A stretch of 64,000 nt of DNA. It comes from Liolophura sinensis (lineage: Eukaryota > Mollusca > Polyplacophora > Chitonida > Chitonidae). Made by a program: the position numbers and the translations under genes. Below are positions 1-64,000 of this stretch, in pieces. Location: positions 83,930,644 through 83,994,643 of the forward strand of contig NC_088295.1 in the NCBI RefSeq assembly GCF_032854445.1, written 5' to 3'. The stretch's first letter is position 1; each line of letters begins with the position of its first letter. A model generated the notes under the pieces. The model saw only the letters and a program-made list of their open reading frames with translations. It was not told where the DNA came from and did no database searches.

Positions 1-35
1 CGCCTGGCGGTAACGTGTCTTCCTTCTTTCGACAG

Positions 36-63
36 GACATCTGAGGACGAGCGTAAAGCTAAG
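36..63 (+). other. Possible 5' untranslated exon of lectin-like gene A
   Basis: A pyrimidine-rich tract ending in GACAG lies before position 36 and a donor (AAG|gtgaga) follows position 63. The coding exon at 402 begins with its own acceptor, so an upstream untranslated exon is required and this is the nearest candidate. The true transcription start may lie left of the window. Inference from splice consensus only. Confidence 0.4.
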
Positions 64-162
64 GTGAGACCAGGTATAATAACTTTACCGTATCCTCAAT
101 TTGCTTCAGGAAAAATCCAGTACAGGAAAAGAAGTTTTATGTGTAATTATTTCACAGCTTTT

Positions 163-250
163 TGTGTAATAAACCTGAAGTCTTAGCTATTAGTGTAATA
201 AACCTGAAGCCTTAGCTATTAGTGTAATGAACATGAAGCCTTAGCTATTA
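163..250. repeat. Three-copy 29-bp tandem repeat
   Basis: Three head-to-tail copies of a unit reading roughly TGTAATAAACCTGAAGCCTT followed by AGCTATTAG, with a few substitutions in the third copy. It lies in the 5' intron of lectin-like gene A. No coding potential is seen. Confidence 0.85.
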
Positions 251-409
251 TTTACATTAGAAACGTGCGTCTTCATCACATTACTTGAACATATCAAAAG
301 ATTCATTAATTTCTGATGAGGATTAGATTTAACTATATATAACTTAATCCCACTGGTGTAGTATGATTTTTGACAATTTGACGTTTATTTTATATTTTCA
401 GCCCTCGCC

Positions 410-2398
410 ATGTTTCGTCTCGCCCTACTTGTTACCCTTGCTGCTTTAGCAGCTTTGTCCGGTACGTAATCAGTTTATTGAACACAAGACACACTGTATA
501 TATGTATATATATGAAAAGACCTGAAGTGAAGTAAAAGAGATAAGATATAGTACCTGTACATATCATTAGCATTTGTTTCGTACACTCATGATTTCCTCA
601 CTTTGAATTTATTTAACTTTTCCTTCAGAAAACAAAACTGTATTATTGTAAGCTCATGACATCTTTCTTCATCTTTTTCAGTGACTGCGACTCCATGCTT
701 CAGATGTAAGTATGCACCTCTGTCTTAAATCTAAGACATTCATTAACCTATGGAAGCGAATCTCACTCTGTGACATGTCATTATTGGGATATATACGGGA
801 ATAAATCATTGAGCAGACATCCTTGAAAGATTTTCAACGAGGTTTAAATGAGGTTTTGCGTTTATCATTTTGTATTTATTTATTTATTTGATTGGTGTTT
901 TACGCCGTACTCAAGAATATTTCACTTATACGACGGCGGCCAGCATTATGGTGGGAGGAAACCGGGCAGAGCCCGGACGATACCCACGACCATCCGCAGG
1001 TTTCTGACAGACCTTCCCACATTACTTAGATGTGAGCCTTGAGCATACACTACTTCACACTAATTCACATTTTGTGCGCAGAACTTTCGTTACACTGCAT
1101 GAAAAGGCTTAGTCGTATAGCAAAGACTTCCGAGGAATGAATTTCCGTGAACAGTCAGTGTAGTGCGTTGTATATATGCGTACTGAAGGTTAAGTCATGC
1201 AGGCATAACTCTTAATAATAAAACAACAGACACTACACCCAGTCGGTTGAAGTTATACTGCCATCCAAAGATGAACAGCTGGCATTTGGCACATGGTGGC
1301 TAGAAGGAAACGTGAAATACATAAGGTAGAGTGGTATGCAGTATCCAAAAATATACATTTATTATCTATATTTATAAGGTGAAATGCCAGGATTTCCGTA
1401 TGATATCTCACTGACTAAAGTTATATTTGTTATTACACACCCCGACGCCATGACGTCACAAAGAAATATTTTGTTTTATGACCTTCCAATTCAAGCTTTG
1501 CAGAATGACGTCATACTACAAGTTCAGTCAACTTTAACATTTCTTACGTCACACAACAAGACACGACGTCATACAAGATGTCATGTGCGACGTCTTTGCT
1601 AAAAACATTGCTTAAACTTGTTCAAATAGACAAAATCATGATATTGTCAAAATATAAATAATAAATAGAATATTGCACAGGGAAGGTTGAATATCATAAA
1701 TACTTTTCTCGTGAAAGGTGGAAATGATAACCTTCTCCACGCTTCGCGGCTCGTGGGTTATCATTTTCATCTCTCACTCTAAAAATATTTATGACCTGTC
1801 CTCTATATATTCTTAATTACTGGCTAAATTTCATTTTAAGGGTCGGGCCCTGCGTGACACTTGTGACGCTTGTCTTGCATATCATTCTTAAATATGACCC
1901 TTTCATGAATAAGTGACATCGCAAGTTATAAATATGGAAGAGTTTAAGCTACTGGAATGGCGGGGGTGGGGGTGGGGTGAGATATAGTGTATATGTAGTA
2001 TATATCCTGTTTGCACGATTAAAAAGCACTTGTATCAACTCCAAAACTCGACCCAACCTACACTCGACATAGAATTACACCATGCTATATGATGACAGTT
2101 TGTTGATTTTCTTCCAGGCCAAAGCGGTGTGATTGAATCAAAGCGATGCACAACCCGCGCGCTGAAATGTATCAACGAGGATCGGAATTACACTTTTCCT
2201 GAGCCGTTTTTGGAGAGGCCAGCTTTAGTGTCTTCGATCATAGGCTACGAATATAAGGGTGACCGACATGGCCGTATGGTGATAAGGCCGATGGCCGTCA
2301 GGCCAACCCACACCACGGTGAGATTAGGCACCTGGGGAGACACCTACTTTCAGTTCTTGAACATTTCCTTTATTGCCTGTGGACTCATGGATGTCTAA
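410..2398 (+). CDS. Secreted H-type-lectin-like protein, copy A (118 aa)
   Basis: Coding exons are 410-461, 682-705 and 2118-2398; both introns are phase 1 and GT-AG. The start is the first ATG after the acceptor at 400-401. Residues 1 to about 21 form a hydrophobic signal peptide (MFRLALLVTLAALAALS). Next comes a cysteine motif C-x2-C-x9-C-x6-C, then a domain of about 65 residues with a proline-aromatic-rich entry (FPEPFLERPALV), an alternation of short strands, and the end NISFIACG. This pattern fits the H-type lectin fold (snail agglutinin and discoidin C-terminal type), which binds GalNAc-like glycans as trimers. Two N-glycosylation sequons (NYT, NIS) are present. It is the first of three tandem paralogues. 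The aromatic residue that usually precedes I/F-A in this fold is altered (SFIACG), so sugar binding is unproven. Domain assignment is by eye; the gene model is strong because all three paralogues agree. Confidence 0.82.
873..1040 (-). repeat. SINE family A, truncated copy
   Basis: In minus orientation: a TATTTATTTATT poly-A-side tail, then the conserved 3' block (GTACTCAAGAATATTTCACT on the + strand), the GGCGGCCAGCATTATGGTGG block and the CCACGACCATCCGCAGG block. It stops before the tRNA-related head, so it is 5' truncated. It lies in intron 2 of lectin-like gene A. Confidence 0.85.
1451..1595. promoter_or_regulatory. Cluster of CRE-like TGACGTCA motifs
   Basis: Perfect TGACGTCA palindromes occur at 1451-1458 and 1506-1513, with related sites at 1544-1552 (TTACGTCAC), 1563-1572 (ACGACGTCAT) and 1587-1595 (GCGACGTCT). 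TGACGTCA is the established CREB/ATF site. Enhancer activity in this intron is inference. The flank (TGTTATTACAC..CCGACGCCATGA) resembles 21950-21990, so the motifs may belong to a dispersed repeat. Confidence 0.4.
1693..1795. repeat. Fold-back (inverted-repeat) element
   Basis: Left arm 1693-1732 (ATCATAAATACTTTTCTCGT, ending GAAATGATAACC) pairs imperfectly with right arm 1754-1795 (GGTTATCATTTTCATCTC, ending TATTTATGAC). The apex is GC-rich (CACGCTTCGCGGCTCGTG) and itself partly palindromic. Typical of a short non-autonomous fold-back or MITE element. Confidence 0.7.
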
Positions 2399-2696
2399 TC
2401 CATGGAGAATCTGTTCAATCTGTTTTACCACATATTCTACAATCGTCTTATTGCCATCTGTGCTTAGTGTTGCTGAACCTTGTATCACTTAATGGTTACA
2501 TTTACCTAATTAATTATCTGTAACGTTTATTGTTTACCGTGGTTATGGGTACGTCAAACTTTTAAATTTAATCTTATGCTCTCATTAAATCTACAGTTTA
2601 TTATATGTAAATATATATGTTGCCCGTTGCTGCATGAAAGAGTTGACCAATGTACGATGTATCTGATTATGAAATTACACTGTTGACAAAGAATTA

Positions 2697-2702
2697 AATA
2701 AA
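2697..2702 (+). terminator. Polyadenylation signal of lectin-like gene A
   Basis: AATAAA about 300 bases after the stop codon of copy A, in an AT-rich 3' untranslated region. It is the first canonical hexamer downstream of the gene. Confidence 0.6.
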
Positions 2703-3374
2703 CGCATTTGTTGATGTGGAATTCCATACGTTTTGTTATATTCGGTATTTCTTAATATTTGACAGTTTTGATAAGTCTTCATTATAATATTTGGTAATGT
2801 TTGTTAATGGGCGTGTCAGTTGTCACTTTGCACGGATTCTGGTTAGCTGCGGTTTGTGAGATGCCAGGCATGGCGTAGGGTTTCTTCGGTGCAGAACTCT
2901 GCTTCCCCAATACGTTAAACCTGGTCACTGAAATGTTAGATAACTAAAATAGTCTTGAGTATATGCGCAAACCATCAATCTGACAAATGATTAGATCCTC
3001 TCAGTGATCATGTGAATACCGCAGTTTTGAATATGACGAAAATAGTAGTAGTTCGTCTGCGGTCATTATATGATAGACAGTTAATATCACATAATTTGCA
3101 TCCACAGTAGAGTCTGTGCATAATACATGTATAGCTTCAGGCTTGAGACTGAATGTTCAGGAATGAAACTGCATGCTGCAAGTTGTACAGTTAGAGCATG
3201 CAACTTCCATAAATCTTCACAATTTGGACAGGCATATGTTTTCACAAAACGTCGATAGAGTATACAATTATAAACCCAATGTGATTCTTGGCGTAACAAG
3301 ATCGGCGATCACATCAAAATACCAATACCATGCACGATGCAAAAGATCGCGTCCAGCAATTCAGTTTTCTCATC

Positions 3375-4115
3375 ATCTGTCTTTATTTAATTATTTATTT
3401 GATAGGTATTTTATAGCGTACCTGTTCTCGCTTATACTTCACTTATATGTCGACGGCCAGGATAAATGTGACAGTAAACCCATGCTCAGAGGTAAGCAGC
3501 ATGAGCATGAATTATTTAGGTGCTAACCACTCGTTTATAGACAAAGCTAATGAAGAGGCTGATGTGTACAAGTATCATACTGTTTGCATTCCCTGGAGAA
3601 TAACGCATAAACCCTGGTATGCGGCTAGTTTCATGGGTGGAGGAAACCGGATTGCACAGGCTAAACCACCGACCTCTGACAGGGTACAGACGAACTTTTC
3701 CACGTGCATGTAACGTACTGATTTGCAAACGTCCCCACCAGTGCCGTCAACAACTTATTGTCACCAAATAACAATGACCAGTTCGACACTTAAAAATCTA
3801 AGACCATTGAATAGACGGCACGAGAATCGAGCACTTTACACCGCTAAGCCACGTCTAGCTCCTTTTAACGAACATATTATAGTACAAGAACATTATCTGT
3901 CGATAAGGTGCCACGTGCACCTCATATGGTTCAACTCCTCCTACGGGGAATCAATATCGTGGCGATGTTTGATTGATGTTTAACGTCGTGATCAAACGTT
4001 TTTCACTTATATGCTGACGGCACGGTTTATAGGTGGAAGAAACCAATGTGCCCGGAATATAACGCCCACCTTAACGCCAGTTAGCCGACAAACTTGAGAT
4101 TGTTCTGACTCAAAC
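3375..4115 (-). repeat. Cluster of decayed SINE fragments
   Basis: Three degraded family-A-like pieces: 3384-3480 (TTTATTTGAT..CTTATATGTCGACGGCCAGG), 3600-3690 (TGGGTGGAGGAAACCGG) and 3965-4115 (ATTGATGTTTAACGTCG..GGTGGAAGAAACC). The stretch 3805-3860 reverse-complements to a tRNA-like head (GTGGCTTAGCGGTGTAAAG). All are diverged from the intact copies, so they are older insertions. Confidence 0.55.
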
Positions 4116-4328
4116 TATACAATGGAAACACCTGTCGTTAACCCTGCTGCCAATTTCAGAATGCTTCGTCAATCTCTCTGTAACTGTTCTTGTGAATAAT
4201 TTAGGTATTTTTATAAAAATGGATGAATCGCATATTTTGTGTGGTTACCTTGGTAGCTGAGAGCACGTGACCTTATGTTATTTGGTAAACGTGCGACTGG
4301 AGATGTATAACACTTTACCGCCATCATT

Positions 4329-4880
4329 GTGAACATGACTTGACCGCCATTATGGTGAACATGACTTGACCCCCATTATGCTGAACATGAACTGACCGGC
4401 ATTATGCTGAACATGACCTGACGGCCGCCATGGTGAACATGACTTGACCTCCATTATGGTGAACATGACTTGACGGCCGCCATGGTGAACATGACTTGAC
4501 CGCCATTATGGTGAACATGACTTGACGGGCACCATGGTGAACATGACTTGACGGTCATCATGGTGAACATGACTTGACCTCCATCGTGGTGAACATGACT
4601 TGACCACCATCATGGTGAACATGACTTGACCGCCATTGTGGTGAACATGACTTGACCACCATCATGGTGAACATGACTTGACGGGCACCATGGTGAACAT
4701 GACTTGACGGTCATCATGGTGAACATGACTTGACCCCCATCGTGGTGAACATGACTTGACCACCATCATGGTGAACATGACTTGACGGGCACCATGGTGA
4801 ACATGACTTGACGGTCATTATGGTGAACATGACTTGACCTCCATCGTGGTGAACATGAATTGACCACCATTATGGTGAGC
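4329..4880. repeat. 26-bp minisatellite, about 21 copies
   Basis: Head-to-tail units of 26 bases built on GTGAACATGACTTGAC plus a variable 10-base segment ending CATNATG. The 16-base half is nearly invariant, while the other half varies (CGCCATTATG, GGGCACCATG, CCACCATCATG-like). Intergenic, between lectin-like genes A and B. No protein-coding sense is apparent. Confidence 0.95.
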
Positions 4881-6132
4881 ATGAAGACAAATCTGATTAA
4901 TAAACATGCACTCCTGACATCGATTACTATTTTAAGTGTATAGCTTTGAAACCAAATACAAGTCTTGATACGATTCAGTTTATTTCAGTTAATTCCTGAA
5001 GATCATATTTGAAGTGGAAGGTACAAGCTCATATACACGTTATACATATCTAAGGTTTTTATGTGCGATGTATTTCATTCGGCGTAATGTTTTAAATGAG
5101 GTCACAATCCTTACAGGGTGAAATGTTTAAATAGACCTCTTGTGACAAGGTAGTCGGTTAAAGTTATTAAATAACAGGCATAACCAATGAGACACAGACT
5201 ACTATTCATTATAACCATCCAGCTATATGCTGGGTCTATACTTTGCCTTATATTAATTACCTGCATGTATGTAAGATTTTGCAGTTGCACATGTGAAACA
5301 ATGTTTTCAAATAATATCAGAGCTATATTGTATATATATAAATTAGTCCACGACTTTTTAAAAAATATAAAATAAACCGTTGAAGATTTCCAAATTGTAT
5401 TCATTGCTTGAAGTGTAAAAACCAATATATGCTTTCCACAAAAACCGCTATTATGTGAAGACTATTTGTATTTAATAGTGTTTTCAGTTTTTATACAGTA
5501 CAAATCGCAGATTAAATGTGACCTAAACGCATAAATGGCCAATGTGTCGTCAATCCCCAACCATTTATTCTTTTATTACAAAGTAGCACATGGGACGTTG
5601 AATCGAACTGATCAGTTAATTACTGCCTCAGTTAATAGCCTTAAATTAATAAAAAGACAATTGCTTGAACTAACATGATACCTTGGAATTATTTACAACA
5701 CCCTAGAACATATTTTATTAGGATGGAAATCCCCCAAACTTAAAAGGTCTTAAAATAGCTATGAAAGGAAAAGTATGAGCAACACCCTAGAACTCAATTT
5801 TTCACACAGAAATTGTATTCCAGATTTGTTTGCAAATTTGTAAAAAAGAAAATACGCTTCATTACCTCAAAACGGTGGGACTATCATCTAAGGAGGCAAT
5901 ATAAATATTGCTATTAAATTTTGGTTATAAACAAAATTGAGGTCTCACATACACCACCTAAATGGCTATGATTTATGCATTGAGAAACCCTATCTCATGT
6001 GTTCTTGTTATCACCATCACTACTCCTGGATGATCACTGACAGGTATATAGGCAACTGTAAGTATATACTCTAATGTGATTTATTAAACTGAATTAATTG
6101 TAAGTAATCTGATATGCCTGACCACAACCTAA

Positions 6133-6345
6133 TTTATTTATTTATTTATATATTCATTTAATTGGACAAGTGATTAATGCCAGCAGGGATATATATGAGT
6201 ATAAAGGGGACACCAGACGCGCGTGTGATACCAACGCGCCTCACTGGGTACCATGCATGACAAACCCCCTGACATAAAGTCGCAGATGGATTCAAAACCG
6301 CGGGCACATTGGTTAAGGAACTAGCGTGCCTCTGGCCATTAAGCC
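6133..6345 (-). repeat. tRNA-derived SINE-like element
   Basis: The reverse strand shows a tRNA-like head with box A-like TGGCTTAATGGCCAGAGG and box B-like GCGGTTTTGAATCC near the right end, and the left end is a TTTATTTATTTATT tail. The middle does not match family A closely. Probably an old or separate SINE. Confidence 0.5.
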
Positions 6346-6804
6346 ATTAGAATATTTGGGTAGCGAGGGCCTCATTCAACAAAAACAAGGATAACATGTC
6401 TGTCTTTTATTGAGGGGATAGTGACATTTCACATCGTGTTTCCTCATATATAGGTGTCACTGTGGTGGGTGAAGCCAAATGTTAAGTGACCTCAGATTTA
6501 AATCGCATGATCCAGACATAGTATAGGCATTGAATTTGACGCTGTTTATAAGGTACAGTGCATTACTGGCATCCTATAGCAGAATTTGTGTTCTACAAAT
6601 CAAGAGAAATGTATACGAGATGGTTGTAAACACTTGAAAGAAAATACATATGGAAGAATTGCAGAAGTTTTGCGATTCCAATGGGAACGGAAGACTGGGG
6701 CTAGACTACAGTGCAACACTAAAACACAGCAAAAAACGAAAGGCGCTACCGCCGTATTCCTAGAGACAGTTCTCGTCTACCTGGTATATACAGTAGAAGC
6801 CGAC

Positions 6805-6900
6805 GCAGCGAAACTTGGATTCGAACTCACATCCTCCATAACAAATGACATGACTGTGGCAGCGGGCCAGTGCTTTAACCGTTTCGTCGAGCGAGGACAC
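6805..6900 (-). repeat. tRNA-derived sequence with intact B box
   Basis: On the minus strand, GAGTTCGAATCC matches the RNA polymerase III B box, with ACGAAACGGTTAAAGCACTGG upstream in the box A region. No clean acceptor and D-stem arrangement could be drawn, so this is called a SINE head, not a functional tRNA gene. Confidence 0.45.
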
Positions 6901-8215
6901 TTTGTATACATTTCAGTCATCAATCCTAAAACAGTTCAAACCCATATTAAGGTAATACACCTTCATGACCAACAAACTGAAGAAAAAACTCCCAGTGTGT
7001 TTTATATATAAACTGCCATTGCTTTGTGACGTCCATTCCTGAATCCCAGACTGTTTACATGTAACAGCTATATCCCAAATATATACGTTTCCAGACCTGC
7101 AGAAGTTCATCAGCAATCAATATGTCTAGATGACACAGCGGTCACATCGCAGATATGACAAAGGTATTGTTGTTGTTCATGCATTTCTCTTAACATAATA
7201 CAGATCTAACCATTTACGACGTGTTTATGTGCCTTATTCGGAATATCGTGAAACTGGGGCAAAGTGGTTTGTGGAATGAGCACAAAGATAAGGTTTCGAT
7301 CCAGTTGTCAACTATGCAGAGCTATATTGTGTAACCAGACGTCATAGGTGTAAAGAGGTCATTGCTATTGATAGATTTCTTACACGATCTGTTAACACCG
7401 TTTCTCTGTTATGATCAAACACATAAAGTGTATAGAGATAGATCAAGATCAAAGGAGGTTGAGTGGTGGGGTGAGTGTGCGTTTGGGAACTCGTGGTACA
7501 CACAGGATCTTGGAAGTTCGGTAAATGTTTTTCATCGATGTGTCAAGAAATTACTGAAAGAAAAGTTTAAAGATCGCAAACCTTAATGCTACTGAGAACA
7601 AAATGCATTTCTTTTTACCTGTGTTAGTTCAATGATGCAATGATCAATAATCAGACACAGGATGATTTACCTCCATAGTTAAACAAGCAGTTTGCATACA
7701 GATTCACCTTTTAATAAGCTTACTATTCTTCAGTTATATTACGTGAACCTTTTTTCTCAAACTCAGCAGTAAAACAAATCTGTAGAAAGTTGACCTTTCT
7801 GTGCAATGACAATGGATAGCGTGATCCCACTGAACACCTTCGCCACGCCGAGCAATTATAATAGTCAATGTATAAATTTTAGTAAATAAAACAGACAAAA
7901 GAATAATTTACATTGGGGCAGCTTGTCGATTAGCCTCGGCATACCTGTCTTAAGAGTAAGTACAACGTGGATAACGATTTGTCCCACAATATATGGTATT
8001 TACGTATTCCTGCCTTCGGAGAGGACAATGGCGTAGGGCTTGCTGAATAACAACGGACTCCCCACCCTGACACCCGTCTTTTGTCCCCCACCCACAGGTG
8101 TGTATGTTTCTCTCGTCTCATTGAAAAATGATGATCACAAGGGAGTGGTTGACTTGCACTCTTAATTGATTGGAGAACTTTGGCAGATGAATTTAAAACA
8201 AGCCTAACCCTTACT

Positions 8216-8376
8216 CTGTAAAACTACATCTGATTGGCTGATGTACACGCCCACGTGACTTGAAAGATTCTGAACTGGTGAGAGAATCGGTATACACCAT
8301 CTCTTTCCAGATCGGGATATCTTGATAAAGCACACCAGCACGGTGACCTCAGTCCGATAAATTGCAGTGTCCTCAG
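8216..8376 (+). promoter_or_regulatory. Putative promoter and untranslated first exon of lectin-like gene B
   Basis: A strong donor (CCTCAG|gtaagt) sits at 8376/8377, and the coding exon at 9321 starts with an acceptor, so this is the likely upstream untranslated exon. Upstream are GATTGGCTG (inverted CCAAT) near 8232 and an E-box (CACGTGAC) near 8251. The exact transcription start is not visible. Confidence 0.4.
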
Positions 8377-9345
8377 GTAAGTTTGTTTGTATAAATGAAG
8401 TCGTCATCAAAAACAATAATGTTGATTTATAATAATGAACGCCATTCTGATTTTAAGTTTTTTAAAAATTTTCAGCATAAATTCAGTTTTACTAAGTGTA
8501 CCACTAGCCTTTCATTTGACGAAGCGGCGCGTGTAACTGTTCCAGAAGATTTTCATCTCACCGACTAATTCACTTTGAAGATACGTTCTTCAATCTCTCC
8601 TCACAACAAGTCCCAGTTTGTCGGGGTGGTGGCAGTGAACAATGTCATCCGATACACACCCAGGCCACCTAAAGATATATACATACATATATATCTCGGT
8701 TTTCCGGCTCGCAGTTCTACGTGCCCTTTTCCTTGTGATCCTACGACTGACGAGAGACCGCCAAGGAAACATCTGAAGTAGAATTAAAAGTAAGATTCCT
8801 TTCGTCTGCCTCCGCAAAGAACAGGCCCCAAGATCTCGCGCATTTGTCCAGTGAGGAATTCCAAGCTTCTCATACTTACGACAAAAAAATCAAGAGTTTT
8901 TGTTGCAAAGAAAATTGAAAGACTTTGTGCGTTACTGTCCAAGGACTCATATACTCAAATGGTTATAACTAACTACCGTTATGCGTGTTTAGGTTGCTGC
9001 GAATGTGCATCGTGAGACAAACTGGGGCCTGTTTTTGAGGAGATTCTACTATTCATTGCAACGATAAAAAATTATTTAATTTTTGTTTCACCTCTAGCAG
9101 TATGCTTTTTTTTCTTATTTCGCGGGTTCTATATTTTGTCTAAAATGAGAATACCATATAAATATACTATCAAATACTGCAGTAATATTAATTATTAAAT
9201 TATGAAGTTTTTATAAGTTACAAGCACAAATACCAGAAAAAAATAAATAGTTTAAAATATTTTAAGTAAATAATAATATTTTATTACTCAAAACACTGTA
9301 CTTTTATTTCTTGTTGCCAGGAATTCCAGTTTTCAAGGAAAGGTC

Positions 9346-12300
9346 ATGGCGTCTGTGTCGATTGGCAGCTTGTCTGCGCTGGCTCTGGTTCTCATCATTG
9401 TTTGCGCCTGGACCGGTAAGTATTTATGAGATACCTATGGCCGTTATCAACGCAAATTTCTATGTACTGACACAGCCGATATACCATTTCAACACACACA
9501 TGTATAGTCCTCAGTGCCATCTGTATTACATTCTGAATTATTAGAAAATGTCTGTCAACATGGCCAGCGGGCAAAAACGACTTGAAAATAGCGGTTTACC
9601 GCCATGGATGTTTAATTATGCCACACAGTGGCCAAAGCCAATATACATGTACGTGTGTATTTATTATGTACAGCTGTTGTGCGAAAACCCTTTCAGTAGT
9701 TTTTACAGGAATGTTTTTCTTGTCTAATTGATGATATTATCTAGATGACATTTCATTGTGGGTCTTCAATACGAAAACGTCATATCTACAATAGATTTAG
9801 ATAATAGATTTAGACAACTCTTCCTAGGGACGGATTGTTGTGTTAGATGATTTCTCTGTATAACTATACTTACATGTCTCTTCGTCTTTTCGTTTTCAGC
9901 TCCAGCGAATGCAAACTATTGTTTCCCAATGAGATGTAAGTACAAAGTAATATATTCACGCGAAGTCATCCTATCTGGGATATATCAGGTTCAGAGACGT
10001 TCATAACGCTCTTCTATCGGTCTCACTGGTCCTATTCATGCTCATATTCCCGCCTCATACGCCACGCTTAATCCCATGTTTCTGTCACATACGCCACGCT
10101 TAATCCCATGTTCCTATCATATATGTTACGCTTAATCCCATGTTTCTGTCACGTACATCACGTTTAATCCCATGTTCCTGTCAGATATGTTACGTTCAAT
10201 TAGATGTTCCCGTCTCGCGCGTCACGTTCCATCCTCCAATTCTGTTTCATGTGTCACGTTCAATCCCATGGTTTTGTCTCATGCGTCACGTTCAATCCTA
10301 TGTTTCGGTCTCATGCGTCACGTCCAATCACATGTTCCCGTCTCATGCGTCACGTTCAATCCCATGTTCCCGTCTCATATGCCACGTTAGTTCCATGTTC
10401 CAGTCACATGCGTGTGCTAACGCAGCACAATAACCCAAAAGCCTTTCACCTATGCGATCGCTATGAGTTGTAAGTACAGCTCATGCTGGCTTCCTCTCCG
10501 GCCGTACTTCGATAGGTCTGCCATGCAGAAACTTGCGGATAGTCGTGCGTTTCCCCCAGTCTTAGTCCCAGGTTCTTGTCTAATACATCACGTTTACTCT
10601 AATGTTCCTGTCTCAAACGTCGCATTTACTCTCATGTTCCTGTCTCAAACGTCGCATTTACTCTCATGTTCCTGTCTCAAACGTCGCATTTACTCTCATG
10701 TTCCTGTCTCAAACGTCGCATTTACTCTCATGTTCCGGTCTCAAACGCCGCATTTACTCTCATCTTCCTGTCTCAAATGTCACGTTTAATCTCATTTTCC
10801 CGTCTCACACTTCACGCTTATTATCACTCTCGTGTTTTTGTCTTGTAGATCGTTTACTCTCATGATCTTGCCTTATACTTTACATATACTGTCTCAAACT
10901 TCACGTTTACTCCCGTCCTATTGTCCATACTTTGATCACTTTTGCTCTCTAACTCTTGTCATATACTTCACTTTTACTTCCATGATCCTGTCTTATCCTT
11001 TATTCGGATTTTCTTGCCTTATGCTTCCCGTTTACCCCATGTTCTTGCCTTATGCTTCCCGTTTACTCCCATGTTCTTGCCTTATGCTTCCCGTTTACCC
11101 CATGTTCTTGCCTTATGCTTCCCGTTTACTCCCATGTTCTTGTACCCACTTCATGTTTTTTCCCATGTTCTTTTGCCATATTTCACGTTTACTTGCATGC
11201 TCTAACCTCTTGCCTTCTGCGCCTACCTCCATCTTTTGTCGATCTTGCACTACTCACTTTGTCTTAGTTGCTCGTAACGTTGAGTGGGCTTCGTACAAGT
11301 GGACCCTACTAGCTAGCAAAATTCCCTTTAATCAGTGATACGTAACAACATAAGTTCTACACATAGATATGTCGACAGTTCATATTCTGGCAAGGAAAAT
11401 GAAGTTAGAACACTTTTTTAAATTCATAATGTTGAACTGCATAAGTTCGGTTTTGACGGCAAAAACTCATGGGTGACGTCATATTTAAAAAAAAAACCAT
11501 CGGAATGCTGCATAGTTACCGAAACTGCTGTAGAGTTTACTGTAAACATTATTTCTGACGCTGGCATATTTGAAATTGTTTACATGGTTTAGTACAATAT
11601 AACATTAGTAAATGAATTATGGTTTTAGAGTTAGATGTTAGGAAATTCTCTTATGAAAACAATGCAGTCTGTTCGCAAAGACAGTAGTCTAGGGTGTGTT
11701 AACCGCTTTTTAACCCAGTTTATTCTAACCGCATGTTGTAACAACCGTTGTGAAACAAATTACTCTCCACGCCCAATTGTCCAGCATGCCGTTTGCTTTT
11801 CAACAATCATGACGTCACCCGAAGCAATGGGTTCTTGGCATTATGCATAAGAAAAAAAAGCGTTTTGACTGCATTTTCTTTGTACCAATATGGGCGTCCA
11901 ACATAGCTTTTGGTGTCAGGTGTCAATAACGAAATGTAATTTGGTATCGAGTGTGGCTGATTTTACAGATATCTGAATATAGGCAAAGGGCTAAAAGAAA
12001 CATATTATCACAGTCAAAAATCACGTTTCCTTTACTCTCATGTTGAGGTATACATCACATTTATTGTTATGCACAGGTCTTATTCATCACATTTACTTCT
12101 ATGCATGGAGGGGGGGGGGGGGGTCTGGGGGTGAAGGCTTTTATTTGTCTGTCCACCTGTCTGTGTTTGTGACTTTTCTATCGGTAGGGTGCATGGGTCA
12201 TGGGTCTGATGTACCTTTGTTTTTTTTTTCTGCAGTCTTTTCTGCATTAATGTTTTTGGCAGTAATTAATTGTATAGAAATCATCCTGCACAAAGCACCT

Positions 12301-13067
12301 ACATAGTTCTGCTCGACTTTAGTCAGTTATCTTACTTTCTATATGTATTGGGATCAAACGATTGGGTAGAGAAACCTAAAGAAAAGTTGTCTTTCTATAC
12401 TGGAGTAAAACATTAAATCATATATTTTTAATTAAGAGTTACTATGACACAAATTATATTTATTTATTTATTTATTTGATTGATGTTTTACGCCGTACTC
12501 AAGAATATTTCACTTATACGACGGCGGCCAGCATTATAGTGGGTGGAAACCAGGCACAGCTTGGGGGGAACCCACGACCATCCGCAGGTTTTTGGCAGAC
12601 CTTCCCACTTACGGCCGGAGAGGAAGCCAGCATAAGCTGGACTTGAACTCACAGCGACCGCATTATTTTATTCATACACGACAGTGTATATTTGATTGAT
12701 TTAGTAATTGTGTACACATGTTGACCGAATCAGCGATGTCACGTGATATTTTGGACCCACATAAGTATTGACATTTTATTCTACAGGTGACAACGGGACT
12801 CTGAAATCCGACAGGTGTAAAGCAGGTATGGACATGGACGAATGCTACAACAAGGTCTCGAAAGGCACCTTCAATGTGCCGTTCAGAGAACCTCCAGTAT
12901 TCCACTACGGCCTGAGTCACGTAGATATAGAGGTTGGACCGGCACAGAGGACCTTGACAAGCATCGTAGAGATCACTAGCACAGACTTCGCTATCCGTTG
13001 GGAATGTGAAAAACCAGCATTTTGCTATGGCACTGACATTAACTGGTTCGCATGTGGACTTGTGTAA
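9346..13067 (+). CDS. Secreted H-type-lectin-like protein, copy B (128 aa)
   Basis: Coding exons are 9346-9415, 9900-9935 and 12787-13067, joined by two phase-1 introns. Residues 1-28 are a signal peptide (MASVSIGSLSALALVLIIVC..) with likely cleavage after ANA. Then comes C-x4-C-x9-C-x8-C followed by the H-type-lectin-like domain: FNVPFREPPVFHYGLSHVDI, a central strand TSIVEITSTDFAIRWEC, and the end INWFACG. This copy keeps the most typical ending (NWFACG) and the GLxxxD element expected of H-type lectins, so it is the best candidate for real glycan binding. One sequon (NGT) lies just after the second cysteine. Extra cysteines in WEC and AFC could form an additional disulfide. Intron 2 is 2.85 kb and filled by a 32-bp minisatellite and SINEs. 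Family assignment by eye; a diverged secreted lectin of another class is the main alternative. Confidence 0.87.
10030..10405. repeat. Degenerate 32-bp minisatellite, block 1
   Basis: Repeating unit of about 32 bases of the form CCCATGTTCCTGTCTCATGC followed by GTCACGTTCAAT, roughly a dozen diverged copies. It lies in intron 2 of lectin-like gene B. Overlapping Ser/Arg/His-rich open frames here arise only from the periodicity. Confidence 0.88.
10412..10560 (+). repeat. SINE family A fragment inside the minisatellite
   Basis: Contains the family A blocks GCTAACGCAGCACAATAACC, CTATGCGATCGCTATGAGTT, CTCATGCTGGCTTCCTCTCC and GGTCTGCCATGCAG. It lacks both the extreme 5' head and the 3' tail. It separates the two blocks of the 32-bp array. 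Confidence 0.75.
10577..11200. repeat. 32-bp minisatellite, block 2
   Basis: Starts with about five near-identical units (ATGTTCCTGTCTCAAACGTC then GCATTTACTCTC), then diverges into a second subtype (CATGTTCTTGCCTTATGCTT then CCCGTTTACTCC). The two subtypes suggest successive local expansions. Stray unit-like pieces recur at 12025-12100. Confidence 0.9.
12108..12133 (+). repeat. Poly-G tract
   Basis: An uninterrupted G run followed by TCTGGGGGTG within intron 2 of lectin-like gene B. It could form a G-quadruplex on the sense strand. Length in the real genome may differ, since such runs are hard to sequence. Confidence 0.7.
12457..12664 (-). repeat. SINE family A
   Basis: Minus-oriented near-complete copy. 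On the + strand it runs from the TATTTATTTATT tail, through GTACTCAAGAATATTTCACT and GGCGGCCAGCATTATAGTGG, to GAAGCCAGCATAAGCTGGAC and the B-box region TTGAACTCACAGCGACCGCA. Only the box A end is missing. It lies close to the last exon of lectin-like gene B. Confidence 0.9.
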
Positions 13068-13071
13068 TAAA
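13066..13071 (+). terminator. Polyadenylation signal overlapping the stop codon of copy B
   Basis: The stop TAA (13065-13067) shares its two A bases with AATAAA at 13066-13071. Use of this hexamer would give a 3' untranslated region of only about 20-30 bases. Another AATAAA lies near 13171 as a possible alternative. Confidence 0.55.
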
Positions 13072-15148
13072 TACAGTCGATGCATGGAAGGAAAAAAAAA
13101 ACACTTATAATCTACAAATCCAAATGTCTACGTTTTCCGCTCTGGTTTGGCCTTGAGAGATACTGAGGCAAATAAAATATATAACGGTACTGTAAAAAAC
13201 CGAATATTCTCCAAAAATAATCAAGTTACTGAATTTCAAATGATTTTCGTTTATTTCTGCAATGAACTGTCTGCATGAAATTCCTCGATGTAAATAAAAC
13301 AGTTTAAACTTCATCCGAGTTCTTGTTTATTTCCTCAGCTTATGTGTTTCGTACATGCTAATGAAAAGTCTAAATATTGGGAAACGTGCAACTGGTCACT
13401 TTTCAATCATAATTCGTAACAAAAGTCAAACATCACAGGAAGAAAGACAGATTTGGAAATCAGAAGGTCGAATTGTGCGTCATGTGGGTAGTATACTAAG
13501 TACATTCAAATTTATCAATATTTATTCACTTGATAAATATTATAATCAGCCAGTTTCTACAACATTCAAAATATTAAAACGGATTCTGCGAATAAGACCT
13601 TGACGAGTTTGTTTCACCCGAGTTGATCTAGACTTTAGGACTATAGAGAGAAGCTCCGTATTTTGCAATTATTAACCTGACGAGAACTCTCTTCAGAATG
13701 ACACATTTTATGGGTCTACATTTAAAAAATATTACCATACCATTTGTATCTTTCTTTTTGTATTACGATTTTTTGCCTAATTTAGTGATCAAAGATAGCC
13801 GCCAAGCTGTGTCACCTACATTACTCTTTCAGTCTTTCAGGTAAAGTAAATAGCTACATCTAAATGTATTTACACAATATATTACAGTTTCTTAGAGCTC
13901 TAAGTGGCTTAATTTCAGGTATTATAGAATAATAATAAACGTATTAAGTCAGGGTTAATGACGAAATGTGCCACAAACTGACTGACAAATCACACAAGGT
14001 AATATTTGTTATAAAAGCTATTAAAGCATTTGTAATTAATGTAACATTATTTACAAACAAAGTAACATTCGACGTGCAAGGTGTGGCGAGGTGATGTGAC
14101 GCCAGTTGATTCGCGTTCCTTTTTTTACCTAAAGTTTCCATTTTAAGGCTTGACAGGTTAGCCCTGAAGATTATCAATTTGGGGTACCCTACTGACAAAG
14201 TTGGTTAACAGCAGGCATACTTGTTTTTGCGCTATTGTAATAACATCTAAGGTGAACGAAATAAATAATACGCAAAGTTACCAACACTTCCCATTCTTGT
14301 ATATACGTCCACTTCATTTTAAGCTAAACAGTTCTGCCCACCCACAGGGTCCGGGTGATGAAACATGTACATAGCACTGACAGAGTAGTGCAAATGACTT
14401 GACATCAATGTTCTTGTAAAAGCCACACGAGTAGAAAGTTCAGGACCATGGTTAATGGAATATACACGTTCATGAACAAATAGATTTTACCGCTTTCACT
14501 GTTCGTACATGGGGTCTGGATGACAATAAGTTCTCGGTGAACGCAGTCTATTTTTTCTGGAAGTCAACTTTCCCCCACCAATATGGCGTATATTATCCAC
14601 AGTATAGATCACCCGCGGGAAAGTTTGTCAGTAACTTGCCCAAGGACGATGATTTACCCTCGGGCACTTCGGTTTTCTCTACACATAAAACTGATCACAT
14701 TCGCGGAAATGAAAAATTCTTGATCATGGCGTTAAACAACGAACAAATAAATAAATAAAAACAGGGAATGCAGAAAATGAAATCAAGACGTACAAGTACA
14801 TATGTCCCCGGTTATGACGTCACTTCTTCAATATGTCTACATATATAACGGTTTCAGGAAATTAAAACAATAAGATAAAGTATGTCAAATGAATTCCACA
14901 TTGTCCATGAAAAGGGGGTCAATTTCCATTTTAGAATTTTCCGGCAAGTAAAATTCTTTGAAATATTGTCCTTTTCTGATAGCATTATTGTCAATGACTC
15001 TACTTCCGGTTTTTCAGCTTAATACACAATGGCTTCTAGACTCCTCCATTAAAAAGGAATATATATATAGCATTAGACATCTAACACGTATACGTCTGCT
15101 TCATTGGTTGTTTTCTGAGGCTTTAATGTTCCTGTTTTTCTATTTCAG
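13072..15148. other. Spacer between lectin-like genes B and C
   Basis: AT-rich spacer. The only recognisable element is a SINE-like 3' part at 14620-14760. An untranslated first exon for gene C must lie here, because exon 15149-15222 has an acceptor, but I could not pick it out. Confidence 0.5.
14620..14760 (+). repeat. SINE 3' part with AAATAAATAAATAAA tail
   Basis: The block TTCTTGATCATGGCGTTAAACA is followed by AACAAATAAATAAATAAA. This is organised like the family A tail but differs in sequence, so it may be another molluscan SINE subfamily. Confidence 0.5.
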
Positions 15149-15161
15149 GCCAACAGTCAGG

Positions 15162-17392
15162 ATGAATGGTGTGGTTAAGCTGGTGTTTGCAGCCGTGGTG
15201 CTCGCCGTCGCGATCTACTGCGGTAAGGTTGAAATTTGGAAAGAATTTGGGCGGAGTTTGCATGGCGACAGCCTGATTCCCGGCGGTGACGTTCACTTTT
15301 TCACGTGACGACGTCGATTTACGATAGAATGGATCTAACTAAACTTTATTATGGATGAAAATGATTACCTTAAGGTTAAGAACTAGAAGGAATGGCCTTA
15401 TTATAACAAACAAAGCAAAGCTCATATGAAACAATGAAATACATACAGAACGAGACTGATATTAGAGTCCTAAGACATTTAAGGAACCAGCCGGCGATGT
15501 AAAAGATAAGAAACAAACAGAATCAGTGCAGTGTTTATACCTATATCTAGTTCTTCAGACGAAGGTCTACCCGTCTGTCAATCTGTCGAATTCATTGCCA
15601 TCAACAAAACTTTGTCCTGGCAAGAATTTATTATATAAATGTAATATACCAGGGAGATACAATCTAGTATAGGGTCATGAAAGCATAATTGGTGATCAAC
15701 ATTCCTCATTATGTTCTTGATCAGAAATGTGTGTTTAATGCTCTTTTATCAAATATGTTTCAGGAGTGGAAGGTGTGTGCTTCCCAACGGGTGCAACTGA
15801 TTACAAATGTAAGTATTTTACCCATGCTGACTTCATATGGAGAAAAACGTAGAACATACCTTAAAAGCATTATTAATTGGCTTCTAAGATAACTTCAAGG
15901 TGAATTTTGTGGAAAACGCTGTTTAAGAATTTCTAACAAAACCTTAGTGTTTTTGTCGAGGGGACATTGTAGTAGCGTTTATAAAATTTATCAGTTCCTG
16001 TGAAGTCATGGACCCTAGCAGTTCAAACCCAAGTCAGGCACGTGAAAAATTGTTAAACGTGGGTAATCTTGATCTGTCCTCTCTTAGAGTTTCGTCTTAA
16101 AGTGTAATGCATCCAGGACAAAACATTCAGCATTATATCTATTTGGGAAGGTTTCATCGAAATAGTAGTCACTGCAATATAAGTGGAACACGATTGATTG
16201 CATGCGAGTGTACGTATTAAATACGTTAACATCATTTTCCTTTTATATCATAAGGAGCATGGTATAACGAAGTACTTTTCCTCACCCAAGTGTGACTCGT
16301 GTCCAAACTAAACTGTCCATAAAGCGTTAATGACCGTTACTTATTTGGTTTGTGCCGTACTCAAGAATATTTCACTTATTCGATAACGGTGCCCCAGATT
16401 ACTGTAGGCCAGAAAGGTTCCACACAGTTGAAAATCCAGGTTAGCCTTAAAATTTATTTGCAAGATATCGCCGAAGGAATTTACAGACATGTTAGCGACA
16501 CGATGACTGTATAAGCATATATGTGTCCATTTTATTAACATTTTGTATAGTCAAATGGAAGTTCAATGAATATAAATTTGAAGCCAGATTACAGGTGTCA
16601 AAGAAGCGTAGGTATAAACGTTGGCCTACACGCGTTTACACTGCTGTTTAAGCGTTTAGGCCTTTCGTTCGTTTAGGCCCTTCGGGGGTTGCTCATTTAT
16701 TTTGTGCAAACCTTATTTTGTACACGATATCAGTCTTATTAGTACATGCATGTATTAAGAGACAATAAACTTTCTATTCTCCATGAAGAACTGATGATGG
16801 GCTGCATTTTCCATTTAAATTGTTAAGAACGACGTAAAACCCCAAGCATGCATACATATACACATTTTCGTCAGTCTAAAGGATTAATAACTTTCCAATA
16901 ACGAATTTATCCGTAATCTGGAAAGGATTAATCTCTTAGAACGACGAAAACTTAGAGATGGGATTTAACGGTTGTCTTGAGGGTACATTTACTAAGATTG
17001 ATTAATATATACTCTGCTGCAAGGGGTTTAGTGAAAACCTATATGTATCATGACCACGAAATCATAAGCCATTTACCACCTGATCTGTAACCGTTTTGTT
17101 TTTTTAAGGTGAACACATCGTGATCACAAGTAAATTTTGCGACAAAGGCAAACCCATGGATCCTTGTTTCAACCGATTCAGGTACAACAACTTTACCCTG
17201 AACTTTTTCGAGACCCCAACGGTGATGGTTGGTTTGGAATCTTGGGATTTGGTTAACACCGCCGGAGCCCGCCTGGACCTCGACGTCGTGGACGTCACCA
17301 CGAAGAACGCCACTATAAGAATTCTATCTTGGAGTGACAGTCACTCGTTTAGTGCCCGTACAGTTCTATTCGCTTGTGGTTACGTTTACTAA
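15162..17392 (+). CDS. Secreted H-type-lectin-like protein, copy C (129 aa)
   Basis: Coding exons are 15162-15222, 15764-15808 and 17109-17392, with phase-1 introns as in copies A and B. A signal peptide covers roughly residues 1-24 (MNGVVKLVFAAVVLAVAIYC). The cysteine motif is C-x9-C-x10-C-x8-C; the first spacing is longer than in A and B because exon 2 is 45 bases. The lectin-like domain begins FTLNFFETPTVMVGLESWDL, has a central strand DLDVVDVTTKNATIRI and ends VLFACGYVY. Two sequons (NFT, NAT) are present. GLxSWD fits the H-type lectin consensus, but the Trp before the final I/F-A is replaced by Leu (VLFACG), so binding specificity probably differs from copy B. Likely expressed from its own promoter, with an unlocated untranslated exon upstream. 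Confidence 0.85.
16340..16410 (-). repeat. SINE family A tail fragment
   Basis: The + strand reads GTACTCAAGAATATTTCACT between a TTATTTGGTTTGTGCC start and GATAACGGTGCCCCAG. This is a diverged 3' end of family A, in intron 2 of lectin-like gene C. Confidence 0.7.
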
Positions 17393-17599
17393 ATCTCTGA
17401 TGATACTCTTTCGATGTCCTCTTTATCACCCCCGCCAAACCATTTGGCGCATTGACATTGTATTTAAACAAGTTGTACAGAACGAATATCTGCCTTGCTG
17501 TTGGTTTTCAATTCAGGGCTCGATAACACAAAGTAAATATATTGTGTTCTTTGTCTGTAATTTCTTAAAAATGTACACCAAAACTTTGTCGCATCAGAA

Positions 17600-17605
17600 A
17601 ATAAA
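17600..17605 (+). terminator. Polyadenylation signal of lectin-like gene C
   Basis: AATAAA about 208 bases after the stop codon of copy C, the first canonical hexamer in the downstream AT-rich region. Confidence 0.6.
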
Positions 17606-18238
17606 CTGTTAAAACTACACAAACTTTCTCGTTACTTTGTCCATCGGATCATGCGCCAATTTGTCGGGTAGCCTGTAAACAACTTCGTCTAAAAGCATGA
17701 ACGGAGAGCACTACCGGAGAGTTTCTATCTGAGTGATATCCCAAGATCTGTATGATCACCTTACAGAGTATCGATAAACCCTTCGTAACATCGTCGAGGT
17801 TGTGTATAATTAAACAATGAGCAAAAATACAAATGCACAAAGCAAAAATGCTATGTGGAACATACCTTGCGTCTTTTCATCAACATTGAAAACTGTTGAC
17901 TGCTTCTCTTTCCAATATTCCGTCCTATTTTCGTACTTCATGTACATTTTTTTAATTCTTGGTGGTTTGTGTTATACTTCGTTTTGGGAAATGGCTTTGC
18001 CATTATTGACCTGGAACGTCCTTATTGGTTTCCGGCTGGTGCACAAATGCCTATTTCGACGCATAGATTTATATTTTTGCTGAAGATACTTCTCCCTGCC
18101 AGATTCGCACAGTGGCCTTCAACCAGTTTCACAAGCCTTCGTCTGGTTATGTTTATGGTTATGGTTAAGGTAGGGAAAATGACGGCCTCAGCAGTTCCCG
18201 CTTTCCGAACTAAACCCTCTGGGCCGATTGCATAGAAG

Positions 18239-18332
18239 TGGAATAAGGGAAGTATAGCTTATTCCAGGTAAAAGTGCGCGCTTATACCACAGTTGGTAGG
18301 CATAACGCTGGCGTACGCACAACTGTGGTATA
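18239..18332. repeat. Two adjacent perfect hairpins
   Basis: First stem: TGGAATAAG (18239 onward) pairs with CTTATTCCA ending near 18266. Second stem: TATACCACAGTTG (18283-18295) pairs exactly with CAACTGTGGTATA (18320-18332), and its loop contains the palindrome GCGTACGC. They could be the ends of a fold-back element or a structured transcript. Confidence 0.6.
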
Positions 18333-18604
18333 TATTAACATTTATGCCTATCTGGAGTATGCACTGGAATGCTTCGCAATGGAATTGTTTGCTCTGCGGC
18401 CAGAGTTGCTTGTGTAAGTTATATATACCTGGGTGTACATGTAAGGAGTGGAATAATGCTGACAATACTTGTGTCCTATTGAATTGATACTACATGGCTC
18501 CAAATGATGGTAAGATAATTCTTTTCTTGAATGAATTGAAAAACCAATTTAAGGTTAACCCTGTGGTTTCTTTGGTCTTGCAGGTTGTGAAAACACATGC
18601 GAGC

Positions 18605-18985
18605 CATGAGTTTATTTATTGGATTATTGCTTAAAACCATATTCAAGAGCATTTCACCTGGAATATGATAGCCTATCAGTTTTATGGATTCAGGAAACTG
18701 GAGTGTCTAGGGACAACCAATCGTCTTTGTTTACACGGATGTAATCTCTCGTGTATGACATATACCTGTAGACTTGCATACCATATTGGCGGAAGACAAG
18801 ACGCCTTCACCAAGCTTTAGACGGTGTATACGGTCACTTTTTGTCATCAAAATCTCACGAACATGCAGTGGTAGAAGAGACTCTACAAATTCCCTGCCCA
18901 GGGTCAGGATTAAACTCTCACCCTGTATGTCTTAGTGATTGAAAGGCGTCTTAATAACTCGGCTAGATTGCCAACCCCCAGGTGG
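18605..18985 (-). repeat. Old tRNA-derived SINE
   Basis: In minus orientation the right end shows a tRNA-like head: TAGCCGAGTTATTAAGACG as box A and GAGTTTAATCCTGACC as box B. The left end carries the family A-like tail (TTTATTTATTGGATTATTGC, CATATTCAAGAGCATTTCAC). Strongly diverged. Confidence 0.6.
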
Positions 18986-19915
18986 TCATTCACAAAAACC
19001 AGATGGGTGTATCAACAACATCTAATAAGGTATTTTTTTCACCACTTGCACTCCAATCCCACAGAATAAAACTACACCGTGGAAAAATCTGGTTCTTCGT
19101 CTAGTTATGCACTGAATAGTTACCGAAACCCTTCGTTACTTGTATGTCGACATTAACAACATTTGCTTGATTTATGCCGTCACTGATGTTACGATTATGA
19201 ATGGAGAGAATTCCGCATAGCAGCAAGAGAACAACCTAGATCTGAAATCTTTTTCATTCTTCCCAGCTCAGCTTTCAGAAATGTGAGAGCCAAGTCCGGA
19301 ACATGGCTAACCCATCTCAGAGCTAGAGAACAACCGTATCTCGTTAATTAATAATTACCGTGTCCAGTATAATTGGCACACTATAACAAGCATCAAAGGC
19401 CCCAAAAATCCGTTTCCCAGGAGAAAGCTAGAGCAATATACGAAGCCGTGTGTTTGCCATGCTGGGTATAGGTCAAGTCCTGGTTATGTCCATTGTGTAA
19501 GTCGTCTTTGGTGTCTTGGGCATGGTAGTTAACTGAGGCAATACTGTAGGCCGAATTGACGCAACTGGGATTAGTCTGGCACAAGAAGACATCGTCGAAA
19601 AACAAAAGCTATCTTTTTAATGTTAGCTGATAGCAATCCCCAAACTTAAGCCAGTTTTGAAAATCAGAACTTAAGACGTTGCGGAGCCAAAGTGAAATGT
19701 ACGGCTTGGATAATCAGGAGCATTTTCAAAGCCAGCCATAAGGCTAATGTGGGACGAATGCTGATGAGTTAACTTTTCAACACCTCTTTAGTCTATATAT
19801 GTTGAAAAGCTGATGGTTTCTTTACTGCATATATTCCAGATTACTTAATCTACAGACCTAAAACAGTTTGTACTTTGAGAAAGTACGATACATTGGCCAC
19901 AGCATGCAGGGATTT

Positions 19916-20038
19916 AGTTAATCGGTAAAGTATGCTTATCAGCCCGCAATCTGTGCTCCAATCCAACTCCAGCTTTAAGTTAAAGCTGGAGTTAACCAAA
20001 ATCTGGGGTTGTATTAGAGCAGGAATGGCCGATTAACT
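19916..20038. repeat. Fold-back element with terminal inverted repeats
   Basis: Outer arms AGTTAATCGG (19916-19925) and CCGATTAACT (20029-20038) are exact inverses. The centre is a near-perfect palindrome, AACTCCAGCTTTAA-G-TTAAAGCTGGAGTT, with weaker pairing in between. Fits a MITE-like or hairpin element of 123 bases. Confidence 0.75.
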
Positions 20039-20357
20039 TTCTTGTTTAATACTTGACATGGTCTACCAGGGAATTATTATTTTGGAATGAAGTCCAAGAA
20101 CGTCAGAGCCTGAAGACCTACATGTATTTATAAGACTGTGGCCATATACTTATGCCATTGCAGTCTTTTATGGCTTTAGGAGACTTTTAGGTTATCCACC
20201 GGACTTTGGCAAGTTACTGAAGAACTTCTCCATATGGGAGATACAAATCTGCATGCTGGAAGTACTCTTCAATGAACATTAGGCTGCACAGGCCTGGCCA
20301 TGAGAAAACTGCTGACAAACTGTCGTCCTTTATCCTTCTTACCATTTTTTGTACGCA

Positions 20358-20567
20358 TTAGGCAAGTATTTATTTACTTATTTGATTGGTGTTTTACACC
20401 GTACTCAAGAATAATTCAATTATGCAATTATGGTGGGAAAAAGCCAGGCAGAGCCTGGGGGAAACCTACGACCATCCGCGGGTTGCTGCCAGACCTATCC
20501 ACATACGGCTGGAGAGGAAGCCAGCATGAGCTGGACTTGAACTCACCGCGACCCATTTAGGCAAGTA
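20358..20567 (-). repeat. SINE family A with 11-bp target-site duplication
   Basis: A minus-oriented copy (20369-20556) flanked on both sides by TTAGGCAAGTA (20358-20368 and 20557-20567). The flanking duplication directly shows retroposition. Internal blocks match the other copies, with small deletions around GCAATTATGGTGGG. Confidence 0.92.
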
Positions 20568-21177
20568 ACTGGAATGTTTAAGTATACTAGGATACAAATA
20601 ACCTATTTTATGGCAAGGTTTCACTCAGATTTCATGGCCAGCTCAGCTGAATTAATGACCTGACGATCGTAATCTGTCCCTATAAGCAGGGGATGAATGT
20701 GTAAATTCCGTGTCCAGGGATGGTTTAAAAGTCAAAAAACACAGAAATGCAGTCGTGGTTTGGTTTGGAAATGCATGAAATAACACTTTATTACATCCTC
20801 AGCAGTCATGTATTAACTGGCAAATTCTTAATGAAATGTTATTCCAGGTCAGTTACAGAGGAAAACAGCACTAATATTAACTCCACCCATCCTTCTTTCA
20901 AATTTAATAGACACACTGGGACAGAATGTGGCTAAAAAACTGGAGACCAGACCTTACACACACCATGTTAGAAGAGCTTTCACAGAGACAATATGGACAA
21001 ATGATGGAAAATTGACCAAATTAACCAAAACTTTGCCACTAAAAATTCTGGACTAATGTAGCGGCGTATATGGCAACCATTATTCAAACTGACACAACAG
21101 GACCTATATACAGCATTTTTCCAAGCTCTATATTAAGAGATATACATGTACACAAATTTCCTAGTTAATTCTGTTCC

Positions 21178-22956
21178 TTAATCCAGCTGTGGTCTTTCCT
21201 TGGGGAAGGTTTCCTTGGAATAGTCCCTGATAGGCGAGTAGAACTGTAAGCAAAAACAAAACATTCAGTCTTCTTAATAACTTGATCGGTTTGGGTACGA
21301 TGTACGTTATGAACATTTCACTTCATTCACTTTCTGTGTTGGAGGAAACCGGAATGCCTCTCATAAAGATTTCCCATATGCCACTCGTGGTGCTCAGATT
21401 TTTACTCAAAACGCAATCTCAACATGTATGCCAAATCATTGTAATACAAGTGCTTTTGAACAACTTCTTGCAATACCACTTTAATACAGTAGCTCCATGG
21501 GATGCTGTCTGAAGAACAGTAGAGGCAGGTGACATCACAAAAAATTTCTTAAATATGTTTATGCCTGTTTGTGGTTTCACTTAGTACTAAAATATAGTTC
21601 ATTTATATGACCCAGTGCTCTTGTTAACTTTTGTTCCTGATGGTTTTTTCCTCATCCATTTCAAACTAGCATGTAAAGCGAATAAGTAAAACAGTAAGTT
21701 GTTTAACTCTAGTTTTATTTTAAAATGTTTTAAATGCCATTAAAGAGCTTTGCCAGAGTTTCTATGTACCTGCAACACCCCCTCCCCAACCACCACCAAA
21801 AAAAAAACATGAAACAAATGATTTTTAGCTATTATATGTAATTGTCCTGATTTACTAATAAATTATTATTTATATGAAGGTCAAAGGTTGTTTCCTTCAC
21901 TGATAAATGTGTTATTTCACTCAAGTTAGATATCACTTCTGTTATTACATTTTGATATTTCACACCCAGACACCATGATGTCAAACTAGAACCAAGTTAT
22001 AATTTAAAATGTTAAACCCTTCTAAAGAACAAAAAAATCTGACAGACTGCCAAGATGAGGTGTAAATCTTTAGTGCGTCTGGCACAAGCAGGAAACTAAT
22101 AAAGAAAACTCAGTTCCGGACTACTTGACAACGCTTACACAGCCACCTTTCCAGGTCTGACATTATTGTAACTTTACAGCACTTACTGGCACGTGTCTTT
22201 TTTGATCTTTCATGTCACAAACTGGTTATGACACTATAACAATTGTGGCATCCCTTAAGTAAAAACATTTTAACACAACATTCAAACCCATAGACAATTC
22301 ATTTACCTTATACTGATCAGTTGGCTTCATTTTCAGGTAAGGCAACTGGTTGCTTTTCTTATTCCAGCTGAAATAAAGGAAAATAAATCTATGCAAGAAA
22401 ATGAACAGCACCTGTCTGGTGTATAAGTAAAGGTAGGAAACCATTGTACCTACATGTGTAGACCCTCATTTTAAGCCATAGTCATAGCAGTCAGAACAGG
22501 GGACATACATGTAATAAACAAAACACTGTTCTTTTCTTTATCTTTCAATATCATGGATCACTGGAAACTCCCTCTGAGGAATTCTTTTAAACAAAATTAA
22601 AAAAGCGAAGTGGTGACTGCTTTACATAAAATACCTTGAAATTGATATATTATTTATGATCAAATAAATGTTTTTCTTGATTTTATAATGTTGAATAAAG
22701 ATGGCATTTAATTTGGTCGAAGGAAGAACACTTTGGGGAAGGCACAAAGAGAATAAGTCTAAAATTTCTACCGACACAATACTCAAACCTGGTATATACC
22801 GATTATAAAGAAGTCTATGTGGTTTAAAGAATCCAATTTAACACATGCAAAAGTTCTGATCACTAACCTGGTATCGGGGTTCCTTGTAGCTAACCGAAAT
22901 AGATAACCAAAGGCTCCAATCATTCCCACACCAGTGCACACAAACAGCGGAATTAA
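21178..22956 (-). CDS. NDUFA4: Respiratory-chain subunit NDUFA4 (5' end missing)
   Basis: Minus-strand exons in transcript order: 22868-22956, 22307-22367 and 21178-21243 (stop TAA at 21178-21180). Phases agree (phase 2, then 0). The 71 residues seen start LIPLFVCTGVGMIGAFGYLF, a membrane segment followed by RLATRNPDTSW, then MKPTDQYK, and end FYSPIRDYSKETFPKERPQLD. This is the conserved NDUFA4/B9.8 family pattern (LIPLF..., RLA..NP..W, P.DQYKFYS..DYSK..K.RP). The family is about 81 residues, so only the first 10-14 (the KKHPS region) are absent. The protein is an inner-mitochondrial-membrane subunit now assigned to cytochrome c oxidase (complex IV). It lies divergent from PHF14. A donor-like ATGGCCAAG|gtaaag at 24331-24339 on the minus strand is one weak candidate for the first exon, but it does not encode the conserved N terminus. 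Confidence 0.88.
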
Positions 22957-23051
22957 CTGATAATACAAAACAACTGATTACCAGATCCATATACTCACTC
23001 ACAACAAAGTTAAGAACATTTTTCATTTCCAAAGGTTCACAAATAACGTTT

Positions 23052-23183
23052 GGGGTCAGTTTCATGAAGTATACTTAATGTTCTATAGCCCTTAGCTTCA
23101 TGTAAGTACATTTCATATGTAGAACATACGTCGTCACTGAAGGCAAAAGGCTTATTTCAAATGAGCTTCATGAAAGCAGCCAC
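23052..23183. repeat. MITE-like element, copy 1
   Basis: Begins GGGGTCAGTTTCATGAAGTA and ends with the inverse GAGCTTCATGAAAGCAGCC. It shares its first 20 or so bases (TTTCATGAAGTATACTTAAT) with the copy at 23315. It lies upstream of the known NDUFA4 exons. Confidence 0.6.
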
Positions 23184-23314
23184 TCCTATCTTTCAACAAT
23201 GAGAAATAATTTGTTCACAGCTGCTGGAAAACCTAGCTAACAACAAGCAGTGTCTTGACAATCAAATTTCAGTCCTAGTGTAAATTTCAGAGGTGATAGT
23301 TGATATCCTGCATA

Positions 23315-23432
23315 TGGTTTCATGAAGTATACTTAATGTTAAGCAGCACTTTCCAGAGCATACTTCCTATATCTCCAACTCCTGGTCATGGTGGCTGAGG
23401 GCTTACTTAGTGCGCTTCATGAAACTAGGGCC
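23315..23432. repeat. MITE-like element, copy 2
   Basis: Starts TGGTTTCATGAAGTATACTT and ends GCGCTTCATGAAACTAGGGC, giving terminal inverted repeats around TTTCATGAAG. Same family as the element at 23052. Confidence 0.62.
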
Positions 23433-24446
23433 TGGTCACATGTATTGGCTATTGTCTTAATACTGACCATCAGGGGATCGGCTTATGGACACGAACTGTT
23501 TAAGACTGGAATAAACAGGAGCTGGCTACATACGAGTGGCCATACAGGGATTCATAGAGGTCAAAATTTTACAAATCAAAAGTAGCACGTCTTTATTTTC
23601 TCTGATTCATGCTGATATATAACTTACAAATATTTTTATTTCAGAGTTTTCATTTCATCTTTAAATACTATTTATTGAATACTACAGTTTTCTTTCAAAT
23701 ATACTTTTTCTTCTTTGTTTTCCGTGACAAAATGGTGTTTTCTTTACCTTAACCTTCTCTGCATTCCTTTTAATAATAAATATCCAGTTTCAGACTCCAA
23801 ATATATGTTTGTAAAATCAATGTGTATGCTATGCCAGAATAGGTAAATTTGTGGAGATACACACAAGAACGTGGCGACTGCATGTGCCAGCTCTCATCTT
23901 TGATGTAATCTTTAAGTGACTTACACGGCTGGGCTAACAGGGGAGATAAACCGGCCAAAACAACTCCTAGTTTGTCCATTCATAGAAATAGGGCTGATAA
24001 TAAACCAGTTTCGCATATCACGTTGTGTACTACTGTACAAATTAGCATGCATTTGAAGTTTGAGTCAAAGCTGATAAAACAGTAACATTTTCAAGTAACA
24101 CTTTCTCATTAGTATTTTCAGTTTTGCCAAAATGTTAAAGTTAATGCAGTTGGGAATAACACTTACAATTAGAATTTCAATGAAACAGGTAGTTAATGTA
24201 GCAAACAAGCCACCGCTAAGTTCAGTCATGGGTTCTTGAGTGAAAATAAGAACCCAGACCCATGTTCTGTGTGATCTCACAACTGTGTTCCCTAAAAATT
24301 AGTTCACCAAGTCATGATCCACTGCTTTACCTTGGCCATGTAGGCTGTCAATGTAGCATTTGACGATTTACTAACATGCATGTGAAACATTCAGCACTGT
24401 CAGCTGTACTTGAATATGCAGTTACTCTGTCTGCTATGTTCCATGT

Positions 24447-24540
24447 AGGGGCACCCAAGCATATACAGGAAGTTGGGGTTAGAACCCTGGTGGTACATTG
24501 CCTTCGTGTACGTAAGTGTTGGGCGAATGGAGTGTTCTGA
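24447..24540 (+). repeat. Dispersed repeat, partner of 27265-27388
   Basis: Shares CATATACNGGAAGTTG, GNTAGANCCCTGNTGGTACA and GAATGGAGTGTT-like blocks, in the same order, with the element in PHF14 intron 1. This copy lacks the right-hand inverted end. Confidence 0.6.
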
Positions 24541-25456
24541 ATTTAACAAAGTCTACAATCTACCACTACTTATGACTTATTTTATGATTTGTTTTTGTTT
24601 CTTTTGTGGCAACATCCATATGCGCCAGTAGTTTATTTAGATCACACTAAGCATTAGTCCATCTAATGTGCTATTTTAAATTTCTATCATTCATCCTAAC
24701 ACTTAGTCCATCACTGCCTCTCAAACAAGTGCCTCTCGCTGGGACCAATTTCAATGAAGTCCATGCTAACTGTACCAAAAAGTTCTTTCTTATGCCTTTT
24801 TTGATTGAATTAAACACTTGAAGTTGTTCTTGCAGACGGCAATTGAAATAAAATAGTTTTCTCAAGTATTTCAATACCAAGACTCAGTTGCATTCAAACC
24901 AAGAAGAAGGTCACATGACACTTAAAATGGCTTTTGGCGAGGCACTCAGTACAACCCAAGGTCTTGGTACCACCGAACCTCTAGCAGTCAATGTTACCAC
25001 CACGCACTGAGTTAGTTTCATAGGCAAGGATAGTAAACTAAGAGATTCTACCACTGAGTTACAAATAAATGAGCACAGGAGGTGAGTTAGATTGCCATAA
25101 TGGGAAGGAGGTGAGAGCCTGAAATCCATGCCATGATTGTTAAGAGGCAGCCATGGACTCAGTGTTACGATCAATGTCAGAATTTTAAAACAACACATTG
25201 AGTTGATCTAGATCAACTAAGTATGCATTATCCAGCACACGTCACAATTTAAGATTATCATGTGTAGGCGTAGAATCAGGAATTACGGTAATGCACGGTA
25301 TACATTGAACAGGTTAGTGAAATTTTCCTGCCGGGTGACATACAAACATCCCCTACTCTGCCAGGGCCTACTCTGTGGTTTCTTAAAAAGATTCAAGTCT
25401 AATATTTCTGTTAACCCGAAATCTCAACCCTCAACACACCAATGATGTTAACCCTG

Positions 25457-25597
25457 AAAGACTCCAACTGCTTTTCTTATATTGGCCTAGCATCACTGGA
25501 ATCTCGTAACTTCATTGAGTACAAAATTAACACTGTAAGTGTTGAGACTCCAATGACGCTAGGCCAATATAAGAAAAGGAGTAACGTCGGAGTCTTT
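25457..25597. repeat. Long imperfect inverted repeat
   Basis: Left arm 25457-25505 (AAAGACTCCAACTGCTTTTC..) and right arm 25544-25597 are imperfect inverses sharing the 20-base core TTTTCTTATATTGGCCTAGC. The 38-base spacer is AT-rich. It could form a strong hairpin in RNA. It sits about 600 bases upstream of PHF14. Confidence 0.85.
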
Positions 25598-26069
25598 TGG
25601 GGCTACGGCGATGTATGACTACTTTCAACTGCAACAAGATTTTGTGTTTTTTAACAAGTGACAACTTCAAAAAGTCATATCCTCGTATTTTAGATCTATA
25701 GCTTACATGTAGGTAACACCACGAAGTTGGTAAGTAATAATTATTAATAATTAATGAATAATGAAATAATAATTAAATGCTCTTGTTATAACATAGGCAA
25801 AAATTGATGAGAGGCTGTTGTTGTTGCAGTCATGCACCACGCTAAGGGTAAGGTCATACCACAGAAATGATTCTTTTGGGCAATTATTATCTGTACTTCT
25901 TAAAAGGTAGACATACTGAAGGGTTCGCCTTAATGCTTTGCATAGTTAGTCCCTTCATCTTGTACGAGTGGCCCTTGATGCGCCTTTACCAATACCGCGT
26001 CCAAGGTGACTTCTGGAGCGAATGGCTCACTACGCAGCGAACAGGTACCCGGATGAAAGCCTTTTCGGT

Positions 26070-26083
26070 AGAGGGCGCTGTAG
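26070..26083 (-). promoter_or_regulatory. Shared promoter motif CTACAGCGCCCTCT, site 1
   Basis: The minus strand reads CTACAGCGCCCTCT 110 bases upstream of the PHF14 start codon. The identical 14-mer occurs at 49386-49399, upstream of DYNC1I. The core AGCGCCCTCT resembles the reverse complement of the CTCF core (AGGGGGCGCT type) but is one base off. Role inferred from position only. Confidence 0.5.
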
Positions 26084-26192
26084 AGTGAACTTCCGCTAAA
26101 GAAGAGCGGCGTTGCTTTGTATGACAAGACTACTTAGAATGATCTAAGAAACACAGATTGGTCAGGGCGAGAGTCCTACTGGAATAATCACA

Positions 26193-29100
26193 ATGTCTGA
26201 AGACTTAAGCATCGATGGAGTGGATCCTAGTGTTGGCTTTTTGTACAAAGCTATGTGTAAGTCAAATTCGTGTGATTTATCATCAAAATGTTTTGTTAAG
26301 GGGATGTAACTCTGTGTAACACCTGTATGAGGCTCGTCCAGTGTCTTCTCTGTTATCGAGTTAATAACTACTATACTCTGCATTGTAAGCGTCATCAGTT
26401 AAGATAATAGTTGTTGTACGATCGTCAAATACTTTGACTGTGTACTGAAGTTGAGAAGATCTATTTTATGGCCCGAATATTTGTGGCTTAGCATGCATGT
26501 ACACAAGTGGTTATGTACAGAACTTAGGAACTTGCTTACACTCCGGCAAAGCATTGAAACCTTATATTTACTTTTCTTGGAGTAATGCCCGAGTTCTACT
26601 GCGTAGCACCTCAGGTAGGCATTACAGATTCCCACCGTGCATAGTTGAATGTCAGAATGAACGCCTATGGCACTTCCGGCCAATCCCAAATTGAAAGTCA
26701 GGACCCGTGCGTAAAGATACAAAATTTCATGTGACATGCTTTTATATGCTCTTTTTACAGTAATAAGGATATATGAAAACAAATGAAATTGGATTTGGAA
26801 GAGCTGTCTAACCCCATTTTGTCTTCACTACCCCTTGGTTTAGAAATATGGACGAGAATATCCCAGAACCAAAGATGACAAACTATTCTAGGGGTCATAT
26901 ATTCTTTTGGCTGTTTTTCTTTATTTCACAGCTGTAAAAGTAATGGGGATTATTCTATTTTTGGTGAAATATGCATGATCCCTTGATGGATTTTTCTATT
27001 TTCATTATGCCCCTTTGTTCTCTGCACAAATCAAGAAATAGTTGTTGCTTTGCACTTACATTTTGACAGCTTAGGAGAAGGGTTCAGTAGTTCAAAGCCA
27101 TGGAAGTCAGTGTGTGTATACTGTTTCTTAAGTGTTTACTGCACGAGTTTTTGAGTTTATGGACCATACATGGACTACATGCCTCAGCAAAGAAAAAAAC
27201 GGTAGGAATTAAATCTTGGCATTGAGTGGAGGATTTAAAGAGGGCCTGTGAGAGACACAAGTTTACAGGAGTGCCGAGTGGGGGCATATACCGGAAGTTG
27301 AGGCTAGAGCCCTGATGGTACATGGCCTTCAAGCTTGAGCATTGGGAAAATGGAGTGTTTTCTAACACCAACTTCCGATATATGCGGGAGCGCCCCCCCC
27401 CAGACCCCCCCCCACCACCACCACCACCACCACCACACTGAACTACCGTGAACTCTTATCTCTCATAGGCCCTATATTTTGCTGTAATGCCTACCTCAGG
27501 TACTTATTTTGTGACCGGCCCGGATAGCACAGTTGGAAGGGCGTCCACTTCGGGAACAGTAGATCCACAGTGAATCCTGGGTTGTCACGCCTAAGACCAT
27601 AAAAGAAGTTGTAACTTCCTCACTTAGCATTCAGCATAAATGGGATAGTGCAATGACTGGTTGACCCATATCAGTATAATGGTTCGGGCGGGGTGGCTTA
27701 CTTGCCTTCGGTAAGTCATCTCAGTGAAGCAGCACTAGATAAAAGAGCGGTGGAAATCCGTCCTGCAACAAGGATTCCCTTCATTGTCATATGACCAAGA
27801 AAAGTAAATATAAGGTGTCATAGCTCTGCCGGAGTGTAAGCAAAGGTGGAGATATTCAGAGCTAGAATCATGTAACTAAACATGGTAGGTGTAGATACTG
27901 TGCATGTACAATGACTACAAGGACTGTAACAGGGTGTTACACTGCCGATGTATGGATGACGAATAGCAGTGGATCGTTGGACTTGGTGAACTCTAATAAC
28001 AACTTGGACAGAGAGCCATTAAGAATGTATGGCTCTTCCCCTGAGGACAGCTGTCCAAGCCTGTCAGTTTCCTTCTTGAACGCTTCATATGTCCAGTGTT
28101 TAGACATTGTACAACATACATGCTTGACGCTGGGCTCATACAGGCCTAAACCTGTTGCTTGAGTTGTTTGGTAATACAAAAGTCTTGCAATGTTGCTGTT
28201 ATTTTTATTGGCACTGTCCTCAACAAATTTGCCCTAGATGGTGCTTTCCGAAATATTGTCTTAATGATTTTTACCACTTTTAAAATGAGCATGACAAGAT
28301 TGACCAGTTAAGAGATGTCACCGACATTTTTTTATATTACCAAACAATTCAAACTGATCTGAGCATATATGTAGAGCAATGTCTGAACAAAGGATTTGGC
28401 ATGATTAAGCATTCAGGGAGGAAACGAACCAATTTGACCGGCAGGATCACGGTTATTCTTGGTGCAAAGAACTAGCATTTGTAATGGCCCCAGTCATAGT
28501 AAATGCACAGTATCTAGCTAGGTATCAGACCTTTGAAAAAATAGTATTCAACTTTACCAATTGTGCCAACAGAGATACATGCATTTGTCTCACAGCAAAG
28601 ACTTCACAAAAGTTTGAGGCATGCAGATTCATCATACTAAGGTGGGGGTACTGACCGTCCAACTTTGCTTACTAGTTACTAGGAATAATTCCATTTTTAT
28701 TTACTGTCTTCAAATATGTGACCATGATCATGATGATGGTTGTAGCTTTAAAAACCTGGATAATGTCACATTGCATACTTATTCTCGTAGATATATTAGA
28801 TCAGAGTAATCTTTGATGTCCTTTACCAATTACAGTACAACGAGATCCAAAGAAAAGGAGAGTGAAGCCTGTTCAGAAACATTTAATTCAGGTAGACTTT
28901 GGAGGGGCTGATGACAGTGATGATGACAGTGATTTTGAAGTCAGTAAGATAGAAGACACAGGTACGAGTTAATAAAGATAAAGAATTACTGATAATGGCA
29001 GAAGTACAGTCTATCCTAAAGGCTTCTCAATTAATGGTGCAAGGGTACACCTGTATGCACACACATTTCAGCCAGTGGAGCAAAAATGTTCACATGTGCA

Positions 29101-32100
29101 ACCATTTTGTAAATGAGTGTACCCACGTTTGATGGCCATTATTTGTATTAGTGAAATATTGAAGTAACGTTTAATTTGTTTCCTTTGTGTCATGATTTTG
29201 TCCCACATTGTTAAGGTTCAGGTGATTCTGATGTGGGAGATGAACCTGGCAATGATGACGAAGAGGACGTTGCTCAGGGAGAGTCCATTGCATCTGAAAG
29301 GGGATCATCTAAGGAGGTGGAGGAAGAGGAAAGTGACCTGGACTCCATGGGAGAATCGGCATCAAGCAGTCACAGTGAGTCAGAGGAAGAGTCTGATGAT
29401 GGACCTTGCAGTGTTAACAAGGCGCTGCAGAATGTGAACTCTGATGACGACAGTGATGATGAAGATTATATCCCCAAGAAAGAAAAGCTGGCCAGGGAGT
29501 TGAACACAGAGACCCCCAGGATTAAGTCCCCTGATCAGAAATCTCAGGTATGTTAGTAGATGTGTTTGTGACACTGGGCTTGAGTAAGCGATAACAGAAA
29601 GGAAGCCTTGTTTCATGAAAGAGTTGGTTTTTGTTTCATACATCTTTCTTATTTGTTTCTTAAAATTTTGTTGAAATGATTTGCTCTATTCATTAACTTA
29701 AGAAGTGTCAGTGTAACATTTGAGGTGAAATTCACAGTGTGTTTATGTTGCAGCCACCAGTAGAAACCCAGCAAAATGACAGCATGCCTGGTCACTTGAA
29801 AGTCATCATCTGTTGTGTGTGTCTGGGGGATATCCGGTACAGAGACTCGGAGCATATGTTTGTGTAAGACTGCACTATTTATGCCTGAATAGGGGCTTGG
29901 AACAAATGGTGAATTACCCACAATTTTGCCCCAAATGGTCATTTTTATTTGTCAGATGAATGTTGTGTAATATTACGTTTGGTTGTAGTTGGAAGGCATC
30001 CTACTTATACCCTCCAAACAAACCTTGGTGCACCTTTCTAAAATCAGTAGAAGTCTCAGAATCAGAAAAAAATGTGCAGCTTAGTCTTGTGCAAAATTTC
30101 AGGTTATTTACAGTCAGTTCATAATGTTTCTTGTGTAAGATTTTGCAATAGTGCAGAAACCCTGAAGTAAAATTTGTGAAAATTTCATTTTGGTACATGT
30201 ATGTCTGAATGAATCATCTATTTGAGTGAAATCACACCATCAGTATATTTCTTTGAAATATTCACCAGAAATACCCACAACCTGTTGATATCAGATTTAA
30301 CCATGTTTAACTGCAACCCTTTGTTAACATGTTACATCAACATGTAATTTCATGTAGTATGTTCTACCATTATAATGCATTTACCATTTTGATGTCTCCG
30401 AATATTTATGTTGCTTATTCTTTGAACAATTCATGCTGTTAAAGTGAAGAAGATGATGAAATTGTGGAATGTGATAATTGTGGGGCCTCAGTTCATGAAG
30501 GTGAGAGGAAGAAGCTTTTAGCACTAAAATATATGACAATCTTGTGCTTACCCATGAATAGTAACTACACTAATCAATGTAATCAGCTGTGAAATACAGT
30601 GCTGGTCAGATGAAAGGGTAAATGAAAGGGAAGGGAAAGTTAGTGAGTTACATCTAAATTGACCTCCAGAGTAATACGAGCATTGTAATGAGTATTTATT
30701 GTATTTGAATTCATTGTTGTAAATTATGTTCATTTGAATGTTCATTTCCAGTGCCTGGAAAGTTGAGCATCATTTAGATTTTTACACAAATACAGAAAAC
30801 TAGGCAGGTGCTTGATTGGGACATGTGAACAATTTTTATGTGGTACAGAAATGTAGCTTCTTGGTTTAAAAGATTGTAAGAATGATTTCTTGCACATGTA
30901 ACTGTAATAGGAAGTATTGTATCTGAGCGAAGCTTCCCTCATGGCTTGACTGTTGTGTTGTAGGTTGCTATGGTATCAGTGAGGCCCAGTCTGCTGCCAG
31001 CACAGAATCGTCAGCCAGCACAGAGCCATGGTTTTGTGATGCTTGTAAGGCTGGCGTTATGCCTGTGAGTAATGTTATGTTGAGGGGGAAAAGGGACATT
31101 TTTTAGAAATTTGGCTTCACAGCTCTCAAGGGACAAGTCGCCTATGTGGCTGAGTGGTTGGTACGGTAGTGCAGCACAATGACCCAGGAGGCTCTAATAA
31201 AAGCAATCCCTGTAAGCTCAAGTCCATCTCAGATTGATGTTTTACCCAGGCCATTCTGGTGTCCTGCACCCATACAACTGCCCACCACCATACAAGTACA
31301 AGTAAGCCATTCTTGATTATGGCATTTAATGGTAGTCAGTTAAAATAAATAAATAAATGAATACATTTTTCATGGTTATTGACAACCAGTCATGATACAC
31401 TTTTGTTAAAATTATGTTGGCCTTTTTCAGAACTGTGAATTGTGCCCAAACAAAGGTGGTATATACAAAGAGACAGATGCTGGCAAGTATGTCACTTTTC
31501 TTTATGATTTAAACTTTGTATGATTACTATTTCTATTGTTTGGTTCAAAGGGCTAGAGTGTATGGTTCTTTTAGACTGTCGTTCATTACATGTTGTTTGT
31601 AAATACTTCTAAACACTGTCATCATTGCCTCAGTTGGTGTTAATGAAATTCACATGACCCTATGCACTTGGCAATGGTGGAGAATATTTAAAGTTGATGA
31701 CCAGTTGAGAGAAAGGAGAAAGCCAAACCCCATCAGTCTGTGACATGGCATATTTTTTAACCACACACTGAATTTGGAAGGCTGGTTGCAAAGCTTGCTG
31801 TAAGCATGTAACTTTAATAAGCACTTAGATGAGAAAAATGACATCTTTACTTAGCTGCACCGTTATTTTTAACAGCTACTGTGTTTGACAGAAATGTTTT
31901 AAGTGATGCGTTTAAGTATTTATTGTGTGGTATATTTTGTAGTGAGCGCTGATAAACATTGTATAAAGTGGTGTGGGTAGGGTGGGGTGGCAGTGGTTGG
32001 GGAGATGGGGGGTGGGTGTGTTTGGGGTGTTTTTTTGTGGGGGGGGGGCATGGCCGAGTGGTTAGTGTGTTAGCGAAGTACTGTGACTTAAGGATCTTTT

Positions 32101-35100
32101 GACCAATGAGGTCGCTAGGAGTCTTGCTCATGCTGGCTTTCTCACCAGTCATACCTTGGAAGCAAGCAACCTGCTGATGGTTGTGGGTTTCCTTCCGTCA
32201 AACAGCAAATAAATAAATAAATAAATAAATGGAATACCGGTAGTAGAAGGTTAAGGAAAATCATTCAAAATGTTTGAATCTCCTGTTCCAGGTGGGTACA
32301 TTTAGTGTGTGCTCTGTACATTCCTGGGGTTGCCTTTGGGGATGTGGATAAGCTTAGCCCTGTGACTCTATTTGAAATGCCCTACTCAAAATGGGGTGCA
32401 AAGGTAAGTCTCCTTATGTGTCCACAGCTATTAGTGCAGAATTCCTGTGAATAGAGATAATATATTACAGAGTAATGTTTATAATAGGCCATGCTGGATC
32501 ACATTATGTTTTTTACACAGTAATACTAATGACCATTAAATGTAGACATGAAATTTGTAAAGTTTTTACTTGTAATTTGGATGTTACCATTATACAGTAA
32601 AGACAAAATGACAGAACTGAGCTTACAGCGTATAGAAGAATATGTTTATGAGATGAAGGGAAAGTCGTTAAGGAAATCATATTAAATACATATGTCACAG
32701 TGTAGCATATCCATTTTGCAAACTGTGCACTGCTTTTATTTACGTAATGAAACTAAAATTCACTTAAACTTTTTAGGTGCAAGACTATGGTGGAAATTTG
32801 AAGAGATGATTACATTTGATGAATGGAGTCTGCGCATCAGATTTCATGTAGACATTCTGTTGTCCAATACTGCACTCAGCATGTTGTTGTTGTTGTCAGG
32901 AGTGCTCGTTGTGCGAGGAGCCGGCCTTCTCCAGGACAGGGGTGTGTATCAGCTGTGATGCAGGCATGTGCAGGACGTTCTTCCATGTCACCTGGTGAGT
33001 ACAGCCTGGGACAAATGAGTGATTCGTGTTCAACACCACTTCGGTTATAACAGTACATGTATTTCAGATTTACACTGTATGGTGGCAACAACTTTGACAA
33101 CATGTCAGAGTTAGCATATGTATGTTGGTAATTAAACACATGGTCAAATATTAGACATTCTTGATTTACTTATTTATAAGTGTCACATGTATTTATTGAA
33201 TGTTGTTTTAATAATGCCCTGCTAGCAGTTTCCCTGATGTCCTTACTTTTCAATTTTTGGTACAATGTAAAAGAAGACAAACATATTCACATTGGACTAT
33301 TTTTCCCCTTCTTAACGTCACCAATATTCAGTAGACATTTGTTACCATAAAAATGCGTGGCACTGTTCAAGTGAGAGGACGATTTCTGTTTCTATTTATA
33401 TTAGACAGAGATCACGTATGTTGAACTTTTATGAGTTGTATTTCAGTGTTGTCACTACATCTCTGTTTGCTCTTTCTACAGTGCTCAGAGAGAGGGTCTT
33501 CTGTCAGAGGCTTCTCCGGAGGAGGTATTTATCATGACAGTCTTTAATGTTCAGAATTCCAAAAAAAAGCTAAATTTCTTTCCCTCTGTTCATGGAAGTG
33601 AAACTGATACATATTAAAGTGCACTCATTTTCAAAATTTGTGTTTATTGATTTTCATTATCTTTTCTTTACACTCTTTTCAACCTGTACAAAAATATCAG
33701 TGTTTCAGAAATGTGCATTGTCATTGTGTGATCATAGTATGGTTTATGTTTATGTTCTGTTTGTCCTTATGTGCACCTTGTTTACTTATCTCTTATTGTT
33801 CACTGTTCATTTTAGGATATTGCTGACCCGTTCTTTGCGTATTGTAAGCTCCATGCTGATAAGGCCAGTATGAGAGCCAAGCGACGGAACTGGCTGGCCA
33901 TTCAGTCGAGGGTGAAGAAGCATTCAGAAAGGGAAATAGCAGATGACAAAGAAAGGGTGAGCTAGATCTTGACTGCAAGTGATTGTCATAAGCAGAGGCA
34001 ATCTGATTGTGAAATATGCATCTCATCTTTAACTGGTATGAGTGATTCATTGATTGGCAGATTGGTGTTGAACATTGTACTCCTGAATAACTTAATCAAA
34101 TCATTGCTTGTCAGTTTCATGGGTGGTGACAGTCAGGAGTGTCAGAAGTAAATCACTGCACTTTGGCAAGTAAACATAACAAATAATCATCCCAAAATAT
34201 GAGGCAAGTAAACAAAAATAATCATCCCAAAATGTGAGGCAAGTAAACACAACAAATATCATCTCAAAATGTGAGGTAAGTAAACACAACAAATATCATC
34301 CCAAAATGTGAGGTAAGTAAACATAACAAATATCATCCCAAAATGTGAAGCAAGTAAACATAACAAATATCATCCCAAAATGTGAAGCAAGTAAACATAA
34401 CAAATATCATCTCAAAATGTGAGGCAAGTAAACATAACAAATAATCATCCCAAAATGTGAGGCAAGTAAACAGAACAAATATCATCCCAAAATGTGAAAC
34501 CCTGTAAGTTATACATGTATCACCATGTTCTAATTTGATTTTGGAGACAAAACTACATTCGTTGCATTGAGCATTTTCAAGGCTTCACAAAAAGTATAAT
34601 TTTATCAATCAACACAGAATAATACCTTCAGAATATGCTTGATTAAACACCTTGCAAACATGTGAAAAGGCTGAAGAATTACATTATATTTTGTGATACT
34701 TTGTTGAGATGATCAATATTTTTGCAGTCCTGAAGGGCAAGTGGAAATACATGTATTGATCTTTGAGAGATTTTGGACATGTTCTTGTTATTAGCTGCTG
34801 AATAGTTACAAGACTTTTGAAATTGGCGGCATGAAAAGCTATTGACACTTACATCGTCAACAAACTTTGCTATCGATCCGTGTGTGAGAGTGCATTCCTC
34901 GCTTCTTTGGTGAATGCGATAGCTTATCCATGGCAAATTGAACAGTTAAAGTCCCAGAATTGTGAGACAGGTTTTTAATCTAAGTGAAAGCTCAGTGTGT
35001 ATATAATATAGTTGGAGGCAAATGATCTTTGACTTCATGTAAGGCCAGCTAATGTGAACATGAGAACATATTCTTTTAGTATGTGCCTGACAATTCAAAC

Positions 35101-38100
35101 AAATATCATCACTGCATACCCAGGAGCTGACCACAACTACTGGTTTGAATCCATTTGTATGTGTTGTTCATATGTATCATTAATATAATATCTTCACTGC
35201 ATGCCCTGGACCTGACCACAACTACTGTTTGATTCCATTTGTATGTGTTGTTCATATGTATCATTAATATAATATCTTCACTGCATGCCCAGGACCTGAC
35301 CACAACTACTGGTTTGACCATTTGTATGTGTTGTTTGTATGTATCATTAATATAATATCTTCACTGCATGCCCAGGACCTGACCACAACTACTGGTTTGA
35401 TTCCATTTGTATGTGTTGTTCATATGTATCATTAATATAATATCTTCACTGCATGCCCAGGACCTGACCACAACTACTGGTTTGAATCCATTTGTATGTG
35501 TTGTTCATATGTATCATTAATATAATATCTTCACTGCATGCCCAGGACCTGACCACAACTACTGTTTGAATCCATTTGTATGTGTTGTTCATATGTATCA
35601 TTAATATAATATCTTCACTGCATGCCCAGGACCTGACCACAACTACTGGTTTGAATCCATATGTATGTGTTGTTCATATGTATCATTAATATAATATCTT
35701 CACTGCATGCCCAGGACCTGACCACAACTACTGGTTTGAATCCATATGTATGTGTTGTTCATATGTATCATTAATATAATATCTTCACTGCATACCCAGG
35801 AGCTGACCACAACTACTGGTTTGAATCCATTTGTATGTGTTGTTCATATGTATCATTAATATAATATCTTCACTGCATGCCCAGGACCTGACCACAACTA
35901 CTGTTTGAATCCATTTGTATGTGTTGTTCATATGTATCATTAATATAATATCTTCACTGCATGCCCAGGACCTGACCACAACTACTGTTTGAATCCATTT
36001 GTATGTGTTGTTCATATGTATCATTAATATAATATCTTCACTGCATGCCCAGGACCTGACCACAACTACTGGTTTGATTCCATTTGTATGTGTTGTTCAT
36101 ATGTATCATTAATATAATATCTTCACTGCATGCCCTGGACCTGACCACAACTACTGTTTGAATCCATTTGTATGTGTTGTTCATATGTATCATTAATATA
36201 ATATCTTCACTGCATGCCCAGGACCTGACCACAACTACTGGTTTGAATCCATTTGTATGTGTTGTTCATATGTATCATTAATATAATATCTTCACTGCAT
36301 GCCCAGGACCTGACCACAACTACTGGTTTGAATCCATTTGTATGTGTTGTTCATATGTATCATTAATATAATATCTTCACTGCATGCCCAGGGCCTGACC
36401 ACAACTACTGGTTTGAATCCATTTGTATGTGTTGTTCATATGTATCATTAATATAATATCTTCACTGCATACCCAGGAGCTGACCACAACTACTGTTTGA
36501 ATCCATTTGTATGTGTTGTTCATGTGTATCATTAATATAATATCTTCACTGCATGCCCAGGACCTGACCACAACTACTGTTTGAATCCATTTGTATGTGT
36601 TGTTCATATGTATCATTAATATAATATCTTCACTGCATGCCCAGGACCTGACCACAACTACTGGTTTGAATCCATTTGTATGTGTTGTTCATATGTATCA
36701 TTAATAAGTGAGCAAGAACACTGTCTCCTGTCTATAAGTGAAATATTCTTGAGTATGGCATAAAGCAACTATCAAATAAATAAATAAATAAAATTGTAAT
36801 TGTATCAAGATAGCAAGATTGTTACAGGAATTCTTGAAGATATTTTGCTGATCGCATGTATGTGTATTCTTTTGTGTTTTCAGATAAGAATAAACAGAAA
36901 GCTTAACAGACATAGGCAGAAATATGTTATAGCCAAATCAAAGAGGTCACCATCTTGGGGTATGAAGTTTTTCTGTCTCAATATCTGCATGACAAAATTA
37001 CAATGCGTAACAGATGTTAAATTATTTTACATCACTCAAAATTTTGATTTTGATTTATTTGAGTGAAGGTGATTTTTTTTCTTTTTCCCCCCTAATACAA
37101 GCAGCTGAAGAAAGCGAAATTTTGAAATGTAAACTCTTAATGGGGAATTATTTTGGCTTCAACAAATGTGTTGTGTGTTCAGTTCCCACAACAAAGATGG
37201 TGCGACACCTGTCTTCCTGTCCCTCAGCTGTGAGGCGTATGCTGAAGAAAGCCGAGGTGATGGGCATCATAACACAGGTAGGTCAGCAGGGTGTATATAT
37301 ATATATATATATATTATATAAACATATATATGTATTGATATGGAATGGTAAATGATAAGTGGCTCAGAATACAAATTAAGCTGGCTCAGAGGTGGTTATT
37401 TTGTTTTCACCTGTTTTGGGTTCCTCCACCATAATCTTGATTGTTGTTGTATTACATGATATTAAACACTGTTGAAATGAAATAATCCAGGGTTTTTACA
37501 GGCTCTGATTGCTGATCATAATATAGCTTTCTCGATAATATAACCATACACATTACAGCAGTTATGGTTGTACAATCAATTCATAAGGGGGCCTCCGTGG
37601 CTCAGTTGGTTAGCGCGCTAGCGCAGCGTAGTGACCCAGAAGCCTCTCACCAATGCGGTCGCTGTGAGTTCAAGACCAGCCTATACTGGCTTCCTCTCCG
37701 GCCGTACGTGGGAAGGTCTGTCAGCAACCTGGAGATGGTCGTGGGTTTCCCCCAGGTTCTGTCCAGTTTCCACCCACCATAATGCTGACCGCCGTCGTAT
37801 AAGTGAAATATTCTTGAGTACGGCGTAAAACAACAATCAAAAAAAAAAAAAAAATTCAACTGATAAGCGCACTCATTGATCTAACTGATCAATACTGAGT
37901 GTCTCATAGGGCAACACCACTTCTACAATGATCAATACTGAGTGTCTCATAAGGTGACACCAGTTCTATACTGATCAATACTGAGTGTCTCATAAGGCGA
38001 CACCAGTTCTATTTTGTCTTTTACAGGTGAGCCAACACTGAAAAATCCCCAAAATGGAAGAAAAATAAACTGAAAATCCAATGTTCATTTTTTTTTTTTT

Positions 38101-41100
38101 TTGTGACTTCCCTTTTTTTTTTCAAGGTTTCTGATGACAGAAATATGTCTTTATGAGAATAAACCGCTGAAATGGTTGACCAAAAATTAGGGAATTTCTT
38201 AGTTTTATGTTATTTTTATACCATTCTCCGACGTTGAGAAAATACTCATTCTGCCCGTGAAGCCAAAATGTTAAGTGCAACAACTGGGTGACCAGTATCA
38301 GTTTAATGGTGGTATAATGGGTGGGGCGGCTTACTTGCCTGCGATAAGTCATCACATTGAAGCAGCACTAGATGAAAGAGCGGTGAAAATCCGTCCTGCA
38401 ACAAGGAGGCACATTACATACACCCTAAGGATTCTTTTGTTGTCATATGACTGAAAAATTGTTGTGCATGACGTTAAACCTCAAGCACTCACTCACTAAA
38501 AATGTTAATTGGTGTGGCCTGATGATATACATTGTAAAGACACAGTATTGCCCTGTTTGTTCAGGTCCAGGCAGATCCCCATGATAAACCTGAGAAGAGG
38601 AAGAAATGGCACATGTCTCCTGCCCTCTCTGTGGAGTTCATCACACATTTTCTGGGTAATACCAACAGTTGCATTGAGTTAGCATAACAGTTTCTATTTT
38701 GATAGAATAGTTGCTATTAGCATCTTCACTCTTCTTAATTATGATAATTTACAGATTTTTTTTAATGTTTCGAATCTGGCAAAGACTGCCTTTGATATAG
38801 GAATTGCATGTTAAAAATGTTAAAACTGTAGTTTTAGCAGTATTCTTTCAATTGTTGTCAAATTGTTCATTTTTCCTAGACCGAAATGCAAAGATTGCAA
38901 CAAATCAAGAGAAGTTGTCTGAACTAACTAATCAAAATGATTCCCTGAGGGAACAGGAAAAAGTACTGAGGCATCAGTATGATCAGGTGAGTGGTCATCA
39001 GAACTGAGGTGGTTTGGATGGGTCTGGTTCTCTGGTTGTAGGTTGTCTGGAACCTACACAAGCAACCATGCTCTGAATTTCTAAAAAAATATCTTTAAAT
39101 CAGAAAACTGTATTCTAGAAATTTCAAATCTATAATTGAGAAGAACGGAGCATATTTTAAAACTAAAACTGTTCATATACATTATCAACATCCTATTAAA
39201 CAATAAAAACGTGTTTTTTTCCCCTAAAATCTGGAACTATTTACAATATACATGCCTGTCACATTTATTTTCACATTTTGCATTACATAGATATATAATA
39301 CATACACAGTGCGTTGTGTAATCATCCAACATGTCCAAAAGTTACCAGCAGTGAGCTGACTGCCATGTGCAGTAAACATTTATGAATACACATCTGTATG
39401 AAGAAACTGAACATAAAGTCTGCCACTATATACACATAGAAAAAATGATATGGGACACAATTATCACCGAAAAATATGTAAAAAATTCTATAAAGTTTTG
39501 AAAGCCGAGAAGATGAAGTTCAGCACTGGGGATATGGCACTGACGGACAATTCATTCTGAGTAGCTATGTTGAAGAAGTCATCATGAACTGGGCCAGTCA
39601 CTAGGGCTGAAAGTGATGTGATTATTGGCTGTCACATCCCAAAACCTACTACCGTATTTCCTCAACCTTTTCACATATGAAAGGGCAACTTTCAGTGCAA
39701 TTTATACACATTTTTTATTTGGTTTTGGGGACAAAACTACATTGGTTGGATTGGCTATTGTCAGGGCATCATAAAAAATATAATTTTATCAGCCTACACA
39801 GAATAATGCTTTCAGAATATGCTTGAATAAACGCCTTGCAAACATGCGAAAAGGTTGAAGAATTACAGTAGCTCGCGAATATCAGTGTGGTTTCTTATAG
39901 TAGATAGACATAGATCGATGCAATAAATTGGATTTTGTGGTTAGTTTAAATGTTAAACTGATGCATTTTGAACCACACATTTATGGGCATGCAACTGATA
40001 ACGTCTGCCCGTGTAACAATGGGTGCATGTTGGGCAAAACACTCCAGTAACTTAGTCCTTATCAGGGTGAGCTGGCGAGAAAACCGCCTCAGGAGAGTCA
40101 TTGTTTGATGAAAAGGGTTGTGACTTTGTATTATTTTTCCTTAGCAAAATCAGATTTATTACGAAAATATTTTCCCAAATCTGAATGATAGGATCTGCCA
40201 ACAATCAGAAGATCCTACTGTGTTCGGTAAATTGCCTGATGTTGGTACAGCCTGCTAGGCCAAATGCTTTCACCCATGCAGGATGAGTAGGGCTGCTAAA
40301 ACATGACACTTGTGCTCCATGAACATCGCCCTGACCAAGCGCCAAACTAAAAGAAATATCAGCCCTTTGAACATGGAAAAGAACACACTTTGGTTGGGCA
40401 TTTTTGTTTGTATTTTCTCGTCATATTTTTTAGTACGGATGGTATCGAAGAGCTCCTAGGTTTTGTGACATCACTCTAGATAGCTATAACATGGCAAAAT
40501 GGCTAGGTATAGAAGATTGGTTGCTATTGATTTAGTTGGTAAAACAGTGTAGAATTTTAAAAATATTTTTGGAACCTTTCTGGAATACTACTTTATTTCA
40601 TTTAACTTTTATTTTAATTAATTCAGCTTTAGTTTGCTGACTTTATGTACACTTGAAAGGTCAAAACATTGTATCGTTACCTACGTGTGTATATTCATAC
40701 ATCATGTATTGTGCAAACTCCAGAAATCTCATTTTTGAACTTCCTGTTCACAGTCCATGGGTGTTGTAGACAGGTTAAAACATTCTGCAAATCAACTAAA
40801 AGATGAGGCAGAAAAGTTTTGGAGCATTCTTTCCAAAATGGGGGGAAAGGTAAGATAGTTGTGTGTTTATGACAATGGGTAACAATTGGGTACAGATTTG
40901 TTTTGTGGAAGTTTATTGGAAGATTTAGATAGTTGTGTGTGTATGACAATGGGTAACAGTTGGGTACAGATTTGTTTTGTGGAAGTTTATTGGAAGTTTT
41001 AGGAAAAAAAGGAATAGTGTAATTGCAGGCATAAATTTAATTGTTTTTTGTTGTGTTGTTATTTTATTTGTTTATTTTTTTTGAAGTTTCTCTGCTTTTA

Positions 41101-44100
41101 CTAACTTTCGGTTACTAGGTAAGGCAATGTATTGTGATGGCGTGTGAAAATTTCAGTGTCCTTTTAGAGCTTTTGATTAAGCTATATCCAAAGGTTTGGG
41201 TTACACTTTTTTTTCTTAATGGCTGCTTAGACTTTCTGGATTAGCAGATGTTTTTTCTAACCTCTTTAATGAGTGCGCCACCACCAGTAATCCTGGTATG
41301 GTCTTGTTGACTGTTTGTAATGTTTTCTTTAGCAACAACCTGTGCGAATGCCAGAGTTTCTCACAGTGAAAAAGCCTTTGAAGTCTCCCAGTAAACGAGA
41401 GAACCCACGATCTCCACCGGCCATCATCCATCAGTTAGTACACCATCTACAAGTATTCATCTAGCAACTCTAACAGAACACATATTTAATGGGCCTCTGT
41501 GGCCTAGTGGTTTGCAGGCTAGCGCAGTACAATGACCCAGGAGCCCCTCACCAGTGCAGTTGCTATGAGTTTTAAGTCCAGCTCATGCTGGCTTCCTCTC
41601 TGGCCGTATGTGAGAAGGTTCCCCTGGGCTCTAACCAGTTTCTACCTCCATAATGCTGGCCGCCATTGAAATATTCTTGAGTACAGTGTAAAACACTATT
41701 CAAAAAAATAAATGAATAGCACCTATTCAAACAAAGTGTATTCAGTGACAGAAAATGAATTGAGTCAAACCCGTTTGTAAGCTGCCAAAAGATGAGGAGT
41801 TTCCAAGTTTATCAACAACTCACAAAGAACTGTTATTCTGGCAATAGAAAATTCTGCAAAGTGATAACTAAATGATCTCGAAATGTGTAACTGTATACAT
41901 ATAAGCTCCGTTGTTTGGAATTACAAGTGTTATATAGATTTCCCCCATGTTTCTGTAGGTGTGGCCTCTGTCACAAAAGCCATGACCAGCATCTACTGGC
42001 TAAATGTGACAAATGTAAGCTTCACTATCACTTGGGCTGTCTTGATCCTCCACTCACACGGATGCCCAAGAAGACTAAGCTCCAGGGCTGGTATGTACAT
42101 GTCAAACCCTCTCTAAGTACTTAGCCTGCCTGCCATTCACATCTTGGCAAATGTGAACATGTTGATACTTGCTATGTACTTCATTAAGCTTACAAGCAGC
42201 TCCTTGTTTTCCAGTTTATACTGCCTGTTATTGGTTAAGTGGGTATAAATTGCCTCCACTGTAGGCTTCCACCATCAGGGGTTGCCAGTTGGATCCAGTC
42301 ACTGATGTAACAGTGCCAGAATTGCCTGGCCACAAATGAAGGTATAGGTCAAAGAACAGAAATGCTGTTTCGTCCTGACCCTAGTTAGTTCAGTCTACTT
42401 TAGGTCATGGTAGGAAAGGAAAAATTTGTCTTAATTTCACATTAATGTCATCTTACATTAGGTGTGTCAGGTAACTGACCCACCATAAACTACCCCTCCC
42501 CCCTGTGCTCTGTATTATCAGTGAAATATTCTTCGGAACTGCATAAAGCAAGTCATTTAAATTTTCAATCTTTCATGGTTTATGAAAGATCAACTGCAAT
42601 CTTTTTTGCAAGTTTTGCAACAATTTTTGTTGACAGGTGTTCTGAGCAAATTATTAAACAAAAATTATTGCAATCATCACCATGTATTTTAGAATCAGAA
42701 ACCTTTGCCGTCAGAGTCACTTTTCTCGTGATAACTGAATTTGATTCCAAAAGTCACACTGAACTCACTTTTTCAAAGCAAGACCCCATCTGTAGCTTTA
42801 TGATGTACACATTCTGGTTGCATCTGTTCTACAGGCAGTGTTCAGAGTGTGGTAGCTCCAGCAGCGAGGAATCAGAAGAAAGCAACCTTGATGTCAATGC
42901 CCCAAGAAGACTTCGGGAAAAGATTAAAGAACCCACCAAATTCATGCCAACTAATGCTTACAAGTTTGATTTCAGTAAAATGCACGTAAGTATCAGTCAT
43001 GAATGGGTGGCCGCATTTCTTCACTGTTTTTGTCATTGATTTTATGATTTAGCATCTTAAGGAAGACATGTATATGTGCTGTAATTCTGCAACTTTTTTG
43101 CAGGTTTCCCCAAGATGTTCGTTCAGAAAATGAAAGCACTGTTCTTTGTAGACTATAAAATTAAACTTTTTGTGAAGGCCTGAAGTAATTGGCCAGCCCA
43201 CCAAAATGGAGGTTTTTCTCCCAAATCAGATTAAGAAGGTATAGTTAGTAATAACACAGAAAATTGTCAAAAGGTTGGGAAATTAAAGTATATATATACC
43301 ATGTATTTTGAACAAATTTGCTGTACATCTGAACATTTCCCATGACATTTTTGATGTGTTGCTTTAGCCTCTTCCTAAGCTTGTGGGCTAATTGTGACAA
43401 GCACTTGCATTTGTTCTTTCAAAACAGGCCTGTATTTCCATGAATAACTCCATGAATAATGTCGTATGTGGATAATCTCTTGTGTTTGCGTCTCAGGAAC
43501 GTACACAAAAGCACACAGGAAAAACAAGGAAGAGTGGTCACAAGAGGAAGCATGAAAACCAGGAAGACAAGAAACAATCCACCGAGGAGAAAAACGATCC
43601 TGTTAGTGTCGTACCTTTTGTTTATTTTAATTACCATGGACACAAAATTTTTACACCTCTGTAAAAATAGATTGTCATTTTTATTTTTACAATCAGAAGG
43701 GAATGTAATTGTGCAATATCATTTATTTGGCAAGAATTTGCGTTTTAAACAAGATCAGTCTGAAAGAAGTTATTTTCCATTGACGACCTGTACTGTTTGT
43801 TTACAGCCTGTACTCAAGAAGGAGAAGGTCATGCCTGAAACTCCTCTGAGCGATAAGAAACACAAACCTAAGCCATCAGAGTTGAAGGCAGAGTGTTGTG
43901 TGTGCGATCTAGGCGGGACTATCTCCAATTTGGTCAGGTAATTATGTCACTGATGCACCTCACATTACAATGGGATACCAGCAGAATTAAGAAATGGTAC
44001 CTATGACATCATTTTATTGTGGTACAACTTCACAGTTAGTACACCATACACCTAATATATGTAACCGTAGTATGCCACATACTACAAAAAAACTTTTGAT

Positions 44101-46040
44101 GTGAAAATCCTTATTCAATGCAGTGCAACTTATTGGGAGAGGAAAACCTGTCTCTGTTTATCACCCAGTCCACTTGCCTCAAAGACGCAAATGCAGATGG
44201 CTGGCAAACACTGCTAATCTGCCATAAGTAATTGCGTCAATTGGATGGAAAATGTTTGAATTTTTGTAAAAGCCAGAGTTATTTTTGTGTTTTAAGGTTT
44301 TTTTTTAGGTTGCTTTGTTTTGGCTTCTCTTTGCTCCTACATTAACGTGGCTTTGCAACTCAGGGTTGCCTTCAAAACTGTACATATGAGCAACATATAT
44401 AATAATTATGCACCATGTCCTATGAATACCTATGTGGTTCTGTGGTTCTGGTTAAAATATGTACTCTTTATTAGGTTTACTCTTTTCTTCAAGGAGTGTG
44501 AAATTGTTTATAAAACTGAAACTGTGTTGCTTAACAGATACATATTTTGTACATTAATGTTTAATGCACAGTGGTTCAAATATTAAAGGGCACATGAAAA
44601 GGTATTGTTATACCTATAGCATGCTTTACGGCCAGTTAAGAAAGGTATGCTTATATGAGAATCTCTTTTATAATTCTTATTTTATGTATATTTTACTGGG
44701 AACATTTGACCGACTTAGTGCTTGCCATTCGGACTCTTCTCTGCCCTCACAGAATTGTATTGGCAGCTATCACCTTCAACGTCCAAACTACAGGCTACCA
44801 AAGTTTGAGATTGACCACCCGGGCCTTAGAAAAACTGTTGTATTAGTTATTACACTCCAAAAAGAAACCGAGGATGCTTTAGTGCGTATTCATGTTGGGA
44901 CACATTCTAAATTACACATCACAAAATAAATACTAAATGTTTTGTTATCATTTTAGTGAAGTTGACGATTTACTGTGCGGTATTGAATGTTTCGTGTTTC
45001 TCCCAATGTGCAGATGTGATGAATGTCAGCTGTGTTACCACTTCCACTGTTTGGACCCTCCCCTCAAGAAGACCCCAAAACAGCGTGGCTACACCTGGCA
45101 CTGTGAAGCCTGTGACCCTACTGACAACTCTGTATGTACTCTGACATGTTCACACATGGAACATTTTAATTTAGAATTACACGAGATTGTCTTTAGCCAT
45201 CACAAGCTATGTCCCTTTTCCCCAACTAAAAGTTTTAAAACTGTACAACATGTTGAAGATGAGCGAAAAATTCATCTGGAAATAAGTAGAAGAAAACAAA
45301 AATTAAAATGGCAAGAAATTTGTTTGAAGATAACTTCAGAAGTCATTTTCAGTTTTAATACTCACACAGCAAATATTTAAAAGGCAATGTCTCTCTGCTT
45401 CATTAATACAAGCCTAGGCAGACACATGTAATTCAGAACTGATAACTCTTGTTTTTCATATCATGTTGCAAAACTGTCAGCGAGGGTATTGTTAACGTAG
45501 TCACTTCCTGACACTCTTCCAAGTTGTCCAACCTCATTCTAAGATTTCAGGACAGAACAGTTACGGATATTTATGTATTATGAGCCAGGGTTAAAGAAAA
45601 CAGCGTTCACCAATGTGAAATTTGAGTTTTCCCCAGTAAAGCCTCTTAGTTTACTCTCATTTTCTCCACCCACAAACTGAGTATGGCAATAAACAGCAGT
45701 GTTATAAAAGTATGTTTTCATGGTGATTCTTTAATGGAACAAAATTAATGCCACCGCCAGACATGCACGACATACTTCAAATCACAAGACTGCTCAAGTC
45801 AGAATCTAGAACTACTTTCATAAAAACCTTATTTTCGTTGAGACGGTTATAAGTGGATCCAAATGTTTGTAAAACTCAATTGTCTGTTTGTGAATATTTC
45901 AGGATGAGTTTGAGCTTGAAGAGGATGCTCCCAGTGAGAAGAGTCCACCACCTCCACTACTGAAGAAGGAATTTTCAAGTGGAGACGACTCCGCTGGCAA
46001 AGGCACTCCCTCCAAAGTGAAATCAAAACATGCACGTTGA
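26193..46040 (+). CDS. PHF14: PHD finger protein 14 (chromatin reader, 858 aa)
   Basis: 23 coding exons: 26193-26256, 28836-28961, 29216-29547, 29754-29863, 30445-30500, 30964-31064, 31431-31486, 32292-32403, 32900-32994, 33482-33524, 33816-33956, 36884-36959, 37183-37277, 38565-38655, 38880-38986, 40754-40849, 41333-41433, 41959-42090, 42835-42985, 43497-43601, 43807-43937, 45014-45131, 45903-46040. All phases agree and the total is 2577 bases. Order: acidic Asp/Glu/Ser-rich N terminus (22-174); PHD1 (about 194-262, CCVCLGD..CDNC..WFCDAC); zinc knuckle with CELCPNKGG and WVHLVCALYIPGVAFG (264-319); extended PHD (321-380, CSLC..CISCDAGMCRTFFHVTC); coiled coil (500-567); PHD3 (602-650, CGLCHKSHDQHLLAKCDKC); PHD4 (760-807, RCDECQLCYHFHCLDPPLKK); basic tail. 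PHF14 binds histone H3 and nucleosomes and represses targets such as PDGFRA in mammals. Length and domain order match vertebrate PHF14, apart from a shorter acidic region. It is divergent from NDUFA4. The start ATG precedes a phase-1 exon joining exactly to exon 2. Confidence 0.96.
27265..27388. repeat. Inverted-repeat element in PHF14 intron 1
   Basis: Left end GGGGGCATATACCGGAAGTTG (27280 onward) is inverted at the right end as CAACTTCCGATATATG before the C-rich tract. The interior matches 24447-24540. A MITE-like element with ends of about 20 bases. Confidence 0.65.
27388..27438. repeat. Poly-C and (CCA)n tract
   Basis: Two C runs separated by AGA, then a CCA/CAC microsatellite. It abuts the inverted-repeat element. 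The complementary strand is G-rich and could form a quadruplex. Confidence 0.85.
27513..27815 (+). repeat. SINE family B
   Basis: tRNA-like head CCCGGATAGCACAGTTGGAA with box A, a degenerate box B (GTGAATCCTGGGTTGTC), then conserved body blocks GGTTCGGGCGGGGTGGCTTA, AGCAGCACTAGATAAAAGAG and GTGGAAATCCGTCCTGCAAC. The same body is found at 38262-38500 and, inverted, at 48168-48505. The CACTCACT tail is missing here. Confidence 0.85.
31140..31370 (+). repeat. SINE family A, diverged
   Basis: The head TATGTGGCTGAGTGGTTGGT and the blocks TGCAGCACAATGACCCAGGA and CTCAAGTCCA match family A. The tail ends CATTCTTGATTATGGC..AAATAAATAAATAAATG. The middle is replaced or strongly diverged (GTCCTGCACCCATACAACTG). 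It lies in PHF14 intron 6. Confidence 0.7.
31968..32045 (+). repeat. G-rich tract with quadruplex potential
   Basis: Successive G runs (GTGGGTAGGGTGGGGTGG, then TTGGGGAGATGGGGGG, then a long G run) in PHF14 intron 7, immediately 5' of a SINE head. Confidence 0.8.
32046..32230 (+). repeat. SINE family A with tail deletion
   Basis: The head GCATGGCCGAGTGGTTAGTG, then CCAATGAGGTCGCTAGGAGT and CTCATGCTGGCTTTCTCACC, is followed by GATGGTTGTGGGTTTCCTTC and then directly AAATAAATAAATAAATAAA. The TATAAGTGAAATATTCTTGAG block is deleted. Confidence 0.75.
34166..34498. repeat. 37-bp minisatellite, about 9 copies
   Basis: Unit of about 36-39 bases: GCAAGTAAACATAACAAATA then TCATCCCAAAATGTGAG. Lies in PHF14 intron 11 just upstream of the larger satellite. 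Confidence 0.93.
34542..34688 (+). repeat. Dispersed 150-bp repeat, copy 1
   Basis: Matches 39720-39868 along its whole length. Shared blocks include GACAAAACTACATT, TATAATTTTATCA, ACACAGAATAAT, TTCAGAATATGCTTGA and CTTGCAAACATG. No coding sense or terminal repeats are evident. Confidence 0.8.
35102..36706. repeat. 84/85-bp satellite array, about 19 units
   Basis: Nineteen head-to-tail units, each containing CTGCATGCCCAGGACCTGAC, CACAACTACTG and TGTATGTGTTGTTCATATGT. Units with CTGTTTG are 84 bases and those with CTGGTTTG are 85 bases. The 84-base units keep one reverse-strand frame open, giving repeated peptide-like ORFs that are artefacts of the array. A variant reading CATACCCAGGAGCTGACC occurs in units 1, 9 and 17. 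Located in PHF14 intron 11. Confidence 0.97.
36707..36795 (+). repeat. SINE family A tail fragment at the satellite border
   Basis: CTATAAGTGAAATATTCTTG then AGTATGGCATAAAGCAACTA and AAATAAATAAATAAATAAA directly follow the last satellite unit. Only the 3' end of the SINE remains. Confidence 0.85.
37287..37335. repeat. (TA)n microsatellite
   Basis: An AT-alternating run with a short interruption, just after the donor of PHF14 exon 13. Confidence 0.85.
37587..37855 (+). repeat. SINE family A, full-length
   Basis: The most complete copy. The head GCCTCCGTGGCTCAGTTGGT with box A (TGGCTCAGTTGGTTAG) and the box B region (GTGAGTTCAAGACC) are followed by GGCTTCCTCTCCGGCCGTAC, GTGGGTTTCCCCCAGG and the 3' block ATTCTTGAGTACGGCGTAAA, ending in a poly-A run. 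The tRNA-derived head and A-rich end define it as a SINE. Confidence 0.93.
37876..38013. repeat. 43-bp tandem repeat, 3 copies
   Basis: Three units of CTGATCAATACTGAGTGTCT followed by CATAAGGCGACACCAGTTCTA, with few mismatches, in PHF14 intron 13. Confidence 0.9.
38262..38500 (+). repeat. SINE family B, 5' truncated, with CACTCACTCACT tail
   Basis: The body blocks GGTGGGGCGGCTTACTTGCC-like, AGCAGCACTAGATGAAAGAG and AATCCGTCCTGCAACAAGG are followed by CACCCTAAGGATTC and the tail GCATGACGTTAAACCTCAAG then CACTCACTCACT. The tRNA head is missing. In PHF14 intron 13. Confidence 0.88.
39720..39868 (+). repeat. Dispersed 150-bp repeat, copy 2
   Basis: Partner of 34542-34688. Same order of blocks, with scattered substitutions (for example ACATTGGTTGGATTGG against ACATTCGTTGCATTGA). 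In PHF14 intron 15. Confidence 0.8.
40856..41000. repeat. 74-bp tandem duplication
   Basis: TAGTTGTGTGTTTATGACAA through GGAAGTTTATTGGAAG is present twice with a 74-base offset and only a few differences. Immediately after the donor of PHF14 exon 16. Confidence 0.9.
41488..41720 (+). repeat. SINE family A
   Basis: The head GGCCTCTGTGGCCTAGTGGT through GCACAATGACCCAGGAGCC-like blocks, CTCATGCTGGCTTCCTCTCT, and tail AAATATTCTTGAGTACAGTG with a short A-rich end. Small internal deletions relative to 37587. In PHF14 intron 17. Confidence 0.88.
42440..42570 (+). repeat. SINE family A tail, diverged
   Basis: CCACCATAAACTACCCC and TCAGTGAAATATTCTTCGGA then ACTGCATAAAGCAAGTC resemble the last third of family A. 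In PHF14 intron 18. Confidence 0.5.
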
Positions 46041-46421
46041 TTTTCAGACATTAACGCTTGTAGATATGGGCACAATGTGTTAATACATCAGCTGTTTTGA
46101 AGTCCAGCTGCGGATGTACACTACTGGATTCAACAGCTTCCTAAACTCATCGGGATAGTCAGCTTTTTGTCCAACTACTACATGCGCTTTTGTAACTGCC
46201 GATGTGTATAGTTCGTCAATATTGTGTTGCATTGTGCAAAGCTGTACAATATGAGACGTGAGAGAACTATGTCAGCAGATATTTGACAAATCTTGAAAGG
46301 AATCACAAATTTTGTCATGTTAATGTGTGAATACACTATTGAGGAAACTCTCAACCATACATCCATGACAAATGTACATGTAATTTTATTACATGGGTAT
46401 TTATTAAGAATATTGTAAACT

Positions 46422-46453
46422 AATAAAATGTTGAAGACGGTGTTCTTAATAAA
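46422..46453 (+). terminator. PHF14 polyadenylation signals
   Basis: AATAAA at 46422-46427 and again at 46448-46453, about 380-410 bases after the stop codon. These are the first canonical hexamers downstream. Confidence 0.6.
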
Positions 46454-46463
46454 TAAACACATC

Positions 46464-46469
46464 TTTATT
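46464..46469 (-). terminator. Candidate SDHAF3 polyadenylation signal
   Basis: TTTATT on the + strand (AATAAA on the minus strand) 139 bases past the SDHAF3 stop. It is only 11 bases beyond the second PHF14 signal, so the two 3' ends meet or overlap. Other minus-strand hexamers lie near 46400 and 46385. Confidence 0.45.
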
Positions 46470-46607
46470 TCCCACCTTTTGTTCTGGTCCATTACTTTGC
46501 AGTACAACAACTATGAGTTCAGGGGTAGTTTAATTTTTGCTGGATACGAACATGATAATTTTTGCTGATTGTACATATAATTTATGTGTTAATCATTGCA
46601 AGATTTA

Positions 46608-47952
46608 TCAAACAGGTGGATCCCTCACTTTTGGTTTCTGAGTTTCTTTGAACAGTTCCATCAGTTGTCCTAGTTGTTCCTCTCTGAAGTTGTCTAACAT
46701 TTCTGGGGAGAGATTGTGACCAATCAAAAGAGCTGGCTGCTTTCCAGTCAACTGCTTGGCAACTACGATGTAATATTTCTGAAAAAGAGAGGATACAAAT
46801 TATCCATAATGCCTCAAGCAATGCTTACGCATATGTTATTAAGGGTGGTACCTCAAAAAGTACTGGGGGCCTCCGTGGCTCAGTTGGTCAGCGCGCAGCG
46901 TAATGACCCAGGAGTCTCTCACCAATGTGGTCGCTGTGAGTTCAAGCCCAGCTCATGCTGGCTTCCTCTTCGGCCATACCTGGGAAGGTCTTCCAGCAAC
47001 CTGCGGAAGGTCGTGGGTTTCCCCCGGCTATGCCCGGTTTCCACCCACCATAATGCTGGCTGCCGTCGTATAAGTGAAATATTCTTGAGTACGGCTTAAA
47101 ACACCAATCAAATAAATAAATTGAAAAGTACTGCATGTCTTCAGCGCAGGTTTTGCATACATGTGAAGTAAAAACACACAAGTGGAATGTCCCATCACTG
47201 ATGCCCTGCATGTGTTGGTTACCTTAAATTTTCTAATTCTAGATTTCCTGCCTTTTTCTTTATTAGAATCACTACAATAAATTTTAAGTACCTTATTTAT
47301 TCAGCTAATTTTTGGTTTCTAAACGTCAGTTCTTGAGTTTCTGACTCAAACTCAGTTTCATGAAATAATTAATGTCTTCTCACACCATTGATCTCAATGG
47401 CTGTGACATGAAAATTTGAGCTGAACTCTGGAAACAGAGACAAAAATTATATTAAGCATGAGAATTTTAATTTGTCAGAAGCTTATAAATTGTGCACATT
47501 AAGTGACAATGAAAGCCATACCCTTGTCATAAATGGTGATGTTACGTCTCGTGCAAGCTCTGGCAACGTGACAAACTCTGATTCTGTCCTGTGACCCTTG
47601 CACATGTAATTAATCAAGATTTTATCTATTTCTTTACTTATTTGATATGGGTTTAACACTACACTGAAGAATATTTTCATTTAGACAATAGTAGTTCGAC
47701 TTATCAGTGCCGGAAACCAGAGTCTTGGAAACACTACCTTTTCATTAACCTCCCAACCTTCTGACTTACTGTCCACTCCCCAAGAAACACTTCGGTTTCT
47801 GCTTCATTGGCAGTTTTGTGTCGCTTGAATTCCTCCTTGACGTACTCATTGCCAACTGCCCTGAGTTCTAGAGGAAGTCCCTGGTGCAGTTTGAGCAATG
47901 CTTTGTACAGAGCCCTGACTTTAGTAGCATGTGGTATCACTGTGGAGGACAT
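46608..47952 (-). CDS. SDHAF3: Succinate dehydrogenase assembly factor 3 (ACN9 family, 117 aa)
   Basis: Two minus-strand exons: 47770-47952 (start ATG at 47950-47952) and 46608-46778 (stop TGA at 46608-46610), joined in phase 0. The protein has KVRALYKALLKLHQGLP near the N terminus (the LYR-type motif, in this family normally LYK), then LPLELRAVGNEYVKEEFKRH and FLGEW in exon 1, and KYYIVVAKQL, MLDNFREEQLGQLMELFKET and the KPK tail in exon 2. This is the ACN9/SDHAF3 layout; family length is about 120-130. The product is a mitochondrial matrix chaperone that helps the iron-sulfur subunit of complex II mature and protects it from oxidants. The single intron contains a full SINE (46866-47123) and a tail fragment near 47625. 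The gene is divergent from DYNC1I and convergent with PHF14. Confidence 0.94.
46856..47133 (+). repeat. SINE family A with 10-bp target-site duplication
   Basis: A full-length copy (46866-47123) from GGGGCCTCCGTGGCTCAGTT to the AAATAAATAAA tail. It is flanked by AAAAGTACTG on both sides (46856-46865 and 47124-47133), showing a target-site duplication. It lies antisense in the SDHAF3 intron. Confidence 0.94.
47625..47720 (-). repeat. SINE family A tail fragment
   Basis: The + strand TTATCTATTTCTTTACTTAT, then TTTGATATGGGTTTAACACT and ACTGAAGAATATTTTCATTT, resembles the inverted family A 3' end but is strongly diverged. Confidence 0.5.
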
Positions 47953-48167
47953 TATCTTTGGTTCCTTGTTTCCTAAAACAGCTACAACATCATCATGCCA
48001 TCATCCCAGCCAGTCCTGTAACGGGACAGTGAAATAGTTATAAAAGAGGTGAAATTCATGTACTGGAAGACATTTCTCTTGGATTTCTCAAATCTAAATG
48101 AAATGCCTATCAGACAACAACTCTGTCAATTTTACTCCCTTCAAACTAGGTAAATAGAAGAGAGGAA

Positions 48168-48505
48168 TTGTGTGAGTGAGTGTTTGGGGTTTAATGTCGA
48201 TCCTAACAATTTTTCAGTCATATGACGACGAAGGAATCCTTAGAGTGCATGTAAATGCACCCTAAGGATTCCCACCGCTCTTTTGGCTATTGCTGCTTAA
48301 ATAAGACACCTCACCAAAGGCAAGTAAGCCATCTGCCTGAGCCATTATACTGATACGGGTCAACCAGTTGTTGCACTATCCCCTTCATGCTGAACGCAAA
48401 TTCCTCTTTTAAGGTCAGGTCTTAGGTGTGACTCGAACCAGGATTCACCTTGGACCTACAACTTTCGAAGCAGACATTCTACCAAGTGTGCTATCGGGGC
48501 TGGTA
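48168..48505 (-). repeat. SINE family B, full-length
   Basis: In minus orientation: tRNA-like head CCCCGATAGCACACTTGGTA with box A, box B GGTTCGAGTCACACC, the family body (GCAGCAATAGCCAAAAGAGC, CACCCTAAGGATTCC) and a tail ending GACATTAAACCCCAAACACT then CACTCAC. It sits in the divergent SDHAF3/DYNC1I spacer. Confidence 0.9.
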
Positions 48506-49720
48506 CCAGAGAAGAATTGAAGTCAGCAACTAGAGCCATAATCCAAGATAGCTCACATGTTGGACATTGCAATTTCAGCCTTGCTGGTGACAGTGTCATT
48601 CATAATGCAGATTCTATTACCTATGTGCCATATTTGACTACACAAGACACAAAACTGGGACATTCTTTTTACGAACACAACCAGACCATGCAGATGTGAG
48701 ATTGTTTTCAAAACCTAATAAGACAAGTGACGACTGAATCAGACATATGATTGGAAATATCCACACATGCCAATATAGTTCAATCAAAACTGATGGTGTA
48801 TGTGCGCAATAGTAGCATTTGGCAACTGACCATGCCCATGCCTAGATGGACTAGAATATGCCATAAATCGCTAACATGTACAACAATAGTGCCTGGAATC
48901 GCCTTCACACTCGGTGGCAAGAGACATTGTGTGGTAAATACATTAGCCTCATAAATAAGAAATAAATATTCACAACATCTAATTCATGAGGCTATAAAAA
49001 TAAATGAGTGATAAATTTTCCCATTTTAAGGATCATTCGGAATTTTAAAATAGCACACTGACCACACAATAACATGAGAATATAACAAACGTTCACGATT
49101 AAAGCCAAAGGGCTGTGCTACCAGATTACCCTTGTGTAACTAGTTAACAAGTCCTCGAACCAAGGTCGGCATCCTCTAACTCTAAAAATATTCGAGTATC
49201 TCGTGAGAGCAGGCTAAAGCAAATGCAGCATTTGTGATTCGTTATAAAATGTGAAATACCTCACCTATGGTCAATATTCCATCTCAGTTTTAAATTAGTG
49301 GTAGCAAATTTACATTCCAAAATCACGAAAGGTTCTTCTAATTGCAGCCCGCACATACGTAAACAGTGACATGTGCGAAGCCACACTACAGCGCCCTCTG
49401 TTGAATCATCTGGTTAGGGTAAATGGTGCACTTGGAAATATAATCGAAAAAATATATCGACACATGGCTATGCTTTTCTTTTTAAGATATACATAGAGAA
49501 TAATTTAAGATATTAGTAAAATATTGTCCGATATAGTCTAAAGCTATTTGATTTGCCCGACACTCTAAAGCAGAATTTGCCAATAAAGTCAATGTCCGGC
49601 TCTTCGTTAAAGGCAAGTCCACAAAACTGCGTATTGAGATGCTGAGAAAGAAATGGAGGACATGAAATGAACTGATGTCGTGAACTTCTTACTGTAGGCG
49701 TCTGTATTTTACCTGTCAGA
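48506..49720. other. Divergent promoter spacer, SDHAF3/DYNC1I
   Basis: No coding sequence supported. It should contain the transcription starts of DYNC1I and possibly SDHAF3. The only distinctive site is the 14-mer at 49386-49399. No TATA box at a sensible distance could be assigned. Confidence 0.45.
49386..49399 (+). promoter_or_regulatory. Shared promoter motif CTACAGCGCCCTCT, site 2
   Basis: Identical to the minus-strand 14-mer at 26070-26083. It lies 322 bases upstream of the DYNC1I start codon. Flanks differ (CCACA before, GTTGAATC after), so it does not look like part of a longer shared repeat. Confidence 0.5.
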
Positions 49721-52700
49721 ATGTCTGAGACAAATAGAAAAGCAGAGTTGGAGAGGAAAAAGGCTCGCCTTGAGGCGATGCGACAAGAGAGACAGAGGAA
49801 AGAAGAAGAAAGAAGGAGAAAAAACATAAAGGTAAGAGGATCGTCTGCATCTCGCATGAAAATTTGGGTGACGTCGAAGCCCGAATATGTGATAATGAAC
49901 AGTATATGGTGAATGAATAATGCTGCATGGGATGGTGTTCTGGGGGCTTCTGGTTTGGCCTTTTTGTATCACTGGAGAGTATGGTCCAGTTGCATTTCAT
50001 TTTAGTCCTTGATCTGAAGGTGAAATCGTTGAAATTCGTCACTGGGCAAGTGCTGCATAAATTATGGTGTATGTCACTGTGACTGTCAGTTGTGCTGGGT
50101 TAGCTTACTGCCAGTCACTAAGTCGGTTTCACTGCACAGACATCAAATGGCAACAACTTAAGCTAACCCCCAAGACATTAGTAAGTATTCTCTGGCTTAG
50201 TTCAATTAAACTAACCTTGATAGGGACTGTCACAAATCTGTCATATAAGGATACATGCCCCAATAGCTCAGTTTATTTTGTACATTATCTCTTGTTACTT
50301 TTGTAGACTGAAGATGTGGCAACAGCAAAAGGTACAGGTGGAAAGTCCCAGGATGTCGATCAGCTCTTCATGGAGTTGGGTCTCCCTCCATCTGGTATTA
50401 CCCCATAGAGACTTACAATTTTTTGTCTTTTTTATGTTGTACTTGATAAAATTATAAAGGGTGGCAGATAAGAAATTTGTATTCTTGCCTGAACAACAAA
50501 GATTGCTTGTTTTGAATGGAAATTGAAAAATTTCTTGTGCTCATTTTAGGTGAAGCTAGAGCTTTCATTATATAGAATTTTTTCCACCCTCAGCCAGGGT
50601 TAGAAGAAATTAATTTTGTTGACTTTCTTGGGCAATATTGAAACCACATGCAGTAACCTCAGCTTTGGTTTCTTGTTGTCAGTTTCCTTCATCATTTAGC
50701 CCTTCTCATATCCTTATTTGCTTAGGTATCAGAATTAATCAAGCAATGAAAAATGAAATTACAGTGGAGTTAAATAATGAGGTGGCAGAAAACCTGATCT
50801 TAGGTTGACCATCCTGTTCATAAAGCCAACATTCTTGTTTTCAGCTCCTAAGGGACGTGAAGTACCCTCCACAGATTCATCAGCTACAAGCACACCTAGT
50901 CACAGCAGTAGTCATGAAGGCGAGCAGTCCGCAGCTCCAGTTACGCAGACTGTCACCTCAGGGTAATGGCAGATTTATATTTTGAACACCAGTCACTCCT
51001 GAGCTGTGACTGCCTAAGACCTTAGTGATGTGCTTTGATCTTTTCATTTATCCTGATTGAAACGCAAGAAATTGTTTGCAGTCATACCTGAACTAACCCC
51101 TTGACTCCTGCAGGGTTTCATTTCATCCATGGTAGTCATGTAATGGCATGAAATAAAGATACTCTGTGACAAAGATGTGCATTTGATTCATGAAGATTGT
51201 ACTGAGCTCGTATAGAAAAGCCTGACTGAAGATTAGGATTAAGATTAGTCAGAATTATGTAGATCGTAGCTAATTGCAGCAGCTTTTTTGCTGAGTTTTT
51301 GTTTACAGGTTGTTTAAGCAATCATAATCATAATGTAGGTGGACTTTGGCTTAGCACATCATAATAATGAAATTCAAACCTCATTAAATTATATTGCTAA
51401 AACTTACATGTCCCTGATAAAGATGGATTCCAACTGAATTATTAGACGACTCCCACTGACAATGTTTGCATCGTTTTGTGACTCATGTAGACATTACACG
51501 TTTGTTACAGTCAAAAATCTAAGGTGAAGTTGTCCGTGTGCAAAGTTTCTGAGACCAACATCTTACCAAAAGAAATGGTTACGTACAGCAAGGAAACTCA
51601 GACAATTGTTACAGAACCAGCAGAAAGAGATGGTAAGTGTCAACATCTGATTCAGCATATCTCTCAGTGGATTAATCAGTTATATCCCAAATTAACTACC
51701 CAAAGGATCTTGTAAATTAATCATTCACCTGTTAATTGTATTGTAGGTTAATAGTTGAAGTTGTAGTTGCTTGATTAATTCCAGTAATGAAATTAACATT
51801 TTTTAATGGTTTTGAAGTCTTGATGGTAACAGCATACAAGTGTGATTAATAAAAACCCCAACAAATTTTATAATTTACTAGCAACTGATATTACATTATA
51901 AATAAGATGATAGTAAAAATGACATTTGCATTCATGAAGATATTCAATGGAAGTATATAGAAGAAAATTGAACAAAATACAAGGTGGTTAAGAAATTAGG
52001 CAAGTGAGAGCACATGTGCTCAAGCATATACTTTTTGAATCAAAACTAGATACAACAGAAGATAAAATTAAACGCGGAATTCTTAGACTCTGTTACTCGT
52101 GGAATTTGTGGTGATTTTATTTGGACACATGTATCGTAAAATTGCATTCTAAAATTGCGAACAATAAAGACCAGTTAAGAATATGAGACATGAACTCCTC
52201 AGATTCACAAGTTAGATAAAAACAGCTAACTGGAAGTACAGCATGTACAAAGAACCATGCCTGTTGGTTAATTAGGAGTATTTGTTGGGCTGCACAGACT
52301 CTAAGGTAGCTGTTTATTTGCTTCTGTAAGCTTATTTCCTACCCTCCCATACCATGGCCTTACCTGCTTTAATGTAAGTCTTGAAATGAGTCTTTGAGAC
52401 TTCACCTGTTCATTTGAGTGAAATGTGCTGCACATGTAACAAACTGTGTTTGGAGGACATGACAACTTCAAAGTTACTCTGTTAAGTTTTGCTGTGAAAG
52501 GCATTGGATTTCAGGAATTGCTTCATTTGACTGCAGTATATTTTATTCCTGCATTTTTCTCATGTCATATGTTTATATGCTTTGGAAAACCTATCCTTAC
52601 ACTGATACATTTTCTGTATTGGTCTAGTGCAAAATTTTGATGACTTAAAAAAACCTTGTTCATTGGTAAATTCAGAACAAAACTGTTGGAAAACAAAGAT

Positions 52701-55700
52701 TGATATGAGACCTGTACACAAAGTTTGATTTGCATGGAGAATATGAAGTGAAATACATTCTCTATGTACCAGGCGAATGCACACTGATGATAAAGCTTTT
52801 GCTTACTTTGTCATTTCTTTGCTATGTCTGATATGTTCACCATATAAACGTTCACTCGTATTATGGTTGAGTTTCTGTTTGACAAGATTTTGTAATCTTG
52901 AGTGTACAATGAAAATGAACTTTGTTTCAGAAGAATTTGTTTCCATGCATTACGTGATATTTTGTTATCATGAGGATTCTAGTTCAGCTCTATAGGCGAT
53001 GAGCTTAACTTCTTATACACAGCTTGCCATATATAAAAGAATTTCATTTTAAAGTTGAATATGATTTGTAGATTTAGGAATTTGTGTGCATGCAGTTATT
53101 AATGTTATCTTGCATTATTGTATTGGACTGTGTCATGTTTTGACCTCTTTATTTGATTTTTCTTTTTGCTATTTGTCTCATTTCAAAACTTATTTTTTTT
53201 TGTTTATGTTCTAATTGTCTCTAGTGCCTTAAAATGTAAAGCTCTAAATGTGTGGAAAATTTCTTGTAGAAGGAAAATTATTATTAAGATTGATTGTGGG
53301 ACTTCGATGAATATAGACATTCAGACTGAACTACTACTCCTTGTTCTCAGTTATGTGGCGTGGATACAGAATGCTGGCTTTGTTAGATTATAAAAGTTGA
53401 ATGCAGAAAGGAAGACTGAAAATACATTTAGCTTGTTTGCACCTGAAGCTGATTTAATTACCAGTTAATTACATTGTACCATCATATAAAAGCACACTCA
53501 AGACATAGACTTTTTGGCACCTGTTATGTGCAGATCTGTGCAACAATGTTCACATTATTGTCATTTTCCCATCTTGAACACAGAGCAGAACACACATCGA
53601 CTACTTTGTGTTAGTCTGCACAAAAGTCTGTCTCTCCACTATTACTTGAGATATCATTCTTGTTGTAATGATTATTTTCTAGCTCGTTTCTTGCAAGGTT
53701 ATAACTACAAAGCTCATCATAACTTCTTGAAGGGTAAAAGCCATGTAAACTTTGTACTTTGTGATCAAACCTTTTCTTGTCTATAACTGTTTCTGACATT
53801 AAAAAAACCCTGCCTTTAAATTAGATTACACTTTGCCGAATGTTTTGTACTTGTGATGAATGAGAATGAATGAAAGTGAAAGTATATGTACGTGTTGTTG
53901 TTGTCTGACGGCTTACTCCTTTTGACCTAAAGCTCGCTCCCGGGATTACTACGGTAAGTGCAGTTCAGCTTTGTCAGCTTGCACTGGTCACCACTCCCTG
54001 GTTATCATGGCTCCCCTTAATTGGCAGTGTGAACAGTTTGGCTAGGAGCTTGTCATGCCAAGTCTGCGTGCATTGAGGACTCAGAATGTACATTTAACAC
54101 TTTGACAACACTATTAGAGATACAGGTTCCTTACAGTCACAGTAGGGCTCTTAAAGCTAGCATGGCATTGATGGGTTAGATTTTGGGTTATGGAAAGCAT
54201 TTCTGAAATTTACACACATTATGAGGTGATGAGACGCAACAGTTGTTTGTGGCAGAGACTGCCTAGCAGCACTCTAGTCTGGTTATCACCACAGTATCCC
54301 CCGTTTGAGATTAGCAAAGGAATAATATGTGATGGTACAACTTTCATGTGTTGCGATTGAAGAAAAATGCTGTAAAAGTTCGGCTACATTCGTTACCATT
54401 TGATAATTGATAACTTTCAAACATGACCTATCTACCTTTAGTGGAATAAGAATGCTGTGTCTATTCCACAAGCATCATTGTCACGTAGGTAGAAAGTGCA
54501 TGCTTCTTAGAGCCTCTTATTTCACCTATCCCTGTTGAGCACCTCCTCTTTTTGCATGATAGACATGTATATTTTCTCTTTGTATTTCTACCTAGTGGGT
54601 GACATGAGCTTTTTTTGTGGTTTTTGAGTCTTGTGTTTTGCATGATGGTTTTTGGCTTACAAAGGCTATCAAGTTAACAATACTGATTGAGACACCTTTT
54701 TAATTTGCTGAGGAATGTTTAGTTAAAAGTGGTTCTTAGTCTTACATTGATTATATCATAGACATTTGAAGGACTGTCATGTCAGATTTGAGGAAAGTAG
54801 AAGTGGAGTGGAAGTGTTATGTGGAACAAGTACACATGCTGCATTTAATGGGTGTCTATACATTGGTTAGATCTTTTTTAATGTAGGTATATTTGTTTGA
54901 TCTTTTGTTTTTCATTATGTTCGTAAAAACCCTGTAAATATAACATGTTGTGCAATAATTTATTTTCCCAGTAATGTTTTATGATTGGCCATTTTGTACT
55001 TCAAGCAAACAGAGACAAACTGTTTTGGTTGGCTGGGGATGGTTCCCATAATTTTCCTGAATTTGTGTGTTTTCCTTTGTAATTGCATTCAATTCTTTGG
55101 TATGAAATTACAGGAGAAATTTTTAGGCGGCATTGTAGTTCTGATGATAGTCAAGTAGTGTGTTAAGTGCAAGTATGCATTTCCAAAGGGAGATCACTCT
55201 GTGTGTACACCATAGGGCTGTCTGCCAGAGTACTGACGCTCCAACACTGATCCTTTAGATAATGCATAATTTACCCTTTGTTAACATCTACCTTGTTACA
55301 GTAACAAGACTAACAAGAGTAACAAATAGGTAACAAGGAGATCATTTCTTTGAGATGCTCAGGCGTGATAGAAATCTTAATTGTTGAACTATGTTAGTTA
55401 AATATCAGCACTTGTAGTTGTGTATTTACTGTCGTTCACCTAAAGTTTAGTCTAAAAAAAATGCATTTTCGGAAGGCTTTAAAATGATATTTTTGCTACC
55501 CACAGTTTATTTTTTTTTCTTTTTTTTTTTTATAAAGATACTACAGCCCCCTCCCCTCTCCCTCCCCCCCAAAGAAATCCTCTTAAGTGGCAGAGTAAAG
55601 TAAATGAATTTGTCAGAATCCAGTAAAATGCACCTATTGCTGCACTTTGGGTGAAGTACAGTACTTACATGTACTTGGGCAGGTATGGGCTATTCAAGCA

Positions 55701-58700
55701 CAGCATTTGTAGTTTTTGCACCTGTTTCCCTCGCAACAAAGATAATCTTGGATATAAAGATCAGTTGCCTGTGTTATGATGTAATTCAGCATGTATTTCT
55801 TAATCTGGGTTTACATAGTTTATGTTAAAATACAATACATGGATACACATTTTACTACAGTAAATTTTTTTTTACATTAGTTGACAATTTGACATTATTG
55901 AACATAAACTGGTTTCTTGAACCTTAATTAGGATGTACATGTACCTGGAGACATAGGGAACTGGATGCGATTAAAATTTGAGATTGGCATTTGAGCTACT
56001 CCATGCCAGAAGTACATGTACTTAATCTAGATTAATGTTAAACAAGCCCAGGCTTATCTAGTCAGAAAATAAAGACTTGTGTCAGTAGTGCATGTAACAT
56101 AGGGGGCAAACTTTATGCTTTGTAACAGATCTGAATTTACAATTAACATGTATTCACATGCAAAGTAAGATGGATTGATACCAAGAGCTTACTGAGTTTT
56201 ATTCAGCACTGTGCTATGATTGTGTAACGTGTGTTTTTCTAGTGAAGTGGTAATACAGTGTTTTATGTTCTTATGTGAGTCATTTTCTTCATTATTTCTT
56301 CAGGCTGACTTTGCCATTTGTATGTTTTTTTCTCTTGTCCATCTCACCTTTATAGTTTGCTCATTTATTTTGCCCATGGTTATTTGTATGGCTCTGTCGC
56401 TGTTGAGTGTGCATTGTTTAGAAATATTCCTCATGTGCAGTATGTCCTTGGGTAATGATTAAGATTTAGCATGATAATTCATTGTTTCGTAATGCTTATT
56501 TCTGAAGTCTTTATTTTATTATGTTCAGTTTTGTTTCTTTGTAGCTTTCTAAGGTTGATAACAAATACAACAGAGATGTTAGTACTTCTGATCCACCAGG
56601 GCCGACATTCTCATATCACATCACTTTCAGCAACATTTCATGAGCTATTCAAATTTGTTTCTTTTGTCTGAGACACTGGGAAAAATGACCTACATTGTGC
56701 GGTTTTCTAGCACATTGAGTAAACAAATACTTGTTACCAAGTATGGCCAAAATTTTTGTTTTACACTACTTTGAGCTGCATTTCACAAGTTGTTTGTCTT
56801 TCTGATTTGTGTTTTTTTTCTGTGTGTTTGAAATTCCACATCATTCAGTTTTCTGGCACGTTGAGTTCACATTTACATACATGATTCAAGATTTTCAGTT
56901 AAAACCGAAAGTGACAAAACACATTAAAGTGTCATTGGTAAGATTCAAGACTAAATGGAAAAGTTAGATGGAATAAGGAACCATTTTTTCATTCAAATCT
57001 AAACATCCATGTACATGGACCACCGGTAGTCCTGAGCAATTTGTAGGATAAGTCTAAAGTTTTCTCTTAAATTTTTGAAAGTGTTGATGAATGCGAATCA
57101 ATAATAAATGAGTAAACTGCAGAATATTTTTCTTGGGAATGATGATAAAATTGTTAACGAGACTAAAGCTGATGTATAAATGATCACAGATGCACAAAAT
57201 TCTAGTGGTTACACCTGCCCATGGCTAATTTGTAATCCTACCTCTACTACTGAATATAGGTTGACACTTGAAATACACAGACTTGCGTGACACAGTTGGA
57301 TCGGCTGATAAAGAATCCTTTGGGCTTTCTGTGTGTATGGTTTACAGTCACACCAGGTTAGGGATCCAGGGTATTGTGTAGATACAGTATAATGAACTAC
57401 AGCATGTCCCCACTAATGACAGTTTGTCCACAGACTTGTGGTTCACTGTCAGCCTTCATTAAACTTCTGCACCTTTCCTCTCCATATACCATATTATCTT
57501 GCAAGCAGGCTCGCCAAGGTACGGCTCCCCACGCTATGGCTCTCCAAAGTTTCATTTCCCACATTTGGAATGGGATGATGAGTTTGATGAAGGTAGGATT
57601 CTGCCCTAGACCCCCCAGGGGGAACATCTTCAGGGGACACATCCAGTTAACTGTCATGTTCTTCACAAGGCTGTGTTCAGTTCTGCAATGTCTAGGAATT
57701 TTTCTGCAATTTTTTTTTGTTTCCCTTAAGCTCTTGATATGTTGCCAATGTAATCCAGGTTAATACCAGCTTTCAAAAATATTAAATCTAGCATCCGATT
57801 ATCTGACTTAACAATTTGTTGATCTAAGTTATTTTCTAAAGTCAGCTACATGTACATGTATATTAAAACATGTTGATCAGTAGATAGTGTATAGTTCAGT
57901 TAGTTGGTGTAAACCTGGATGTGCTTGTCTGTTGTGTGGTAACACTGCCTGTATATGGATAGGTAACACTGCCTGTATATGGATAGGTCACGCTGCCTGT
58001 ATGTGGATAGGTCACGCTGCCTGTATGTGGATTGATATGCACTATATACATGTAAAAGGGCTCCTCTGGAAACAGTGTGCTGAGGTTTATACACTCTTCT
58101 GTTTTCTTGGCTGTCATGTTAGTGCTGTGCTGCTGTTGTATGGTTGTAATGAATGTTTGAAGCTGTTTCCCTATTCAGCACGCTCTTTACCTTCCAGTGT
58201 CCCGACTTCCACACCTGCACCGTCGAACCCAGTATTGCTGTTGCATAAGAGACATGATCTGCATGAGATAGATTCACCAGTGCTGAATGCCAGATACTTA
58301 ACACATAGCTTTTTTAAAATGTTACAATTATTAAACATAAAAGATCAAAAAAACTCCTAAATCAGGATTGTGCTATTGACAGTATTAAACAAATCATGTT
58401 AGGTTACCTGATTCTGTGGATGAGTGGCAGAGTTATTTCCCTTTCAAATGTGAGCGTGTAAAGGCAGAAGAGGATAGATACGTATTTGTTATGGGTGGTC
58501 TGGATTGTCAACTGACATTAACGTGCATTTAAGCTATTTGCTTTTGTAAGAATTGATCAGGTTTTTTAGGGCTCTTAATCAGTGATATTCTATAGAAGAT
58601 TAAAATTATGTTGGCATCTACGTGAACAAGAAAGATCTATTTCTAATGAAAACTTTTGTATGAGCATGTAACCAGCAAGCTGTTTGCTTAATTTAGACTT

Positions 58701-61700
58701 GCTAGATATTCTATAGCCTTTCATCTCATCTTATTGAACTTGTATTATCAGTGGTAGAAGTGATTCACAAGAATATGATGTATAATTAATCATCAAAAAA
58801 TTCACCCATATCTAAACTGTACATTTTACCTGATTCTGGGAGTTTTGTTTGGGAGTGTTGCAAGGTTTGTTTTGAAGGTAGGGGGATGTCTTGCTGGAAA
58901 AATGTGGATTTTACCTGATTCTGGGAGTTTCGTTTGGGAGTGTTGCAAGGTTTGTTTTGAAGGTAGGGGGATGTCTTGCTGGAAAAATGTAGATTTTACC
59001 TGATTCTGGGAGTTTCGTTTGGGAGTGTTGCAAGGTTTGTTTGAAAGGTAGGGGGATGTCTTGCTGGAAAAATGTAGATTTTACCTGATTCTGGGAGTTT
59101 TGTTTGGGAGTGTTGCAAGGTTTGTTTTGAAGACAGGGGGATATCTTACTGGAAAAATGTAGATTTTACCTGACTCTGGGAGTTTTGTGTGGGAGTGTTG
59201 CAAGGTTAGTTTTGAAGGCAGGGGGATATCTTACTGGAAAAATGTAGATTTTAGGACATTTATTTTCCACTGAAAATGTAATTTTTTTGGCCAAATTTTA
59301 GGTTATTTACCACACTGCTACTTTCCGTTTTGATGTTGATCATTTGTCGTTTCTGTTCATGTAAATACAGGAACAAGGAATTGTTATGAGCTTGTTACCT
59401 ATATTGGGACTATTAATTAAAATAGTAACTGATTATAACAGATATTGACAATAGACATGGTTTTGTAGGAATGAGGTGTATTTCATTGTATCTTACAAGT
59501 GTTGAGTTGATGTTGTGAGTTAGAGCTGAGTGTTTGGATATTGTTGATAAGTGTATATAATATAATATTGATTTACTGGTGTAATTAATATTGATACCTG
59601 AAGTTTTACATGTGTTTAATATCGTTGGTTGGCCAGATAGAAGGAGGGTTGTCTCTATATTCATACATGTGGGTGTACTTGTAATATCACTTGAGAAAGC
59701 TAGACAAGGGTTAGCTAGTACATAGACCTGAAAACAGTGGATAGTTAGGTAGTTGGTTTAGTTTGATGACAGTTGGTTTTGGATATGGTGCATTTGCCAT
59801 TAATTTGTTTCATCTGCTGATTATTTTTGAGGTTGAGGTTTGCGTGTGCTTATGTATAACATGCATCAATTGAGCTGGTGTACAGGTGTAGGGTTGGAAT
59901 GATAATTGGTCATCCAAAAACGTGGAACTACATTATGTAGAGTTTGAAGTAAGAAAAAATAGGATACTGTTTTGTATAGAGTTTGAAGTAAAAAGTAGGA
60001 TACTGTTTTGTAGAGTATGAAGTGAAAGTAGAATTTATTGTGGAATGGTCAGTAGGTGTACATGTATGCGTTGTTGTAGCTGAGATTTGTGGTTTGTGTA
60101 CTGTTGTACTGTTTTCTGTTCATGGCTGTTGTTACAGTGTTACATGTTGTTTGAGGCATATACTAGATGTATAGTGTAAGGTTTTAGCTTGCCTTTGTAG
60201 TGAAAGCTTGTAATGTATGGAGTACTCTTATATATGTTTAATATTATTTGATATGTTTCATATTTAATAATGTTTTTGTAGAGCTTTGTACGTAGATGTT
60301 TTAAATGCTAATTAATATTTAAATGTGTATATGATATTTATATGACAATAAATGTACTATCTGCTTCACAGACGTGTTAATTCTAGTTAAAGACTTGTTT
60401 TTTTTTTTTTTTTAAGCTAGCAGCGAAGGTGTTAAATAGAGTTATCTTGCTGAACGCTGGGGCATTGAAATATGACATTGTCTTTGTTCTCTTTGCTGTT
60501 CCAAAATTCTTTTCCTTTGCCAATTATTCAACAGACAGCATGGCGTCACCATTTCCTAATTATCCTGTCCTCAAATCTCTACTGCTTCTCTTTACGTTTG
60601 GATGTGTACTACATCATCATTTTGGTGGATGGGAACATCCTTTGTCTTAGTTCATGTTTGAAACATCTTTTTGGACAACTACTCAAATAACTTAAGCACA
60701 TAATACACACCCTAAACTCTTGTAATCAACTCTACTGTAATACATGTAAAACATACGATAGTACACTCATGCAAACATACTATATTAAAAAGATCAAATG
60801 TGCACAGTCCTAAATTTTGAATCTGTTGTGAATTTTGTCTGGCACCTATTAAAGAGTAAGAGGATGGATGAATTCATTCTTGTGCTGCTATTCAAGATTT
60901 GATCGCTGGATAAGAAAGTTTAGAAAGCCATTTAGTACCATGATCAGTCATTGTGAGCATTAGTTGATGGCAAGCAGAGTGTTGACATTAAGGTGCATGG
61001 AATGACATTTCTGCTGAATTGAACACTAATAAAGTTTCTGGAACTAACCAAACGGGGTTGGTAAAACATAATATCTTGGATAATTTTATCTTTTTTGTGA
61101 CTTAGTTGCATTTAGTCATAGTGTAAGATGACTGTTGTATTCTTTTCACCTTTGATTAAAAAAATGATTTGTCTTTTACATTATTGAAGTTAATTGGAAA
61201 ATGTTAGATTTGACTTTAATACATTATATGTTGAAAAGAACGAACAGTTTATACTGTAAATATCATTGTATACCAGTAGCAATGTAGGTGTTTGTATTTT
61301 TGAAATTATAGAAGATAATGTAATAGCATGAACTCTAAAGCTTTACTAATACACGTAATACGCCTGCAACCAGCATGTAGTTGAACAGCCCAAGGAAAGT
61401 ATTAACATTGCAGTTCTTGTTTATGATGATGATGGGCGTACAGATGATGATGCTGACTCGCTGGATGTGACGGTCAGCTCTCCTCCTGTCCAGCCTCATA
61501 AGATGCCTCACGTAGAGATGGTCAAGCCGGCGATGACCGAGGCTGAACTCCTGGCTGCCCAGAAGGAAGCCCTGGAAGGTGAGTGGACAGACAAACAAGT
61601 GATGGTTTTCTATGCACTACCTTATGATTCTAATACCTGGGAGGAAGATTTTGTCTTTATCAGTCTTATTTAAAGAAAAGACAACAGAAGAGGCAGTGTG

Positions 61701-63406
61701 TATATAGTGAAGGAGCATGCCACCAAGAGTTTAAAAAGAGTAACAGTTTATATTTGTGATGTATTTTCGTGATATTGATGTAAGCAAACTATCTCAATTC
61801 AAAAAAATCAAAAGCACTGCCACGCTACATGTATCAATTTTAACCATTCAGGCTTTTTTTTTTCTATGACTCTAGAGCACAGCCGTTTCCACCGTGACAT
61901 GATGCAAACACTGTCTTGACTTGTTTACATGTAAATTGTATGATAACCGGGATGAATATAATAGATCTGTTCAATATAGACATCACCTTTCTGGTTTGTC
62001 TTATATCGTATAAGAATTCCTAATTAAGAGTTGTTTTATAGAGTTAACAAACATGTTAGAAAGAAATGTCAGACTGTGGCTTTTTACATCTTTACATACA
62101 CTATGTCTATGGACGAATCTGTGAAATTATTTTTTTCCTTCAGCCTAATGATAATTGAATATGTCTAAACCAACAAATCTGTTTTATGTTTGAAGTAAAA
62201 TTGCGTGACATGACTGATGAAGAGAGAAAGCAGATAATAAATACAGAAGAGTTCCAGTCTTTCTTCATGAGAACATCTCGGATCGTGGAGCGGGCTCTGG
62301 CTGAGGATCTGGATATATTCACCGATTATTCTGCTGGAGATGGTGAAGGCAAAGATGAGTAAGTGGTCAGTTATCCTGAGTAAGATAAAAAAATATTAAA
62401 GTTAAATTTCATGAAGTTTTAAAGCCATTCCTGTTAAACATGAACATTTCATTCCATATAATGTTTTACTTCACTGATGTTCCTTGGGTTTTGTTTTTTG
62501 CGCTTTCGAAACATAAAATTCAATCCAATTACAAAGGATAAATTTCTGTACTTTTCTCCAAAAAGGTTTTAACTGACATATATTCAGCAGAAAAGTAGAT
62601 ATTTGTTTGATCTCTTACTCCTGTTATGTGCATTGTTTCTGCTGTTTTAGTGGTAGATGTTTATCATGTGTACAGTGTTTTATTTGTTATCTTGTATGAT
62701 GTATTTCAATGATCAGCTGGCTGGAGAGAGGTTAAAGCTGAACTGTGACGTCTCAGTGTTAGATGTTTTATGCATGTATTTGTTATCTTGTATGATGTAT
62801 TTCAGTGATCAACTGGCTGGAGAGAGGTTAAAGCTGAACTGTGATGTCTCAGTGTTAGATGTTTAACTCATGTATTTGTTATCTTGCATGATGTATTTCA
62901 GTGATCAGCTGGCTGGGGAGAGGTTAAAGCTGAACCGGGACTTTTATGATGAAAGATGGTCCAAACACAGAACAATAACAAGCATGGATTGGTCCACTCA
63001 GGTAAGGGATAACCTGTCGTAAATTGAAACTTAGTAAATCAGCCTGTGATGTAGTAAAGATTTGACATCTTTAGCTAGCACATTAAACTTGCATTGGAAT
63101 CTGATAGTGACAATAAGACTGCAAGATCTAAATTGTGTTATTGCACTTAAGTGCTTATTAATGTATTGAAAAGGTTTGTAATAAACAGAAATTAGAGGTT
63201 GAACCAAGTACATGTATTTATTTCTGGACTCAAGTATTTCAAATCCTGATATTAGTATTGACTTTTTGGATTGGTTACAGTTCCCAGAGCTACTGGTTGC
63301 CTCGTACAACGCTAACGAGGACATGCCACATGACCCAGATGGCGTAGCTCTTGTCTGGAATGTCAAGTTTAAGAAGACCACTCCTGACTATGTGTTCCAT
63401 TGTCAG
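49721..63406 (+). CDS. DYNC1I: Cytoplasmic dynein 1 intermediate chain, N-terminal part (runs off window)
   Basis: Exons seen: 49721-49831, 50307-50394, 50845-50962, 51511-51632, 53933-53953, 57509-57592, 61381-61578, 62196-62358, 62902-63001 and 63281-63406; 1131 bases, 377 residues, all phases consistent. The N-terminal charged helix ([20 protein letters not shown].., residues 1-37) is the dynactin p150Glued/NudE-binding coiled coil. Around residues 121-138 is [17 protein letters not shown], whose KETQT is the LC8 (DYNLL) site, preceded by the Tctex region. Residues encoded at 62196-62358 ([18 protein letters not shown].. IVERALAED) are the roadblock-binding helix. Residues after that ([20 protein letters not shown].. 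[21 protein letters not shown]) enter the WD40 propeller that docks on the heavy chain. The remaining propeller exons must lie to the right. The protein links dynein to cargo adaptors. Vertebrates have two paralogues, so the symbol is given at family level. Confidence 0.95.
53933..53953 (+). other. DYNC1I: 21-nt micro-exon of DYNC1I
   Basis: The acceptor CCTAAAG precedes it and the donor (TACG|gtaagt) follows. It encodes ARSRDYY in frame (phase 1 to phase 1). Inclusion or skipping would leave the frame intact. It lies in the linker after the LC8 site, the region alternatively spliced in other animals' intermediate chains. Confidence 0.65.
53954..57508. other. DYNC1I: DYNC1I intron, 3.6 kb
   Basis: No further exon could be supported. 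A poly-T/poly-C tract occupies 55500-55570. Open frames such as 56220-56462 are hydrophobic but lack splice partners or homology. Confidence 0.5.
57509..57592 (+). other. DYNC1I: 84-nt cassette-type exon of DYNC1I encoding GSPRY repeats
   Basis: Phase 1 to phase 1, with acceptor CAAGCAG and donor GAAG|gtagga. It encodes three consecutive GSP units ([17 protein letters not shown]) and then an acidic stretch (EWDDEFDE). The codons GGCTCNCCA recur, so the unit arose by short tandem duplication. Confidence 0.8.
57938..58033. repeat. 24-bp tandem repeat, 4 copies
   Basis: Units of GGTAACACTGCCTGTATATG plus GATA; the last two copies read GGTCACGCTGCCTGTATGTG. Length is a multiple of three, so open frames through it are artefacts. 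Confidence 0.92.
58179..58360 (+). other. Candidate alternative or terminal exon of DYNC1I
   Basis: A good acceptor (TTTCCCTATTCAG) is followed by a frame that, in the phase used by neighbouring exons, reads [20 protein letters not shown] and continues to a stop at 58358-58360. No phase-1 donor was found inside, so it would have to be a terminal exon. Low support. Confidence 0.25.
58823..59253. repeat. 85-bp tandem repeat, 5 copies
   Basis: Units start at 58823, 58908, 58993, 59078 and 59163, each containing ATTTTACCTGATTCTGGGAG, TGGGAGTGTTGCAAGG and GGGGGATGTCTTGCTGGAAA. The last two copies are more diverged. In a DYNC1I intron. Confidence 0.95.
59937..60030. repeat. Short tandem repeat, 3 diverged copies
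   Basis: GAGTTTGAAGTAA and AGGATACTGTTTTGTA alternate three times with small indels, in the same DYNC1I intron. Confidence 0.75.
60400..60415. repeat. Poly-T run
   Basis: A T homopolymer in the DYNC1I intron between exons 57509-57592 and 61381-61578. Nothing else recognisable between about 60030 and 61380. Confidence 0.8.
61381..61578 (+). other. DYNC1I: 198-nt symmetric exon of DYNC1I
   Basis: Phase 1 to phase 1. It encodes [20 protein letters not shown], an acidic Asp-rich stretch, and [15 protein letters not shown]. The acceptor used is CATGTAG; the CAG seven bases upstream would bring in an in-frame stop. Confidence 0.85.
62681..62968 (+). repeat. 96-bp tandem triplication covering an exon start
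   Basis: Three copies, with TATTTGTTATCTTG at 62681, 62777 and 62873, each covering a pyrimidine tract, the acceptor, and the first 30 or so bases of the exon starting at 62902 (GATCAGCTGGCTGGAGAGAG). Only the third copy continues into conserved coding sequence. Copy 1 has AA in place of the acceptor AG; copy 2 keeps AG. Confidence 0.93.
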
Positions 63407-64000
63407 GTACAGTTTGTGCATAGTGAACGTGTGACCAGCATTTCATTGTAGTGGATGAAGATAGTGGGATAAAATATTTATTGAGAGTTTGAAATAGCTT
63501 TTTGTAGGTATACTGTAAAGTATTTATTATTTGCTGGAATTTATTTTCACAGATTTTCTCCAAAAATATCTTTGTGGGAATTTGTTTTCGCATATTTAAG
63601 AGAATACTAAAAAACAAATCTTAAAATTTTCCAAGGTACAATATGGCCGAAATTATTCAAGCACGTTAAACAGGTATCATCGTGGGTGGCTTTAATCCTT
63701 CTTTATTTCCTGCTGTGTCACTAATCCTTGTGATCTGGATCAGAGATTAAAATAGTGGGGGATGGATTATCAACACACAAGAAGATTACTTTCGCACCTA
63801 CCGTGAGCAGTACTCAAACAGATGTCACTTCTTTTCAAACCACTGATGAATACTTTTAAACACCTGGCAAAGTGATCTGTCACCTTTTGAGCAGTTTAAT
63901 GCAAAACATATGAATTCCCCATTATCGGCACCTATCACTCATTCTTTATTAAGCAACATGGTAAGTTTTGCATGGTTTTCAGGTTTAATTGTCCTCTGTA
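63407..64000. other. DYNC1I: Start of a DYNC1I intron at the window edge
   Basis: After the donor CAG|gtacag at 63406/63407, no sequence encoding the next WD40 segment was found. The gene continues beyond the window. Confidence 0.7.

Follow-up and report, generated by a model that had tools for sequence, protein, structure and literature searches.

Three Intact Genes in Tandem

The window (the whole 64,000-nucleotide stretch of DNA that was analyzed) contains three intact three-exon genes, arranged head to tail on the + strand at positions 410-2398, 9346-13067, and 15162-17392. The exons, as read from the sequence, and associated features were as follows:

410..461, + strand: gene 1 exon 1, containing the start codon and a hydrophobic segment resembling a signal peptide, with a phase 1 donor (gt) at 462
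682..705, + strand: gene 1 exon 2 (24 nt), end of the signal segment, Cys1 (residue 23), and codon position 1 of Cys2
2118..2398, + strand: gene 1 exon 3, remainder of Cys2, Cys3, Cys4, H_lectin, ACG end, and stop
Gene 1 protein residues 49-112: H_lectin domain (Pfam, 27.4 bits)
2697..2702, + strand: AATAAA, possible polyadenylation signal after gene 1 (weak evidence)
9346..9415, + strand: gene 2 exon 1, containing the start codon and a segment resembling a signal peptide
9900..9935, + strand: gene 2 exon 2 (36 nt), Cys1 (residue 31) and codon position 1 of Cys2
12787..13067, + strand: gene 2 exon 3, Cys2 to Cys4, H_lectin, extra cysteines 109 and 115, ACG end, and stop
Gene 2 protein residues 63-124: H_lectin domain (Pfam, 37.8 bits)
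13171 and 13293, + strand: AATAAA after gene 2
15162..15222, + strand: gene 3 exon 1, containing the start codon and a segment resembling a signal peptide
15764..15808, + strand: gene 3 exon 2 (45 nt), Cys1 (residue 26) and codon position 1 of Cys2
17109..17392, + strand: gene 3 exon 3, Cys2 to Cys4, H_lectin, ACG end, and stop
Gene 3 protein residues 63-119: H_lectin domain (Pfam, 37.7 bits)
17600, + strand: AATAAA after gene 3

The AATAAA sites are weak evidence of polyadenylation because the first 18.5 kb contain 20 copies of this hexamer.

The splicing of the three genes was inferred from sequence signals. GT...AG borders were present at all six introns, both introns were in phase 1 in each gene, and the second intron split the Cys2 codon. 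Every exon 2 supplied Cys1 in the form C-F together with the first base of that codon. The predicted spliced proteins were 118 (gene 1), 128 (gene 2), and 129 (gene 3) amino acids long. All three had the hydrophobic signal-type start and the shared ACG end that the original prediction had described.

Pairwise identity between copies was 23-26% in local blastp alignments of 98-124 residues, and 23-27% across exon 3. The claim of low protein identity on a fixed exon structure was thus borne out, with 23-27% identity and three exons and phase 1 introns in every copy. Seventeen alignment positions were invariant, including (gene 1 numbering) C23, F24, C26, C36, C43, and A112-C113-G114.

Family Assignment and Copy Number

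The original prediction had identified the proteins as H-type lectins and proposed a Pfam search. All three spliced proteins scored above the curated cut-off of 24 bits for Pfam H_lectin (PF09458): 27.4, 37.8, and 37.7 bits for genes 1, 2, and 3, respectively. H_lectin was the sole Pfam family listed for any of the proteins up to an E-value of 10, a search in which most weak matches are discarded by the HMMER filters. Searched against the PDB, a profile built from the mature forms of all three matched seven distinct sequences up to an E-value of 10, all of them H-type. The best of these were four sequences of the Helix aspersa and Helix pomatia agglutinins (HAA and HPA; 1.1e-6 to 5e-6) and SLL-2 (2.2e-6), followed by weaker matches to discoidin II (0.033) and discoidin I (0.21). 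Together with the structural matches described below, these results support membership of the three predicted proteins in the H-type lectin family and sustain the original identification. One member matched a bacterial small membrane protein in NCBIfam (E-value 0.19), which was taken as chance, and a PHROGs search of the family gave no match up to an E-value of 1.

A motif for exon 3, composed after the genes had been seen and covering that exon only, matched three ORFs in the window, all family members, and none in the reversed window. In 60 windows simulated with a first-order Markov model, the same motif matched a mean of 0.017 times (maximum, one). Family members scored 143-158 bits on their own three-protein profile by construction, so the independent test of the family is the Pfam H_lectin match; in 20 simulated windows (60,814 ORFs), no profile score exceeded 10.1 bits. 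No fourth copy was found in the window with this profile, the next best of 2931 ORFs of at least 15 amino acids having an E-value of 3.5. Gene 1 starts about 400 bases from the left edge of the window, and further copies may lie beyond that edge. Short patterns matched 55 stretches in bacterial and archaeal contigs and 65 stretches in viral contigs; none was confirmed as a relative, in a weak test with patterns drawn from three sequences.

The GC content of the window was 37.8%. To the right of the lectin genes, at 44937-45380, lies an ORF encoding a PHD finger. Together with the introns of the genes and the dispersed repeat described below, these features point to a mollusc as the probable source.

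Predicted Fold of Exon 3

Structures were predicted for exon 3 of genes 1 and 3 only. These models lack Cys1 and read Gly at the Cys2 position; the Cys1-Cys2 pair therefore falls outside the structural comparison. The gene 3 model was fair (pLDDT 74.3, pTM 0.60), and the gene 1 model was weak (pLDDT 66.9, pTM 0.48). The pLDDT fell below 50 at residues 16-19 for gene 3 and at 14 of the first 15 residues for gene 1. A six-strand beta sandwich had been anticipated. The gene 3 model had six strands, but the weaker model, that of gene 1, had only five listed.

The top five PDB matches of both models in Foldseek were HPA/HAA and SLL-2, with E-values that reached 1e-3 at best and were partly driven by sequence. 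The gene 3 model aligned with SLL-2 at a TM-score of 0.71 (rmsd 2.5), with discoidin II at 0.75 (rmsd 2.8), and with HPA at 0.65 (rmsd 5.5). Pyocin and phage tail fibers ranked beside or above the discoidins in the PDB, one of them (4ru4) with a TM-score of 0.68. Viral structures matched from an E-value of 1.6e-3; among those listed, most were pyocin or phage tail fibers and several were named as H-type lectin domains. In the PDB, the tail-fiber matches began at an E-value of 0.077, after the H-type lectins, and were taken to reflect a shared H-type fold rather than close kinship.

The Cysteine Lead

The cysteine lead was present in all three proteins with the spacing C-x2/x4/x9-C-x9-C-x6/x8/x8-C (genes 1/2/3). 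The gap between Cys2 and Cys3 was exactly 9 residues in every copy, which narrows the 9-10 originally given for a lead that otherwise stood as described. The Cys3-Cys4 half of the lead lies outside the span modeled by Pfam H_lectin. In a HMMER alignment, Cys3, Cys4, and the C-terminal Cys of the family fell on three cysteines of SLL-2 (PDB 3wmp), which shares the H-type fold and has C-x8-C ahead of its core as well as a terminal AC. The C-x8-C spacing is common to SLL-2 and the Cys3-Cys4 interval of genes 2 and 3. Unlike the family, SLL-2, aligned from residue 3 of 94, has neither Cys1 nor Cys2; it also has, between Cys4 and the core, a cysteine that the family lacks there. SLL-2 carries the PDB name galactose-binding lectin and comes from a soft coral, the octocoral Sinularia lochmodes.

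By this alignment, only Cys1 and Cys2 are extra in comparison with SLL-2. The suggestion that the entire four-cysteine lead was an undescribed architecture holds for Cys1-Cys2 but not for Cys3 and Cys4, and the novelty of the lead was overstated. No description of a Cys1-Cys2 pair combined with H_lectin was found in literature titles and abstract openings, a search that covered few subscription papers.

After the presumed signal segment, the number of cysteines was odd in all copies: five, seven, and five in genes 1, 2, and 3, respectively. The signal cleavage site was placed by eye and a Cys at residue 20 of genes 2 and 3 was assigned to the signal peptide; the parity would change for these two genes if that residue were retained in the mature chain. 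Gene 2 has two more cysteines, in a C-x5-C arrangement (residues 109 and 115). HPA is described as two trimers linked through three disulfide bridges (PMC8431231), and slug H-type lectins are predicted to have HPA-like bridged trimers (PMC4795696). The odd number of cysteines, together with the interchain bridges of Helix agglutinin, suggests by analogy that one cysteine may bridge chains here.

Helix agglutinin (PDB 2ce6 and 4q56) was the best PDB sequence match (about 1e-6) and shares the fold. It differs from the family in that its cysteines 42 and 80 lie off the family cysteine positions, as compared over the stretch after its first 31 residues. Helix agglutinin is not known to carry an N-terminal cysteine pair.

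Sugar-Site Residues

In an alignment of five sequences (the three family members, SLL-2, and HPA), one Phe, one Pro, and one Arg were invariant. The Arg corresponds to Arg63 of HPA, a sugar-site residue of that lectin along with Trp83 and His84. Trp83 was kept in genes 1 and 3 and in SLL-2 and was absent from gene 2. His84 was kept in none of the three copies and was also missing from SLL-2. Cysteines 109 and 115 of gene 2 flank the place of the Helix agglutinin Trp-His. These residues suggest that sugar binding may be kept, with altered preference, in genes 1 and 3, and that gene 2 may present a different loop. A glycosylation motif of gene 1 (Asn 49) aligned with an N-x-T motif of HPA.

Introns and Age of the Duplications

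At an E-value of 0.01, the introns of different copies shared only pieces of a dispersed repeat, of a kind typical of molluscs. Strict matches to the repeat core numbered five in total, and every gene had one of them in its second intron (at 904, 12492, and 16354 for genes 1, 2, and 3; simple binomial chance 0.006). A further 18 blastn matches, some overlapping, were spread across the window. The repeat was considered as a trace of the duplications and rejected: it occurs window-wide, its positions within the introns differ, and the similarity among its copies (up to 91%) far exceeds that among the genes. This last point indicates that the repeat arrived after the duplications. The low identity of the genes (23-27%) and their unrelated introns fit old duplications, in agreement with the original prediction. 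The fast divergence, as in immune recognition proteins, that was also proposed may or may not have contributed: among three paralogues this dissimilar, compared in the absence of orthologues, a high rate and a great age would look alike.

Proposed Function and Alternatives

The reading that we favor, at a probability of roughly 0.62, is that the tandem paralogues encode secreted, trimerizing, covalently linked H-type lectins that bind glycans with differing sugar preference. Each mature chain forms one H-type beta sandwich, as shown by the Pfam matches of all three proteins and, for genes 1 and 3, by the exon-3 fold. If they behave like Helix agglutinin, the chains would trimerize and carry their sugar sites on the trimer. 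The multimer would bind microbial or mucus glycans at many sites at once, clumping or trapping its targets. As the alignment with SLL-2 shows, Cys3, Cys4, and the terminal Cys are part of the fold. The Cys1-Cys2 pair would then leave an odd cysteine, most likely a covalent chain-to-chain link, which would be a different residue doing the same job as the interchain bridge of Helix agglutinin. The copies probably differ in sugar preference, given an Arg63 in all three, a Trp83 in two of the three, and the C-x5-C loop of gene 2.

The interchain step alone is opposed by an arrangement in which Cys1-Cys2 is an ordinary intrachain staple, one other cysteine is free, and no covalent multimer forms; the weight given to this arrangement overlaps with that of the favored reading. 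The closeness of the two cysteines (x2 to x9) and a gap length that varies as in a small loop speak for a staple, but an unpaired cysteine kept in all three secreted proteins would be unusual. The use of interchain bridges by HPA (PMC8431231) likewise argues against this arrangement, which we consider rather unlikely. A broader departure, which we regard as improbable, is that the H-type fold was kept while sugar binding was lost in some or all copies, leaving disulfide-stabilized structural proteins of shell, egg, or mucus. The absence of HPA His84 from every copy and of Trp83 from gene 2 is compatible with such a loss, and H_lectin appears among the domains of mollusc shell matrix proteins compared in work on a land snail (PMC6368272), while Lymnaea has it in one or two such proteins (PMC7299971). 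However, Arg63 is invariant in the three copies, SLL-2, and HPA, genes 1 and 3 retain Trp83, and SLL-2, a galactose-binding lectin, likewise lacks His84.

That the copies are decayed or unexpressed, or that their exons were mis-joined, is highly improbable. Exon 2 is merely 24-45 nt long and the gene models come from sequence alone, but the three frames are intact, the GT/AG sites are present, and the intron phases are identical. In addition, every exon 2 yields Cys1 followed by Phe, and simulated sequence seldom produces the exon-3 pattern.

The three proteins are thus most likely, by analogy, secreted multimeric glycan-binding lectins of defense, eggs, or mucus; H-type lectins occur in snail eggs and protective mucus (in part PMC4795696). 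A tentative extension, unlikely to hold in full, is that they represent a mollusc H-type lectin lineage in which a mini-exon cysteine pair staples subunits while the sugar loops diverge toward different targets. The covalent multimer would be retained as the tandem copies diverge in their sugar loops, and the disulfide loop of gene 2 would be a new one arising in this way.

Relation to Other Lectins and Significance

Discoidins I and II of Dictyostelium (PDB 2w94, 2vm9, and 2vme) resemble the family in their C-terminal part, with TM-scores of up to 0.75; unlike the family, they are larger (about 255 residues), and the sequence match is weak. HREPs are gastropod proteins that combine immunoglobulin and H-type lectin domains (PMC8878817), and they share with the family a mollusc origin, probable for the present genes, and the H-type domain. 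In contrast, no immunoglobulin domain was found in any of the three proteins by Pfam up to an E-value of 10, and no domain other than H_lectin was listed. The Aplysia AKL egg lectins were set aside: the paper on them proposes a separate 'AKL family' with internal repeats and nowhere uses the term 'H-type'.

Reports on H-type lectins in other molluscs differ. None had been characterized in bivalves according to a 2017 paper (PMC5549309), and a 2022 paper stated that the family has not expanded in molluscs (PMC8878817). In contrast, an enrichment of H_lectin was reported for the genome of Crassostrea gigas (PMC10546077) and its presence among Mytilus gill genes responding to algal toxins (PMC6215123), and five H_lectin were reported in Aplysia (PMC9334734).

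The family itself is already known, the Cys1-Cys2 pair is one small extra feature, and the general picture of lectins would stay unchanged. H-type lectins are little studied beyond land snails. Three different loops on one scaffold, together with a cysteine pair on its own exon, would make this family a compact test case for the separate evolution of sugar preference and covalent assembly.

Gene 2 and repeats in the window

Exon 3 (12787-13067) of gene 2, the second of three tandem H-type-lectin genes, encoded an extra C-x5-C pair around the site of Trp83-His84 in Helix agglutinin. Intron 2 of the same gene contained several tandem arrays, and two further arrays lay elsewhere in the window. 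The 85-base array is young and satellite-like.

A repeat of about 200 bases was dispersed in the window, at the places tabulated below and in further fragments. The best four other copies were 81-91% alike over 153-204 bases; in total, blastn returned 18 further matches, with overlaps among them. We take this repeat to be a mollusc SINE, probably.

Repeats and PHD-finger ORF in the window
873-1025, dispersed repeat copy
4312-4884, tandem array between genes 1 and 2 (26-base unit, 22 copies)
10043-11192, several tandem arrays in gene 2 intron 2 (31-32-base unit)
12461-12664, dispersed repeat copy
16346-16383, dispersed repeat copy
20367-20557, dispersed repeat copy
35102-36706, tandem array (85-base unit, 19 copies, 97% matches)
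37652-37853 (-), dispersed repeat copy
44937-45380, ORF with PHD finger (Pfam PHD and PDB matches)
46924-47121 (-), dispersed repeat copy

PHD-finger ORF

The ORF at 44937-45380 matched Pfam PHD at 25.2 bits (cut-off 24), and it also matched PHD chains in the PDB. Acidic ORFs were found to its left (29215-29556). Together with these, the PHD-finger ORF may belong to a PHF14-like gene.
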